Source: Escallonia rubra
Taxonomy: Eukaryota; Streptophyta; Magnoliopsida; Escalloniales; Escalloniaceae
Length of the DNA: 64,000 bases
Assembly (NCBI GenBank): GCA_033065855.1
Contig: JAVXUO010002581.1
Span: 620,001 to 684,000, forward strand
Direction of reading: 5' to 3'
Shown one piece after another: positions 1-64,000 of the stretch (within the stretch, counting starts at the first letter, position 1; every line of letters starts with the position of its first letter). The translations under genes were made by a program, and so were the position numbers. The notes beneath the pieces are model-generated. The model did no database searches, was not told where the DNA came from, and saw only the letters and a list, made by a program, of their open reading frames with translations.

Positions 1-331
1 TAATCTCTTCCATGACATTTTTGAGCTCTAGATAAGCATGAGCATCTTCTTGAGTCAAGCTTCCACTACTCAGAAGGATGGCATGGACTACAAATGCGTC
101 ACCCGCTTTTTCTGCCTCATAAGCTACGTCTACAAATTTTGCCACCAGATGTCTCATTCTCTCATGCTTTCCAATTTGTTGCATATCACTGAACAAGGTT
201 CTCAAGTTTCGTACCTCCTCATAAAGTGACTTTATTTGATCATTCTCAACAATAAAGGGCAGGGTAGCTGCTGATCCATGGTAATTGCAGTTAATTAGCT
301 TCTCCAAGAAAAAAAAAATCCACAGTAGCAT
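1..331 (-). pseudogene. R1-like NLR disease-resistance protein, N-terminal coiled-coil region (partial, runs off left edge)
   Basis: Reading right to left, an ATG at 331 directly preceded by an in-frame TAG opens a frame that stays open for 110 codons to the window edge. The product contains the motifs IVENDQIKSLYEEVRNLRTL, KHERMRHLVAKFVDVAYEAE and AYLELKNVMEEI. These match the pattern of the coiled-coil (Rx-N-like) region of R1-type late blight resistance homologues, namely DQ-x4-L-x2-E-x3-LR followed by VAYEAE. In that family this region is followed by an NB-ARC ATPase and leucine-rich repeats, which would lie off the left edge. In R1-type proteins it normally follows several hundred N-terminal residues. 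Here the DNA immediately upstream shows only short frames with stops (for example an LGKREEKVQFLANSVNYDHQ stretch around 440-500), so the N terminus looks decayed. I infer a pseudogene or fragment; the unseen left side could change that. Confidence 0.6.
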
Positions 332-711
332 CTATCACGGTTCCAGATTAAGGTTTTTGTCAAAGAAAATATGTCCAACGAATTCTTGGAAGCTCTCTAA
401 TGAATTCTTTGAACCCCTGATGGTGCAAATTTCCAAGAAGTGCCTGATGATCATAGTTGACGCTGTTAGCAAGGAATTGCACCTTCTCTTCCCTTTTTCC
501 CAGACGATGCAAAGGACTTGTTTAGTGGTTATTGTATTGAAGAATCATCATCATAAGCCCCACACAAGTATCAGCAAGGACTTGCATTATCGTAGTTGAC
601 CATCTAAACTAGGCTGCTCACTGTCTGTAGTTTACGCCAAAGGCTTGTTCGAAGGACAGATTATCAGTCGGATAAAGATCTTGAAAACTATGTATATGCA
701 ACCGCCAACAA

Positions 712-803
712 ATACAACACCAAAGGCGTAGGCCAAGAATGAAAACATTCATCATACAACACCAAAGGCGTAGAGGCGTAGGCCAAGAATGAAGACATTC
801 ATC
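712..803. repeat. Two-copy tandem repeat, units of 42 and 50 bp
   Basis: Two adjacent units begin ATACAACACCAAAGGCGTAG and end AAGAATGAAAACATTCATC or AAGAATGAAGACATTCATC (712-753 and 754-803). The second unit carries an extra 8-bp AGGCGTAG duplication. No function is visible. Confidence 0.8.
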
Positions 804-1674
804 AAAAGTTTGGCATCATCCGAGACCATATACACAAGAAAACAGAGCATTTATGTTCCAACTCTCTGCAAGATAGTTGTATTCATCTTCAATGCCACCC
901 CACATGACAAACTAAGCTTGATAATTCTTTTCTCTACCTAGTACCAATTTAGGCACGGAAAAAGAGGGATATAAAGTAGGTATAAAGATCGGTTGAAGCA
1001 CAGCAACCAAAGTATTGGCGGCCAATCTCTTCTAGAAAGGCTCAATCACTCCCACATATGGACAGAGATCAGCAAGGAGGCACATCATCTCATCCACGTT
1101 AACAAGTTTATTCTTACTTAGATTTGCCTTCAATCCCAATACCTCCACATGATAAAAAGAACGAAGACGAAAAATATCCCAGAAGATGTATAACGAATAT
1201 GTTCAGACACCATCAAAAGAATATGAACCGATGTTTTTATCACTTACAGCAGTTAAAGATGACAATACAATGTCCAACAAAAGTTTATGAAGACAGAAGA
1301 GGAGGCAAGAAAGTAAAGGAGTGCCTCCACGGCAACGATGCCAAAAATACAGGACAAACCTGATCTTGTCTATTTAAATGTAACTCTTTGAATCAGTCTT
1401 GTTGAATGCTATTGTACATTACAATAACCATGAGGCCTTGGAATGGTAAATGCAGAGCTCTCCTACAGTATCTGTATGTTTTCTGGTCCTTTATTTCACT
1501 AGACCATCTTTCATTCACTGCACGCAAGTAATGGATGTTTGTAAAACTACTTTGGATATAGCAAAAAAGTTTAAGCATCATTTCATGTTTCTATGTCATG
1601 CTTGCATGCAATTTTGGGCTAACCGTTAAGCATCATGACATGTGTCTATTTCATGCTTGCATGCATTCTTAAGG

Positions 1675-1703
1675 TGGGGGGAGGGAGGGAGGGAGGGGGG
1701 AGG

Positions 1704-1736
<33 letters not shown>
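1675..1736. repeat. GGGA/GA microsatellite
   Basis: A purine tract runs from (GGGA)n-like repeats into about 16 GA dinucleotides ending at 1736. It is a simple-sequence repeat downstream of the GDT1-like gene. Confidence 0.9.
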
Positions 1737-1738
<2 letters not shown>

Positions 1739-1998
1739 GGCTTAACTAGTGGGGATTGCAAGTTTAAGGGAAAGATAGATTAGTAACATGTGAAGTGCAA
1801 ATGGTCAAAACCTTCTCACGTAAGAGATGAAAGATCTCAAAATGGACTGCCAGAAATGATAAGGTTAGAAAAGATATGTCATGAATCCCTTCTCAAACAG
1901 TGCAGCAAGGGCAGAGATAGCAAGTACGAACTATCCAGTTGTATTAATCTCATAAAGGATAAGGGGTATACTAACCATACAGTATCAAGATACGGACA

Positions 1999-4900
1999 TC
2001 ATGACTCGACCGTTGATAGGAATGATTGGATTCCAAAAACAATGAATAGTACTCCACCGAAGAGTGCAACCTGCATCCGAACAACTTACTTGAACATACG
2101 TCCTGTAAATAAACTAACAAGAAAAAGAAGAGAAGGGGACAAAATATGGGAAATGATATTCAATCCCATTATGAGTATTTGCACTCCACGGGGACCCCGC
2201 TGAGATTTCTTAAGCCTTTTCGTCCTAGTGGAGTGCAATAGTTCACGATTGGACGGATAATGCTGGTCAACAAAGAGAGCAAGAGGGAGAGAGATAGACA
2301 GACAGAGAGAGGATATAACACACATTATTAAGAGAAAAAAGCAAAGACAGTCATTTACTATTCTCTCAGATATCTGAGTTGCCAAGCTCTTTCCTCCAAC
2401 AACGGCAGCAGTAGTGCACAAAGCTTGTCCTCTGACAAAGATGAACATCATCAAGCATTAAAAATCATGAAAATTAAATGAATGCTGCTCAAAAACCTGC
2501 AATAAGAGCAGTATCACTATCCACAACATTTTACATTCTCCTAAGATTGCAGAAATTATCAAGAGTAGGTCACAATATCAAAATTTCAAACTAAGCTGGG
2601 ACACATGGGAATGTCCAATGTCCAGATCTGACCAAAACTTGTTTTCTTGTTTCCTTTTCACAGAGAGATGTGCATAGTGTAAAAAATTCATGTTTAGGGG
2701 TTGATACGACCTGATAAATTGCTTAGGATATTCAGTCAACCATGGTGTATCATTTCTCAAAAGCTGCTCAGGTTGATGGGATTGGGAGCGAAAACGAGTC
2801 TAAGAAAGGGAATCAGGCTGAAGAAAATAATACCTCACGGCCCGCACCCCAATGGCAAGAATAAAGGAAAAAAGTGGAGGTAAAAACAGCCATCAATGTG
2901 CAAATAGCATAATCCTGTTAAATTAGAAGGCTTCCCGGTCTCCTCATTACTTTTTAGGCTTTCATCAGGACCAATAAGCAAGGGTTTGCTTTTCATTCAA
3001 AATAAATAGGGAATAATATAAAGAGGAATATTATCTGCGTAGAATTGAAATATAGAGAGAGGCAAAAAACGTAATATTTGTGGTGTACCTACCTACTGTA
3101 TGTAATGTTTCAAACTACTAGACTCTGAAAAAGGAAAGCAAAAATGAGTACTTCCAATTCTCAGCTTTTAGAATAGAAAAAATGTACAGTATGCTTTCAT
3201 CAGACTAAAAGATAAAATTAGTTTTGCTTACATTATTCCACCAAGAACAACGCCAAATGGATTCTCATCTGCAGCCAACCCAATAGTAGCAAGCTGAAAG
3301 GTCACTTATAGTTATTGCTAGACACACATAAAGCAACAGAAACGGCGATATGTAGTAATATGGATTCATTATCGATATATTACGTGCTTCTGATATTTAC
3401 CTGGCTCTTGTCACCCCATTCACCAAAGAAAGTAATCGAAAATGCCTGAGAATGGGGAGAATATATCAGTTTACGTACTTTGTTGTGTCTATCAGAATGC
3501 ACGTAGATAGGTTAAGTGAACTACAACCTTCAGAAAGATGGGCGAGAAGAGCTGAGTGAGAAATGGCCTTTTCTGCTTCTTCGAAATAACAGCCTGGAAA
3601 GATTAGTGCATCTGTCATGGTTAACGATACAAGCAACTGAAGAACTGCAAGACAGAAGTTGCTTAAATCTTGATTCTCTGGTACTTTTTTAGAATACTGA
3701 AACTTTGACTGGCTAAAAGTAACAGCTTTTATGTAGTAACAACAGACATACATACATCAAAATACAAAGGGGGAAAGAAGAAAAATAAGAGAACAAGATA
3801 GTGCCAAAGGTTGAGGTAAAGGCCGATATTTCTTGAAATACCTTGTTTTTGCCTTTCGCTCCAGTATTAGCTTTAAAGTCAGCATCCTAGTCGCATCATT
3901 AAAGGGATGTTAGTAAGATCGTTTTCAATATATGGTACAGTGCGAAAGATAGAGAGGCAAACCAATTTTGCTTCGACTTCAGCCAGCTCTTCAGACTCCC
4001 TATTAGGACAAACTGAATCAAATATCATTGAAGAAAAAACCAAATTCTACTATGGAGATTAGTGTACATGCAAATGATGGGAAAGCGGGAATAAAGACAG
4101 GAATTACCCTTCATTAAATGCATCCCACAAAGACCATATACCAAAACCCAAAAACAATATGGTTGTTATGTGATGAGTCCACTTGCGTGAGATCTGCATT
4201 GTTTACAACCACAGAAAATTTATGAACAGGTTACTAGAGAACACCAACAAAAAGTAGGTGAAATAATGGGATGATAGTCCCATGTAAATAATTCCAGGAA
4301 TTTATAGGGCCTAGGTCCATGTTGTCCTTAACTACCTATTAACACCGTACGAATAAGCTTGACTTCTGAAGAATTCAAATCCACACGATAATATGACCGA
4401 TGGAGTTAACAATATGAAGCATAGAAGAAACACCTTTTCATATACTTATTAATTCTCCTACTAAGTTAACCGATATATGACCGTACTAAGAAGTTCATGG
4501 AAGTAGACACAGAATCATTGCACATCCACGACGGATCAGGACCAGAGCTAGAGCGGCAAATTTGAAAAAGTCAAAGTTGAGAGTTGCACTTTTGAGTCCT
4601 GGTAACCTCTATGTTGGGCACTTTTTAGTTATAGAAGCAGCCATCATGATCTCATGCGGTGCTGTGCCACTGTATAACGCCACATGGGCATGTGTTATTG
4701 GCTTGAGAGTCAATCTCACAGCAATCCGCATGTTTACTTAAAGACCCACAAATTTGACCATTCGAATTTGCAAATTTTTCATGAATTTTCTCCGAAAATG
4801 TGGTCTTGCGAGTTAGAGCACAGAGTGTATCCCTTCGTGCTAATGGTGACCTGGCTACAATGACATCAAACTTACTGCTGAGAGGTGTTGTCGTCACAAC

Positions 4901-7900
4901 AGAAAAAATTTCTTTTCCCAGTCGGCAATTTGGGACTTTAACGTAAACACTAACGGAGTTGCATCTAGCTAGTGCAAAAAAACCTAGGGCTTAAAGCAGA
5001 GATTAGCAATGCGAACGCCACCGCCATTGCAGCCACAGGGTGCCAGCACAAAGGAATGAGAATCATTACACTGTTGAATTCTTCATCACCTGCCATAAGG
5101 GCATTAGACCCAGCAGGGAATGGAATGGTCAGTCTTCCATCAAGTCTAGAGTTCCATTGGCTTTTGATTGTAGATCACTAAGCTTTCAGAAACAAAAGGA
5201 TTTGAATTCAGACAGTACAATATGCCGGTCATCTTAGTTCCAACAAAGTAGATTAGTTGTTACAAAACGTATAGTACATTACATTAAACATATCAATTGT
5301 CTGGTAAAAGTAAATTATATAGACAAGTTACAAAACCAAAAATGTAAAACCATTCTTACCAGATTTGGAGCAGCCCAGCCAAGAAGGGCAGATAGGATGC
5401 ACATGACCTATTAAACAGCAAAAATACATGTGATTTAGGGACACCAAAGGTCAACAACCGAGTAAAAATATATGAAGTGCCAAGGGACTAAAAGCCTTAC
5501 GGTCAAAGCTACCATGCAGCCGGCAAAGACGAGTTTCCTGGGATGGCGCATTGCTAAGATCTAAACAAGCATCACTTATGTCAGATAAACACATGTAATG
5601 CTATTTTTGCCTGTTTTTAGTACAAAGGAACAATAGTCTGTGTCATGATAGAACATTAAGAAAGGGAATTCACGTTTCGACCCACAGCATTAGATTTGAA
5701 CATTAGCTTTTAGTAGAATGATGTACTCGAGCACTTTGTCCTTCCTCAATAACCTTAACTCTATCACGAAATGCAAAAGCTAAATGGGACCGAAGTTGCA
5801 CTTCAGTATGCCCACAGAAGAGCCAGAGTAGATCCTTGAAGATTTTAATTACTTCGTATTTAGAAGTTAAAAGCATGCCAGACCAGCGCGGGGAAAGGAT
5901 TCAAACAAAGCAAACCAACTCTCATCTAATACATCTAATAAGACTCGATCAGTCATGTTGGGAACATGTAGGCATGTCTGATAACTTAAAGGTTACAATA
6001 AAGGGTTTGCTACATGCCAGGGAAGTGTCAATACTTCCTAGCATATGAGATACGACCCATAGCCACAATGGGTAAGGCCTGTTTGGAATTGAATTTGAGA
6101 TGGTAAAACTTGATTTAATATGAATTTTAATCAGGTTAACAGGTGTTTGTCAAACATAAAACTGATTAATCAGCTTTCAGAAGCTAAAGAACTGATTAAA
6201 TCATAACCCAAGAAAACAAGGATAATGGATTAATCACTTTCCCATAATCAGTTCTGATCACGTAAAGTACCAGACTATCCCTATTCATTTCAAGGAATAT
6301 TGGCACATTTTATTTAAGCACTAAAGTTTTGGTCATTTTGCCACATTGAAACTGCTTTCGGTATTTTTATTATTTTTTAATCCAAACACAATCCGTAGCT
6401 TAAAAGTAATTTTGTTAAAAGTAGCTTAGAAATGATTTTGAAAGGGGTTAATTGCATAAAGTACCCTTGTGATTTGGGATAATTGGAAAAAGGCCCCCTA
6501 CAATTACAACAATTGCAAAGAGACACCTGAGGTGCCAATGTTGTCGCAATAGTTAAAGAAATCGTCTAAATTGACGGAGCATGATCACTCTCTTAAGAAG
6601 TGCGTTTGGTAGATTTTAATACATTAAAAAGACTAAAATACCCTCCCTTTCTTGTTTCTCTCCCACTCAGCACCCAATTTCTTCTTCAATCCAACCAAAC
6701 CCTAACCCTAGCCGCTACCTTCACCAACAAAACCCCTAGCAGCCACCCTCAACCAAAACCCAAGTCGCAATTTCTGCCACCACATAGCCCCATCCACCAC
6801 TGCCATCCCCAATTTCTGCCACCACTCAGCCTTGATCACCAACCATGATCCTACGCCGCCGCGCTAGCCCTTCATCAACATGCTGCCAAGTGCGCCTCCG
6901 CCACCCACCGCAAGCTCTGTATCGCTAGATCCGTCATCAACCAAACCACTTGCACCACCGTCAACCCCGCCATCAGCCCCAACCACCTGCGCCGCACCCA
7001 ATCGCAACCCTAATCACACGAACTCAGATCTAGGGTTTCAATCGCACATTTGGTAAATCAACCACATCTAAACCTAAACACATAGGTTTTATTCCACAAA
7101 CAGATCCAGTAACATTAAAACTCAACAAGAATGGAGAAGAGGGCGTTGCAGCAGAGGGATTGGTTTGGCGACGAAAGGGAAGGCGATGGGTTTGACAGGG
7201 CTGTGGCAGCGACAAGAGCAGGGGGATTGGGCCTATGGCGGCGACGAGCATGGCTGGATGGTGGTGCTAGGGGCTGGATGGTTGTGATGAGAGAGAGGGC
7301 TTGGGCTTGTGACAACGAAGGGTGGGGCTTGAGTGGTAGCGGGTGTGGGTAGAATGGTGGTGCCACCCCTCTGGTCAAGACTTCTTTTTGCACACAAACA
7401 AAATAGGGCTTATATACAGGAGTATTTTGGACAATTTATTTAAATCGTTACAGAAACCATGCAACACTTTTACAATCACAAGTGCTCCTTTGTAATTTTG
7501 TAATTACAGGGGCCTCCTCTTTGCAATTACCCCAAATCACAAGGGTATTTTATGCAATTAACCATTTTGACAGTCGATGAACATTTAATCTGAAATTTGC
7601 TTTCCGTAAGCAATCCCAAATAGGCTCTTGATAGATGAAATGCTCATCTCGTTCATTCTTTTTTTTTTTTCTTTTCGGAATACATCCTCTCTTTCTTCCG
7701 TTCCCCCTTTTTAAGGCATAGGAATGTAAACATAATAAACCAGCATTTCCATCTGCGACAAAATGGATAGGTGAATGCCTGAATCTCCTCAAACCATATG
7801 ACAATTCAAGACTCTCGATAGAGATAGAAATCATAAACACTGCTCAGACCACAATCTTCAAAATATGCTTCTAGCACTATATTGGTCATTTTAAATAACA

Positions 7901-9243
7901 AAGTAGCTGAAGAAAAGAAACATTGCATGCAAGATGAGAAGAGGAGCCCGCCCATTAAGGGGCCTGTTTTGACAGATTGAGAGGATAAAAGAGGAACCGA
8001 GGGGAAAACTGAGAAGAAAATCCACATAAGAGAGAGAAGCATAAACTTTTCAATAGGAAAAACAGGGATTTATGGACTCAAGAAGGGTGGAGAATACAGT
8101 ATGTGTAGATGAAAGGGATTTATGGTAGCATATAATGGAGATTATTCGCTGCCAAGTCGAAATGAGAATCTGTAATGGGTGAAAAGGATGGAATCTGCAA
8201 CACCTTTGCTCTGACAAAGAAACTAGCACGATGGATTGAACTCCACCACCGGCTTTTTACAGATCATATTTTATTAGCTTTCGCTGTGCATGAGAGGGAG
8301 TGTGTAGCAGAAGAAACCCCAAGGATCTACAATATTGATTCTACTGGCTGCACTTGTATAGGCCTTCTCTTCAACTCAAACTATTATCTAGGTTTAGTAC
8401 ATCGTGAGTGCGTCGAGTTAACTTAAAGCCCCAGGGAAGTTCACGAAGCAAATGTTAATAGCACTCTTTAGATGTTTTTCTGGCCCTTGTGATAAGAATG
8501 CATAACAAATTTATGGTCCTCCGAAATCTCTTTGAAAAATGGACATAGTCGTCACCCCCATATAGTTCTGCTAGTAAAATTCAGCTCCAAACTCTTAGAA
8601 GAAATAAAAACAAAAGATTTATCACCATATACTCTTCATCATTTTTTCATCAAAATCCTATTTACTTATAACTAATCTCCGCCGCTGTACAGCGCTTAAA
8701 TTCTTGCATGTTGTTCATGATCAAGCAAATTTAGCAGGTTGTAGAAAGGGAATTGACAGCTCAAAACTAGCTCAAGCATAACCAAATGCCAACATCTATT
8801 CCCACACCAACTACATTTATTCAGCCTCGTTTTATTCACACTTCGTTTATCGCTAAAAAGTGCCTTACTGACGAAGCACTTTCGGATTAGGTGGGGACGA
8901 CCATATAAGGATGCGGAAACAGACATACGTAGTCAAATCGATGACGCACCCACCTTAGTAAATGAAAATCACATCGGTGAGCTCCTACTGAACATATCAA
9001 CCGCATTCAATCAAATTCAACACCAAATTTTTCTCACAAATTCAAGAAAGTAAGAAAGGATGACCGACTCACCGCGGCCGCGAAAAACGTCTTGTCACCG
9101 ATCTCGGAGAGCACGGTCATAGCAAGCGACTTCGTCAATCCCTAATTACTCGCCAGAAAAACCGTCAGTAATCAATATATTATCGAAATTAACATGATTT
9201 GTAGGCAAATAATTGAACTTACCTGTACAATAGAGGAGCTCAT
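1999..9243 (-). CDS. GDT1-like protein (UPF0016 family divalent cation transporter), 12 exons
   Basis: The gene was assembled by hand from GT-AG exons on the minus strand: 9223-9243, 9073-9141, 5501-5560, 5360-5407, 4108-4193, 3963-3999, 3842-3886, 3528-3593, 3401-3445, 3232-3293, 2359-2431 and 1999-2070. Phases join without a break into a 227-residue protein ending FLSTVES-stop, close to the length of the short plant GDT1-like proteins 4 and 5. It carries both UPF0016 signature motifs of the E-x-G-D-K-[TS] type: SEIGDKT in exon 2 (residues 19-25) and GEWGDKS in exon 9 (residues 152-158). These acidic motifs form the ion path. A third conserved stretch, ATIGLAADENPFGVVLGG, spans exon 10. The two halves are separated by a charged loop (EELAEVEAKLDADFK). 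Family members move Mn2+, Ca2+ or H+ across Golgi or other endomembranes. Start choice: MSSSIVQG matches the usual short first exon, which is followed by a GTAAGT donor. Nothing suggests inactivation; intron 2 carries a MULE-type insertion. Confidence 0.93.
6444..7563. mobile_element. Non-autonomous MULE-type element in intron 2 of the GDT1-like gene
   Basis: The ends are inverted repeats of roughly 80-100 bp: GGGGTTAATTGCATAAAGTA on the left, and on the right the reverse complement of GGTTAATTGCATAAAATACC. Directly outside lie ATTTTGAAA (6435-6443) and ATTTTGACA (7564-7572), a 9-bp target duplication with one mismatch, as expected for Mutator-like elements. The 1.1-kb interior has no transposase. 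It is C- and T-rich on the left and GA/GGTGGC-rich on the right, with only low-complexity frames. The donor and acceptor of the host intron lie outside the element. Confidence 0.8.
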
Positions 9244-9430
9244 GTTTGTTAGAAACAGTGTTAGGGGTATAGGTGAGGCGGAGAGTGAGTCAGGCCGCTT
9301 CTGAGCTGTGACTCGGCTGATCAGCTGAGTGACGGCCGAATCTGATTCTAAGGTGGTGACGAGATAGTTTACACGGAAAACTAGCGGAGAGAGGAGGTCT
9401 GTGCGTGTGTGTGTATTGTTTATAGTGTGT
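9244..9430 (-). promoter_or_regulatory. Probable core promoter and 5' UTR of the GDT1-like gene
   Basis: On the minus strand a CTATAAAC motif at 9418-9425 is TATA-like and lies about 175 bp upstream of the ATG at 9243. A CA-rich stretch (ACACACACGCACAGACC) and a CCTCTCTCCG pyrimidine patch follow it, as is common in plant leaders. The placement is inferred from motif and spacing only. Confidence 0.4.
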
Positions 9431-9954
9431 GTTTGGTATGGGTGCGTGAGATTCTACTCCTTCATTAGCGGACTGATGCAATTAAAATAGCCAAGTGGCG
9501 TTTGAGGGTCGCTTTTTAATCATTTCCGTTCATACTTTGTCGCTAAAGACTTTAGAAATGTCGTTATATTGGTTATTCCTTCAAACTTTTTACAAAAAAA
9601 CTATGCAAAAATTTTACATGTAGGTTATGAATTGAATTGGAAAATTGAAGATAGCAAGTGAAGCGCAGCTCCGTTGGGTTACCATTTTTTTTTTCCATTT
9701 TTAACTTTATGTGTTTGAGTTTTTGAATTTTCAAATTTAGACATTGTTCATCAGCATTATTATTAGAAATCACTCCACTCGTTTCGGACTTATAAACATG
9801 TGAAATATGGTACTCAAACAATGGACACGAGATTTATATTTTTTAATGGTGTATGAAATTATATTTTATTATTTTTATAATTCTGGTTATGGTATCTAGA
9901 GAAGGTAATTCCTGTTTTTTCATCTCTAAAAAGGCATCTTCCTCGTACGTTAAA

Positions 9955-10363
9955 TATATACTACTTATTAAGGAAAAATATGGTTTGGTGTAACATCTTT
10001 TTGGTGTTACATAACTACCAACCTAGAATTGTGACAAGTGACAATCCAAGAAATTTTTTAAAAAATGACCATAATAAAAATCTTAATTGGTAAATAACTA
10101 CATATAAAAACATATTTAGTTTTCACAAATTAAAACTCATCAAAAAATATAGTTAAAATAAAATTTAAAGTACAAATTTGATATGATAATAATATTTTGC
10201 TAACTTATTTCTAGATAATATGGCTAACTTATTTTTCTGTAATTTAAGATTTATTTTACTGAATATGACAATAGACACGTATACATGATGCTTGATTTTT
10301 TTAACTAAATTTATACAATTAATTTCATATCCGCACACGCATCGCGTGTATCACGGTGACTCG
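9955..10363 (+). mobile_element. Possible small Helitron-like element (3' hairpin visible)
   Basis: A perfect 6-bp hairpin, ACACGC-atc-GCGTGT (10335-10349), is followed by ATCACGGTGACTCG and then a T. The layout is that of a Helitron 3' end (hairpin about 10 nt before a CTRR terminus), but the terminus reads CTCG rather than CTAG. The AT-rich body begins near a TATACTACTTATTAAGG stretch. The left end is a guess, and no coding capacity is seen. Confidence 0.35.
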
Positions 10364-10394
10364 TATATATAAAGGGTGGAGTTAAGGTGGCTAT

Positions 10395-11381
10395 ATTAGA
10401 GGTGTCAAAGGGTCGGCCCAAAGGGCCAGAAAATGGGCCAGGCCATTTAGGGCTTCGGGCCTTGGAAACATGGGCGGGCTTGGGCAGGGCCCAAATCTAG
10501 GAAATTGAGGCCCTGTCTAGGCCCTAACTTTAGGGCCGGCCCGGGCCCTTTTTTTTATTTCTTTTTTTGTGTTGTGAAAATATTAATTTACGAAATAAAT
10601 ACAATTGATAGGCCCTAAAACCATTCAATATCTCTCTCGTGACTAATGAAGTGCCTTAGAGCTTTACTTTTACTCTATTTGCGAATATTGATTTGCAACA
10701 AAGAGTAATTTTGTTCGCAAAAAGATAATCTTTTCACAGGAAAAAATAGTAACTTTTAGTCATGAAGTTTTTTATTTTCTAAACTCAACAATAAATACCT
10801 ACAAAACTTTTTCCAATGATATCTCTAAAAACTTTCACTCAAATATACCTCTAGCTTTGCATTTTCATAGTATTAAGTATCTTATTAGGAGCATGCATCA
10901 TTAGACCACTTTTACCATGAACTTTTCCGTGCTTTCTAGAGTTATGTTCCCCATTTTCATTGCCTAAATTGTGTTGTTTCTAGTTCCTAGACAAACAAAC
11001 ATATATTTTCTCTTCATAATTTCATGAAACTAATACAGAGGAGCCTTGCAAGTAAAAGTAGATAAAGAAGTAGGAACCATCATCATGAGCTGAAAAGAAA
11101 TGTGCATGTCCAAAAAGTTAAATGAAAAAAGAAAAATATGAGGTAGAGAGAGAATGAAGCGCGAGAAAGAAGGGGAAAAAAATGTAAGTAACTCAAAATG
11201 GTTTAGGGCCAGATTTAGGGCCAAAGGGCCGGGCTGGGGCAAATTTGGAAAATATTAGGCCTGGCCCAAGACCCTACGGGTTAGGGCCAGCACTATTCAT
11301 CTTTAGGGCCTGGCCAGCTCGGGCCTATTTAGGGCTGGGTCAGGCCGGCCCGTGGGCGGCCCGGCCCTTTTGACATCTCTA
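10395..11381. mobile_element. Non-autonomous hAT-type element with GGCCC-rich ends
   Basis: The termini are inverted: TAGAGGTGTCAAAGGGTCGG on the left, and TAGAGATGTCAAAAGGGCCG when the right end is read on the minus strand. About 150 bp at each end is made of GGGCC/GGCCC motifs, a familiar layout for plant hAT relatives. The flanks show GTGGCTAT (10387-10394) and GTGGCTAA (11382-11389), a near-perfect 8-bp target duplication, though two extra bases separate the left copy from the TAGAGG start. No transposase is present. Confidence 0.65.
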
Positions 11382-11389
11382 GTGGCTAA

Positions 11390-12000
11390 CATGGAGGGCA
11401 ACATCAATATTCTTTGAACTATTGGTTAGGCTTTTGGGTTTTGGACTTTGCAGCATTCTAATTGGCCCCGAAGCCTCTTTCTTCAACGCTTGGGACAATC
11501 TGGACAGGCAAATAGTGAGTGATCACCTCTACGCGCCACTTTGAGCGCGTTTTGAGTATTTAATTAGACCTATAGATGCTTTACCCAACAATAAAACGGG
11601 AAATTGCATTTACGCTCTTTAACCTATATTTTTATTAGCATTTTTGTCGACACATATTTAGAATTTTAGTGACCAAGAAAGAGCACAAACAACACCGCCA
11701 TTTTGATACACGATTGTGTGAGGTACATAACGAGGAAAACTTCGTCTTTAATCTTTTCAACGACATATAATGAATTTGAGCTCCTGTCACGTTGTTCTTC
11801 TTAAATTTTCTGTTACACTGGTTCAGAAAAGAATGATTAGCAATAATAATATGTGTTGTCAATAACGCAAAATTGATATGAGTTGTACAAGTGTATTAAA
11901 GACATAATAAGTCGTTTTTTACATTTTAGAGTCGTGCCTATTATATAAACAGGCAATAAAGTATCCCTTGGTCGTTACTGTTTCAAGTGCAAAACATATT
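11390..12000. other. Intergenic, no gene recognised
   Basis: This is AT-rich sequence with no supportable coding exon, RNA gene or terminal repeats. It separates the hAT element from the GC-rich repeat tract. Confidence 0.5.
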
Positions 12001-13430
12001 TTCAAAATGAAAATCTTCACAAAAAAACCATGCAAATGTATAGAGAAAAAATGACGACTTCTCCTTTTCCTTTTGATTTCGTATTTATTTATGCTCTCCT
12101 TTTTATTTTTAAGTCAGCTCAAGGAGTAATTCTTTATGTCTCTCCGCAGCAGATGAACCGTAGACGGCACAAGGAGTGCAATCGTCAGAATAGAAAGCGA
12201 GGCTTGTTTGTTTTCTAATATATGTGATGTGATTTTTATATCAGAGTCAGAACATTGCATAAGCAGCCGGCTTAAAGCAGGGGCAATTACACCACGCAAC
12301 GTGTATTCCAATAAGAGATAATATAGTTTACATGACACTAAACAATGATGGCTAACCTGTTTAGCAAAGTGTTAATCTGTTTAGTGGAAGAAAGTGTTTA
12401 TGACTTGTTGGAATTGAACTATTCGTCCAGTCCGAACCAAATGCCGGTGGCCATCACGCATAGGCAGTTTGGAAAATAGGGTTTTCGAAGTTATTGTCAC
12501 CTTTGACTGTCATTTTTTGAGACACGTTAATAAATATTTAACGGTCAAATTTTAACGCTTTTAATCCGGTCAACCTGAAATGCACACTTCAATTCAACTG
12601 CCACGTCATTTTGTACGAAAATCACTCTTAAGAGTTGACATTGACACGCCTCTCCCCTAAATAGGGAGTCGACAGTGCGCCCAGTGACTTGGGGTCGGCC
12701 TCTAGGCCTTTTTCCTTTGGGGATAGGGGAGGCGGGGGCCGCCGGGGGGTGGGGGTGTTTGGTGGAGGCCCAAGCTCCTCCCCTTGAGGGGTCGGCCCGA
12801 GGTCTTCCCCTTCCACGGGGTTGGCCTAGATCCTCCCCCGCCCCTATCCCCTTATTTTTTTCTCTCCGCCCTCTTAGGGTCTCTCCTCCTCTCATTGTGG
12901 TCATCCAACCCACACCAAGCAATGACCTTCATCCTTAGCTCCTTGGGAACTTCGTGTACATGACCACCGTCGATGCACGCATGCGTTGCATTGCCCGAGC
13001 GTTGTATGTGCTCCTGGCACTGTATCAGTCATTTCGCCCTTGTATCACGATGTTCGATCATGCCCAAGCGCCGTCTCTACGCTACATACCCTCAGCATAT
13101 CATCCATCGGGCGTAGCCATGCGTGGTTTTCATGTTTTATATGCCCCCACACAACAATTATCGACATCGCGTCATCTTCAGTGAGCGTGGCCCCGACACT
13201 ACTTACATCCCACTTCAGCACTTATGCAGTCGTGCCCACAATACTTTTATTATACTACCATGCCCTAGTTGTTTATCCATCTCTTTACCACACCAGACGC
13301 ACATTTGCCTTGGTCTTGAAACATGTTTTACCCGCTCTTCAGAGTGTGTAATATCCCTTAGGGTAGGCAACTCTATGGCACACTATCTCAGGAAGCTCTA
13401 AGTACTCCAGCATGAGAACTTGATAAATTT
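12001..13430 (+). repeat. Dispersed retroelement-like repeat, copy A
   Basis: Copy A parallels copy B (13640-15000) segment by segment. First comes the stretch around the CTTTATGTCTCTCCGCAG (12133) or CTTTATGTCTCCGCATTAG site. Next comes a GGTCAACCTG block (12570 and 13945), then the GC-rich GGCCTTTTTCCTTTGGGG block (12705), then a TTCACCACACC/GAACATG block near the end (13290-13340). An inverted relative (copy C) lies at 21840-23000. The GC-rich frames inside are unconserved between copies and are not genes. The family looks like LTR or leader sequence of an old Ty3-type element, but LTR ends cannot be defined. Confidence 0.6.
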
Positions 13431-13639
13431 TGGTTGACGCCCAATAGTAAGTAGAGGCATCCTTTTGTGTAGTAGCAATTAAGGTTGCCTTTACAAATGA
13501 TGGTGTGATCACCTTCATTTGTAGTAAAGGAGCATGTATGGCTAAGAAACAACGTTTTTAAGTGCCTAAATAAATACTCTTTAGATTTAAATCCTGCAAC
13601 AGTATTGAGAGTCATAATTTTGTTATTGCCAGTTTTGAT

Positions 13640-15000
13640 TCCAAACATTCAAAAATAAAATCTTCATAAAAATCTTACAATTGAGAAAAATGACTTTTCT
13701 TTTCTTTTTCAATTTCTTTCTTTATGCTCCCTTTTTTGTTATATGTCAGCATAAGGATTAGTCTCTTTATGTCTCCGCATTAGATGAGCCATAGACGGAA
13801 AATGAGTGCAATTGCCGGAATAGAAAGCAAGCAGTCAAAATTGTTACTAGTTTATCGCGGCTACGCACCTTTGACCTCTCTTGGGTCCTGTTTTTTTCTG
13901 AGACATGCCAACATACATTCAACAGTTTAAGGTCAACCTACTAATCAGGTCAACCTGGAGCGCACATCCCAAGCCACGTGCTGCGGCATTACATACAAAA
14001 ATCACTTAAGTATTGAAATGGGAGCCCTTCCCCTTTAGAAAAAATAATCGACTGTGCGCCCCCTGGCTGGGATAAGCCCTAGGATTTTCCCTTTGGGGCC
14101 GGGGGGAGGGGGGGGGAGGGTCAGCGTCAGCCCAAGCTTTTCCCGTTACAGGGTCGACCATAGGCCTTTTTTTCAAGGGGTTGGCCTAAGCCCCCCCCCC
14201 CCCCACCCCAAGCGAAGGCATCTACAATTAGCTACTTGGGGGCTCCGTATTCCATGGTTGTCGTCGTCGTGCCCCCTCGTTGTGATGCCCAACCAAATAT
14301 GGCTTGCCAATGCTCACAATTACCATATATGGAAAGAGAGGAATTTGGGGCTCCATCAGGCACGATAACTGGTAAACCAGAGTTGCGTCCTTCGCAGTCC
14401 TCTCGTATTAGGGAAATGTACTCTTATTGATGATTATCCCTATTTTTCTTATTCTCACTTCCATACGGATGTGAACATCGATAGATTTCTTGGCCCGTAG
14501 CATTCTCACAACCTTACGTCTATCCCGAAGTACTGAAATAGACTGCACTAGCTAGATGACACCCGAGCACTGTCTCGCGCTACGTGTCTGCGACACTATG
14601 CCTATCACCTCGCCCCCCTCCCAATTGCCTCAGGCATTTCATTCATCGTTGCCACCCCCTCCATCTCGCCACGTACCTCAACACTATGTTAAGCCTAAGT
14701 GTCAACTCTATAGTATGCACCCATGGCACCACGTCCACACTCATTAACAGTGCCCCTTGCACCATCTTCATTGAGCGTGCCCCTGGCACCCCTCTCATTG
14801 TGTCGCGCCCATGCGACATGTCACGTATGCAGTCGTGCCCCTCGGGTACTCCATCACACTAGCAACCCATGTCGTTGGCCCATATCTTCACCATACCATG
14901 ACTACCTCGCCTTAGTTATGGAACATGCCTCGACCTGTTCTCCGAAGTGTGCAACATCCTTCATATATGGGACTGCTCCGTGACTAACTGAGGGAGCTCA
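13640..15000 (+). repeat. Dispersed retroelement-like repeat, copy B
   Basis: This is a second direct copy of the 12001-13430 sequence. It has the matching marks TGCGCCCCCTGGCTGGG (14055), TTTTCCCTTTGGGG (14087) and the CTTCACCATACCATGACTA block (14888), which corresponds to the block near 13290 in copy A. It is diverged by many substitutions and indels and contains a C-homopolymer (about 14190-14205). It leads directly into the minisatellite-like array. Confidence 0.6.
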
Positions 15001-15535
15001 GAGAAATTTTGCATTAGGACTCCTCTTTTGCCAATTAGACGACTCCTTTGTGACACTACTTTGGCCAATAGAGTAGGTGACTCCTCTGAGATGCTGTATT
15101 AATTCGCTATGAGTGCCAATATAAGAATCCATTGCGGGATAGCCAACTTTGAGTTCCCAGCATGAGGACTCATCTTCTGCCCAGTAGGTGGCTCTTCTAG
15201 AACACTACCTATGTTCTTCAGGTGGGAGACTTTTCTGGGACACTACCTCGACGTGTCGGGTAGACGACTCTTTCGGGAAACTACCTCAGTCGTTGGGTAA
15301 TAGACTGCTCCGGGACACTTCTTTGGTACGATATGAATGCTCAAGTACAAGAATTCATCACGAGATTGGCAACAGCCTTGAAACACTATCTTTGCCAAGG
15401 ACCTTCGAGTGCTCTTACATGAGTACATGTCTTCTGCCAAGTAGGTAACGCCTCTGAGCCACTACCTCAACCTGTCAGGTAGGCAACTCCTCTAGAACAC
15501 TACCTCAATCTGTCATGTTAGTGGCTAGATTGAAG
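15000..15535 (+). repeat. Minisatellite-like array of about 45-50 bp units
   Basis: Units of the form GTAGGYGACTCCTCTGGGACACTACCTCR recur with variable spacing. Clear units start near 15070, 15185, 15225, 15262, 15295, 15440 and 15478. Each pairs an 'ACTCCTCT(G/A)(G/A)(G/A)ACACTACCTC' core with a 'TGTC(G/A)GGTAG' spacer. The array directly follows copy B and may be part of the same retroelement family. Confidence 0.7.
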
Positions 15536-17541
15536 GAGTTCTTTGGCCATACCGGTGTTACATGAGTCTGTTTTCTTGGGCAGTTAGAAACGGAACTGTA
15601 CAGGGCAAGCCAAGCAAGTTTGGCAATTTTATAGTCTGGCAAAACATAGGCATAAGGCGCGCCCTTAACAAGGTGCCCTTATGATGAAAAAGCACTTTTA
15701 GCTCCTATAACTAATGGATTTAAGAATTTATTATAAGGAAAATGAATTTATTTGCACAGTACTCACTATGTGCCTTTGCCCCCATAGCACTGCCATGGTC
15801 GTAGGCTCTATCTAGGTTGCTTCGGTCTCGTCCCTTGCTATTATTCTTGTTGTGTCCCACACGATCATACTTGGCCTCTAATTCGAATTGTACTCTTTGT
15901 GGCACATTCACGTGTATTGCGAGTCCACTTCATTGACATTAGAAGTTACAATGTTCTTTAAAATTGAACTTACCCTCTTATTTTTCATAGTTTTATGTTT
16001 CGAACCAGGAAGATGAGTAAAAATTGGAAGTATGGAATGAACAATAACCACCAACTAGCCCTTTTAAGCAACGTATACTTTTTAGATGACAGTCAACGCA
16101 GCTAACCCCTATTTTCAACAAATGAGACTAGCCACCTAGGCGAAGTGGGACTGTATGCAATAGACAACGTCCACAACCTAATCATGTAGTTGCACTCTTT
16201 TCTTTTGTGTAGGTTAAATGTCAAAGAAAATGGTGATGTTGCCACCGCTTTGCGAGTATTCTCTCGCACGTTGTGGATTCCATCGTTTCTATGGCTACTT
16301 TCAAATGGTAAGGCCTGATATCACGATTCAAACCCGTTGTGAGCCTAAAGGGCTCGAAGGTGACTGGCCGCAGGCCCATTTGACAACCTCACATGAGTAT
16401 TGTCAGCCCTCACCCGCTAAAACCAATATAAAAATAGTAGTGAAAACTAAAAGATTTATTACTCCAGATAGAAACTGCATTTCAAACACTTATGATACAA
16501 TCATAAGATAAACATGAAGATAAAAAAAGTTGTGGCATTTCTCTTTAAACTTCAAAAACCCACGATCGACATCATCACCTTAACTTTTGAATTCAGAATG
16601 TTAATAAGGGGTGAGTTTCCACATGCTCGGTAAATAACCGATGACCCAACTAGCTTGATAGTAGCATATCAGAAAAATAATTCATTTTATAAAAACACAG
16701 TTTTGTAGCTTTCAAAAGATAATATCATTTTTATAATAAAACGCAATTTTCAGAAAGACACTTGCAATAAATGAATATTACAATAACAAAACAAAACTTG
16801 GTTAATTAACTACATATCCAATCATCCCATACCAGTTGTGTATAGTTAATCAACCAAGAAATCATTTTTGCTCAAAGTCTAGCCTAAGTAAAAGTCTCAT
16901 AAACTATGACAAAAACAAAAGCAATAACAACAATAGAGCCACCACGTCGCCGGGTAATGGAGCTGGAGGTACCACAAAGAGTTAACACTAACGAAAAAGC
17001 CACAAAGAGTTAATCTTAGATTTTGACCTGTCATAACCTCGTGTCGGTGGGCCAAGCCTCATGGGCCTATCATGGCCGTTTGGGAGATCCCAACAGAACC
17101 ATGAGTAGTAATCATTACCCAAACATTGACAATGACAATGCATTCAACGTCGTCGTTGCCGGAAGCACCTTTTAATTGGGGACTGAAACCAAGTTCTTTG
17201 GTGCTCAATAATACATCGTATAGGGGAGTGACAAAAATTTAATTATGCTAAAAAGATACTACGAATTTTGCAACTAAATATGTCGCTAATCTTATTTAGC
17301 TACGACTCTTTCTTGTTAAATAAATGGTTATATGGATTCTTGCTACAACATGATTGTAATAATAATAAATTGGTGATATTAACAATTGAGCTTTAACTTT
17401 TAACAACAAATACACAACGACATTACAAAAGAAATATGTAAGGCTTTTCCACTATTCGTATGGAGGCTTATAATATGGTTCTAGATTCAAAAATAGGCAA
17501 AAAATAATAGATAAAAGAAATGTTATGCCCATTTACTCTGA
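15536..17541. other. Probable retroelement-derived filler, no gene recognised
   Basis: No frame here gives a recognisable reverse transcriptase or integrase. The minus-strand gag-protease ends at about 17542, and the pol region expected downstream on that strand is not visible. The rest is moderately AT-rich sequence without clear repeats. Confidence 0.5.
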
Positions 17542-19642
17542 TCAACGGGCATTCCAGGAAACATTGGCCTCCAGGAATTTACTCGTGGGGATGCCAGCCC
17601 TCTGCAAGGTGATGAAGGATATGATTTTAACTGAAGCACCACAGTCTACCAGGGCACAGTGAAAGCTGGTGTCGTTAACAGTACATTCCAAAAATAACAG
17701 CCAGTTGTAAAGCTCAACCGACAGTGAATCTTTGTCTGAGAAGACCAAGGCAGTGGGCGAGAGATGGAGCTCGGCCTGAGCAGCAAAGCATTTGGGACCG
17801 AGGCCAATGGTGACCTCAATTATGCATTTGGGCAAGTAAGGTCGGGCCGCATGTGAAAACCTCATTTCATCAAAGAATCCTTTGTTCTTCATCATTTGCC
17901 CGAAGGCGGGTGTTGGCTGACTAGCTAACGGCACGTGGGGTGCGATCGGGGGAACAGCCTCTGTCAGGACCTCGGTGATGGTGGGTTCAACATGGTCAGT
18001 GATGGCCATGAAGACCTGATGATCTTTGTTGTTGTTACCATGAGAGGGGGGGGGGGGGTACAGGTGCCCACACACATGATTGTTCTTTCGTAGTTTAAGG
18101 TCCCCTGAGGCAGCTTTTCTTGTAAAGATATCTCTTACCCCGTTGCAATCTTTCAGGTAGTGCCCAACAACTTGGTGATAAGGGTAGTTGTTGGGTTGGG
18201 CTTTGTCCGCTTATGTGGAGATGTCCTTTGGGGGTGGCAGATGAAAGTGATCTTCATGCTCAACACAGTCCTTTAATAACTCCCTCACTGCCTTGAGGTC
18301 ACATGAGTATTAGGGGTAGGCTCCCATTGTCTCCTCTTATCAGGGCGTCGGTCTTCCTCCTGGGACTGACGCTTGCGGTCGTTGTAATTGTTGTTGTTGC
18401 GGTTGGTCCGAGCCTCTGACGGGTCTGTCGTGGCAAGGAGAGAATTTTGGGGGCGAGGCTTCCACCACTTAACAAGGCCGACCGAATCGTAAATGCGACA
18501 GGCTGTCTCCTTGAGGTGTCCCCATATTTGAGCTGCAAGTTCTCGATATGAACATGATATACATCATTCATGTTCTTTATACAGATGGAGACCAACGTCT
18601 AATCCTTGCTGAAATCTGTGCACTTAAGGCATTTGAGGTGGAAGTGGTGCACGTATTTGTTTAAATCATCCCCATATCGACGATAGAGACTCTTTTAGCT
18701 TCGTAGTGGAATTTGTCTAGGAAGAGTCGCACCATGTCACTCCACAAATGTACAGTCCCCTCAGGGATCTACTGGTACCAAGCGTAGGCAAGGCCTATTA
18801 GGGACTTGTGAAATTCCCTAAGCTTCAAATTGTCTCCCAGACCATACTGATCTAAGAAGCCTGTAAATCTGGTTAAGTGCTCACGGGCATTGCTCTCACA
18901 TCTGTTGAAGAGTGCGAATGTCGATTGTTTGTACTTGAGTGGATAGGGCGTGACAGAGATGTCACTGGCATAAGGTGCATGGTCGGTAAGCCGAGTTGAG
19001 GAGTCAGGTTTAGAGTTCTTCGACAGGCGATGAATAAAGGCTTCTAAGTCAGACTTGGTGACATAGTGAAGGGAGGGCTCCTCAGGGTCTGAGGGGATGT
19101 GGTAGCCTGCAGGGGCGCCTTGAGCCCCCAGACGGGACAACTTGGAGTACGGGGGCAAGAGAAGGTTGTTGATATGTGAAAGGAGCTGGCAGTGGCACAT
19201 GTACGGGGCATGGACGGCCAGGTGAGATATGGCCACCACCTTGTCAGTGGTTTGGTGTTGGTTAGCTGTATAGGGGTTGGGCTCCATCTCAATGGAGTCA
19301 TGTGTTTCTGAAGAACTTCGGGTCGGTATGGGGAGAGATGTTGTGGCGGCAGGGATGATCTCTGCAGCACTGGTCCAAGGTTTGTGGAGTGGTACAACAG
19401 AGGGAGGTACATCTGCTGCAGGTGGTAAAGATATCACGAGCCCTACCACTAAGGGTTTGGATGATCGAGGCAGTGGTGTTGTGACACTGGGACCTGGCAG
19501 TGTTTAGGGCAGGTTTTGGCCCTGAAGGCTGGATTTGAGAAGCATCTTGTTGAGAGGCTGGGCTTGTATGGAATTTCTGCATCTCCACGATGGTGGCCAT
19601 AAGAGTAGACTGGGAGTCCTGTAGATTGGTTATGGTTGGGGT

Positions 19643-20703
19643 TAGGGGTGAGCGTGGTTTGGTTTGGAGGTCAAACCGCAAACCGAACCAATAGACCTCG
19701 GTTCATAAATTCTTAAACCAAACCGAACCAAGACACCTCGGTTTGAACTGTTCGATTTGAACGGTCCAAACGATTCAAATTGAACGGTTCGGATCGGTTC
19801 ATGTCAAAATTCCAAAGCTAATTTTCCCAATCTTAAATCTTAATATCTAATATGAATTGTATCTTATCATTCTGGAATCTACTACAAAGTACATACTACT
19901 GGATAAATCTTAATATCTAACATGAATTTTATTTTAACATGAGTTGTATCTTATCGTTCTTGAATCTTATCATGTTTACACTTTACACTACATAAGCTAT
20001 AATATAAATGATGCAATAGTTGGAAGACCCAATAGCTTAGAATTATAAGAGTTGTTCCATTTATGCGAATACCAGCAGAATATAAGAAGCTCAGTTTAAC
20101 GATCTATCTTATGCCTCTAGAGGCTAAAATTTTCAAAATTGAAATCAACCGCTAAAATTGAAATATCAAAATCAAAATCGAAATGGGTAAAAGCTAAAAA
20201 TTTGAAATCAAAATTGAACTCACCTGCTCATTGTTTAGAAGCCGAAGATAACACTTCAATCCGAGAAAACCCAATTGCAATTTGGGAAATAGAGTGAGAA
20301 AACTCTACTTCAATCCAAGAAAACTCGACCGCGATGACCCTTAATCTTTCATGGCCAAGTTAGATGCAACAGATAGAGAGAGATAGAGAGAGTGCAAGAC
20401 CGCGAGCTAGGAAGAAAAGCGTAAAATTGAATCTTGAGTGCCGATTGGTTTGGTTCCATCATCTGTGGTCTGTAATTTGTATTATTTGTGGGTTTTTTGT
20501 CTCTAAAGAAGAAGATTGGAAGTATTATTTATGGGTTTGTTGTCTCTGAAGAAGAAGATTGGAAGAGATCGAAGACCGAAGTAGCCATGGAAATTGGAAA
20601 CGAAAGAGGGGTGGCTGAAGACTGAAGTCAAATCTGAAGGAGTTAGCCTTAGGGTGAGCCGTGAGCAGAGTTATTCTACCCTGGTTATTAAGTTAACCAG
20701 GGT

Positions 20704-20742
<39 letters not shown>

Positions 20743-20933
20743 TTATATAACCTCGGTTCAGTTTGATTTAACGACGGATTGGAAATTCTGAACCGTGAAC
20801 CGAACCGAACCGGCCTCGGTTTGAAAATCTCAATCCAAACTGTTCAAACTCATCAACGGTTCAGATTTGATCGGTTCGGTTCTATTGGTTTGAATGGTTC
20901 GGATCGGTTTTATCGGTTCGCTATTCACCCCTA
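19643..20933. mobile_element. Non-autonomous hAT-type element inserted in the gag remnant
   Basis: The element starts TAGGGGTGAGCGTGGTTTGG and ends, read on the minus strand, CTAGGGGTGAATAGCGAACC. Its ends are rich in CGGTT/AACCG motifs. A perfect 8-bp target duplication GTTGGGGT flanks it (19635-19642 and 20934-20941). It has no transposase and contains a (TA)n tract at about 20707-20736. Removing it rejoins the flanking gag sequence. Confidence 0.88.
20707..20736. repeat. (TA)n microsatellite
   Basis: About 15 TA dinucleotides lie inside the hAT element near its right end. Confidence 0.9.
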
Positions 20934-21839
20934 GTTGGGGTAAGTTGTTGAAGGTTACATTAATAACAACTTGCACATCGTGTGCGTTGGTTGCTGGTTG
21001 GAATTTGAGTCGGATAGCACTAGTCTCTTCCTGATCATCAAGGTGATGCTCCTTTTGAACAGCAGGGTTCGGACTTTGGCTGGTTATCCTAGTAACTCTC
21101 CATTTTACATGCATGATGGATAAGTGTGTCAGATAGGGGGACTGTACTACGATACTCACCTCCCCAGCATAGTCGTAAAAAATGATGACAAGGAAAGTGG
21201 GTTCGTAGCTAAGTAAAGGTGCCACAAAAGATACAGTCCGAGTCAGCTGCTAGATGTATGAGAGTGGAGCATAGTGAGGGTGGAGTAAGGGCAGAGAGTA
21301 AGGCTTCCCAGACAGGCCGTGAGGAGTGGCAGTGCTGTGAAGACAAGGGCTGAGACGGACATGATCAACAGTCCAAGCTGAGGTCCAAGTCAGGAATGTC
21401 ACAGACCAATGTTGTGTCGAATTATGTTTATCTATCTAAGATTTTGTTGCTCTGAATCCTAGAATGAGAAAATGTTATGTATCAAATGAGAATTCATGTC
21501 CAAAATAAAGTCCAAGGTCCACTATTTATGAGCAAAAGTATGCATGTGTCATCAGCTGACCCGTGTCGTCTCCCGTGAGTGACGTCACCAGGGGGTCCAC
21601 AAATATCTGTGGTCCTTAGACTGTCAATTCCCATCTTCATGCTGCCTACCCCACATAATGTCGCTCTGCCTGTCTGAAAAGAATGACCACACAATGTCAG
21701 CATGATCAGAGAATGATGTTGCCCTAGCTACCAATCTAAAGCCCTTACCGAGTCCCACAGGGTGCGTCAAAGGACACGGAGAAAACCTAACAATGGAGGG
21801 TCCATACAAACAACTGTTAGGTGGACTAGGCGCAATGCC

Positions 21840-23000
21840 CTCCAAAAACTACTCCCATTTTAGAGTGACTGAAGGTCATTATCCTGGGGGTGCAGATGAT
21901 CACCCGTAATGTGAGTACGACGTGGTCATAGCTCAGGCATGCCTAGTGTCATACAAGTCGCCTCAGGTGGAGATAGTGTCTTTGAAAGCAAGTTTATCCC
22001 GCTACGAAGGGTCCTCATGCTGGAGCACTGCGAGCGGAGCCCCTCAAAATACTGCACACCCCAGAGAGTGGGTTAAAACATGTTCCACGTCCAAGGCGAG
22101 GGTACTTGGTGTGGTGAATAGATGGACCAACATGGTGGGGGGGGGGGAGTAGTGTGCCAGGGGGTACGACTGTGTTAGTAGCGCGACGTGTGAGCGTAGC
22201 GGTTGTGTAGTGCCGGAGGCATATAACATGGGAGCGGCGCATGGGTGCGATGACTGATGTTGCGAGATAGAGCATGGTGCCAAGATCACATAACATGAAA
22301 GTGACGCACAGGCTCGACGATGTCTGTAGCGGAACATGGTATGGTGTCAGGGGCACGTGACATGAAAGTGGCAGACCGGTGCGGCGACTTCGATTTTGGA
22401 AGTGGGGGTCGGGGGCACGTGACGCATAAAAACAGCGCAAAGGCACGTCTACGTCTGTCACAGGAGTCAGCACACGGGCGCGGGCAACGGCATCACGAAG
22501 TCAGCGCACGGGCGACAACGGGCGTCGAGGAGACGGCACGCGGCCACGGGCGACAAACGTCGCTGAGCCAGAGCGCAGGTGATGGCAGGCGTCGCGAAAA
22601 CGGCGTGCAGCCACGGGGAACGAAGGTCGCGGATGGAGGAGTGGTGGTTCAAAGGGGAAGGCCGAGGCCGACCCTTGGGGGAAGGCCAAGGCTGATCCCT
22701 AAAGGGTGGTCGAGGATGACCCTCAAGAGAAAGCCAAGGCCAAGACCCACCACATTTGACGAAGGCCAAGGTGCACAGACATCACTCACTTAGCGACAAA
22801 AAAAGGGTTCGACAAACGAGGCGCGATGAGCGCATTTTCCTCAGTTGCGCAAAAATAAATTTCGTAGCGTGGAAGAAACACAAAAAAGAAAAATAGGAAC
22901 AAAAAGCACTTGACTTGAGCATGCGTCTCTTTAACCGTTTTGGGAGCGTTGACCGTTGACTACGGTTACCTGTCGTGCAAAACGGGACACACCGTGGGCT
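21840..23000 (-). repeat. Dispersed retroelement-like repeat, copy C (inverted)
   Basis: Read on the minus strand, this region repeats the order seen in copies A and B. A GGTCGGCCTCGGCCTTCC-type GC-rich block lies at 22650-22700. It is followed by an ATTCACCACACC block (22115-22126 on the plus strand as GGTGTGGTGAAT) and a GTGGAACATGTTTTAACCC block near 22070-22090. Copies A and B lie in the opposite orientation about 7 kb to the left. It contains a G-homopolymer at about 22138-22148. The GC-rich frames are not conserved as protein. Confidence 0.5.
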
Positions 23001-23445
23001 CATGGATGCGGCCAAGATAGGTTGGAAACAAACTATTATTTAAATGCCAGTCCCTTTGTTAACAAAATACAAGTGTCACTAAAAGTAGTTTGATTTCGTA
23101 AACGAAGTTGTCACTGGAGAAAGTTGATGTAACATATGTGGTATATAAAAACTCTAGATGGGTAAAAGGTCATTTACATAATAGTGTTTACCACAGCTGG
23201 TTGTATCCAATCTCAAGTTAGGCGCGGGGGTACTATACCTGAGGTTGAAGGCTATTTCCGATCATTTAAGAGCTATCATATCTATACGATTTTACATTTC
23301 TCAACAAAGTCAAGCGACGCCAATTCCAAAAATAGTTGGCCGGTCCTCCATTTATTTGACTGCGAGTGAGCATAACAAGGCCACCATAGCACCGGCTAAG
23401 GCCTGCCTCACTCTACCGTACTTCGATTGCCTCACCAATGGTGGA
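23001..23445. other. Intergenic, no gene recognised
   Basis: This is a short unique-looking stretch between copy C and the MULE, with no supported feature. Confidence 0.5.
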
Positions 23446-23454
23446 AATTGTTAA

Positions 23455-24760
23455 GGGGTAAATGCACTTTAACCCCCTATACTTTAAGGCGGTTGCACTA
23501 TGGCCCCCCCTACTTTAAAAAGTTGAACTAAACCCCCCTGAACTCATCAAAACTGGGCAAAATGGACGGTTTCCATCCAAGTGTTAACACAGTTTTTGGG
23601 CGGGAAGTGTTTGGCGCCCATATCCTGCATTTTTAAGACGAAGCTACCCCTTTGACCCAATAAAGTGCTTAAGACTTGCAAAAAATCACCCAAAAAATCA
23701 CCAATTTCATTTCACTCCATTTGCAAACCCTAGAAATTTTACAAGTGACCATTTTCATTTTAATTCATTTGCAAACCTTCCTTTTAAAGGGCAACCACAA
23801 AACAAAACCAAAAAAAAAAGAATTTTATCCTGAAATTTTGAATTTTCAAATTTTAATTTCAAAAATCCAGTGGGTATACCCGAACCCATACGCCCCGACC
23901 CGCGCCCACCCTCTTTGGCACTTCCTCACAGTCACAGGTCGACCCAAATTTGACCTGATCCATGCCCACTTGACCCGACCCGACCCGACCGTGTCATTCC
24001 CAAGCCCTAATTTTTTCCACTGAAAACCCTAATCTTTATCCATGCGCCGCCAACCCTCCTTCGGGCATCTCACGCCGGCGCTCCATTCTCTGCCGGCAGC
24101 CCCCCTCCCCCCGTCGACGGCGCCGACCCACCCTCTTCCTTCCTCTTCTCTCCCCCGCCCTCCACTGCCCCAACCGCCGAGCTCTCCGCCGGCAGCCCCT
24201 TCCCCGCCATCAGCGATGCCAACCCCCTCTCTCTCTCTTCTTTCCTCTTCTCTCCCCCGCCCTTCGCTGCCACAACAACCGAGCTCTCCGCCGGCAGCCC
24301 CTTCCCTGCCATTAGTGACGCCAACCCCCTATTTCTCTCTTCCTTCCTCTTTACTTCCTCTCCCCTCCCTCCCCCCGTGCCCCACTGCTGTAACAGCCCA
24401 CCTGTCGTTACAACCCCGCTATGCCGTCAGTCCCCCTCCCCCTCTGTCGGCGACACTGAACCCCCTCTTCCTTCCTCTTCTCTCCTCTCGCCACTCGCGG
24501 CTGCAACAGCCCCGCGGCGCCGCCACCGCCGCTGCTCCTTGCTCTTCTCTCAATTCTCCCTTCACCCACCCCAAATGGTTTGAGAGGATTTTCAGTTCTG
24601 TTTAAAAGAAGGGTAGTTGTGACATTTCAGCAATCTCAGTTACGGCCGTTCCATTTTGCCCAGTTTTGATGAGTTCATGGGGGTTTAGTTCAACTTTTTA
24701 AAGTAGGGGGGGCCATAGTGCAACCGCCTTAAAGTATAGGGGGTAAAGTGCATTTATCCC
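23455..24760. mobile_element. Non-autonomous MULE-type element (possible Pack-MULE)
   Basis: Inverted repeats of about 120 bp begin GGGGTAAATGCACTTTAACC on the left and GGGATAAATGCACTTTACCC on the right (minus-strand reading). Both continue with matching CTTTAAGGCGGTTGCACTAT and CAAAACTGGGCAAAATGG blocks. AATTGTTAA (23446-23454) and AATTGGTAA (24761-24769) form a 9-bp target duplication with one mismatch. The interior carries a C-rich frame (24042-24605) of Pro/Ser/Leu low complexity with two near-identical CTCTCCGCCGGCAGCCCCTT repeats. This GC jump resembles a captured host segment, but no donor gene is recognised. Confidence 0.85.
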
Positions 24761-24769
24761 AATTGGTAA

Positions 24770-24930
24770 TGTACCCGTTATACTAAATTTTTCTCAAATT
24801 TCTTCAAAAATTCTAGGATAGATATAATAGATGCATACATTTACTTTAATTATCTGCAGCAGATGCAAACATCGACTTTAATCATTGTTTATCCCTTAAT
24901 TTGTCATACAGTATTTAATTTTAATATGTA
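24770..24930. other. Short spacer between MULE and Helitron relative
   Basis: AT-rich sequence with no feature; listed only to close the gap between two insertions. Confidence 0.5.
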
Positions 24931-24931
24931 A

Positions 24932-25732
24932 CTAGTTTTGATCCCATGCATTGCACACATGGACAACAACTATCAAAATACTTGTTGAGAGATCTCGTAT
25001 TTGTATGCCTAATAAGAATTACAAAATTGGTAGTGACAATAACATAATTAAAAATTCATTTTTTACTAATTTTTATCGTTAGAAATGAACTTGAGCAATA
25101 ATTGTTAGTTTTTAGCGACAAATGAAGATAAAAAAACAGTGTATGAAATAATAAAAATAGTCTCTCATAACTAATAGCAATTGCAGTGATAATAGTAACA
25201 AAAATAACTCGTGTCTTGATGTTGTATTACTCAAGATCACCAAGAACAGAGTAACAGTATATAATAAATGATTGAAAAAAATGGGAGCGTAAACTATATA
25301 TAAAACTTCTAATGAAATAAAAGAAATGAGATTATGATAGTTTAATAGAAAAACTGATGGAGAATAATGTGTTTCTCTAAATAATAAAAAAAAATTAAGA
25401 TTAGAAAAGAATATATAGAGAATTGCTTTTGTCAAAATTTAGGAATTAATGGAATTGTAAAGATATAAATAAAAGTTTTGGACATGTTGACATAGAATAT
25501 AAAGAAATGTAAAATCTATATAATTGGTTGAATTTCAAATGGAAAAAAGAAATTTAAATCAAAATTTTTGTGTGTGTGAGTGAGAGAGAGAGAGAATCCA
25601 AATCATTATTACAAAATTAAGTAAATTTAAAATATTTCAAAATAAGAAAGTTCATATGTCGAATTAAGAGAGTGTCTAACTAAGCGATATCTGGACAATA
25701 TTCTCTCAGCTTCGACTTATATATATATATTA

Positions 25733-25771
<39 letters not shown>

Positions 25772-25775
25772 CTAT
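24932..25775 (-). mobile_element. Non-autonomous Helitron, minus strand, same family as 59281-60136
   Basis: Read on the minus strand, the 3' end is a CCATGTGTGCAATGCATGGG hairpin followed by ATCAAAACTAG and a T, which is the Helitron layout of hairpin, about 8 nt, then CTAG. The body aligns to the plus-strand element at 59281-60136 along its length. Shared marks include GAAGCTGAGAGAATATTGTC, a CT/GA microsatellite, and a stretch translating as LTLFLVILSNTTS in both. The expected 5' end lies in or just beyond the (TA)n run at 25719-25770; a clear TC start is not seen, so that boundary is approximate. Confidence 0.75.
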
Positions 25776-26007
25776 TTGCGTTTCTCTGCAATCCATTATC
25801 AAAGCCCAGCGCGACGCCAGTTTTAGTCTTTTAAATTTGGACACCTCTCTAACTGGACCGCAATATTGGACTTGAAAATGGGATTCCATCTGGACCTGGA
25901 CTGATTCGATTCTCATTTTATGGTCTAGGTGCCCAGTAAAGGTAGGCCGTTACCTTTTGTTTCATCAATTATTATTTCCCCAAATAATCACAGCCATAAC
26001 TTGCAAG

Positions 26008-27884
26008 TAGGGCTGCAATTTGGGCTGGGTTAGAATGGGTTTTAACCAACCCAGCTCATATATGGACAGGTTTTAACCCATGAAACCCAAGTAATTTAAA
26101 AGTGGGTTGGTTTGAGCTGGGTTAATGTTTATATGAATTAAAATGGGTCAAGCCCATTAAAACCAAGCTAACCCATCCTAACCCAAAAACAAAAAACCAA
26201 GTCAACGAATCTTCCTTCATTCTCTTCTTCCTCGACAGTCGGCTGAGGCGTTGCAAATTTTGCCCAAAAAGGGCCGGCGCAAAGAAGTAGAAACGGTTGG
26301 GGACAGGGGACGACTGGGGAAGAACAAAACGTTGGCGCCGGAAAGTGAACCCGTAACATATTCTGGCTAGATCTCGGTCAGATCTCGGCCAAACTTCCAG
26401 AAACGGTAGCGAACGCCGTGACAGCTACAGACCCAGACGGCCAGACCACAGGAAAAATGACACTGCACCGGAGGAGGCCGGAAAGATGAAACCCAGATCT
26501 GTCAGAGGAACGTCCTCACCTGCCGAACTCGTTCACGAAACAGAGCCGGCCAAACAACGCAAGCTTCAACACCACCACCTGCGTGTAAAATTCAGCACCA
26601 CCGGAGCCAAATGGCCGGCCAAAAAACCACAAGCAGCTTAGTGAGTTACATCCCAGTCACCAGCTTACATACACAGCCAAAACCGTCAAGAAGCTTCGAA
26701 AACCTTCAAACCAAAATCACCTCAGCCATGATTCGAGCCACAGCAACTAGCAGCCGCGAAACTGGACGCCGGAATAAGGCAACGCCACTGGAAACGCAGC
26801 CTACAACCTCTCACTCTCTCTAAAACTTCCACGACAAGAGACAATCAGCAATCTCTCTCTCTAAAGGAACTCATATTCCAGCCACCTTACAGCCAAAACT
26901 CGGTACCTCCGACAATAACTGCACTACCTTTAGGGTTCGTTTGACAAATTTTTTTTTTTTGGTTTTCAGTTTTTAAAGAGCAGCTTAATTTTTTTTTTAT
27001 AAAAACAAGTGGGTGTTTGATAACCCCCTTTTTTTTTTTTGGTGTTTGGTAACCCTTTTTATTTTGACTTTTTTTTTTTGTGGTTTGCGGTGGCGGTGGT
27101 GGGATGTAGCGGTGGTGGTGGTGGTGACCGGCGGCCGGAGCGGAGGTGGTCGCCGGCAGCCGAAGGTGGCTGCCGGTGGTCGCCGACGGTGGCAGCCGGC
27201 AGTCTCCGGCGATGGTCACCGGCGGCCGGAAGTGGCTGCCGGTGGTCACCGGAGTGTTCGCCGGCGGCCGGAGGTGGCTGCCGGCGGTGGTCGCCTGAGG
27301 TGGCTGCCGGCGGTGGGAGGGTGGTGGTGGTGGTCTAAGAAAAAAAAACCAAAAGTGAAAAAAAAAACCAGTTTCTGGAATTTTTTTTTTTACTCTTCAG
27401 TTTAAAAACTGGTTTTTAAAATTGAAAAGAAAATGGTTACCAAACGCTCCTTTTTTTTCAGTTTTTAAAAACTGAAAAAAAAAAAAGAGGAAATTTTTTT
27501 TGTCAAACCTAGCCTTAGTTTCTTGTGACAAAATTTTAAGCAAAAAAAGTTTTAGCTTGCTGTTTACTTTGCCAGCTTGGCAGAAAATGTTTTGATTTAG
27601 GGTTTAAGAATCTTAAATCCTAAGTCAAATGTGAGTAATGTTAGTCTTTAAATAATGAAACCACGTTACAGAAAATTATTCATTCACGAATGAAACAAAA
27701 AATTAATTAGATGTTATTTGGGTTAGGTTGGGTTGAAACCCAAACCATAGCATTTTCACTTGGGTTGGGTTGGGCTTTTTTTACAAAAAGCCCAATTTGG
27801 GTCGGGTTGAGATGGGCTTTTAAAATGTTGGGTTTTCTCGGGTTGGGCTGAAAACCAACCCAACCCGTTCAAGTTGCACCCCTA
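26008..27884. mobile_element. hAT-type element with a nested MITE
   Basis: A perfect 8-bp target duplication CTTGCAAG flanks it (26000-26007 and 27885-27892). The ends are inverted: TAGGGCTGCAATTTGGGCTG on the left and TAGGGGTGCAACTTGAACGG on the right (minus reading). About 150 bp at each end is rich in AACCCA/TGGGTT motifs. No transposase is recognisable. The interior holds short low-complexity frames and a Tourist-like insertion at 26933-27514. Confidence 0.88.
26933..27514. mobile_element. Tourist-like (PIF/Harbinger) MITE with GC-rich core, nested in the hAT element
   Basis: It is flanked by TTA on both sides (26930-26932 and 27515-27517), the 3-bp target site of PIF/Harbinger MITEs. 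The ends are inverted: GGGTTCGTTTGACAAATTTT and GGCTAGGTTTGACAAAAAAA (minus reading), followed by poly-T and a shared TTTTCAGTTTTTAAA block. The centre (27085-27335) is a repetitive GGTGGTCGCCGGCGGCCGGA-type stretch with strikingly higher GC than the A/T-rich arms. No coding function is supported. Confidence 0.75.
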
Positions 27885-27892
27885 CTTGCAAG

Positions 27893-28914
27893 AGACATGA
27901 TAAAAAAATCGTAACAATATTCTTTTGAAACTTGATATTTTAGCTTCATTTTTAGCCATTTAATCTCACTGTCATCATGAAAGTTTTTCAGATATTGCTA
28001 TACGATCACTTTAGCGATACTTGTGGAGCTCAAATATCACTGCCGATTTTGTATGACACGTACTTTCTCCAGAACAATAGCGCATCATTTTATATGCAAA
28101 AAACTTATGGTGCGTGTTCTCATCTTGACTTCAAATTTTCATCGGTTAGTATGTGACCCCACAACTAGAATGCGTTTATGCAACAAGATGGACAATTTTT
28201 TTGTATTGAAGATGAAAATTGTACAGGAAAGACTTTAATGAGAAAAATATTACTTTCAATTAAAAGAAAAAAAAGGCAGGTCATACAGCCTTATCAATTG
28301 ATAAGACAAACTTCTATGCTATATGCAACCATATTATTCAAGGAGTGATATGTGTACTCTATTTTTTACCATTCGAATTTTATTTTGATCGTTAAGCTCT
28401 TAAAAATATCTCTCTATAGCCGCTTTATAACGCATTAAGATTGAATGATTAAGGAAATGAATAATTTATTCATTTGTGTGTGTTTGCATAATGGCAAAGC
28501 ATGCCATATATATAGTATAGCAATCAATTTAGATCCTAAAATTAACCTAATTTGGATCTAAGAATCAACTGTTTGTTTACATGAATAAATGAAATTCTCC
28601 TTTAATGAACAGTAGAGCTCAAAACCTTTGTCTCACTGCACGCAATCATTCATTTTTTTTTTTTTTTGGGGGTAATTATGTGTAATCATTTCTTGCTACA
28701 CTATAGTGCATTTTGTTTACTCTAGCAACTCTTCTCCTCGCTAATGCCATACATTGTAATGGCTATGAATATGTTGGTCATAGCAAGTTCAACTTTTCAG
28801 CAAGAAAGTTCCCCACATGGGCCACAGTCACCCCATCAATCCGCCTTAATATGCTCTCAAGTGACCACCAAGAACATCGGTTCATAAATCAATGGTCAAT
28901 AAAGCCAGTGACTA
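27893..28914. other. Intergenic, no gene recognised
   Basis: AT-rich sequence with a poly-T run near 28653-28667. No coding exon or terminal repeat can be supported. Confidence 0.5.
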
Positions 28915-28921
28915 AAGTACA

Positions 28922-31518
28922 TCCTTGCCTCTCGTCTGCAATCTGTTCTTAACAAGCTAGTCTCTCCTCTTCAAGCAGCTTTTGTTCCGAATAGACTAAT
29001 CAACGACAATAGCATCATTGTTCAAGAACTATGGCACACCATGAGAAAGAAGAAAGGGAAGAGTGGTCTTATGGCAATAAAAATTGACATGGAAAAGGCA
29101 TACGACAAAATGGAATGGGCTTTCATTCTTGCTGTTTTGGAAAAATTTGGCTTTGATAGTCGATGGTTAGGTTGGGTGAATCAGTGTATTAGCACAACCT
29201 CTTTCTCTACTCTCATCAATGGATCACCTCATGGCTTATTTCATCCGACTAGAGGTCTTCGGCAAGGGGACCCGTTATCCCCATTCCTGTTAATCCTGGG
29301 ATCGGAAATCTTAACCCGATTGATTCTTAGAGAAGAACAACAAGGCAAAGTTCATGGCATTCGAGCAAGCCGTGGAAGCCCTCCCATATCCCACCTTCTT
29401 TTTGCTGACGATCTTATCTTATTTTGCAGGGCTAATGCTTCTGAAGCAGGGGCAATTCTTAGATGCCTTAACAAATATGAAAATTGGTCGGGTCAGAAAA
29501 TAAATCGGAGCAAATCCAGAGTCTTTTTCAGCAAGAATATGGCACCTAATCATCGACGGGAGATATGTGAGCAATTGGAGCTCAAGCAAGCACCCCTCAG
29601 TGACAAGTATCTGGCCTGCCTATCTTCACCAACCAAAATAAAGTGGGGCTCTTCAAATCAATTTATGAGAGAGTGAATCAAAGGCTTTGTGGATGGAAGG
29701 CAAAGTGTCTATCTCAGGCGGGAAGGAGTACGCTAATAAAAGCAGTGGCTTTGTCTATTCCTGTGTACACTATGTCTACATTTGTTCTTCCTTCAGCGGT
29801 TTGCGATAAAATAGATAGCGCCATTAGGAGGTTTTGGTGGGGTTATAAGGAGTCCAAGCAGCATGCTTACTGCCCTAAGGCGTGGAACTCGATTTGCCTA
29901 CCAAAACAAGCTGGTGGGTTGGGATTTAAACTGATGAGAGAAGTGAATAAAGCGCTCATCGCGAAGCTTGGTTGGACTGTGATCAATTGCCCCGAAAAAA
30001 CTTGGGTAAGGATGATGGAAGCTAAGTATCTCAAGAAGACCTCTTTTCTGGATCATAAACCTCCCAAAGATGCTTCGTGGGTATGGAAGGGAATCATGTC
30101 AAGCCAAAAAATTATTCAGAAAGGAGCATGTTTCATTGTGGGAAATGGTGCTTCCATCGACATTCGGCATGACCCATGGATACCCACGTTGCAAGGTTTC
30201 AGATTTCCTTCTTCTTCAGCCATCAATCATAGCAACTCCAAGGTCTTGGACCTTATCGATCAACATTCTTGCACGTGGAAGAGGCTGAAATTGCACCGTC
30301 TCTTCCCGAATTCTGTCATCAAGGAAATTCTAAGTATTAGAATATCCCCATCTAGACCCCAGGACTTTTTAGCCTGGATCCCCTCCAAATCCGGGAAGTT
30401 CTCATCCAAGGCAGCCTACCTCTTGGAGAACAATCACTTGTTACAGCCAATACATCCTGGAACTTTTCAATTTTGGAAATCTCTGTGGAAAGCAAAAATT
30501 CGTGAGCGACATAAGCTGTTGGTTTGGAAGATTGCTTGGAATATCCTTCCTGTTCGCCTCAAAATCCAGATGTTCAATCCGGGTATGGACACTTCTTGCC
30601 CTCTATGTCAATCTGAGGAGGAATCTCCGGTCCATCTTTTTATTACATGTCCTTTCTCTCGAGCTATCTGGTTAGCTTCCCATAACTATTTTCGTCCTCC
30701 TCCCCTTACCTCTCCTTCCTATACACAAGCAACTTCCAATTTCCCTTTTTGGCTGGAGTTCATTATCCGTCCTGAGCTGCCTAATCACAGTGACAGCAAC
30801 GTTAAGCGCCATTATACTCTTTTTGCCTGTACTATATTAGACCAAATTTGGTGGTTACGTAACCAAAAAATCTTCCAAAAAATTGACCCATGTACGGACC
30901 AAGTTATTAAACAGGTTCAGCTTGCTTTTCGACGTAATCTGCATTTACTCATCCCAAATCAACAATCAATCAACCCCCCATCTTATAGCGTGGCGATTCC
31001 TTTCAATTGGCACCGGATTAATTTTGATGCAGCTATCAGAAGGGACAAGTCCATACAAGCGGCAGTCATCAGGGATCATGATGGAGTGGTTGTAGCTGCT
31101 CAGGCCCAAGCTTCCGCACCCATGAGCGCAGAATCGGCTGAAGCTGCTGCCGCTCTTCTCGCCATTAAATTGGCTTTAAGGTTGAATTGCTCTATGGTTG
31201 TTTTTGAGGGGGATGCTTCAGTGATAGTTGATTGGATGAATAACATTGAGTCGTCTCCGAGTTGGTCTAGTTTTGCGATGGTTGATGAATCCAAGGACAA
31301 TCTGAAACGCTTCAAGTGCTGGACTTTTGTAAAAGTCAATAGATCTGCAAATAGGATTGCTCATAATCTAGCCAGATGGGCTGATGTTAACAATTTCTTT
31401 GGCTTAGTTCCCTCTTCATCCATCTTCCCCTTTTTGTCAATGGATGGAGATGTGAACTGATTCCCTGTAATTTTTCTGCTGCACTTCTTTTATATGATGA
31501 CTTGCTTAGAAAAAAAAA
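28922..31518 (+). mobile_element. 5'-truncated L1-type LINE retrotransposon
   Basis: The element starts abruptly inside the reverse transcriptase domain and ends in a short 3' UTR with an A-tail (31509-31520). AAGTACA precedes the first LINE base (28915-28921) and follows the tail (31519-31525, partly merged with the A-run), a short probable target duplication. Truncation at the 5' end is typical of LINE insertion. It ends about 350 bp upstream of the aspartic protease start codon, in the same orientation. Confidence 0.85.
28929..31460 (+). pseudogene. LINE ORF2 fragment: reverse transcriptase, zf-RVT and RNase H
   Basis: The frame begins in the middle of the RT domain (RLQSVLNKLVSPLQAAFVPN) and continues through IDMEKAYDKMEW, GLRQGDPLSPFL and the catalytic FADD at 29401-29412. 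Near 29612 one base is missing: the conserved YLGLP-type motif is lost in one frame, and coding resumes from about 29645 in another. That second frame carries the thumb region (CGWKAKCLSQAGR), the zinc-binding reverse-transcriptase-associated domain (CPLCQSEEESPVHLFITCPF, about 30598-30660) and a plant-type RNase H (NFDAAIRRD, AESAEAAAALLAI, FEGDASVIVDW, about 31020-31390). It stops at 31458-31460. The frameshift and missing N-terminal endonuclease make it inactive, yet the second frame is open for 605 codons, suggesting a fairly recent insertion. Confidence 0.9.
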
Positions 31519-31525
31519 AAGTACA

Positions 31526-31871
31526 GCCACCACCATCATCCTCCTCTAAAAAGCTCAACACCATCACTTCACTTTCCTCTACACATCTTTTCACGAGACT
31601 TCAAAAAACCCAAACTAAACACCCACACAAGTAGAATGAAACCCACACCCAAACTCAGATCACCTTTGACAAAATCTAGTCTCCCGTTTCTTAAACCCCT
31701 CATTCAAAGCCCCTCTCCCCCTTACTCTTCTTGGCTTTGTCCCCTTAAAGCAAGTCCAACGTGACCCTCTTTAGTTTACAGTTTACACACCCCCGTTTCC
31801 TCTCTCCTTAGTCTTCACTTATATGCACACACCACAGTAGTCCCACTTCCCACATCTCCCTTTCTTCTACC
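31526..31871 (+). promoter_or_regulatory. Proximal promoter and leader of the aspartic protease gene
   Basis: The 346 bp between the LINE tail and the ATG are C/T-rich. CACTTATATGCACAC near 31816-31830 is the best TATA-like motif, and the pyrimidine-rich CCCACATCTCCCTTTCTTCTACC leads into the ATG. CACACC repeats lie just upstream. The assignment rests on position and motif only. Confidence 0.4.
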
Positions 31872-33329
31872 ATGGCAGCAAGAGGGTTTCTCTTCTGCTG
31901 CGTTCTCTTGGCTTTCTCGTTCTCTCTTGTTCTTTCTCGAAGCTCACCCCTGAGCTCACAGGCTTCAGTTCTTGACGTTTCTTTGTCGAATCAGAAAACG
32001 CTAGATGTGCTTTCGTTCGAGCCCCAAACGATCCGAAATTACGACCTAGAGCAACAGGGTGTAGAGTCTGCATCTGGGTTCACCCTGCAACTGCATTCTC
32101 GAGCTTCTGTTCACAAGCCCACCCACAAGGACTACAGGGCGCTGACATATGCTCGACTCGAGCGCGACTCAGCCCGAGTCAGATCGCTCCAGACCAGGCT
32201 AGATCTGGCAATCACCGGCATTGCCAACTCAGATCTAATACCTCAAGAAACCGTGTTGGAATCTGAAGCATTGGAAGTCCCGGTAATTTCCGGGACGAGT
32301 CAGGGAAGCGGGGAGTACTTCTCCCGGGTGGGAATCGGCCGCCCGCCGAGTCAGGTCTACATGGTGCTCGACACGGGCAGTGACGTCAACTGGCTGCAAT
32401 GCGCCCCCTGCGCCGACTGCTACCAGCAAGCAGACCCGATCTTCGAGCCGGCTTCTTCTTCGTCCTACTCGCCGTTAACTTGCGACACCCACCAGTGCAA
32501 ATCCCTAGACGTGTCGGAATGCAGGAACGACACGTGTCTCTACGAGGTCTCTTACGGCGACGGCTCGTACACCGTCGGGGATCTGGTGACGGAGACGGTC
32601 ACCTTCGGCGACTCGGCTTCCGTCAACAATATCGCCATCGGCTGCGGACACAACAACGAGGGCCTGTTCGTCGGAGCCGCCGGCTTGATCGGCCTCGGCG
32701 GCGGCTCGCTCTCTTTCCCATCGCAGATCAACGCCACGTCTTACTCCTACTGCCTAGTGGACCGTGACTCCGACTCGGCCTCGACCCTCGAGTTCAACTC
32801 GGCGACTCCCCCTAACGCCGTCACCGCTCCGTTACTCCGGAACCACAAGCTCGACACGTTTTACTACGTCGACTTAACCGGACTCAGCGTGGCCGGGAAC
32901 TTGCTGTCCATCCCTCCGTCTTCCTTCCGCTTGGACGACAACGGCGAAGGAGGGGTAATCGTCGACTCGGGCACCGCCGTGACTCGGTTACGCACCGAGG
33001 CGTACAACTCGCTCCGCGACGCGTTCGTTCAAGGCACAAAGAACTTGCCGTCCACAAACGGCGTGGCCTTGTTCGACACTTGCTATGACCTGTCGTCAAA
33101 GAAGAGCGTGGAGGTGCCAACGGTGTCGTTTCACTTTTCCAACGGTAAGGAGTTGCCACTGCCGGCCAAGAATTACCTGATACCGGTCGACTCGGCGGGG
33201 ACGTATTGCTTCGCCTTTGCTCCGACGTCGTCTTCGTTGTCGATAATTGGGAATGTGCAGCAGCAGGGGACACGTGTCAGTTACGACCTGGCGAACTCAC
33301 TTATTGGGTTCACGCCCAATAAGTGCTAA
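31872..33329 (+). CDS. Pepsin-like aspartic protease, ASPARTIC PROTEASE IN GUARD CELL 1-like (A1B family)
   Basis: This is an intronless 485-codon frame. Residues 5-22 (GFLFCCVLLAFSFSLVLS) form a hydrophobic signal peptide, followed by a pro-region to about residue 140. The mature part begins near GSGEYFSRVGIG. The two catalytic motifs are intact: VLDTGSDVNWLQC, with the aspartate at residue 167, and IVDSGTAVTRL, with the aspartate at residue 365. The flap-side YGDGSYTVGD and the cysteine-rich insert CAPCADCYQQADPIFEP are hallmarks of plant atypical (nucellin-like) aspartic proteases. It ends IGFTPNKC with the family's final cysteine and no plant-specific insert. Length and motif order fit ASPG1-like proteins. 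Arabidopsis ASPG1 acts in ABA signalling in guard cells; that role is known for the family and is not shown here. The codons are strikingly GC-rich compared with the surroundings. The first ATG is preceded by a pyrimidine-rich leader. Orthology to ASPG1 rather than a close paralogue is likely but unproven. Confidence 0.93.
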   Translation: MAARGFLFCCVLLAFSFSLVLSRSSPLSSQASVLDVSLSNQKTLDVLSFEPQTIRNYDLEQQGVESASGFTLQLHSRASVHKPTHKDYRALTYARLERDSARVRSLQTRLDLAITGIANSDLIPQETVLESEALEVPVISGTSQGSGEYFSRVGIGRPPSQVYMVLDTGSDVNWLQCAPCADCYQQADPIFEPASSSSYSPLTCDTHQCKSLDVSECRNDTCLYEVSYGDGSYTVGDLVTETVTFGDSASVNNIAIGCGHNNEGLFVGAAGLIGLGGGSLSFPSQINATSYSYCLVDRDSDSASTLEFNSATPPNAVTAPLLRNHKLDTFYYVDLTGLSVAGNLLSIPPSSFRLDDNGEGGVIVDSGTAVTRLRTEAYNSLRDAFVQGTKNLPSTNGVALFDTCYDLSSKKSVEVPTVSFHFSNGKELPLPAKNYLIPVDSAGTYCFAFAPTSSSLSIIGNVQQQGTRVSYDLANSLIGFTPNKC

Positions 33330-34558
33330 AGTTTTTTTAAAAAAAATTTGTTTAAGTGTTTGATGTGAGTTGTTGGGTGTGGTCCGCCTTGAATAAGGGG
33401 TAAAGGTTGTGACCCGTGAGGGGGTGGGGGAGCCACTCTGTCGGTGTGTGTTATTATTGCAATTTTAGTTGGGTTATTTTTGTATAGCTACAAGTAATAG
33501 CTGGAGGGTGAAAAAATTATGAAGTCATTATCTAAATTTTACTCGTTTATCTCCTACTGCTTTCCAACCAAAAAAATGAAAAGAAAATTGCTTTCCAAAA
33601 ACTTATGCCGTAAAAATGATCGTTCATGTTACGTCGTCACTGATATCTTTTAGTTTAAAGATAAATTACAGTCAAATTCGTAAGTTTTACAAAACTGACA
33701 CCCGTATCTAAGCTTTGTGAAATATATGCCGGACGTTACAGTTCTATCACCTTAACCGAAGATTTTTGTGATGTGGCAATACATAAAGTAAAAATCGCAA
33801 TACTATCTCTAATACGTACTTTATACATCTTCTTTCTTCCCGTTTCTTGCTCTCTCCTCATTTCATCTCTCGTCTCTCTCTTAATCTAGATTCCCTCTTC
33901 CCTTCTCTTTCTAATATCAAATCAAAAGGCCACCACTTACATCCACGATTGACCCACCGCCGTCGTCACCTCCAATACCAACACCAAAACCACACCCATA
34001 CCTTACCCGCATCACCACAGCCGGTCCAGCCATACACACCATCAATGCTCGTCCAACCATACACTAGCCATAACCCAACTGCAAAATGCTCTCATTTTGC
34101 TCCTTTTTTCCACGACCACCATCACCATCGCCGGTCCAGCCATAACGCCACCCATCACTACCTCCCTCGCCATCGTCATCCCATGACAACCATGCCACCC
34201 CTTACTGAAATTCACCACCAGGCCACCTCCCCAATCAAATCAGAATAATGAAATCCCCTCACTGAAATTCATCACAACTCCCTTCACCGAAATTCATCAC
34301 CAAGCCACCTCTCACTGAAATCCCAAATTTCACCGATGGTGGTCAGAATTATTCTGGTTTTTTTTATCAAAATTGCTTAAAGGTTTCTTCAAATTTATGT
34401 ATTCACTCTTTGTCGTTCCCTAGGTGCAGTGGTTGAATCTGGGTTGAGGGTGAGTTTGGGTTGTCAGTAGTAGGCTAGGGGGGTTCTATATAGAAGGTCC
34501 TAGCCCTTATTCTAGGTTTTATGGAGAATCAGTAATGTCTTGGGAGGGAGGGGAGGGC
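33330..34558. other. 3' flank of the protease gene, no further gene recognised
   Basis: The 3' UTR and terminator of the protease gene must lie in the first few hundred bases, but no clear AATAAA is placed. 33640-34330 reads like repeat-derived sequence (an AAATTACAGTCAAATTCGTA start and CCACCATCACC-rich tracts), with no matching second terminus found. Confidence 0.45.
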
Positions 34559-34563
34559 CTAGG

Positions 34564-37319
34564 TGTAATACCCGCACCTAGAATACGGTTTACGGTGAAT
34601 CTTAGAATTTTAGTTATTCCTTTAGTGGCATTTGTGGAAATATACATTAATTGGGGCTTTTAGCGACGATTATCACCAAAGGTATTGATTGTGACATTTA
34701 GCGACCATTAATAATGCTTTCAAGCTTGCAAGTTAATGAGGTGGGAAAAATGTAATGCCCTGAACGTTTCATGGGTCGATGAAATTTTTATTTTTAACCT
34801 TAATATAAGACTATTGTGGCTTTTTAAAAAGAATGTGGGTGAGATGATAACACTAGCTAAGTGTAGGGGGTCTTTAGAAGTATTTCAACCTAGGGCAACC
34901 ATACATAAAGGAAGTCTTAAGAGGGCAGCCGTCCTAGCAAATCTGTCAGCCCTTGTTTCGCGTGAAAAAGGAGAGAGAAGGGAGGGGGAAATCAAGCTAG
35001 GGCAAGGAGAAATTCAAGGTAGTGAAATCCTTAAACTCTTTCTTTAGTTTAGCCATGAATTTGGATGTTATATATGTTTTTGTTGTGAAATTTGTATCTT
35101 TTGCGAGTGTGTTTAAGAAGAAGACTACGATAGAGCAGCATAAGAGTGGGTTAGGATTTTTGTCATATCTCCTTGATTTCAAATCCAATTGAGACGATTT
35201 TACACTTTCTGAAAACCTCATTGTGTCGTCTTTAACTTTTTAGTTTTGAGTTTTCTCAGAATCCCACGTTTGTACAATGAAAAACGACCTTAAATTCAAT
35301 TCACTGTAGAAGTCCAGAATTTTAGGTTTCTGGCAACCATTTCGATTTGTCATAGAAAATTAATTACTTATGGAATTTTTGTGAAATTTATATTTATAGA
35401 AACCTCAAAAAGTCCTCTTCAACTTTGTAGTTTTGATTTTTCTGAGATTCGTAGTTTTTCTGCTCCAAAATAACCATTGAACAAAACTGGTCTGCACAAA
35501 GATGTGCTGTTTTGATCAGCCACTTCGATCTACTGTAGAGAAGTCATTACTCATTGGATTTTTGTGAACCTTATATTTATTAAAACCTTAGAAAGTATGC
35601 TTTAACTTTTTATTTTTGAGTTGCAAAGATTCATCATGTTTCTGCCTCAAATTGGTCAATATACAAAACTAGGATTTGCTGAAAAATTGTTGTTTCTAGA
35701 ATTACTTATCAATCCATTGCCAAAACTTTTCATGCAATTCTGAGCATATTTGGGTAAAATATGAAACTAAAACTCCCATTAGTTTTGTGAAACCTTCAAT
35801 GTAGAATTTTTTGAGATTTTTCTGGGCATGTGAAGGGCCTCAATGATTTTAGTTTGAAAATAGGTTTTTGAATTAATTGGCATAGTAAACGAAATTATTT
35901 TTAGCTAAAAATTTTACAGTGATATGATCTTACTGAGATGCTTGAGCGTCTAAAATTTTGCTGCATTTTGGTACCCTTTTATATACTTTTGAAGTAGGAT
36001 CCATAGCGCTCAATTTAAGGAGCGGATTGGGGTTCCGAACGAAAAATTCCCAGAAAGGTCTTTTTTGTCTGGAAAACCCACCTAGTTGTTTAAAATAGTG
36101 GTTTGAGTTATTTTAAGGGGTGAAGTGGTATGTTAGGCATTAAGGGTATTTTGGGTAATTTGGCACAATTCCGGGAGCATTTTTGGTAATTTCATGCACT
36201 TATGGAAAATTTAGCAGCTAAGCATGATTGAGTGGCAATAAAAAATATCGGTATGATTTATTGTTTAGATTGCGATAAACAAGAGCTAGGGCAAGCTTGG
36301 GAACAAGAATCAGAACCGCTTAGCTATCCAAGTAAGTGCTATTGCCATGTTCATCCGTATACTTATTTGCAAAACCTACATATGTACATATGATTTGATC
36401 AAATTAAAGTTTAAAGTTTTGTTCTACATATGTTTTATTTCCTAAGTATTTGATGAGAAAATTAGTTTAAAAGAATGCCATGGAATGCTATGTGAATCAT
36501 AGAATTTTACTGAGTACATGTTGAATGAGCAATGAAACTCGACTTGGTTGCTGTGCCCCATATCCAACGGGGGAATGTTGGATTTTGGGCCCTGGTCAAC
36601 GGGGCTTGTACGTTGATGCATAGTACTGTTGCTGGTGGTTCGCCTTTGCGTCTACAAATTTTTTATCCCAGGTGTAAGAAGGATTTCGGGACCTAGTCAG
36701 GGGGGCTCGTACGCTGACCGCAGCATACCTAAGGAATGAAATATTTGTGTTTGATGCGAATGGAATTATCGATGATTGTACTCTGATTTGAAAACCCTTT
36801 TTGAATCTTCATATATATGTGTATATGTATTGAAAAAATGTTTTAAGGATGATAATATCGAATTACTGATTTGTTAAAAGAGGATCGATGGCATGTTTTG
36901 AAATTTTAAAATTATTTTAGGAACATGGTTGGTGTACTTGCTAGGCTTTCACTCATTCCTTATTTTTCAGGTGATGACTTAAGGGAAGCGGAGCCGTATG
37001 AGCAACACGGGGGAGAAGTGCCAGAAGAGAATTATTAGAATAATGAGTGTTTAGCGTTCTGAGAATTTTAGTTCTATGGTTAATTAACGTTATGCTTGAA
37101 CTAATGGAAGGAGCTTAGGTCTCCTCGAGTTTCCTTCATAAATTTTAAGGACATGTAATGAGGGTTTTTATTTGGATTATTGGAAGACTGTAAGTTGGAA
37201 TTAATTTCGAGTCATAGGATTGTAGTAAGGCTTGGTAGAGCCCTTGTGGGTGTTTGAATGGGCCTGTGGCCGGTCACGTGCCTAGCTCATGGGCTCACCT
37301 GTGGGTTCGGGTCGTGACA
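34564..37319. mobile_element. Large LTR-like unit, probably a solo LTR
   Basis: The unit starts TGTAATACCCGCACC and ends GGGTCGTGACA, the TG...CA form of LTR ends. CTAGG (34559-34563) and CTATG (37320-37324) flank it as a 5-bp target duplication with one mismatch. Inside are no reverse-transcriptase or gag frames and no second LTR. Two related blocks (GGGCCCTGGTCAACGGGGCT near 36588 and GGGACCTAGTCAGGGGGGCT near 36688) form an internal imperfect repeat. At 2.76 kb it is long for an LTR, so a LARD-type element is an alternative. Confidence 0.5.
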
Positions 37320-37324
37320 CTATG

Positions 37325-38910
37325 GGTGGGGGTTCTGGTCGGGGGGGGGGGGGGGGTTCAGGACCAAGGGGAGGGGGAAGGGGTCTGACTGTTGGGGTCT
37401 CTAAGGGTAATCCATTTGGGGGGGGGGGGGGTAGGGGAGGGGGGGTTAGGGACCTCTACTGAATTTGAAAGTCCTCTACTTTCGATCTGCGGTGGGTGTT
37501 TAGTGGTTCCATCGCCCGGTATTGAGGTAGTTTGGGTAGGTTTTGGTAAGTGATTATGAAAGGCTGCAAATTTGTCGTGTTGAAGACCTTGGTTATGTGT
37601 TGTGCCTCCATAGAAGGTCGAATTCAGTTTGGTTCTCAGTTATCTATTATAATGTTACCTCTTTATGATTTACAGTTTTTATTTTCAGCTAGTCTGGAAT
37701 TTGTTAAACCTACAAATTTGGCATGTTGCTTTAAATTGAGTTAGAGTGCAGGATATGCTCTGTTTTAGCTTGACTGTAATGTGTACCAGTTTTATTAGGA
37801 AATTTGTTAGTTTCAACTTTTGCGGTGATGTATCTAGAGTCATGGAGATGTCGTAACCTAATAGCTCGTAGTGATGTTCTGAGGCAACTTCAAAGCCTCT
37901 GTAACCTTAACATTATCAATGTCATTCTCTTATTATCAACAACAACAACAAATGTCAAAAGTTATAGCTCCTTAAAGTTCACACAGTTAGACGGTTAACA
38001 AAAGTGAGCAATCTCAAATTTCAAACTTCATTAGCTAACTAAAGTGTGTGTGTGTGTGTGTGTGTGTTAGAATAATAGATCATGCACGACTAGACTTATA
38101 GAAACAAAACAGAGAGGTATAAAACAACACTACAAACAAATGAATCTCTTCTTTCTAAAGCATATAATTTCATTAAAGCTTAAACTATTAATAAAGTAGT
38201 TTGTTTAAGAAATGGTTAGAAGATACTTTCAGTGTAAAGGTACAAAAGTTTGGACATTTACCTACAATTAGCCTAAATACCTAAGGTAGAAGATCATTAA
38301 TTTTAGATGGCCATGATAACATTTAGGAAATCGAAGTTGCAACTTAAAATAGTTGAAATTAGAATTTTAGATGGCCATGCAACATGTGCGGTTGTAAGCC
38401 TTAAAAATCGAAGGCATGGGTGTGAAAAATCCTTTCCATATGACTATAATGGAGTAAAAAAGAAGAAAGGAAAATACATAAATAATACAAAAGCTAAAAA
38501 TATGAAGTTCGGTCGATTATTACATTCAAAAAAAGGCCACTTAATTTGATGAATGAAAGTTTCTTACCGAGTAAATGGCCAACTCCAAATGTTGGGAGTG
38601 ATATGGGACACAATGGTAACCAAAAAGTATTATCCGAAACAATTTTCCACTATTATAACAATATTTTATTTTTAAAACTAAATACATGAAAATGTTTACA
38701 AGTCTGTTTTAGAGTGGCCTGATGATATTTGTTCTCGGCTCATTTCTTAAACAATATCTAACCTTGAGATCAATCTCCATTGGTTAGAAAATCAGCATAC
38801 ACAATTAAACAAGTCCTAAACAAGCTTTTTTATGAAACACTCCATTCATTAAAGCACTACTTGAAGTTTTTATAATGCGTCATGGTGCATTAAGCACCAC
38901 GTGTAAGACC
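37325..38910. other. Intergenic, G-rich start, no gene recognised
   Basis: 37321-37450 holds several G-homopolymers of 10-15 bases. The rest is AT-rich with a (GT)n microsatellite at about 38046-38068. No coding exon is supported. Confidence 0.5.
38046..38068. repeat. (GT)n microsatellite
   Basis: About eleven GT dinucleotides lie in intergenic sequence. Confidence 0.9.
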
Positions 38911-38926
38911 CTGGTGTTTTGTTCTT

Positions 38927-40071
38927 TCTTTCTTTTGAGAAAAGAGCAGGCAATATATACCAGATATAAACAGTCGAATGTACAAGAGAAGGAAATACAA
39001 CAGCCCATACATCATCGGATGACAACCTCATCCATAGGTCAAAAGAACTGCAAGAATAAAAAACACCACAAGGATACATCAAGCAACGGTCCACTCCTGT
39101 CGAATGGAAGCAGCAGATCGGGACACAAAAGTCGCTAAGGCTGAAGAAAGCCGTAAAGGAGCTGATTTCCCTTGGGCGGCCAGCACCGAGTGCAAACCCA
39201 TGCAGTCATGTAGAACTGTACACAAAAAGTCAGACGCATGCGAGCGGTCCTTAAGAGTCGTTGTTAACTGCATTAGAAATGAGCAATGAGGAAAAAAGGA
39301 AGATAGTATGATGATGCTGGAGCTTTATAATCCAGTTGAGACCAAGACGCAAAGCTAACTGAAAAGCATCAAAATCATCCCTAGCAGTGAGAATGTCAAC
39401 AATTGCGCCAATTGGTGTCCAACCCCTATTGAAAAGCCCCAGACCAACCTCAAAATTTTTATCGACAGGAGATCCTACCACCAAAATGGAGCAAAAGACA
39501 GGAGTTGGCGGTAACGGACATACACAATCATTTGAAAAATAAATGTACTGTAGGGGGGGGGGGGTAAAGTGTTCAAAGCAATCCACAATAATGTTAGAAG
39601 AAGTCAGAGCTTCACCGACAGCCCTGCGGTAATGAATTCGAAAAGCTGAGGTGTGAAAGATGTTGTACAGAAGACCCCGACTTTGAGAAATGATCGAGCC
39701 AACACAAAATTTTTCCCCCTGAAAGAGTTGGCAATTGCGGCCTAACCAGATAGACCAAAGTATGGTAGCAATGCACATAACTCGAAGGAGAGCGCTAATG
39801 GTAGGGTTGTGAGTAGATTTCAATTGTAGCACCCAATGAGAGAGCCAAAAGGAAGCAGAACGTACAGGTGACAGGGGAAGTGGCTGGCTTCCAAAAAAAG
39901 CTACCCAAATTGGCCGAACCCTAACGCAGTTGAAAAATAGATGTTCCTGAGTTTTCGGGCATGAGAGGCATAACGAGCAAGAAATGCTGACAGGGCAGTG
40001 GCGTTTCAACAATTCTGGCAATAGTGGGAGACGTTGATGACTAAATTTCCATAAGAAGTATTTCAGTTTCT
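38927..40071 (-). mobile_element. Second 5'-truncated LINE, minus strand
   Basis: A 16-bp direct repeat, CTGGTGTTTTGTTCTT, sits at 38911-38926 and again at 40072-40087, a textbook LINE target-site duplication. On the minus strand the coding remnant opens with LKYFLWKFSHQRLP (zf-RVT region). It continues through CSLCLSCPKTQEHLFFNC and a divergent RNase H-like tail (GWTPIGAIVDI, DFDAFQLALRLGLNW). The 3' end is A-rich (AAAAGAAAGAAA on the minus strand, 38926-38937). Only the last third of ORF2 is present. Confidence 0.88.
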
Positions 40072-40087
40072 CTGGTGTTTTGTTCTT

Positions 40088-40799
40088 ATATCTTGTACAT
40101 AGTCGTCCCTTGGAACAATGAAGGGGAAAATCATATCACAACTTCGGGACATCCAACGCCAACGCTAGCCAAAATGTTGTTCCCCCTATTCTTTCAAGCA
40201 ACACCAAATTAGTTAACTAATATGTGATGCTGACTCGTTAGGATTGTACACAAAACAAGTTCGAGCCAAACAAGATATGTGTTCTAACTTGGTTTGCTTA
40301 GTTTTATGGTATGATTGAATTCGGATTGAGTTCATTTAAGAGAGAAAATGTTTATTTGAACTCAGTTCATGAAACTGTTCACTAAGTTCGAGCTAGGCTC
40401 AGTTCATTCTAATAACTATAGCAACCGAACTCAGAGCCCTAAACTCTGTGTTCTTATGCATTATAGCACACAAAACTTGCAAGACATCCAGATTTAGAAT
40501 TCTCACTCAAAGATGAAAAAAGAACAATCGATAGAAAAATGCCTGACTGCTTGAGCTTGCGAAGATTGCATGTTCACCTAACCAGTAAAATCACAAGTTG
40601 AGCAGAGATCGAAGAATAGACATCTCTGAAATCTGGATCGTTGCGAAGGTTGAAAACGCGCTCAAATCTGAGTTACTTCTGAGGTGTTTTGGGCTTTGGT
40701 GATTAAGGGCTAGGTGGGTTGGGCCGGCATAGATTAAGAGATTTGTGGGCTTGATTTTGAGTTTATAGCCTTCTGACTTTAGACACAATTGCACAAATT
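40088..40799. other. Intergenic, no gene recognised
   Basis: AT-rich sequence without a supportable exon. The right end borders the segment that is duplicated near 60 kb. Confidence 0.5.
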
Positions 40800-41245
40800 T
40801 CATAAATGTACATATTAAATAATTAGTATAAAATTATTTCTTAACGAGTTGTTTGTGAATATATTCATGAATAATTTAACATATTTAGGTTCGGCTTGTT
40901 TAATAAGTGAGCTCTGAAAAAATACATATTCGGTTAATTTACCATACAAATAAACATGAACGAGCTTTTAATTAATGAACAATGTGATGTTCGAGAATGA
41001 GGGTTCATCCAGGGCCACAGCCTTAGCGATTTTGCAATACTCGTTCCGATAGGCTGGCATGTAACATACATAAAACCAACTCGTAATGGTCTGATTACTT
41101 TTACACATTTTAGTTAGATGTTTTAAAAACAAAATCCTTTTCATGTTGGAGATTGTATTCCCAAATATATCAAATTGTCTATCCAACTAATCTTCTGCAA
41201 GCAAACTTTCAAATCCTTTCACCGTACAATGACCGCTCCAATTTA
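40800..41245 (+). repeat. Segment duplicated at 59.2-60.6 kb (copy without Helitron insertion)
   Basis: From TTTCATAAATGTACAT to the GCCACAGCCTTAGCGATTTT block and on to CACCGTACAATGACCGCTCC, this matches the other copy at 59219-59280 plus 60137-60340 plus about 60553-60600. Here GTTTGTGAATATATTCATGA is continuous. In the other copy an 856-bp Helitron interrupts it exactly between A and T. Confidence 0.85.
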
Positions 41246-41279
41246 ATGGCTTCACAATGTATATGCAAACCATCCGACA

Positions 41280-41768
41280 TTCAAGAGTGACTTTAATACA
41301 TGTGTGAAGAAATCGTTGACGGTAGACGTGTTTGAGGAGAGGTGGGCCAAGTTAATGGATGACTACTATTTGCACAGTCATGAATGGTTGCAAGCGTTGT
41401 ATGAGATCAAGACACAGTCAGTCGGTGCCTACACCAAAAAGTTTTTTGCAGCCGGAATGACTACGACCTCGAGAAACGAAGGTATGAATGCATTCTTTCA
41501 TGGGTATGTAGGCCATTCTTCAAGTATAAAAGAATTCGTACTAGAGATGCATAAAGCCTTTAACAAGCAATTTTTCCTTGAGAGAAAAGCTGACGCGGCT
41601 ACAGTTTACAGAGAAAGAGCCATAGTAGTTTTTTCACCTTTTGAGGCTCATGCGGCTCAAGTCTATACCACGGAAATGTTTAGACAGTTTTAAGAGGAAC
41701 TACTAAAGTCGAATCAATATAGCATGACAAAGTTGCACGAGCTATACACCAAAGATCTCAAGGTTTAG
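41280..41768 (+). pseudogene. FAR1/FHY3-related (Mutator-transposase-derived) protein fragment
   Basis: The frame reads CVKKSLTVDVFEERWAKLMD, HEWLQALYE, KKFFAAGMTTTSRNEGMNAF, FFHGYVGHSSSIKEFVLEMH, APPROXIMATELY matching the order of the FAR1-family MULE-transposase domain: C-x-(8)-F-E-x2-W, W-L-x-L-Y, F-x-AGM-(S/T)-T-T-x-R-(S/N)-E-x-M-N and F-x2-Y. An early stop (41691-41693) interrupts the FRQF-EELL stretch, which continues after it. There is no upstream FAR1 DNA-binding domain and no downstream SWIM zinc finger. FAR1-family proteins are transcription factors derived from Mutator transposases, so this could be a gene fragment or a transposase remnant. Confidence 0.75.
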
Positions 41769-42164
41769 GCTTTGACAAATGTGACGAATTTTGCCAATCC
41801 GTGCTCTTCGTCGGCTTCAAAGAACAGAAGATGAAAGAAAGAGTTGGGAAAGATGATGGAGAGTGAAAGAGAGGGCTCTGTCCAAAAAGAGTTGGGGAGA
41901 ACGAATTATAAAAAGAGAAAAGTTAGGGAGAGAGAAGAAAGAAGACTCGTGAGAGAGAGAAAAATAAGACCCGTGAGACATGATATGACAATGCAAAAAA
42001 GGCTGGTTGAAAAAAATTTGGGAGTGCAAATTTTGGGCAATATGAAGGACGACAAGACAAGACAAGGCTTGGGGATTGGGGTGGGGCCACGACAGGACAA
42101 TACTTGGGGTGGGGCCACAACAGGACAAAAATTGGGAGTGCAAATCCTGTGTCACGAAACAATG

Positions 42165-42613
42165 CCAACCGTTACACTTAGTAGCGGTTGGGGAATGAGT
42201 GGTGGGGGCCCATGTCCTTATGTCACGTGTCACGAAACAATGCAAAAAAAAAAAAGGAATGATGCCAACCGCTACACTTAGTAGCGGTTGGGCTCGTGGT
42301 GGGGCCATTGTTTTGGTGTCACGAAAGAAGGCTTAAAAAATTGCAATGATGCCAACCGCTACAAAGTGTAGCGGTTGGGTGTGCTCCCAATTGCTTCACT
42401 TTGTAGTGATTGGGAGGAAATTAGTGAGCCCTCAACCGCTAGTCTTTCTAGCGGTTGGGGTTTTTTCAGCTTTCCGGGGCATTTTTGTCCATTTTTGCAA
42501 CCGCTTGAAATAGTGGTGGTTGCAACTTTTAAAAAAAAAAAAATCTGGGCCATCCACGAGTACACTTGGACGGCTAGATTTATGGTGGAGAAATAGCTAT
42601 TTCTCCACTAGTG
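42165..42613. repeat. Hairpin array plus CACTA-like terminus
   Basis: Four or five inverted modules of the form CAACCGCTAC-n-GTAGCGGTTGG occur at about 42166-42192, 42264-42290, 42353-42379, 42389-42414 (diverged) and 42439-42460. They are followed by a palindrome GGAGAAATAGCTATTTCTCC (42582-42601) that runs into ACTAGTG. Read on the minus strand from 42613 the end is CACTAGTGGAGAAATAGC. CACTA transposons have CACTA termini with inverted subterminal motifs, which fits. A partner terminus was not found to the left, so this is a truncated or decayed end. Confidence 0.5.
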
Positions 42614-44960
42614 GGTGTGGATCGGCTCCCTATACACACACACACACACACTACTACCTATATATATATAAGAAAACCCTTGAAGTCGAAGAGAAAAACC
42701 AAGCTAAGAAATAAAAATTAAAATTTGGGAACGAAATAAAAAAGAAGTAAAGCTTCAAAATCAGTTAAGAAAAAAAAAACAAATACCGAAAAAATGAAAT
42801 ACACGGCGCCAAACATAACAGCCAAAAATCGGTTCAGAGACTCTTCCCTTTTGCTCTTTGGTTCATACATAGATGTAGACTCTTTATTTTCCTCTTCGAT
42901 TCATCCATTTCTCTCATCTTTCTTCATTCATTTCTCTTTACAAATGTCTGCATGCGTGCCTTTCCAATTCCAGATCATTAATCCTCAAAAATAACTTCTT
43001 TGTAGAGCATATATTTGTCTTCCCAAATCCTTCGTTCTTTCGCCTTCTTCCAATGTGCCGTTGGCATTCTTTAACTATAATTTATGGGTTCCTACTGCAA
43101 GCACAACCAGGTTGGGTCTGTCCTTCTCCAATTTACATGTTTTTCAATCGTTTCCAACTCTATCTAATTTTTTTTCCGGTAAATTGCGTGAATGCTTTAG
43201 GAAGCTCATCAATTGGTATACATAAATATGAAATAAATAAATAAGTATACACTTCGTGCAAAGGAATTTTCCATGGACGACTAGGCTATTTGTATAGCCC
43301 TCACCTAGGCACGCAAGCATGCTTTGACAACCATGAAGCAAACAATGTATTTAAAAGGGGCACAAGAAAGCAACTTTATTTGGCAAAGTTAGAGACTAGG
43401 CCATATGGCATGAAATATTACTGGACAAACCACGAGTTAGATACTAGACATCAAGAACTTTATCTGCTCTATAAAGTGCATACTTTCATTTGTGGTGGTC
43501 TCTAGAATGAAGAGTCTGAATAGAATAGCCAACCCTGCATAAGAAAGGTTCATCAAAAGTAAATCGGGGCTTACAACATAACTTCCGATAAAAAAATAAA
43601 GTGCAGCCACTTGATGTGTCTGGTTGCGGGGTCTGCTACTATATGTGGCAAATAACTAATTTCTGAAATCTCTTCACATGGAGGAAGAAAGAGTAGAGAA
43701 ACCTTATGGAATACTACGTATATCGTTAAACGTAAAAGAAATTAGATTGTTAACCCTTAGAATGCACCACATATATACTGGAAAATCTTCCCGATCACTA
43801 TACCTCAGTTCAGCTCTTAGTATGTATGTTTAAACCTAATTACATCGTGCATGTTCAGTTGTAAAATGCTTGATTTATAATGACATGCTTGGAATTCCAG
43901 GTAGAACCATCAATTGAACAATCTGCGTTGATAACCACTCTGAGTTTTCTCTCCATTGTACTACTTCAGTTAAATGGGAACTGAGGAGATTGAATATTAG
44001 GTGAATTTAGCTCTGTTGTGACAAACTTTTCGCATCAATCATGTGAAAAGAAGCTCAATATTGAAAAAACGACTAACTATAGGTCATGATCTCAATATCT
44101 CATTGATCTGGACTAAGATGTATCAATAATGAGACAGGGCTGCACTATAGCTCATTAAGAAATGGACACCGCGATTCTAGATGTTTAAAAGTCACTTAAA
44201 TTTTGTCTTTAATATCATTCACATGACTGAATGTGACTCCTTTGATCATAGAAAAAGTATGGCCTAAAATTGTGAACACTCACTTTTGGAACTCAAGAAC
44301 GGGGAAAAACGAAAAAGAACAATTGTTCTCATGAGGTGATGCTATGCGAAGGCATGGAGAACAATGAAAATAACAACATAAAATAGCGAGGGAAGGAAAG
44401 GGTGCAAGGAAAACAAGCAGTAGATAATAGCATTATTGAGGAACATACTTGCATAAGCCACATTGCATCTTTATCAACTTTTGACATTGCTTCATATACA
44501 ACATAACCAAGGGATGAAATATAAGTTGGATCACTTGTCGGAGGGGAGTTCTCATTAAATGTATCACTGTGTAAAACAAGGCAATCCAACCATTAATGCC
44601 AGCTCTTAGTCTTGACTGCAGGACTGTGATGATCATTCTTTTATTTTTAACTTTATATCAAAAGAAGAAACCAAAGCTAGGTGTTTAAACTTTTGTAAGT
44701 TTATTATCTTGTCAAAAGGAAGTAGCTTTAGATCTATAGAAGAGGAACTTTGCCTAACATTTAAGTGAGCAAACAGGGGATTAGATTGGGAGCCCGGATC
44801 TCAGTTGAGTTGAGAAAGGCTAATTCGCGTGGTTTAGTGGCATAACTTTTCTTAGGATGTGCCTTTTAACAGTAGGGTATGATGATGAGGTATGAGAGTC
44901 GTATACTTTAAAAGGTATTTTAAATTAATGTGTTCCATTTACCCGGTAACTTTTTTGGCT
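42614..44960. other. Intergenic, no gene recognised
   Basis: A (CA)n microsatellite lies at about 42635-42650 and a short (TA)n at 42660-42671. The remaining roughly 2.3 kb is AT-rich with no supported exon or element ends. Confidence 0.5.
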
Positions 44961-44971
44961 TCAACAGTGCC

Positions 44972-45402
44972 ATGTCTAACCAAGGATCTAACGGAGGAGA
45001 CTCCACTCAACCAACCATGGACGTGGCTGGGTATTCCTAATTGCAAAATGTATCATCATCAACAGGAATGTCTCGAAAGCCTGATCCAAGTTTGTCTATA
45101 CCTCCATACTCTAAGACGTATTGGGCTCCTACATTTGGTCGTGGTGGCTGTAGACTAATTAGGCTTAGGAAGTCAAAAAAGACAAAATCCGTGAAGAGAA
45201 TGATTTCTTACGGAAGGAATTGCACAAGGCGTGGAATGATCTTGAAGAAGTACGAGTAAATGCTGAAAAAGAACTTGAAGAAGTTCAAGTACGTGCTGAA
45301 AATGAAATCGGGGAATGTGATCGCATTCTCAAGGAAGTGATTGCTGGAATTGAGGCGGTAAAAGAGCATTGCGAGGAAAACTTAAAGGGACAACAATCTT
45401 AA
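44972..45402 (+). pseudogene. Unrecognised small protein with C-terminal coiled coil (broken)
   Basis: After an acceptor-like TTCAACAG the frame opens MSNQGSNGGDSTQPTMDVAG and hits a TAA at 45038-45040. The same frame continues past it: GMSRKPDPSLSIPPYSKTYW, PTFGRGG. A frameshift follows at about 45180, then a charged heptad-rich tail with near-repeats: DLEEVRVNAEKELEEVQVRA, then ENEIGECDRILKEVIAGIEA, ending KGQQS-stop. The tail is a predicted coiled coil. I do not recognise the family; a transposon-associated accessory protein is one possibility. The stop and the shift argue for a pseudogene. Confidence 0.4.
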
Positions 45403-46002
45403 ACCAACTTCATGTGTCCTGCGAATATATGAACGCCTAGAATCAAGCTGGAGCCTACCTTAAGCGAACCATCTTATGTATCAAGGAGCCCTTTGTACAT
45501 CTTAAGCAACTATTGAGTTTTAAGCTTGGTATGAAATAAAGAACTTCCTTGTATCTACATGGATCTTGTTTGTTTGAATTATTTGTATTTACATACTTAT
45601 ACGTATCAAACAGTGGCTAATTTTTATATAGTTTCAAACATCAGAAAATGTTTAGGCAGGTGAAGGAGTAAAGAAAAAAAATGAGTAAACAGCGTATTAC
45701 ACTCGCAGGAAGGGAAGAATAACAAGCTAAAAGCTTTTACCCTTAATGTAGTTTTACACTTCATATAGGTGGTTGAATTTGTATAGTATGTGTGCCCATT
45801 TTGACATGATCATAGGCCATAAAAGACAAGATCTCTATGAAGCTTCAACTATCTCGTAGCTGGATTTTTTCTTATTGATTCGACAATTTTGATTTCAATC
45901 GCATACGCCAACTTATTGAAAGTCAATATTCACCCGCTTAATTTTCTATCAACTGAAATGACAAACAAATCAATGAGCGCCCAATAATTCACCAATAATC
46001 AC

Positions 46003-46098
46003 ATCGAGATATGGTGAAAACATGATTAGTGTGGAAGTTCATGATCTATTTTTTGTATACATCGGGGGACAAGGTTAACCTTTTCCTCAATTAGGCAT
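46003..46098 (+). repeat. Dispersed direct repeat, copy 1
   Basis: Shares CATCGAGATATGGTGAAAA, GGAAGTTCATG, TTTGTATACA, GACAAGGTT and TTTTCCTCAATTAGGC in the same order with 47552-47637. Confidence 0.75.
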
Positions 46099-47551
46099 TT
46101 TGCTTGACTCATCCCCAGACAATCAAGCTACGATTAAATTGAGGAAAGAACGCATGGATCATTGTTTTCTGGTGCATCATGTGCAAGAACGTTATTGCGA
46201 CTGTAGACCATTTCCAGTGCGTGCTAGATGGTAAGAAGTCAGCTTCTTTGCAATATCCCTATGTTCGAATGACAGTATACCACACATTTCTAAAATCTTA
46301 ACCGGTGTAATCTTGGACCGCTACTCTTCAATAGATCCTTCTTCTTGAATGAGAATGCAACTGGCATCTGGGTTGTACATTCTAATCTGCATGTTGTTTT
46401 TGTAATTGAGCTTGCCATCTTTAATCATATCGTCTTGGATACAACATACCTTAGACAAACCTTTCTAAGCATAGACGCTTAAGCTCTTCTTTTAATTGAT
46501 AATAATTTTGTTATGCAGGCTGCAAACAGTGTTTTTCCAACTGGAGCTGAAGTGTGACAAGGTAAACTTTTCTTACTTGCCTGCCTATACGACTTTCAGA
46601 CTAAAGTAATTCATAATTTAACTGTATTAAATACGTTCTTTATCACACTCTATTTACTTAACGTGTGCATTCATCTAATTTAGTGAGCATGCAACCTCAT
46701 TGTATTAAGATATGATTGATGGTATTTGTGCTGGCAAATAACTCAATTCTCAACATTGCATCAGTTTCAATGTGCACTTTGTTCTACGTATAAAGGTTTC
46801 ATCTTGTATGAAATATATCTAACCATCCGTAGCAATTCCCCCTCATCGTGTCCTTAATTGGTATCAGCCACATCATCTCATTTACATCCTATGGTATGCT
46901 TGTGCAGTAGTCATCCGCCTTAGGATTTGCATTTAAGTTGTCATGTGAACATGTTACTTTTTAATGATATTTTGTTTCAAACCATAATGCCCTGCCTCAT
47001 AATAGTTCCATTGAAAATCCCTTTGAACTCAGTAGATTAGGAAGGGTAGCAGTCCGTCGCTTAGTTGTATGAAGCGATGGTTTGAGTAGGAGCAGGTGTG
47101 AGGTTCCATAGCGGGAGCTTGAGTAGTATGGTTTGTTTTTGGGTAGGAGCGTGCAAGTGCAACATTTGGGAGTGAGTGAGAACTATTATTTATTTTCTCG
47201 AAAGATGCAACTACATTCCTATCCTCACCATGTACCAATAATAGCCAAGTTTCGGAACTGGCCTGGCTACCTACAGTCCCTTTGACTCAATCTGAGCAGC
47301 AATTACAATTGGTGAGCAGGCTAACTTGCTTTAGGTATGATCCTAGGGCTCTATGCACTTTATTACTCATCAAGTGCAAAGTGAAGTCATGCAGTTAATT
47401 GCCTATCTTCCAGTACCAAAATGAGGAGAACTGATGAATTGTGGAAAGACATCTTGTAGAAAAGGAAAATTTTGGTGGATTCAGAAAAGTTATGCTCACC
47501 AACTTGAGATTTGTAAGATTACAGTAACGGACATATTATCCAACAACAAGA

Positions 47552-47637
47552 TCAAGATATGATGAAAATGGGAAGTTCATGGTGTAATCTTTGTATACAC
47601 TAGGAGACAAGGTTGACATTTTCCTCAATTAGGCGCA
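47552..47637 (+). repeat. Dispersed direct repeat, copy 2
   Basis: Second copy of the 46003-46098 block, in the same orientation about 1.55 kb away. The flanks do not align, so a short-range duplication or two members of a small repeat family are both possible. Confidence 0.75.
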
Positions 47638-50600
47638 AGAGTTCTTGATTTACTTAATAGTTGTGCTAGATGTTTAAGACTTGAAAATATTAGGAGATTC
47701 CTGGTGTAGATTCTGTTTCATTTCAACAGCTTTAGTGCAATTTGTGATGACACTATTACTAAGGTATGTCCAAGGTCCTTTTCCTGTGAATATAAATATG
47801 TTTGCTTGTATGGACTAAATGGTTTGTTCTACAAAGCTTTTGCTTCAAAAATGTGTTATTGCTTATGTAGCCTGTTAGTACTGCTTTGTAGAATTAGATT
47901 ACTGCACATAAATGTGTGTGCTTTGCACCTGTATCATTAGGTATCTATGCCTAGGGCGATTAGGTAGGAATCATTACAGTCCTGATATACTTTTTTCGTC
48001 ACCCTTAGTAATAACATAGCATCCATTTCCAAAACCTTCGCCCTAGCTGAAAAGGGTTGGCCCAAATAAAGTTTTACTCAGAAAGAAACAAAGATCTAAA
48101 ATCTAAAGACTCAAGGCATAAATTAACAATGTATCCTCCTGATTTCAGCATTGAAGCATAAAATAAACCAGCTGAAGAAGATGACAGGTAAGTAAGGATT
48201 GAACTACCATTGGCTTAACTTTTAGATAGCATCGGCAACTTGCGTCAATTAACCATAGAAAAAAAACATCCAAACAATTTTAGATTGTCTCCAAAGGAAC
48301 CAAACACGGGCTAGCGCAAGTAGATATAGCCAGCTTAGTCTCGAGCAAAGAAGGGAATATATTGAGAGAACAAACTCAATGAGAAGGGAAACAATTCAAC
48401 TTCAGGAAGACAAGAGTGATGGAAGCAATTCTGTTGTTAACAAAAAAAGGAAGATTGATTGGCTTCTAAGAGCTCAAGCAACGACACTTGATGAACAAGG
48501 TTTGTCGTTTCTTGGCGCACCTTCTAAAAAAAATTATAACTATTTTCAAAAAACAAAAAACTAATTGTGAAATTCGAATAGCAGAGGAGACCAATATCTG
48601 TGAAGAATATGGAGTACTAGAGCTGGAAAATATTGACGACTGTGTACATTATGGTGCTAAGCGGTTCCAATATGAACCGCCAACATTTTGATGCCAGAGG
48701 GGACAAGTCAAACTAGCGCCAACAGATATACCAGTTGAGTTCAAAGCATTGTTTAATTCTGAAACTAAAGAAGGAATAGAATTTTTTAGGAACATCCGAG
48801 CATACAACAGTTTATTCAGTTTCACATCATCCGGGGTGAATATCGACGAGGAACTTGCATCATCAAATAAGGGGATATACATATTTAGAGCACAAGGCCA
48901 AATATACGATAATCTGCCAGCTTTGGTTCCTACAGAAAATAGGCCCTCTTACTTCCAGCTGTATTTCTACGATACTGCTAATGAACTGCAAAATAGAATG
49001 AAAATATTCCAAAATGCAGACTTGAGCGAAGATATAGTCAAAAAACTAATGGAGATTCAACGAGGTAACCCATATTCATAATTCCTTTGGAGACTCAAAG
49101 ACTTCCCATCACTGAATGATTTTCAGATACATATTAAGAAGGATGTCAAATTAGACCAACGGGTTTACAATGCTCGGTCAGCTGACCAAGTTGCCACTAT
49201 ATGGATAGAGGGCAACGATCCTCATGGACCTCTAGAGCGTGATATCATTGTCCATGCACATTCTGGCAGCAGCCATAGAGTTAGGCATTACTATGGTTGC
49301 TATGATCCTTTGCAATATCCCTTATTGTTTCCAAAGGGTGAAGTTGGATGGCATCAAAACATTAAAAAGTGAGGGATAGAGGAATTTGCTAATGCACAAG
49401 GACAATTACAAGATTCAGGAGAGACGGATTATCAATCTTTAGGGCCCTTTTCAACTGTTGAAGAATTTTTTTCTGGAGAGAAAACAGGTAAATTTTCTAG
49501 GGCTTTAGTTTTTTGCGTAAACTTAAAATTTAAAGTACATGCTAAAATATTTCCTTACTTTTCAAAAATTTTAAGAGTGGCTGAGGAAAAATCTGGGTAT
49601 GTATCTTGCCGCGAGTACTACTGTCATAAACTTCAGATTAGGAAAATACAAGCCCCACACATTCTATTAGCAGGCCGTCTATTACAACAGTATGCAGTAG
49701 ACATGTATATTAAGCTGGAGACAACTGGGTTGGACTATTATCGTACAAGGCAATCAGATCTTCGTAGTGAGTTATATCAAGGGATAGTCGACAGTGTAAC
49801 TGCAGGAGAAAGTAGGGGAAGTGAGGTTGGAAAAAGAGTTGTGTTACCCGCTTCATTTGTTGGAGGCCCAAGAGACATGTGTCGTAGATATTTAGATGCA
49901 ATGGCATTGGTTCAGCGCTTTGGGAAACCCTATTTTTTTCTCACGATGACTTGCAACCCTGACTGGTAAGAAATTACTAATGAGTTGCTCCCCGGACAAA
50001 AACCTCAGGATAGACCTAACTTAGCTGCACGTGTTTTTAGGGCAAAACTTCAGGACCTCAAAGACTAACTTTTTAAGAAAGAAGTATTTGGGAAAGTGGC
50101 AGCAAATGTTCACGTTATTGAATTTAAAAAAAGAGGCCTGCCACACGCTCATTTGATTATTATACTCAAGCCAGACTATAAAATAACAACTCCATATCAA
50201 TATGACAAGTTTGTTTGTGCAGAAATCCCGAATCCAGAGAGCCAACCTAAACTTTATTCTTTAGTTGTTAAGCATATGATGCATGGTCCCTGCGGCAATC
50301 AAAATAAGAAAAACCCTTGCATGGTTAACAGAGAATGCAAGAACCATTACCCTCGTGGGTTTTGCTCCAAAACTACCCAAGGCAAAGATGCTTACCCAAT
50401 CTACAGGAGAAGGGATAACAAACGGGAGGTTTTAGTTTGAAAGAAGCTTCTGAACAACCAATGGGTGATTCTGTACAACCCATACCTACTCATGAGATAC
50501 AATTGCCACATTAATGTAGAGATATGCTCAGGGTTGAAGGCAGTAAGTACCTTTATAAATATATTTAAAAGGGCCACGATAAAGTAGCGGTATTATCGAA

Positions 50601-52699
50601 TTTGATGACAAAAGGGAGTGTAATTGATGAAATCCAAAGATTTTAAGATGCTCGATGGGTGTCAGCCCCAGAAGCCATAAGCCATGTGGAGGACATTTGA
50701 GTTTAATTTGAATGAGATGGACCCAGCAGTGTTTAACTTGCAGTTGCACTTACCTAACAAACAGTGCTTGACCTATTGGAAAAAATTAAAATTTGAGAAA
50801 CGTTGCTCTTTGGGATCATGCGACCAAAACAATGCTTACAGAATTCTTTAGGATGAATGCAAATGATGCAAAAGCCAAAACGGAAAAATACCTCTACAGT
50901 GAATTTCCTGAGAACTATGTTTGGGACAGAAATGGGAAGTGTTGGAGAGAAAGAAAGAAAAGAAGTGTTATTGGCCGAATCAATGGTGCTAACCCAATAG
51001 AAGGCAAAAGATATTTCCTACGGTTACTGCTTAATCATGTTAGAGGACCGGAATCATTTAAGAATCTACTAACAGTTAATGGAGTTCAATATTCAAGGAA
51101 GCTGCTAAAAGAAAAGGACTTCTAGAATCAGACCAGAGCATAGTGGATTGTCTCAATGAAATAGCAACATTCCAAATGCCAAAATCCCTTCGAAGATTGT
51201 TTGTGACGGTCTTGATATACTGTGAACCAGCAGATGTTAGGAAACTATGGGATTTAAACTTTGAAGTAATGTCAGATGATTTTAGGAAAGCAAAACCAAA
51301 TTCTCCTCATTATCATCTGTCATCAACACTACGAAGCATCAGTTTTTTCTTAGAGAGTATGGGTAAGAAAAATTCAGATTTTGATTTACCTCCTTTAATT
51401 CCAGATGACGGCAAAAACGAAATACACTACCCAATAAAAAATAAGAGATAAACTGAATGTTGAAATCCCTCCTGAAGACATCGCTGCAGTTTTAAGTTTA
51501 AATGAAGAACAACATGCAGCCTACAAAAAGATATTGCATCGAGTACATTCGAATTCAAGTGGGGTATTTTTTATTGACGGTCCTGGGGGAACATGAAAGA
51601 CATTTGTTTATAGAACTTTGTTGGCACATATTAGGGCAAAAGGAGGGATAGCTTTAGCAACAACAACTTCAGGAGTAGCTGCTGCAATAATGCATGGTGA
51701 CCGTACAACACATTCTAGGTTCAAAATCTCAATTATTGTTACAGAAAGCAGCTTACGTAACATACCAAAGTAGAGAGCAACCAGTGACCTTTTGCGTAAA
51801 GCTAAGCTAATCATTTGGGATGAGATGCCCATGGTAAAACATTTTGCAATTGAAACTGTCGATAGGAGCTTGAGGGATGTAATGTATTGTGACGAACCTT
51901 TTGAAGGGAAGGTTATAGTTTTTGGTGGTGACTTCCGACAGGTGCTACCTGTTGTGCACTGGGCAACAAGAGCTGAGACTGTTGCTGCAAGCCTTGTAAA
52001 ATCACCGGTTTGGGACTCTATGGAGAAAATACAGCTCACAAAAAAACATGAGGGCAAGATCAGATCCTAATTTTAGCAGTTTCCTGCTTAAAGTATGGGT
52101 GGAAATGAGCCAACAATTGAAGATGACTTGATATCTCTTTCAGATAAGATGATAATAAAAAAAATCGAGATGGTAAATCTCCAGAAGAAGTATTGATTGA
52201 AGAAGTCTTTCCTTTCATACAACATAATGCTGGTTATATTGACTACATGAGTGAGCGTGCAATCTTAGCAACAACAAATGAAAATGTAGACATGCTAAAT
52301 GAGAGATTAATCAAAACTTTCCCTGGAGAAGAAAGAATCTTTCACAGCTATGATGAAGCAGTGGATGACACTAACCATTATTACATAGAAGAGTTTCTAA
52401 ATACTTTGATGCCAAATGGCCTTCCGCCTCATAGACTAATCCTAAAAGAAAATTGCCCAATCATGTTGTTAAGAAATCTTGACCCTTCAAATGGCTTATG
52501 CAATGGAACAAGGATGGTCTGTAGATCATTAGGCGAGTTCGTTATAGCTGCAGAAATAACTGTTGGCCAACATGCTGGCAATCAAGTGTTAATACCAAGG
52601 ATACCACTTTTTCTGGCTGAAAACGAAGGGTATCCTTTTAAGTTCAGACGGACACAATTTCCAATTCGACTCTGCTATGCAATGACAATCAACAAAGCC

Positions 52700-53395
52700 C
52701 AGGGGCGGAGCCAGAAAATTTAGTCGAGGGGGGCCAAAAAAGCGTAAATTTTTTTGCTCATATTATATATTATAATTAGCGTCACTTCTTGAATATGTTG
52801 AATGCATAATAAATTATTCAATTGACTACTAATCATTTTAGATTACTATTTCTAGTGATTTATTTAACTTGGTAAGGTGAATTAACAACGAATTACTAAT
52901 CTTGCATGAATGAAGCTTAATAATTATAGTATAGCTGTATTATTAATATGATTATATGAGTACAATAGTGCATTAACAACGAATTACTAATCTTGCATGA
53001 ATGAAGCTTAACAATTATAGTATAGCTGTATTATTAATATGATTATATGAGTACAATAGTGCATGTATTAATTAATATTTTACAATAATTTAAAACCAAA
53101 AAAAAAGAACAAACCTTAATCATTCAAATTCTTCCGTAATATGAAAATTTAAAATTTGAAAGAATGAAGATGGAACAAACGAATGAGAAAGAAGAAGATT
53201 GACCGTCAATGGCACAAAGAGTTAGAAATACAATAAAAACGAAATCCTAATTATTTTACGATATAATGGTATTTTTATAAATATGTTAAATATGAATGTT
53301 ATTTATATAGTAAATTAAAAGATCTCAAATATTGGGTTGTGGGGGGGGGGGGGGGTGCCGTGGCCCCCCCCGGTCAGGCGGGAGTTCCGCCCCTG
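52700..53395. mobile_element. hAT-type MITE inserted in the Helitron helicase
   Basis: The ends CAGGGGCGGAGCCAG and (minus reading) CAGGGGCGGAACTCC are inverted. A perfect 8-bp target duplication ACAAAGCC flanks them (52692-52699 and 53396-53403). The AT-rich body has no transposase and carries a 91-bp tandem duplication and a G-homopolymer (about 53340-53355). The insertion splits the INKAQ motif of helicase motif VI; the helicase frame resumes after the right copy of the target site. Confidence 0.92.
52881..53062. repeat. 91-bp tandem duplication inside the hAT MITE
   Basis: 52881-52971 and 52972-53062 both run from ATTAACAACGAATTACTAAT to GAGTACAATAGTGC, nearly identical (one visible difference, TTAATAATT versus TTAACAATT). 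The low divergence points to a recent event. Confidence 0.92.
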
Positions 53396-55329
53396 ACAAA
53401 GCCCAAAGACAGACCATAAAACATGTTGGTGTCTACCTCCCAGAACATGTCTTCTCACATGGACAGCTTTATGTAGCCTTATCAAGAGGTACATCCATGC
53501 TGACAACCAAAGTTCTGATGAAGCAAGAAAAAAAGAAAAAAGCATGAAAGTTGTGCATGAAAAATGTGGTATACAAGGAAGTTTTCACGTCCCAGAGGTA
53601 AATTTATTTACGTTTTGTAAATTAGAATTACATTATATTTAAACTTATTTCCCAATCAGTTAAATATTGTAACTATGCCATTACTTTAAACTGTAATGCT
53701 ATTGTCTCATGCATTTATTTCAATTTAAGACAAAATCATTGAGATTTTCCTACTTATAGTGGCCTATGAGAGTATGCTGTTTATAGCATATTTGTTACCC
53801 TCGCCTAAATGCTCAAACAGTCATTGTTCACTGCATTGTTATAGGTAAAATCTAAAAATAAAATTCAAAGCTCATGAATTAATTTTGGTGTTGAATCCTC
53901 ACTTTTAGCTGTTCATATCTTACTGACTCCTTACTCAATTTGCATAATATAATTTGTGAAGAAATATATGCTTCTGCTTACTCATGTCATTCATATAACT
54001 AAAGAACATGTTTTCTTGATATGAACAACGAAGATGTCTACTGAGGAAGCAATGCAGTCACAAGAAATAGAAGAACCACAGCTAGAACACATCCAAATAA
54101 CATCTCTTCAAATAAATCAAAAGACTTGGACCATCAAAGTAGTGGTGCTGCGACTGGGTAGTCCAGAAAGATACAACAATGCAAGGGGCTCCAGATAAGT
54201 TTGGAAAATAATCATTGCTGATGAGGAGGTAAAAAGCTTTGACTAAGGTTTATGCCTAAAAAAAGGATACTCTATTACACTTTGTTTCTTAATACTTTAA
54301 GAACTGATGTATTTTCACTATCAACAAGCAAACAAAAAATTGTATTCAAGACACATGCACTAAAAAAACACATGAATTTACATACAGGGAACAAGAGTGC
54401 AAGCAGTCATGTTCAATGATGCCATCTCAAAGTTTCAGCCAATGCTTAAAAAAGGAACAACCTACTTGATATCGGACGGAACAGTTAAGCCAACGAACCA
54501 AAATTTCACAAATGTCAACAAGGAAATTGAGTTGTCACTTCCGATGATAGCCAACATCATTGAAGCCCCTGAAGAAATTCGCATGGATAATATCTCGAAG
54601 AACTTTCTATCGATCCGATAGGCAATACAAAAAGGCCCTACTACAACATTCTCAAGTAAGATGATAGGAAAAAAAAAAGGAAAATCAACTAGCACACATA
54701 TTATTGCATTTAGATTTTCATTTTATACCTGTTGTGCTCACTTTAATGTTAGCTTCGTTAAGTCCTCATTAGATTAGAGTTAAAACCTTGTAATTGAAGA
54801 CCACTAATGGTAAGAGTGATACCCCCTGTCAACTAAATGTTAAACATATTAATTGATTATAAATTAGTTCAACTAATTATTAAAAATCCTTATATAAATC
54901 ATTTAAGGTCAAGCAGAGGATCCAACAACCTTCCTAAGATAGACAAAGCTAGAGAAAAGAGGAGAAAAGGCCTTGAAGTTAGTTATACTGCAAAATCAGT
55001 AAAGTTCAATTTTAGGTTGCCCATGATTGATCAAATGATCAATTCTCCCTTATTGTTGATACAAACATTCTCATACTCAGCTGTAAGACTGTTTGAGGTT
55101 AATATTGGACCAATGTATGTTATGTTGCCATTGCAGTAGTTATATTCTGAGGTAGCCATTTGCTACTTTTGTAATAGATGGTAACTCTCTAGCCTAGCAA
55201 GTACTTGAGACTGTGATTGATAGTGCACCGCAAAAATGGATGATGACATATATATGAGTTCCACTTGGTAATTACACAACTACCAGTAGTTCCTTGTCAT
55301 ATGTTGACATACTCAATGTCTTAGGCTCC

Positions 55330-55615
55330 CAAGCCTTGCTGAAGTTAGCTAGAAGGTGACCTTCCTGCTACAAAACTGCTCCCATCCCTCTATCACTGAC
55401 ATCTATTTCTAATCCAAGTGGCAGGTGAAAATGAGGGATATCAAGAGTAGGAGTAGAGACCATAGCTTCCTTCAGAGAAGGCCTTAGAAACTTTAGGGTT
55501 CCATTGGAAACTATCTTTCTTGATATTTGTTGTCAATGGCTTCGAAATAAGGCCAAAGTGCTTGAGAAATCTCATGTGATAGCCTGTTTAGCCCAAAAAA
55601 ACCAGCTCTTTCAGC
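55330..55615 (-). pseudogene. Ty3/gypsy reverse transcriptase-RNase H remnant
   Basis: Minus-strand segments in two frames read RFLKHFGLISKPLTTNIKKD, FQWNPKVSKAF, then MVSTPTLDIPHFHLPLGLEI, DVSDRGMGAVL-stop-QEGHLLANFSKA. This matches the RT-to-RNase H junction of Ty3 elements: R-x-F-I-K-x-FGLI-x-(R/K)-PLT, F-x-W, TPVLALPDF, DAS-x2-G-x-GAVL-x-Q-x-G and FSK. A stop replaces a residue after GAVL. The remnant lies inside the interruption of the Helitron RPA gene. Confidence 0.75.
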
Positions 55616-57194
55616 ATCTATATCGCTGTCTATCTCAACAATGATCTTCAAATTCTTGTACCCATCCTCAGGAATCCATTTGACTTCATGTGCTACATCG
55701 ACAATAACATCATATCTAGATCACAAATTAATCAGCATAAATGATCCCCAGAAATCCAGTTATAGAGACTAGATCCAACTTTTTGTCCTTTTTTTTAAAA
55801 AAAAAAAAAAAGCAACAGCAAAAAGCAATGATATTCAATTTCACGGAAAAAGTACCCAGGTGTGCCTTGAAACTCTACTCTTTCTTTATATCTACACAAA
55901 TATAAGGCTTGAACACTAAATTCATTAAGGCTTGGAAACTACCTGATGTATTAGTGAGCCCTTAGGGCATTACCGAATGAATATTCGTACGACATAGCCA
56001 ATTAAGCTCCACTGAAGGACTTAGTGCAGGCTTTATATGTATATATGTTTGGTCATGTACCCAAAAATAAGCTGTGTATCAAAGAGGTTTGGGTATTCTG
56101 GTTGCTTTACTTCCGTAGTTGTTAATTCACTTGTGTTAAGAAAGAGTTGCAAAATGCTTTTTCAAGGTATACTTCTGCTACTTCATATATACGTAGAGTA
56201 AGTTGGGCAAGTAAAGTGTGTCTAACATAACTCTACTCTGAGTATAAGCCCTAGGCCCAGAAGATTATGATTGCTATGGTCAATCTATTCTGCTCCTACT
56301 TAGTCAACAATGGTCATTAAGTATAGTCATCAAAAGCACTAACCTGGAAAAAGCGAGCCTTATAAGGCCTTTGGGTTCGGCGCCTAAGCCCCTCAAAGTG
56401 CACTTACTTTTGAAGGGGCTTCACCAAGCCCTAGGCAAGGGCTTGCATGTCGGCTTTGATAGGCTTTTTGCCCTAGGCGCACTTCTAACAAATATGAGCG
56501 GGTGTGAGCTGCAATTTCTGTCGTTAAAAAATCCATGGGTAAGAACAAAGACCTTATACTGGTTCTACGGTAGTAGTCCTTAAGTACTATTGGAGTGAGT
56601 TACGGAGAATGTTGTGGATTTTATCATGTAATTTGTTAAACATATTTCTTTCAGAAATTGCGTCAAGTGCTCCTTTCACCACTTTGTTAATTCAATGAAT
56701 ATCATGACTTCCAAATTGAGTCAAACAGAGCATGCTTACGTACTTATCATGTTCGCATATTAAGTCATCCATGACGTAGTTATATGTGTAATTGCATTGC
56801 ATCTAAACATCTTAAAACATCCTGCTGTACCAAACAAAAAGTCGTCAACAAAAGATACAATCACAACTAAACAAAGATCCAGTCATCCGCTTGAGTGAAA
56901 TAGTCGTAAATCATCATGGGCATGTCTTTGAACAAAAATATTTCATGTTCAGTACAGTTGTAAATAAGTCACTTCATTTGCGTCCTTCTCAAGGTTGTAA
57001 TTCAAGAAGCGCTTGTCTTTCACACTGTAATTTGTTAGATAAGCCATATGGAATATAGCAGCATCATGGACTACTCATAGTTTCTTTTCTTCGCTTTCTC
57101 CATTTTGCTTGTCCTTTGGAATTTTCGCCCTCACCTTTGGTTGTCTTGCCATTAATTCCGATCTTATTTGCTTCTGAAATAAAGACACATGAAC

Positions 57195-57626
57195 GTTAAG
57201 TTTTGCGACAAAGGGCTGCTACTGCTCATGAAACTCCTGCTACCAAACCTCTTTCTACCTCTCAGTTAGACGAGCTTAATGCCTTTGCCACTCAAAAGAA
57301 ATTCAGTACTGATGATGACACTGATCATGAGACAATTGCTGAGACTTCTGATCAAGTTGTTAGTGCTATAACCAAGAACACAACCAAGAAGTTAATAAAG
57401 TATAGGCCATTATGTGATTCTTGAACCCAAGCAATTGGGAATTAGGCTTCCTAGACTAGCTAAGAGGCAAGTTATGGAACAGTTCATGCACAACAATCTT
57501 CAACATACTCAAACTTGGCTATTTTGGCACAATGACCTTACTGTTAATTTATTCTCTAACTGTGACAAAGATATGTTAGTTTCTATTTCTTTTGCTGTTG
57601 TTTCTACTGTTCTACATGCATTCTAG
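57195..57626 (+). pseudogene. Unrecognised coding-like fragment
   Basis: Two consecutive short frames read LRQRAATAHETPATKPLSTS, QLDELNAFATQKKFSTDDDT and, after a stop at 57422, PKQLGIRLPRLAKRQVMEQF and THTWLFWHND-like text. Composition is protein-like (acidic Asp/Thr patch, then a basic patch), but I recognise no domain. A single-base change could join the frames, so it is probably a broken gene or gag fragment. Confidence 0.3.
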
Positions 57627-59190
57627 GAGTAGTAGGTAATGCAAAACCACTCTCAAGCATAAGAAGAAGCAGAGATGGAACTGTGCATAAAAGGCGAGAA
57701 ATCATCACGATGGACAACGGGTATTTCACTAAAACTAAGGCCATCTGATGCTAAAAAAAAAAGGAAGATAACTAATGTTGTTTACGTAATGCAGGTCAAC
57801 TCTCACAACTATAACGCTTTGGGGTGACTTGGCAACCAATGAAGGCAAAAATTTAGAGATAGAAGTCGAAGAACAACCAATTATTGCAATAGATAATGTC
57901 AAAGTGATAGAATATCAAGGTAAACTACCTTCAAATTTAAGTGTTTTACTCAGAATTTCAAAAGCATTATAAAAGGAAGAACATAACACTTTTCAAACAT
58001 ATTGTAGGTGAACCTCAACTGTCACTATCATTCATCAGCACGCTACAAATAAACCCAAAAATCGAGGAAGCAACTTTGATCAGAAACTGGTAATACACAT
58101 TCTTTTTAAACATGATCTAAACCGAACGAAACATTATGTATGCAGAATTCTTGCACTTTCTAACTTCAAACACAAGTTAAAAAAGGAAAGCCCATGTCTA
58201 TCACCAATCGGAAAAATGAGAGATGCAACAGTTGTAACCCTTGAAGAAATCCTGACAAACGCACCAAAAATAACTCAGGTGAGATAAATACACACACACA
58301 CACACACAGAGATTGAGAACACAACACTTACTAATAATGCCTTTACACATAAATTATATTGTTCTTTTAAAGCGAATCTACTCAGTATTGAGAACAAAGA
58401 AGAACCGTGGTACCAAGAATGCAAAAGATGCAACAAAAAAGTTATTATTACAGCGAGAGGACCAACTTGTAAGGACGAAAAGTGTGAACCTCCAATAACT
58501 TATAAACCAAGGTAAACTACGGAAATCAAAAAGACGTGTGTATTTATTTGAACAAAAAAATTGTTGATTCAATAATAGTGATTAAAAAAATAAGTACATG
58601 TTGAAACTGGCTGTAATTGGAGACATACAACAGGCATTCATAACATTGTTCGATGCAGCCGAAACTTTAATTGGATGTCCAGTCTCAAGACTGATACAGT
58701 CAAAGCAGGTATGCTACTTTCATCACTGTACGCATTGTAAAAAGTTAAACAACGACAACATTTAACATTAAAGAGTTACATACAGAACGGAAAAGATCTT
58801 GAAGAAATAGAAGGCAAAGAATTCATCTTCATCGTTAGGATGGACAAAAAGACTGAAGATGACAGAATCCGAGCTAAGCTGGTAGCACAAGAAGTTCGAC
58901 AGTACAACCAAGCAGAACTACATGACGAAAATAATCGAAGGACATATGAAGATCATATTCACTCTAACCATGCAAAAAAGAAGCTCAAATTTGATGAAGG
59001 CTAAAGAGAGATTATATAGTAATGTTAAGTAATTTATATAAAACTAAAACTGCATCTTCTCATTCGGCATTTTCATGTTAAAATATGAAGTTTAGATATT
59101 TGGAATTGTTTCTTTGACTTTCTTGATTTGCTCTTCTTCTCGCCAACAACTTAATGCATTATGATCTTGAAAACTAGTTTCTGCCACATC

Positions 59191-59218
59191 CACGTGCAAC
59201 GCACGTGCTCCATACTAG
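59191..59218 (+). mobile_element. 3' terminus of the large RepHel/RPA Helitron
   Basis: A 7-bp perfect hairpin, CACGTGC-aac-GCACGTG (59191-59207), is followed by CTCCATA and CTAG (59215-59218) with T as the next base. This is the canonical Helitron 3' end. Beyond it the sequence switches to TTTCATAAATG, which matches 40797-40807, confirming a boundary. The 5' end (TC after A) was not located. Confidence 0.88.
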
Positions 59219-59282
59219 TTTCATAAATGTACATAATAAAGAATTAATATAAATTTATCTCTTAACGAGTTGTTTGTGAATC

Positions 59283-59329
<47 letters not shown>

Positions 59330-60601
59330 GCCGAAGCTGAGAGAATATTGTCCAGTCATCGCTTACTTGAATATTCTCTCAGTTCGCCATATGGACTTTC
59401 CTATTTTGAATTTTTAAAATATTTTAAATTTACTTACCTTTGTAATAATGATTTGGATTCATTCTCTCTCTCTCTCTCTCTCTCTCATTTGGATTCCTTC
59501 TTTCCATTTGAAATTCAACCAATTATATAGATTTGAAATTTCTCTATCTTCTTTTTCAACACACTCCACTCAAAAATTTTATTTATAACTTTATAATTCC
59601 ATTCATCCCTAGATTTTGACAAAAGTAATTCTCTATATATTACTTTTTAATCTTAATTTTTTTTATTTAGGAAAACATAATATTCTCCGTTAGTTTTTCT
59701 CTTAGACTACCCTAATCTCTTTCCTTTTGTTTAATTGCAAGTTTTATATATAATTTATGCTCTCATTTTTTTTCAATAATTTATTATGTACTCTTACTCT
59801 TTTCTTGGTGATCTTGAGTAATACAACCTCAACACACGGGTTATTATTGTTAGTATTATCACTGCAATTGCTATTAATTAGGAGAAACTATATCTATTAT
59901 TTCATACACTATTTTTCATCTTCATTTGTCACTAAAAACAAATAATTATTATTCAAGTTCATTTCTAACGATAAAAATTGGTATGAGAACTCCTTTAAAA
60001 AGGTAAAAATAAAATTTTGATTATCTTATTGTCACTGCCAATTTTGTAATTATTATTAAGCATACAAATATCTAATCTCTCAATAAGTAATTTGATAATA
60101 GTTGTTCCCGTGTGCAATGCACGGGATCAAAACTAGTATATTCATGAACAATTTAACATGTTTAGGTTCTGCTCGTTCAATAAGTGAGCTCTGAAAAAAA
60201 ATACACGTTCGGTTAATTTACCATACAAATGAACATGTACGAACTTTTAATTAATGAATAAGGTGTTGTTCAAGAATAGGGGTTCATCTAGGGCCACAGC
60301 CTTAGCGATTTTACAATACTCGTTCCTATAGGCTAGCATGGGGCCAAAAAGCCGTTTGTTCCCATACTAGGAAAAAATAACTTATTCAATTGAATTAACT
60401 TATCTAAGATTATCTCCCCTTCTTAACAATATCATTAGCAAATTCTTACAGATCAAGAATAACGTCTTTAAATTCAAGAATAAGTTTTTTGTGTGTGCGT
60501 GTGTTTTGTATGTGTATATGTGTGGTACGTACCGGTACCGTATTGATAACTATGCTGCAAACCTTCAAATCCCATCACCGTACAATGACCGCTCCAATTT
60601 T
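59219..60601 (+). repeat. Segment duplicated from or with 40.8-41.25 kb, split by Helitrons
   Basis: 59219-59280, 60137-60340 and about 60553-60600 align in order with 40797-41245. The intervening 59281-60136 is Helitron. 60341-60552 replaces a different sequence found at 41064-41201, so one copy has a replacement there. Confidence 0.8.
59281..60136 (+). mobile_element. Non-autonomous Helitron, 856 bp
   Basis: It begins TCTGTGTGTG and ends with hairpin CCCGTG-tgcaatg-CACGGG (60107-60125), ATCAAAA and CTAG (60133-60136). It sits between A (59280) and T (60137). The insertion-free sequence GTTTGTGAATATATTCATGA at 40848 kb-side proves both ends. A minus-strand relative lies at 24932-25775. It contains (TA)n (59291-59324) and (TC)n (59463-59486) repeats and no Rep or helicase. 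Confidence 0.93.
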
Positions 60602-60937
60602 TCTCAGGTGTAGAAGCATGATCGTATGCTTTCTCAAATTTTTACAGGTAACAAGTATCTATCTGAACCGAAAATCCAAATTTACGGGGAAAAGATGAAA
60701 CAAGGTATTTTAAATCCATTCTCATCTCATAGAATACAAAAACCCAAGCGCGAGGCAAATACAAAGCAGAGAGCAGCAACTGCGTTGCCGGTGCCTCCGG
60801 GCGGCAGGAAGTCCGTGTTGTTCCAGCAAACAGTCGCTATCCATGCACTGAACTGGAGCAAATGGACAAGAATCAAGATATGCGTAGCAGGTACCCCGCC
60901 GGCTCCACCTTTCTGTTCAATATTTGAAGCCAATTAG
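60602..60937 (+). pseudogene. Unrecognised coding fragment with splice-like borders
   Basis: A frame of about 104 codons reads YLSEPKIQIYGEKMKQGILN, PFSSHRIQKPKREANTKQRA, PVPPGGRKSVLFQQTVAIHA, LNWSKWTRIKI and ends CSIFEAN-stop. It is preceded by an acceptor-like TTTTTACAG at 60640-60648. The composition (basic, Pro/Gly loop, hydrophobic tail) looks like real coding sequence, but I do not recognise it. No promoter or further exons are visible. It could be a 3' gene fragment brought with the duplicated flank. Confidence 0.35.
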
Positions 60938-61486
60938 CGGAAAGAAAGCCAAAAATATTGGAACAGTTGAAAGCCCCTCTCACGGCCACACAGGCATGTG
61001 GCTCACACGCGCCATATATAGGCTTCTTTTCTGGTAGAAACTTTCCTGTTCTGTACATACCACCAGAGCATGGCGAATGGTCAATTTCCACGTATTTGAA
61101 CATAGAAAAAGTTTTTATTAATGAATAATTGCAAAACGAAGCTCGAATTATGCTTCATTTGGCATTGTGTATTAATGATCTTTATAATAGTGTTGTATTT
61201 GTGTCTCTTACTTTTTTTTACTTGCGTTGGACAAAAGTGATTTTAACCTTGCATCGTATTATTAAATAAGAAAGCAAATAGGAAATGATATGATGTTAAA
61301 AAGAACGGAACAATACAATAAGGTATTGTTTTAGGCTTTTCATTAGACAAAGAATGTACTTGTTTTAACGGCTAGTTTTAATGTCAGATCTTGTATAATT
61401 TTTACTAGAATTTTAAAAACAGATAGAATCATTCAAAAACAAACATTGCGTTGACAAAAAAATTGAACTAATTTTGTAATAGGGCT
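60938..61486. other. Intergenic, no gene recognised
   Basis: AT-rich sequence between the unrecognised fragment and the SINE, with no supported feature. Confidence 0.5.
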
Positions 61487-61499
61487 AACCATTTGAATA

Positions 61500-61759
61500 A
61501 TTATTTTTTTTGTGCAAAAAAGGCTGGACCGTAAGGCTCTAATCCAACCGGCAGGGAGTATTGCGCATCGGGGACCTACAAGGCCGCCGCATACATCTGA
61601 GCCCCCGATTCCCGCACCTATGTCGGGGCCGAAGGGCACAAGGACCCGTGTGTGGAGCACAAGCAGGGCAAAGACGTAAGTTTGCCACCAACAAGTACAG
61701 CGGGCAGGATTCGAACCCAGGTGAAAAATCTGGATTGAGATTCTGGGGACCGCTGAACC
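61500..61759 (-). mobile_element. tRNA-derived SINE
   Basis: On the minus strand the head contains an A box TGGTTCAGCGG (61751-61761 side) and, about 40 bp on, a B box GGTTCGAATCC (61708-61718), the internal RNA polymerase III promoter. The body runs left and ends in an A-tail (poly-T at 61502-61511 on the plus strand). A 13-bp direct repeat, AACCATTTGAATA, flanks it (61487-61499 and 61760-61772) as target duplication. At 260 bp it has typical plant SINE size. Confidence 0.88.
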
Positions 61760-61772
61760 AACCATTTGAATA

Positions 61773-62552
61773 TGCGCCTATCAAAACGCGCCGGAGAAAC
61801 CTCACCTAACTAATAACATCGGCTATAGACCGGGACCTACCCTATCCGATCTTAATTGTTGGAATTAGTGGTCACAGCACTTAACTAGACTTTGTACAAG
61901 AATGAAAGTCGTATTGTACGAGCTACTCTCAAAGCCGTCTTTCTCGTATGAAAGTGAAGTTTTAAGCGTGTTAGATCCACTGTCGTTGGAAACAAGATTT
62001 CTTGATTTGCTTCTTGTATCATCGCGATCCTATTTTTCGCGCCGAAATTCGTTGCCCATGACTTGGTCAAGTTGATTCGAGATCTCGCTATCAATCTCTT
62101 GGCCTTAAAAAAATAATCTTCCTCGAGTAAAAGCTTTACGCCGATTTGTTCAAAAAATACCTTTTGTCAATGCATAAGAAGAAGAGAGAAAAAAAAATAA
62201 AAAATAAAGGAAAACTACGAAGACCAAACACAACCGTTGACGCTCCAAATAACGCGCGTCAGAACCAGCAGGTCGTTGTCCCATAATAGCAAACGTTGCC
62301 AAATTGCCAAATCAAAGTATCCATAATTACTCTCTCTCTCTCTCTCTTCAAAGTCCAAAATGATTCTTCTATTAGCCGTTGAAGATGGTCAGTTTTTCTT
62401 CCAATACATTTCCAAACGCCTTCCCCCACAATTTCCCTTCCTAAATTAAAAACCCTAATCAACACCACCATTGACCCATGATCCCCTGTTCCAATCGATC
62501 CAATCCATGCTAATTCTCCCCACCTTCCGATCAATCACACACACAACCCGCC
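61773..62552. other. Upstream region of the choline-transporter-like gene
   Basis: No gene is recognised. The last 250 bp should contain the promoter and leader, with a (CT)n tract at about 62329-62349 and AAATTAAAAACCCTAATC just upstream of the start codon, as often seen in plant leaders. Confidence 0.45.
62329..62349 (+). promoter_or_regulatory. (CT)n pyrimidine patch in the leader or promoter of the transporter gene
   Basis: A run of about ten CT dinucleotides lies 200 bp upstream of the ATG on the coding strand. CT-rich patches are common near plant transcription starts; the assignment is by position only. Confidence 0.35.
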
Positions 62553-63957
62553 ATGAGCGTGTCTCAGAGCCCCTCTTCTTCCTCCGAGGATTCCGGCCCC
62601 GTCGCCACCGCCCAACAGGTGAAGAATCTAGTCTGTTTTACTGCTGTGATCACGTCAATTCAAGTCCATTTATATGCGTAACATACATGACACCTGCAAT
62701 TTTACACAAGCACAGACACACAGAACATGCTCCCTCCGTTTCGCAACTCTTAGAATAGAATTTGAACAGGTGAACGCTGCCGTTGATTTCGCTCATTGGT
62801 TTTGTCCTATTTTAACTGGTCAAGCAATACTTCTCCTAGTTTATATGTTCGGATATCCTAGGCAAACCTCATGGAACGGAGAGAGTACATGCTTGCACTG
62901 TGTTTAATTACAAAGAAAGTGTTGGCTTTACTTTAAATTAATCTATGTTACTGCTCACTACTATTGGTAATTAATCAATTTCGTCGAAATTATGCTTAAT
63001 TGGACGTATATACACGTGCAATTATAGAACTTACTAATATGATTGCTTAATTTTGTAAACTTTTAAGTAGGGAATAACAAATCTGTTGCCAAGTGTTTGA
63101 TAAATTACTTAAGGTGGCTTTCCAAAACGATGTCTTTTTGATTGAGCTATCAACTCTGATTTTGCCCATTCATTACCATAACTACGGAATCTGTCACGCA
63201 CATGCACAAACAATGTATATGGTATTCTTTCTTTTCCAACTTATAGGCCCCCTTGACTTCTTACCAAATTCTTAGGCAAGATTTAACACCTGAACAATGA
63301 TTAAATTTAAAAATTGACAAAGCATTATTTGACCAGTAAATAAGAAAAGAGGAGAGATGTCTAGTCTAGGTTGCTTGAATTCAAACCTAGAAATCTGCTA
63401 TAATGTCAAGGCGACTATAGTTTCGGAGTGGAGGGATATTCTAGTACTTTTCTCTATCTAATTGGCTTGTGTATTGAATTGTAGAGTGTCGAGCGAAGTG
63501 GTAGAAGTGGTGACGGCATTATTTCGATGTCTCCAGGAGTGGCTCCGGTGACTTCGCGCCATTGGCGAGATGTGTTCTGGCTAGGGATCTTTGTGATGCA
63601 TCTAATTTTGTTAGGTCTTGTTCTTGGAGTACTTGGGCTTAATAGGTTTAGGAAGCAGGATAGGCTAAATATAGATAAGTATACAGCTGGGTTTCTCGAG
63701 AATCAAGCAGGTTTAACGGAGGATTACTGGCCATTATATGCTGTTGCCGGTGGAGTTGGGACAGTCATTGGATGGACTTGGTTGCTGTTGCTTGGTTCGC
63801 GTGCTACTCAGATGATGAAGGTGTCGGTGCACATCTTGACTACTTATCTTGCTGTGATTAGTGTTTTGTGTTTTTGGGGTGAGCAAGTCTTCTGGGGTGT
63901 AGCTTTCGCCATTGGTGCTGGGTTGCAGTTTTTGTATGTCATTTCAGTCATAGACAG
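62553..63957 (+). CDS. Choline-transporter-like (CTL/PNS1 family) membrane protein, first two exons (partial)
   Basis: Exon 1 (62553-62618) encodes a Ser-rich cytosolic start, MSVSQSPSSSSEDSGP, and ends at CAG|GTGAAG. Exon 2 (63485-63957) follows an AATTGTAG acceptor in phase and ends at ACAG|GTAAAA in phase 2, so the gene continues off the right edge. Exon 2 encodes HWRDVFWLGIFVMHLILLGL, the conserved entry into the first membrane span. It then has a loop (NRFRKQDRLNIDKYTAGFLE) and three more hydrophobic spans (AVAGGVGTVIGWTWLLLLGS, ILTTYLAVISVLCFWG, QVFWGVAFAIGAGLQFLYVI). It stops at SVIDR, which in this family precedes the central transport core. The order matches plant choline-transporter-like proteins, which are related to yeast PNS1. 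About 180 of an expected 450-500 residues are in view. Choline transport is inferred from family only. Confidence 0.85.
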
Positions 63958-64000
63958 GTAAAATATTTCCTTTTAATACTTGAAGTTGAGTTATCCTTTT

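Follow-up and report, generated by a model that had tools for sequence, protein, structure and literature searches.

Plant Helitrons that carry a homolog of replication protein A (RPA), termed PHRPA, have been described (Roffler et al. 2015; PMC4683698). According to that work on rice, a RepHel adjoins the PHRPA in 9 of 21 extracted fragments, these being 8,064–15,513 bp long, and re-annotation gave eight exons for the PHRPA of the Mothra mother element. Residues of the RepHel protein have been probed in Helraiser, a reconstructed bat Helitron: H593, H595, Y727, Y731, K1068 and R1457 were mutated, with a loss reported for each, and in vitro Y727F alone had no effect on cleavage while Y731F affected it (PMC4778049).

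In the 64,000-nucleotide stretch of DNA analysed here (the window), the + strand carries, in this order, a decayed HUH nuclease (Rep), a PIF1-type helicase, a multi-exon RPA70-like gene with domains A, B and C, and a 3′ end formed by a hairpin and CTAG. We consider the RepHel region, the spliced RPA70-like gene downstream of it and the supported 3′ end to be a dead copy of a plant Helitron, with a probability of roughly 0.92. The assignment to decayed Helitrons of the plant type with RepHel and an RPA70-like gene is supported by the tests of domains, order, strand and 3′ end. An earlier note, made from the DNA letters, had proposed the order Rep, helicase, RPA, terminus, and the Pfam, Helraiser and RPA70 matches, all on one strand, bear this out; the translated search against Helitron RepHel and RPA70 profiles that it suggested as a check matched both parts. 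That the host is a plant is judged from the type of element and from what surrounds it. The element is at least 10.9 kb long, counted from 48300. The earlier note had placed its start at this position, which holds as the point where recognisable coding begins and not as a demonstrated terminus.

The RepHel region

The RepHel part of the element consists of the following features.

48300..48499, + strand: probable N-terminal RepHel coding remnant (LSLEQRREYIERTNSMRR...), with a GT at 48500 directly after it
48602..49487, + strand: RepHel N-terminal region with 3 in-frame stops, assigned by position and by the frame that it shares with the Rep domain
49488..49577, + strand: putative short RepHel intron (GT-AG), read from the sequence
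49577..50437, + strand: Rep, HUH nuclease domain with 2 in-frame stops (Helitron_like_N and Helraiser matches)
50539..50694, + strand: two-tyrosine segment of Rep (KYLYKY), in a shifted frame with 2 in-frame stops (Helraiser alignment)
50790..51451, + strand: RepHel region between Rep and helicase, in two overlapping frames, assigned by position
51456..52699, + strand: PIF1-type helicase, motifs I to the start of VI, with 2 stops and frame changes (PIF1, Pif1_2B_dom and Helraiser matches)
52700..53395, no strand assigned: 696-bp non-autonomous insert, presumably hAT-type, splitting helicase motif VI (ends and target duplication)
53398..53541, + strand: end of the helicase (motif VI, ...HGQLYVALSRGTS), aligned to Helraiser 1428–1466

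The N-terminal remnant is covered by an open frame (48259–48564) with no Pfam family above cut-off; it may resemble the N-terminus of plant RepHel proteins. The pieces scanned from 48602..49487 had no Pfam match, and those from the stretch between Rep and helicase (open reading frames 50790–51125 and 51080–51451) had no Pfam family above cut-off. The putative intron has a length that is a multiple of three and is open; it may alternatively be coding.

The first Pfam scan was made on nine single-frame RepHel pieces with nothing joined. Four of them matched Helitron or PIF1 families and five matched nothing. The matches were to Helitron_like_N (E-value 5.9e-28 for 49373–49966 and 8e-8 for 50069–50437), PIF1 (1.3e-28 for 51774–52067) and Pif1_2B_dom (1.4e-18 for 52148–52720). 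Read with stops as X, Rep (49577–50437) matches Helitron_like_N with an E-value of 4.5e-54 and residues 413–684 of Helraiser (PDB 7lcc) with 7.3e-78, the latter being its sole PDB match at an E-value of 0.1. The helicase joined from several frames matches PIF1 (1.2e-62), Pif1_2B_dom (4.3e-18) and Helraiser 1030–1429 (6.5e-74). The two shorter segments align to Helraiser as well: the two-tyrosine segment to 726–769 (3.2e-6), and the helicase piece after the insert, which has no Pfam match, to 1428–1466 (8e-7). The Rep and helicase motif blocks listed in order in the earlier note are in this way recovered through Helitron_like_N, PIF1 and Helraiser.

The HUH motif of Rep, RGLPHAH, is aligned with that of Helraiser. 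In the alignments the histidines of this motif, the two KYLYKY tyrosines, the lysine of Walker A and the LSR arginine of motif VI fall at Helraiser positions named as functionally important in the Helraiser article (PMC4778049). The locus has what is expected of a Helitron in this respect, a HUH Rep domain with two catalytic tyrosines (the residues are present, although the protein is broken) and a PIF1-type helicase C-terminal to it.

The open RepHel reading frame that a working autonomous Helitron needs is absent. The pieces read through contain nine in-frame stops (three upstream, two in Rep, two in the tyrosine segment, two in the helicase), the frame shifts repeatedly, and the insert splits motif VI. 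Because of these stops, frame changes and insert the element is dead, and the RepHel protein cannot be made from this copy.

The insert, which the earlier note did not describe, begins CAGGGGCGGAGCC and finishes GTTCCGCCCCTG, and an 8-bp target duplication, ACAAAGCC, flanks it on both sides. Inverted ends together with an 8-bp target duplication are marks of hAT-type elements, and the insert is presumably of this type. When both flanks are joined, a single helicase frame is restored at the empty site. Within the insert a 91-bp stretch is tandemly duplicated.

The RPA70-like gene

Downstream of the helicase, nine RPA exons can be drawn between 54034 and 59001.

54034..54228, + strand: exon 1, first half of DBD-A, 1 stop
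54388..54655, + strand: exon 2, second half of DBD-A and linker, 1 stop
54656..57626, + strand: intron 2, 2971 bp, GT-AG, with a retroelement RNase H fragment in antisense (55371–55532)
57627..57720, + strand: exon 3, first half of DBD-B
57795..57919, + strand: exon 4, second half of DBD-B (REPA_OB_2, below cut-off singly and above it in the joined model)
58008..58089, + strand: exon 5, end of DBD-B
58191..58278, + strand: exon 6, acceptor picked for frame; the weakest exon, lying between aligned RPA70 blocks
58393..58511, + strand: exon 7, four-cysteine ribbon of DBD-C, acceptor picked for frame (Rep_fac-A_C, below cut-off singly and above it when joined)
58595..58708, + strand: exon 8, DBD-C, frame broken relative to exon 7
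58786..59004, + strand: exon 9, end of DBD-C, with the stop codon at 59002–59004

The joined product, with its two stops (exons 1 and 2) as X, matches RPA70 in PDB with an E-value of 6e-29 (8rk2) and 2e-20 (1jmc), and DBD-C alone (1l1o) with 5.6e-6. At an E-value of 0.1 there are eight distinct PDB sequences; seven carry the name replication protein A or replication factor A, and the eighth, 4gnx, is named “putative uncharacterized protein.” Four Pfam families are above cut-off for the joined product: Rep_fac-A_C (2.9e-12), REPA_OB_2 (3.8e-11), tRNA_anti-codon, an OB fold (2.3e-8), and DUF223 (2e-6). When eight pieces were searched singly, three matched these families, all below cut-off, and five gave nothing or an unrelated weak match, so the family call rests on the joined pieces. 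It is for this spliced model that the multi-exon RPA segments ending in a zinc-ribbon DBD-C, as read in the earlier note, are confirmed by RPA70 (6e-29) and by Rep_fac-A_C above cut-off.

All eight introns are GT-AG, and the frame is kept at seven of the eight junctions, junction 7 (exons 7 and 8) being out of frame. We placed the exon bounds by eye while attending to the frame, and picked acceptors for introns 5 and 6 that preserve it, so the in-frame junctions are no independent test of the model.

The intron of about 3 kb and the retroelement fragment within it were not remarked on in the earlier note. The fragment matches RT_RNaseH_2 with an E-value of 1.8e-6 and a score of 28.4 bits, where the cut-off is 29.8. 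Among the remaining translated pieces of intron 2, three have no family at an E-value of 0.01 and three have none at 1. An insertion within an exon accounts less well for this gap of about 3 kb than does a phase-matched GT-AG intron.

The RPA70-like gene lies beside RepHel on one strand, as in plant PHRPA Helitrons. When alive, RepHel would have been an HUH nuclease joined to a PIF1-type helicase which, to judge from known Helitrons, would nick the element ends, unwind one strand and move it by a rolling-circle route. The spliced RPA70-like protein encoded downstream on the same strand would presumably coat the displaced single strand, and the hairpin near the CTAG end would serve as the stop signal, as termination in known Helitrons suggests.

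The 3′ terminus and neighbouring Helitrons

Two features bear on the 3′ end.

59191..59218, + strand: 3′ terminus, hairpin CACGTGC-AAC-GCACGTG, 7 nt, then CTAG; the next base is T
40798..41061, + strand: second copy of the downstream flanking repeat, in which both the junction that follows CTAG and the neighbouring Helitron's empty site can be seen

The hairpin (59191–59207) has a 7-bp stem, CACGTGC/GCACGTG, and a 3-nt loop. With the stem ending at 59207 and CTAG at 59215–59218, it has the Helitron arrangement of a hairpin about 10–12 nt before a CTRR end. Folded as single-stranded DNA, it is equalled by 1 of 200 shuffles. Stems of at least 7 bp before CTRR give four matches at two sites in the window, the terminus and 42424 (other strand, repeat-rich), and 9 of 30 simulated windows (first-order) have at least one such match, with a mean of 0.53 matches. 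Chance stems before CTRR are therefore not rare, and we rejected the hairpin and CTAG as stand-alone evidence.

The flanking repeat, whose copy at 40798 had escaped the earlier note, provides stronger evidence than the hairpin alone. Positions 59219–59281 are 92% identical to 40798–40860, and the match begins exactly at the first base past CTAG. The base before the copy is A, and a T follows the CTAG of the large element. The position of the 3′ end is well supported by this copy; the hairpin-CTAG terminus named in the earlier note is present at 59191–59218 and has its better support in the match from 59219.

The copy at 40798 is at most a candidate for a full empty site of the large element, as its left side has no counterpart in the window. 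No left flank was found with 40500–40806 against the whole window (E-values up to 10), with 38000–40797 against 40798–64000, or with 40100–40500 against the whole window; what matched in these searches was simple repeat, a local palindrome or stretches no longer than 31 bases. Flank homology within the window and Helitron 5′ patterns did not reveal the 5′ TC terminus of the large element. One such pattern has no match in 41501–48340, and the motif TCTACTA occurs in the window at 4046, 19878 and 51065 (+ strand) and at 5717 (− strand), none of them just upstream of the remnant. What the earlier note called a complete copy has Rep, helicase, RPA and a 3′ end, and is at most putatively complete, as no 5′ terminus was located. 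In the parts of the window compared, further copies are absent as well: for the 3′ end there are none in the window (matches of at most 33 bases, E-values of 0.08 or worse), the RepHel-side DNA (48300–54700) has no match at an E-value of 0.001 in 1–48000 or 60200–64000, and 57600–59218 matches 1–48000 at a single 20-base simple repeat. Rfam has no match at gathering threshold over the whole window, and a plasmid collection has none to 57000–59218, as expected for a plant.

A second Helitron, which the earlier note did not mention, occupies 59281–60136 (856 bp), 62 bp downstream of the large element. It starts with TC and ends with a hairpin and CTAG. The flank match breaks at 59281, resumes at 60137 (40860–41061, 89%) and again at 60557–60600 (41201–41244, 93%), which places the element between the A and T at 40859 and 40860 of the unoccupied copy. 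It is a non-autonomous Helitron insertion without target duplication. None of 200 shuffles folds as well as its hairpin. A relative on the minus strand (about 24931–25756) is 82% identical over 861 aligned positions and has a weaker hairpin, equalled by 28 of 200 shuffles. The last 30 bases of the second Helitron agree with those of the relative at 27 positions and with those of the large element at 22.

The evidence comes from one copy whose 5′ end is not located, and an intron of about 3 kb parts RPA exons 2 and 3, as might be found if a Helitron fragment lay beside an unrelated pseudogene of the host RPA1 type and the 3′ end downstream belonged to another Helitron. We regard such a chance neighbourhood as very unlikely, as strand and similar size agree with the published RepHel-PHRPA Helitrons (PMC4683698) and 214 bp separate the RPA stop codon from a terminus that is backed by an independent repeat copy (59002–59004 and 59218; the earlier note gave exactly this distance). 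Alternatively, this particular Helitron might have taken up the RPA segment from its host in a single capture: Helitrons are known to pick up gene fragments (PMC4683698), and the segment is spliced as host genes are. Yet the RPA of plant Helitrons is reported to be old, monophyletic, resident and outside the core RPA clade (PMC4683698), and we hold a single capture to be the least probable of the alternatives.

It is also conceivable that the RPA gene stayed useful after the transposase had decayed, helping non-autonomous relatives in trans, e.g., the Helitron 62 bp downstream; we give this a little less credence than the chance neighbourhood. The nine exons of the RPA model contain two stops and a single broken junction, and RepHel has nine stops, several frame changes and the insert; per kilobase, in a rough count without statistics, the damage is not clearly different. 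A dead plant Helitron with its own RPA70-like gene is the reading that we retain.

Comparison with described Helitrons

The significance of this locus is slight outside annotation, where it counts as one more decayed Helitron with RepHel and RPA whose 3′ end is backed by a flanking-repeat copy. A second gain is the cleanly shown insertion of the neighbouring Helitron. The special informativeness that the earlier note attached to such copies is a weak claim: rice Helitrons with RepHel and adjacent RPA, putatively autonomous and transcribed, have already been published (PMC4683698), and the present copy is another decayed example. Why plant Helitrons keep an RPA gene is a question that a dead copy cannot answer.

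By their description, the rice elements with RepHel and PHRPA, e.g., the Mothra sister-family, have a RepHel and an adjacent RPA homolog as here; their size range of 8,064–15,513 bp contains the present element (at least 10.9 kb), and Mothra has a hairpin 13 bp before its CTAG end, where the present element too has a hairpin followed by CTAG (PMC4683698). The present copy is unlike the rice elements in being dead (stops, frame changes, insert). Helraiser can be aligned over long stretches of Rep and the PIF1-type helicase (PDB 7lcc), shares the catalytic residues and also has a hairpin before its 3′ end; unlike the present copy it is active, as a reconstructed element, and the main text of its description does not contain the word RPA (PMC4778049). 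Feng8, an active Helitron of wheat, has, as here, a RepHel that contains HUH and a pair of tyrosines spaced four residues apart, and the main text describing it lacks the terms RPA and replication protein A (PMC13286980). Since RPA is missing from both main texts, the comparison suggests that RPA is perhaps not needed by every Helitron.

A second Helitron and its relative

Only 62 bp past the 3' end of the main Helitron, the decayed element with RepHel and an RPA70-like gene, begins a second, non-autonomous Helitron of 856 bp:

59281-60136, second non-autonomous Helitron: TC start, hairpin, CTAG end; unoccupied copy 40859|40860

The unoccupied copy is a second copy of the repeat that flanks the main Helitron downstream, and its junction at 40859|40860 shows that the second Helitron inserted between A and T, with no duplication. 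A minus-strand relative of this element (24931-25756, 82% identity) likewise ends in CTAGT, and its hairpin is weaker.

Insertions and repeats around the main Helitron

Helicase motif VI is split by a non-autonomous insert at 52700-53395, which we take to be hAT-type; it is flanked by an 8-bp target duplication and contains a 91-bp tandem duplication (52877-53058). Intron 2 of the RPA70-like gene holds a minus-strand retroelement RNase H fragment (55371-55532; RT_RNaseH_2, slightly under the cut-off), presumably Ty3/gypsy; the minus-strand piece adjoining it gave no match when searched. Upstream of the RepHel remnant lie a direct repeat of approximately 100 bp (45992-46096 and 47540-47634, copies 75% alike) and a stretch rich in repeats around AACCGCTA (42160-42470), within which a minus-strand hairpin-CTRR match at 42424 arises.

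Other coding sequences in the window

The retroelement at 28912-31457, which we assume to be non-LTR-like, has RVT_1, zf-RVT and RVT_3 domains spread over two overlapping frames, and a further zf-RVT fragment is found on the minus strand (39254-40135). At 31812-33326 there is an open aspartyl protease frame of 505 amino acids with the domains TAXi_N, TAXi_C and Asp.
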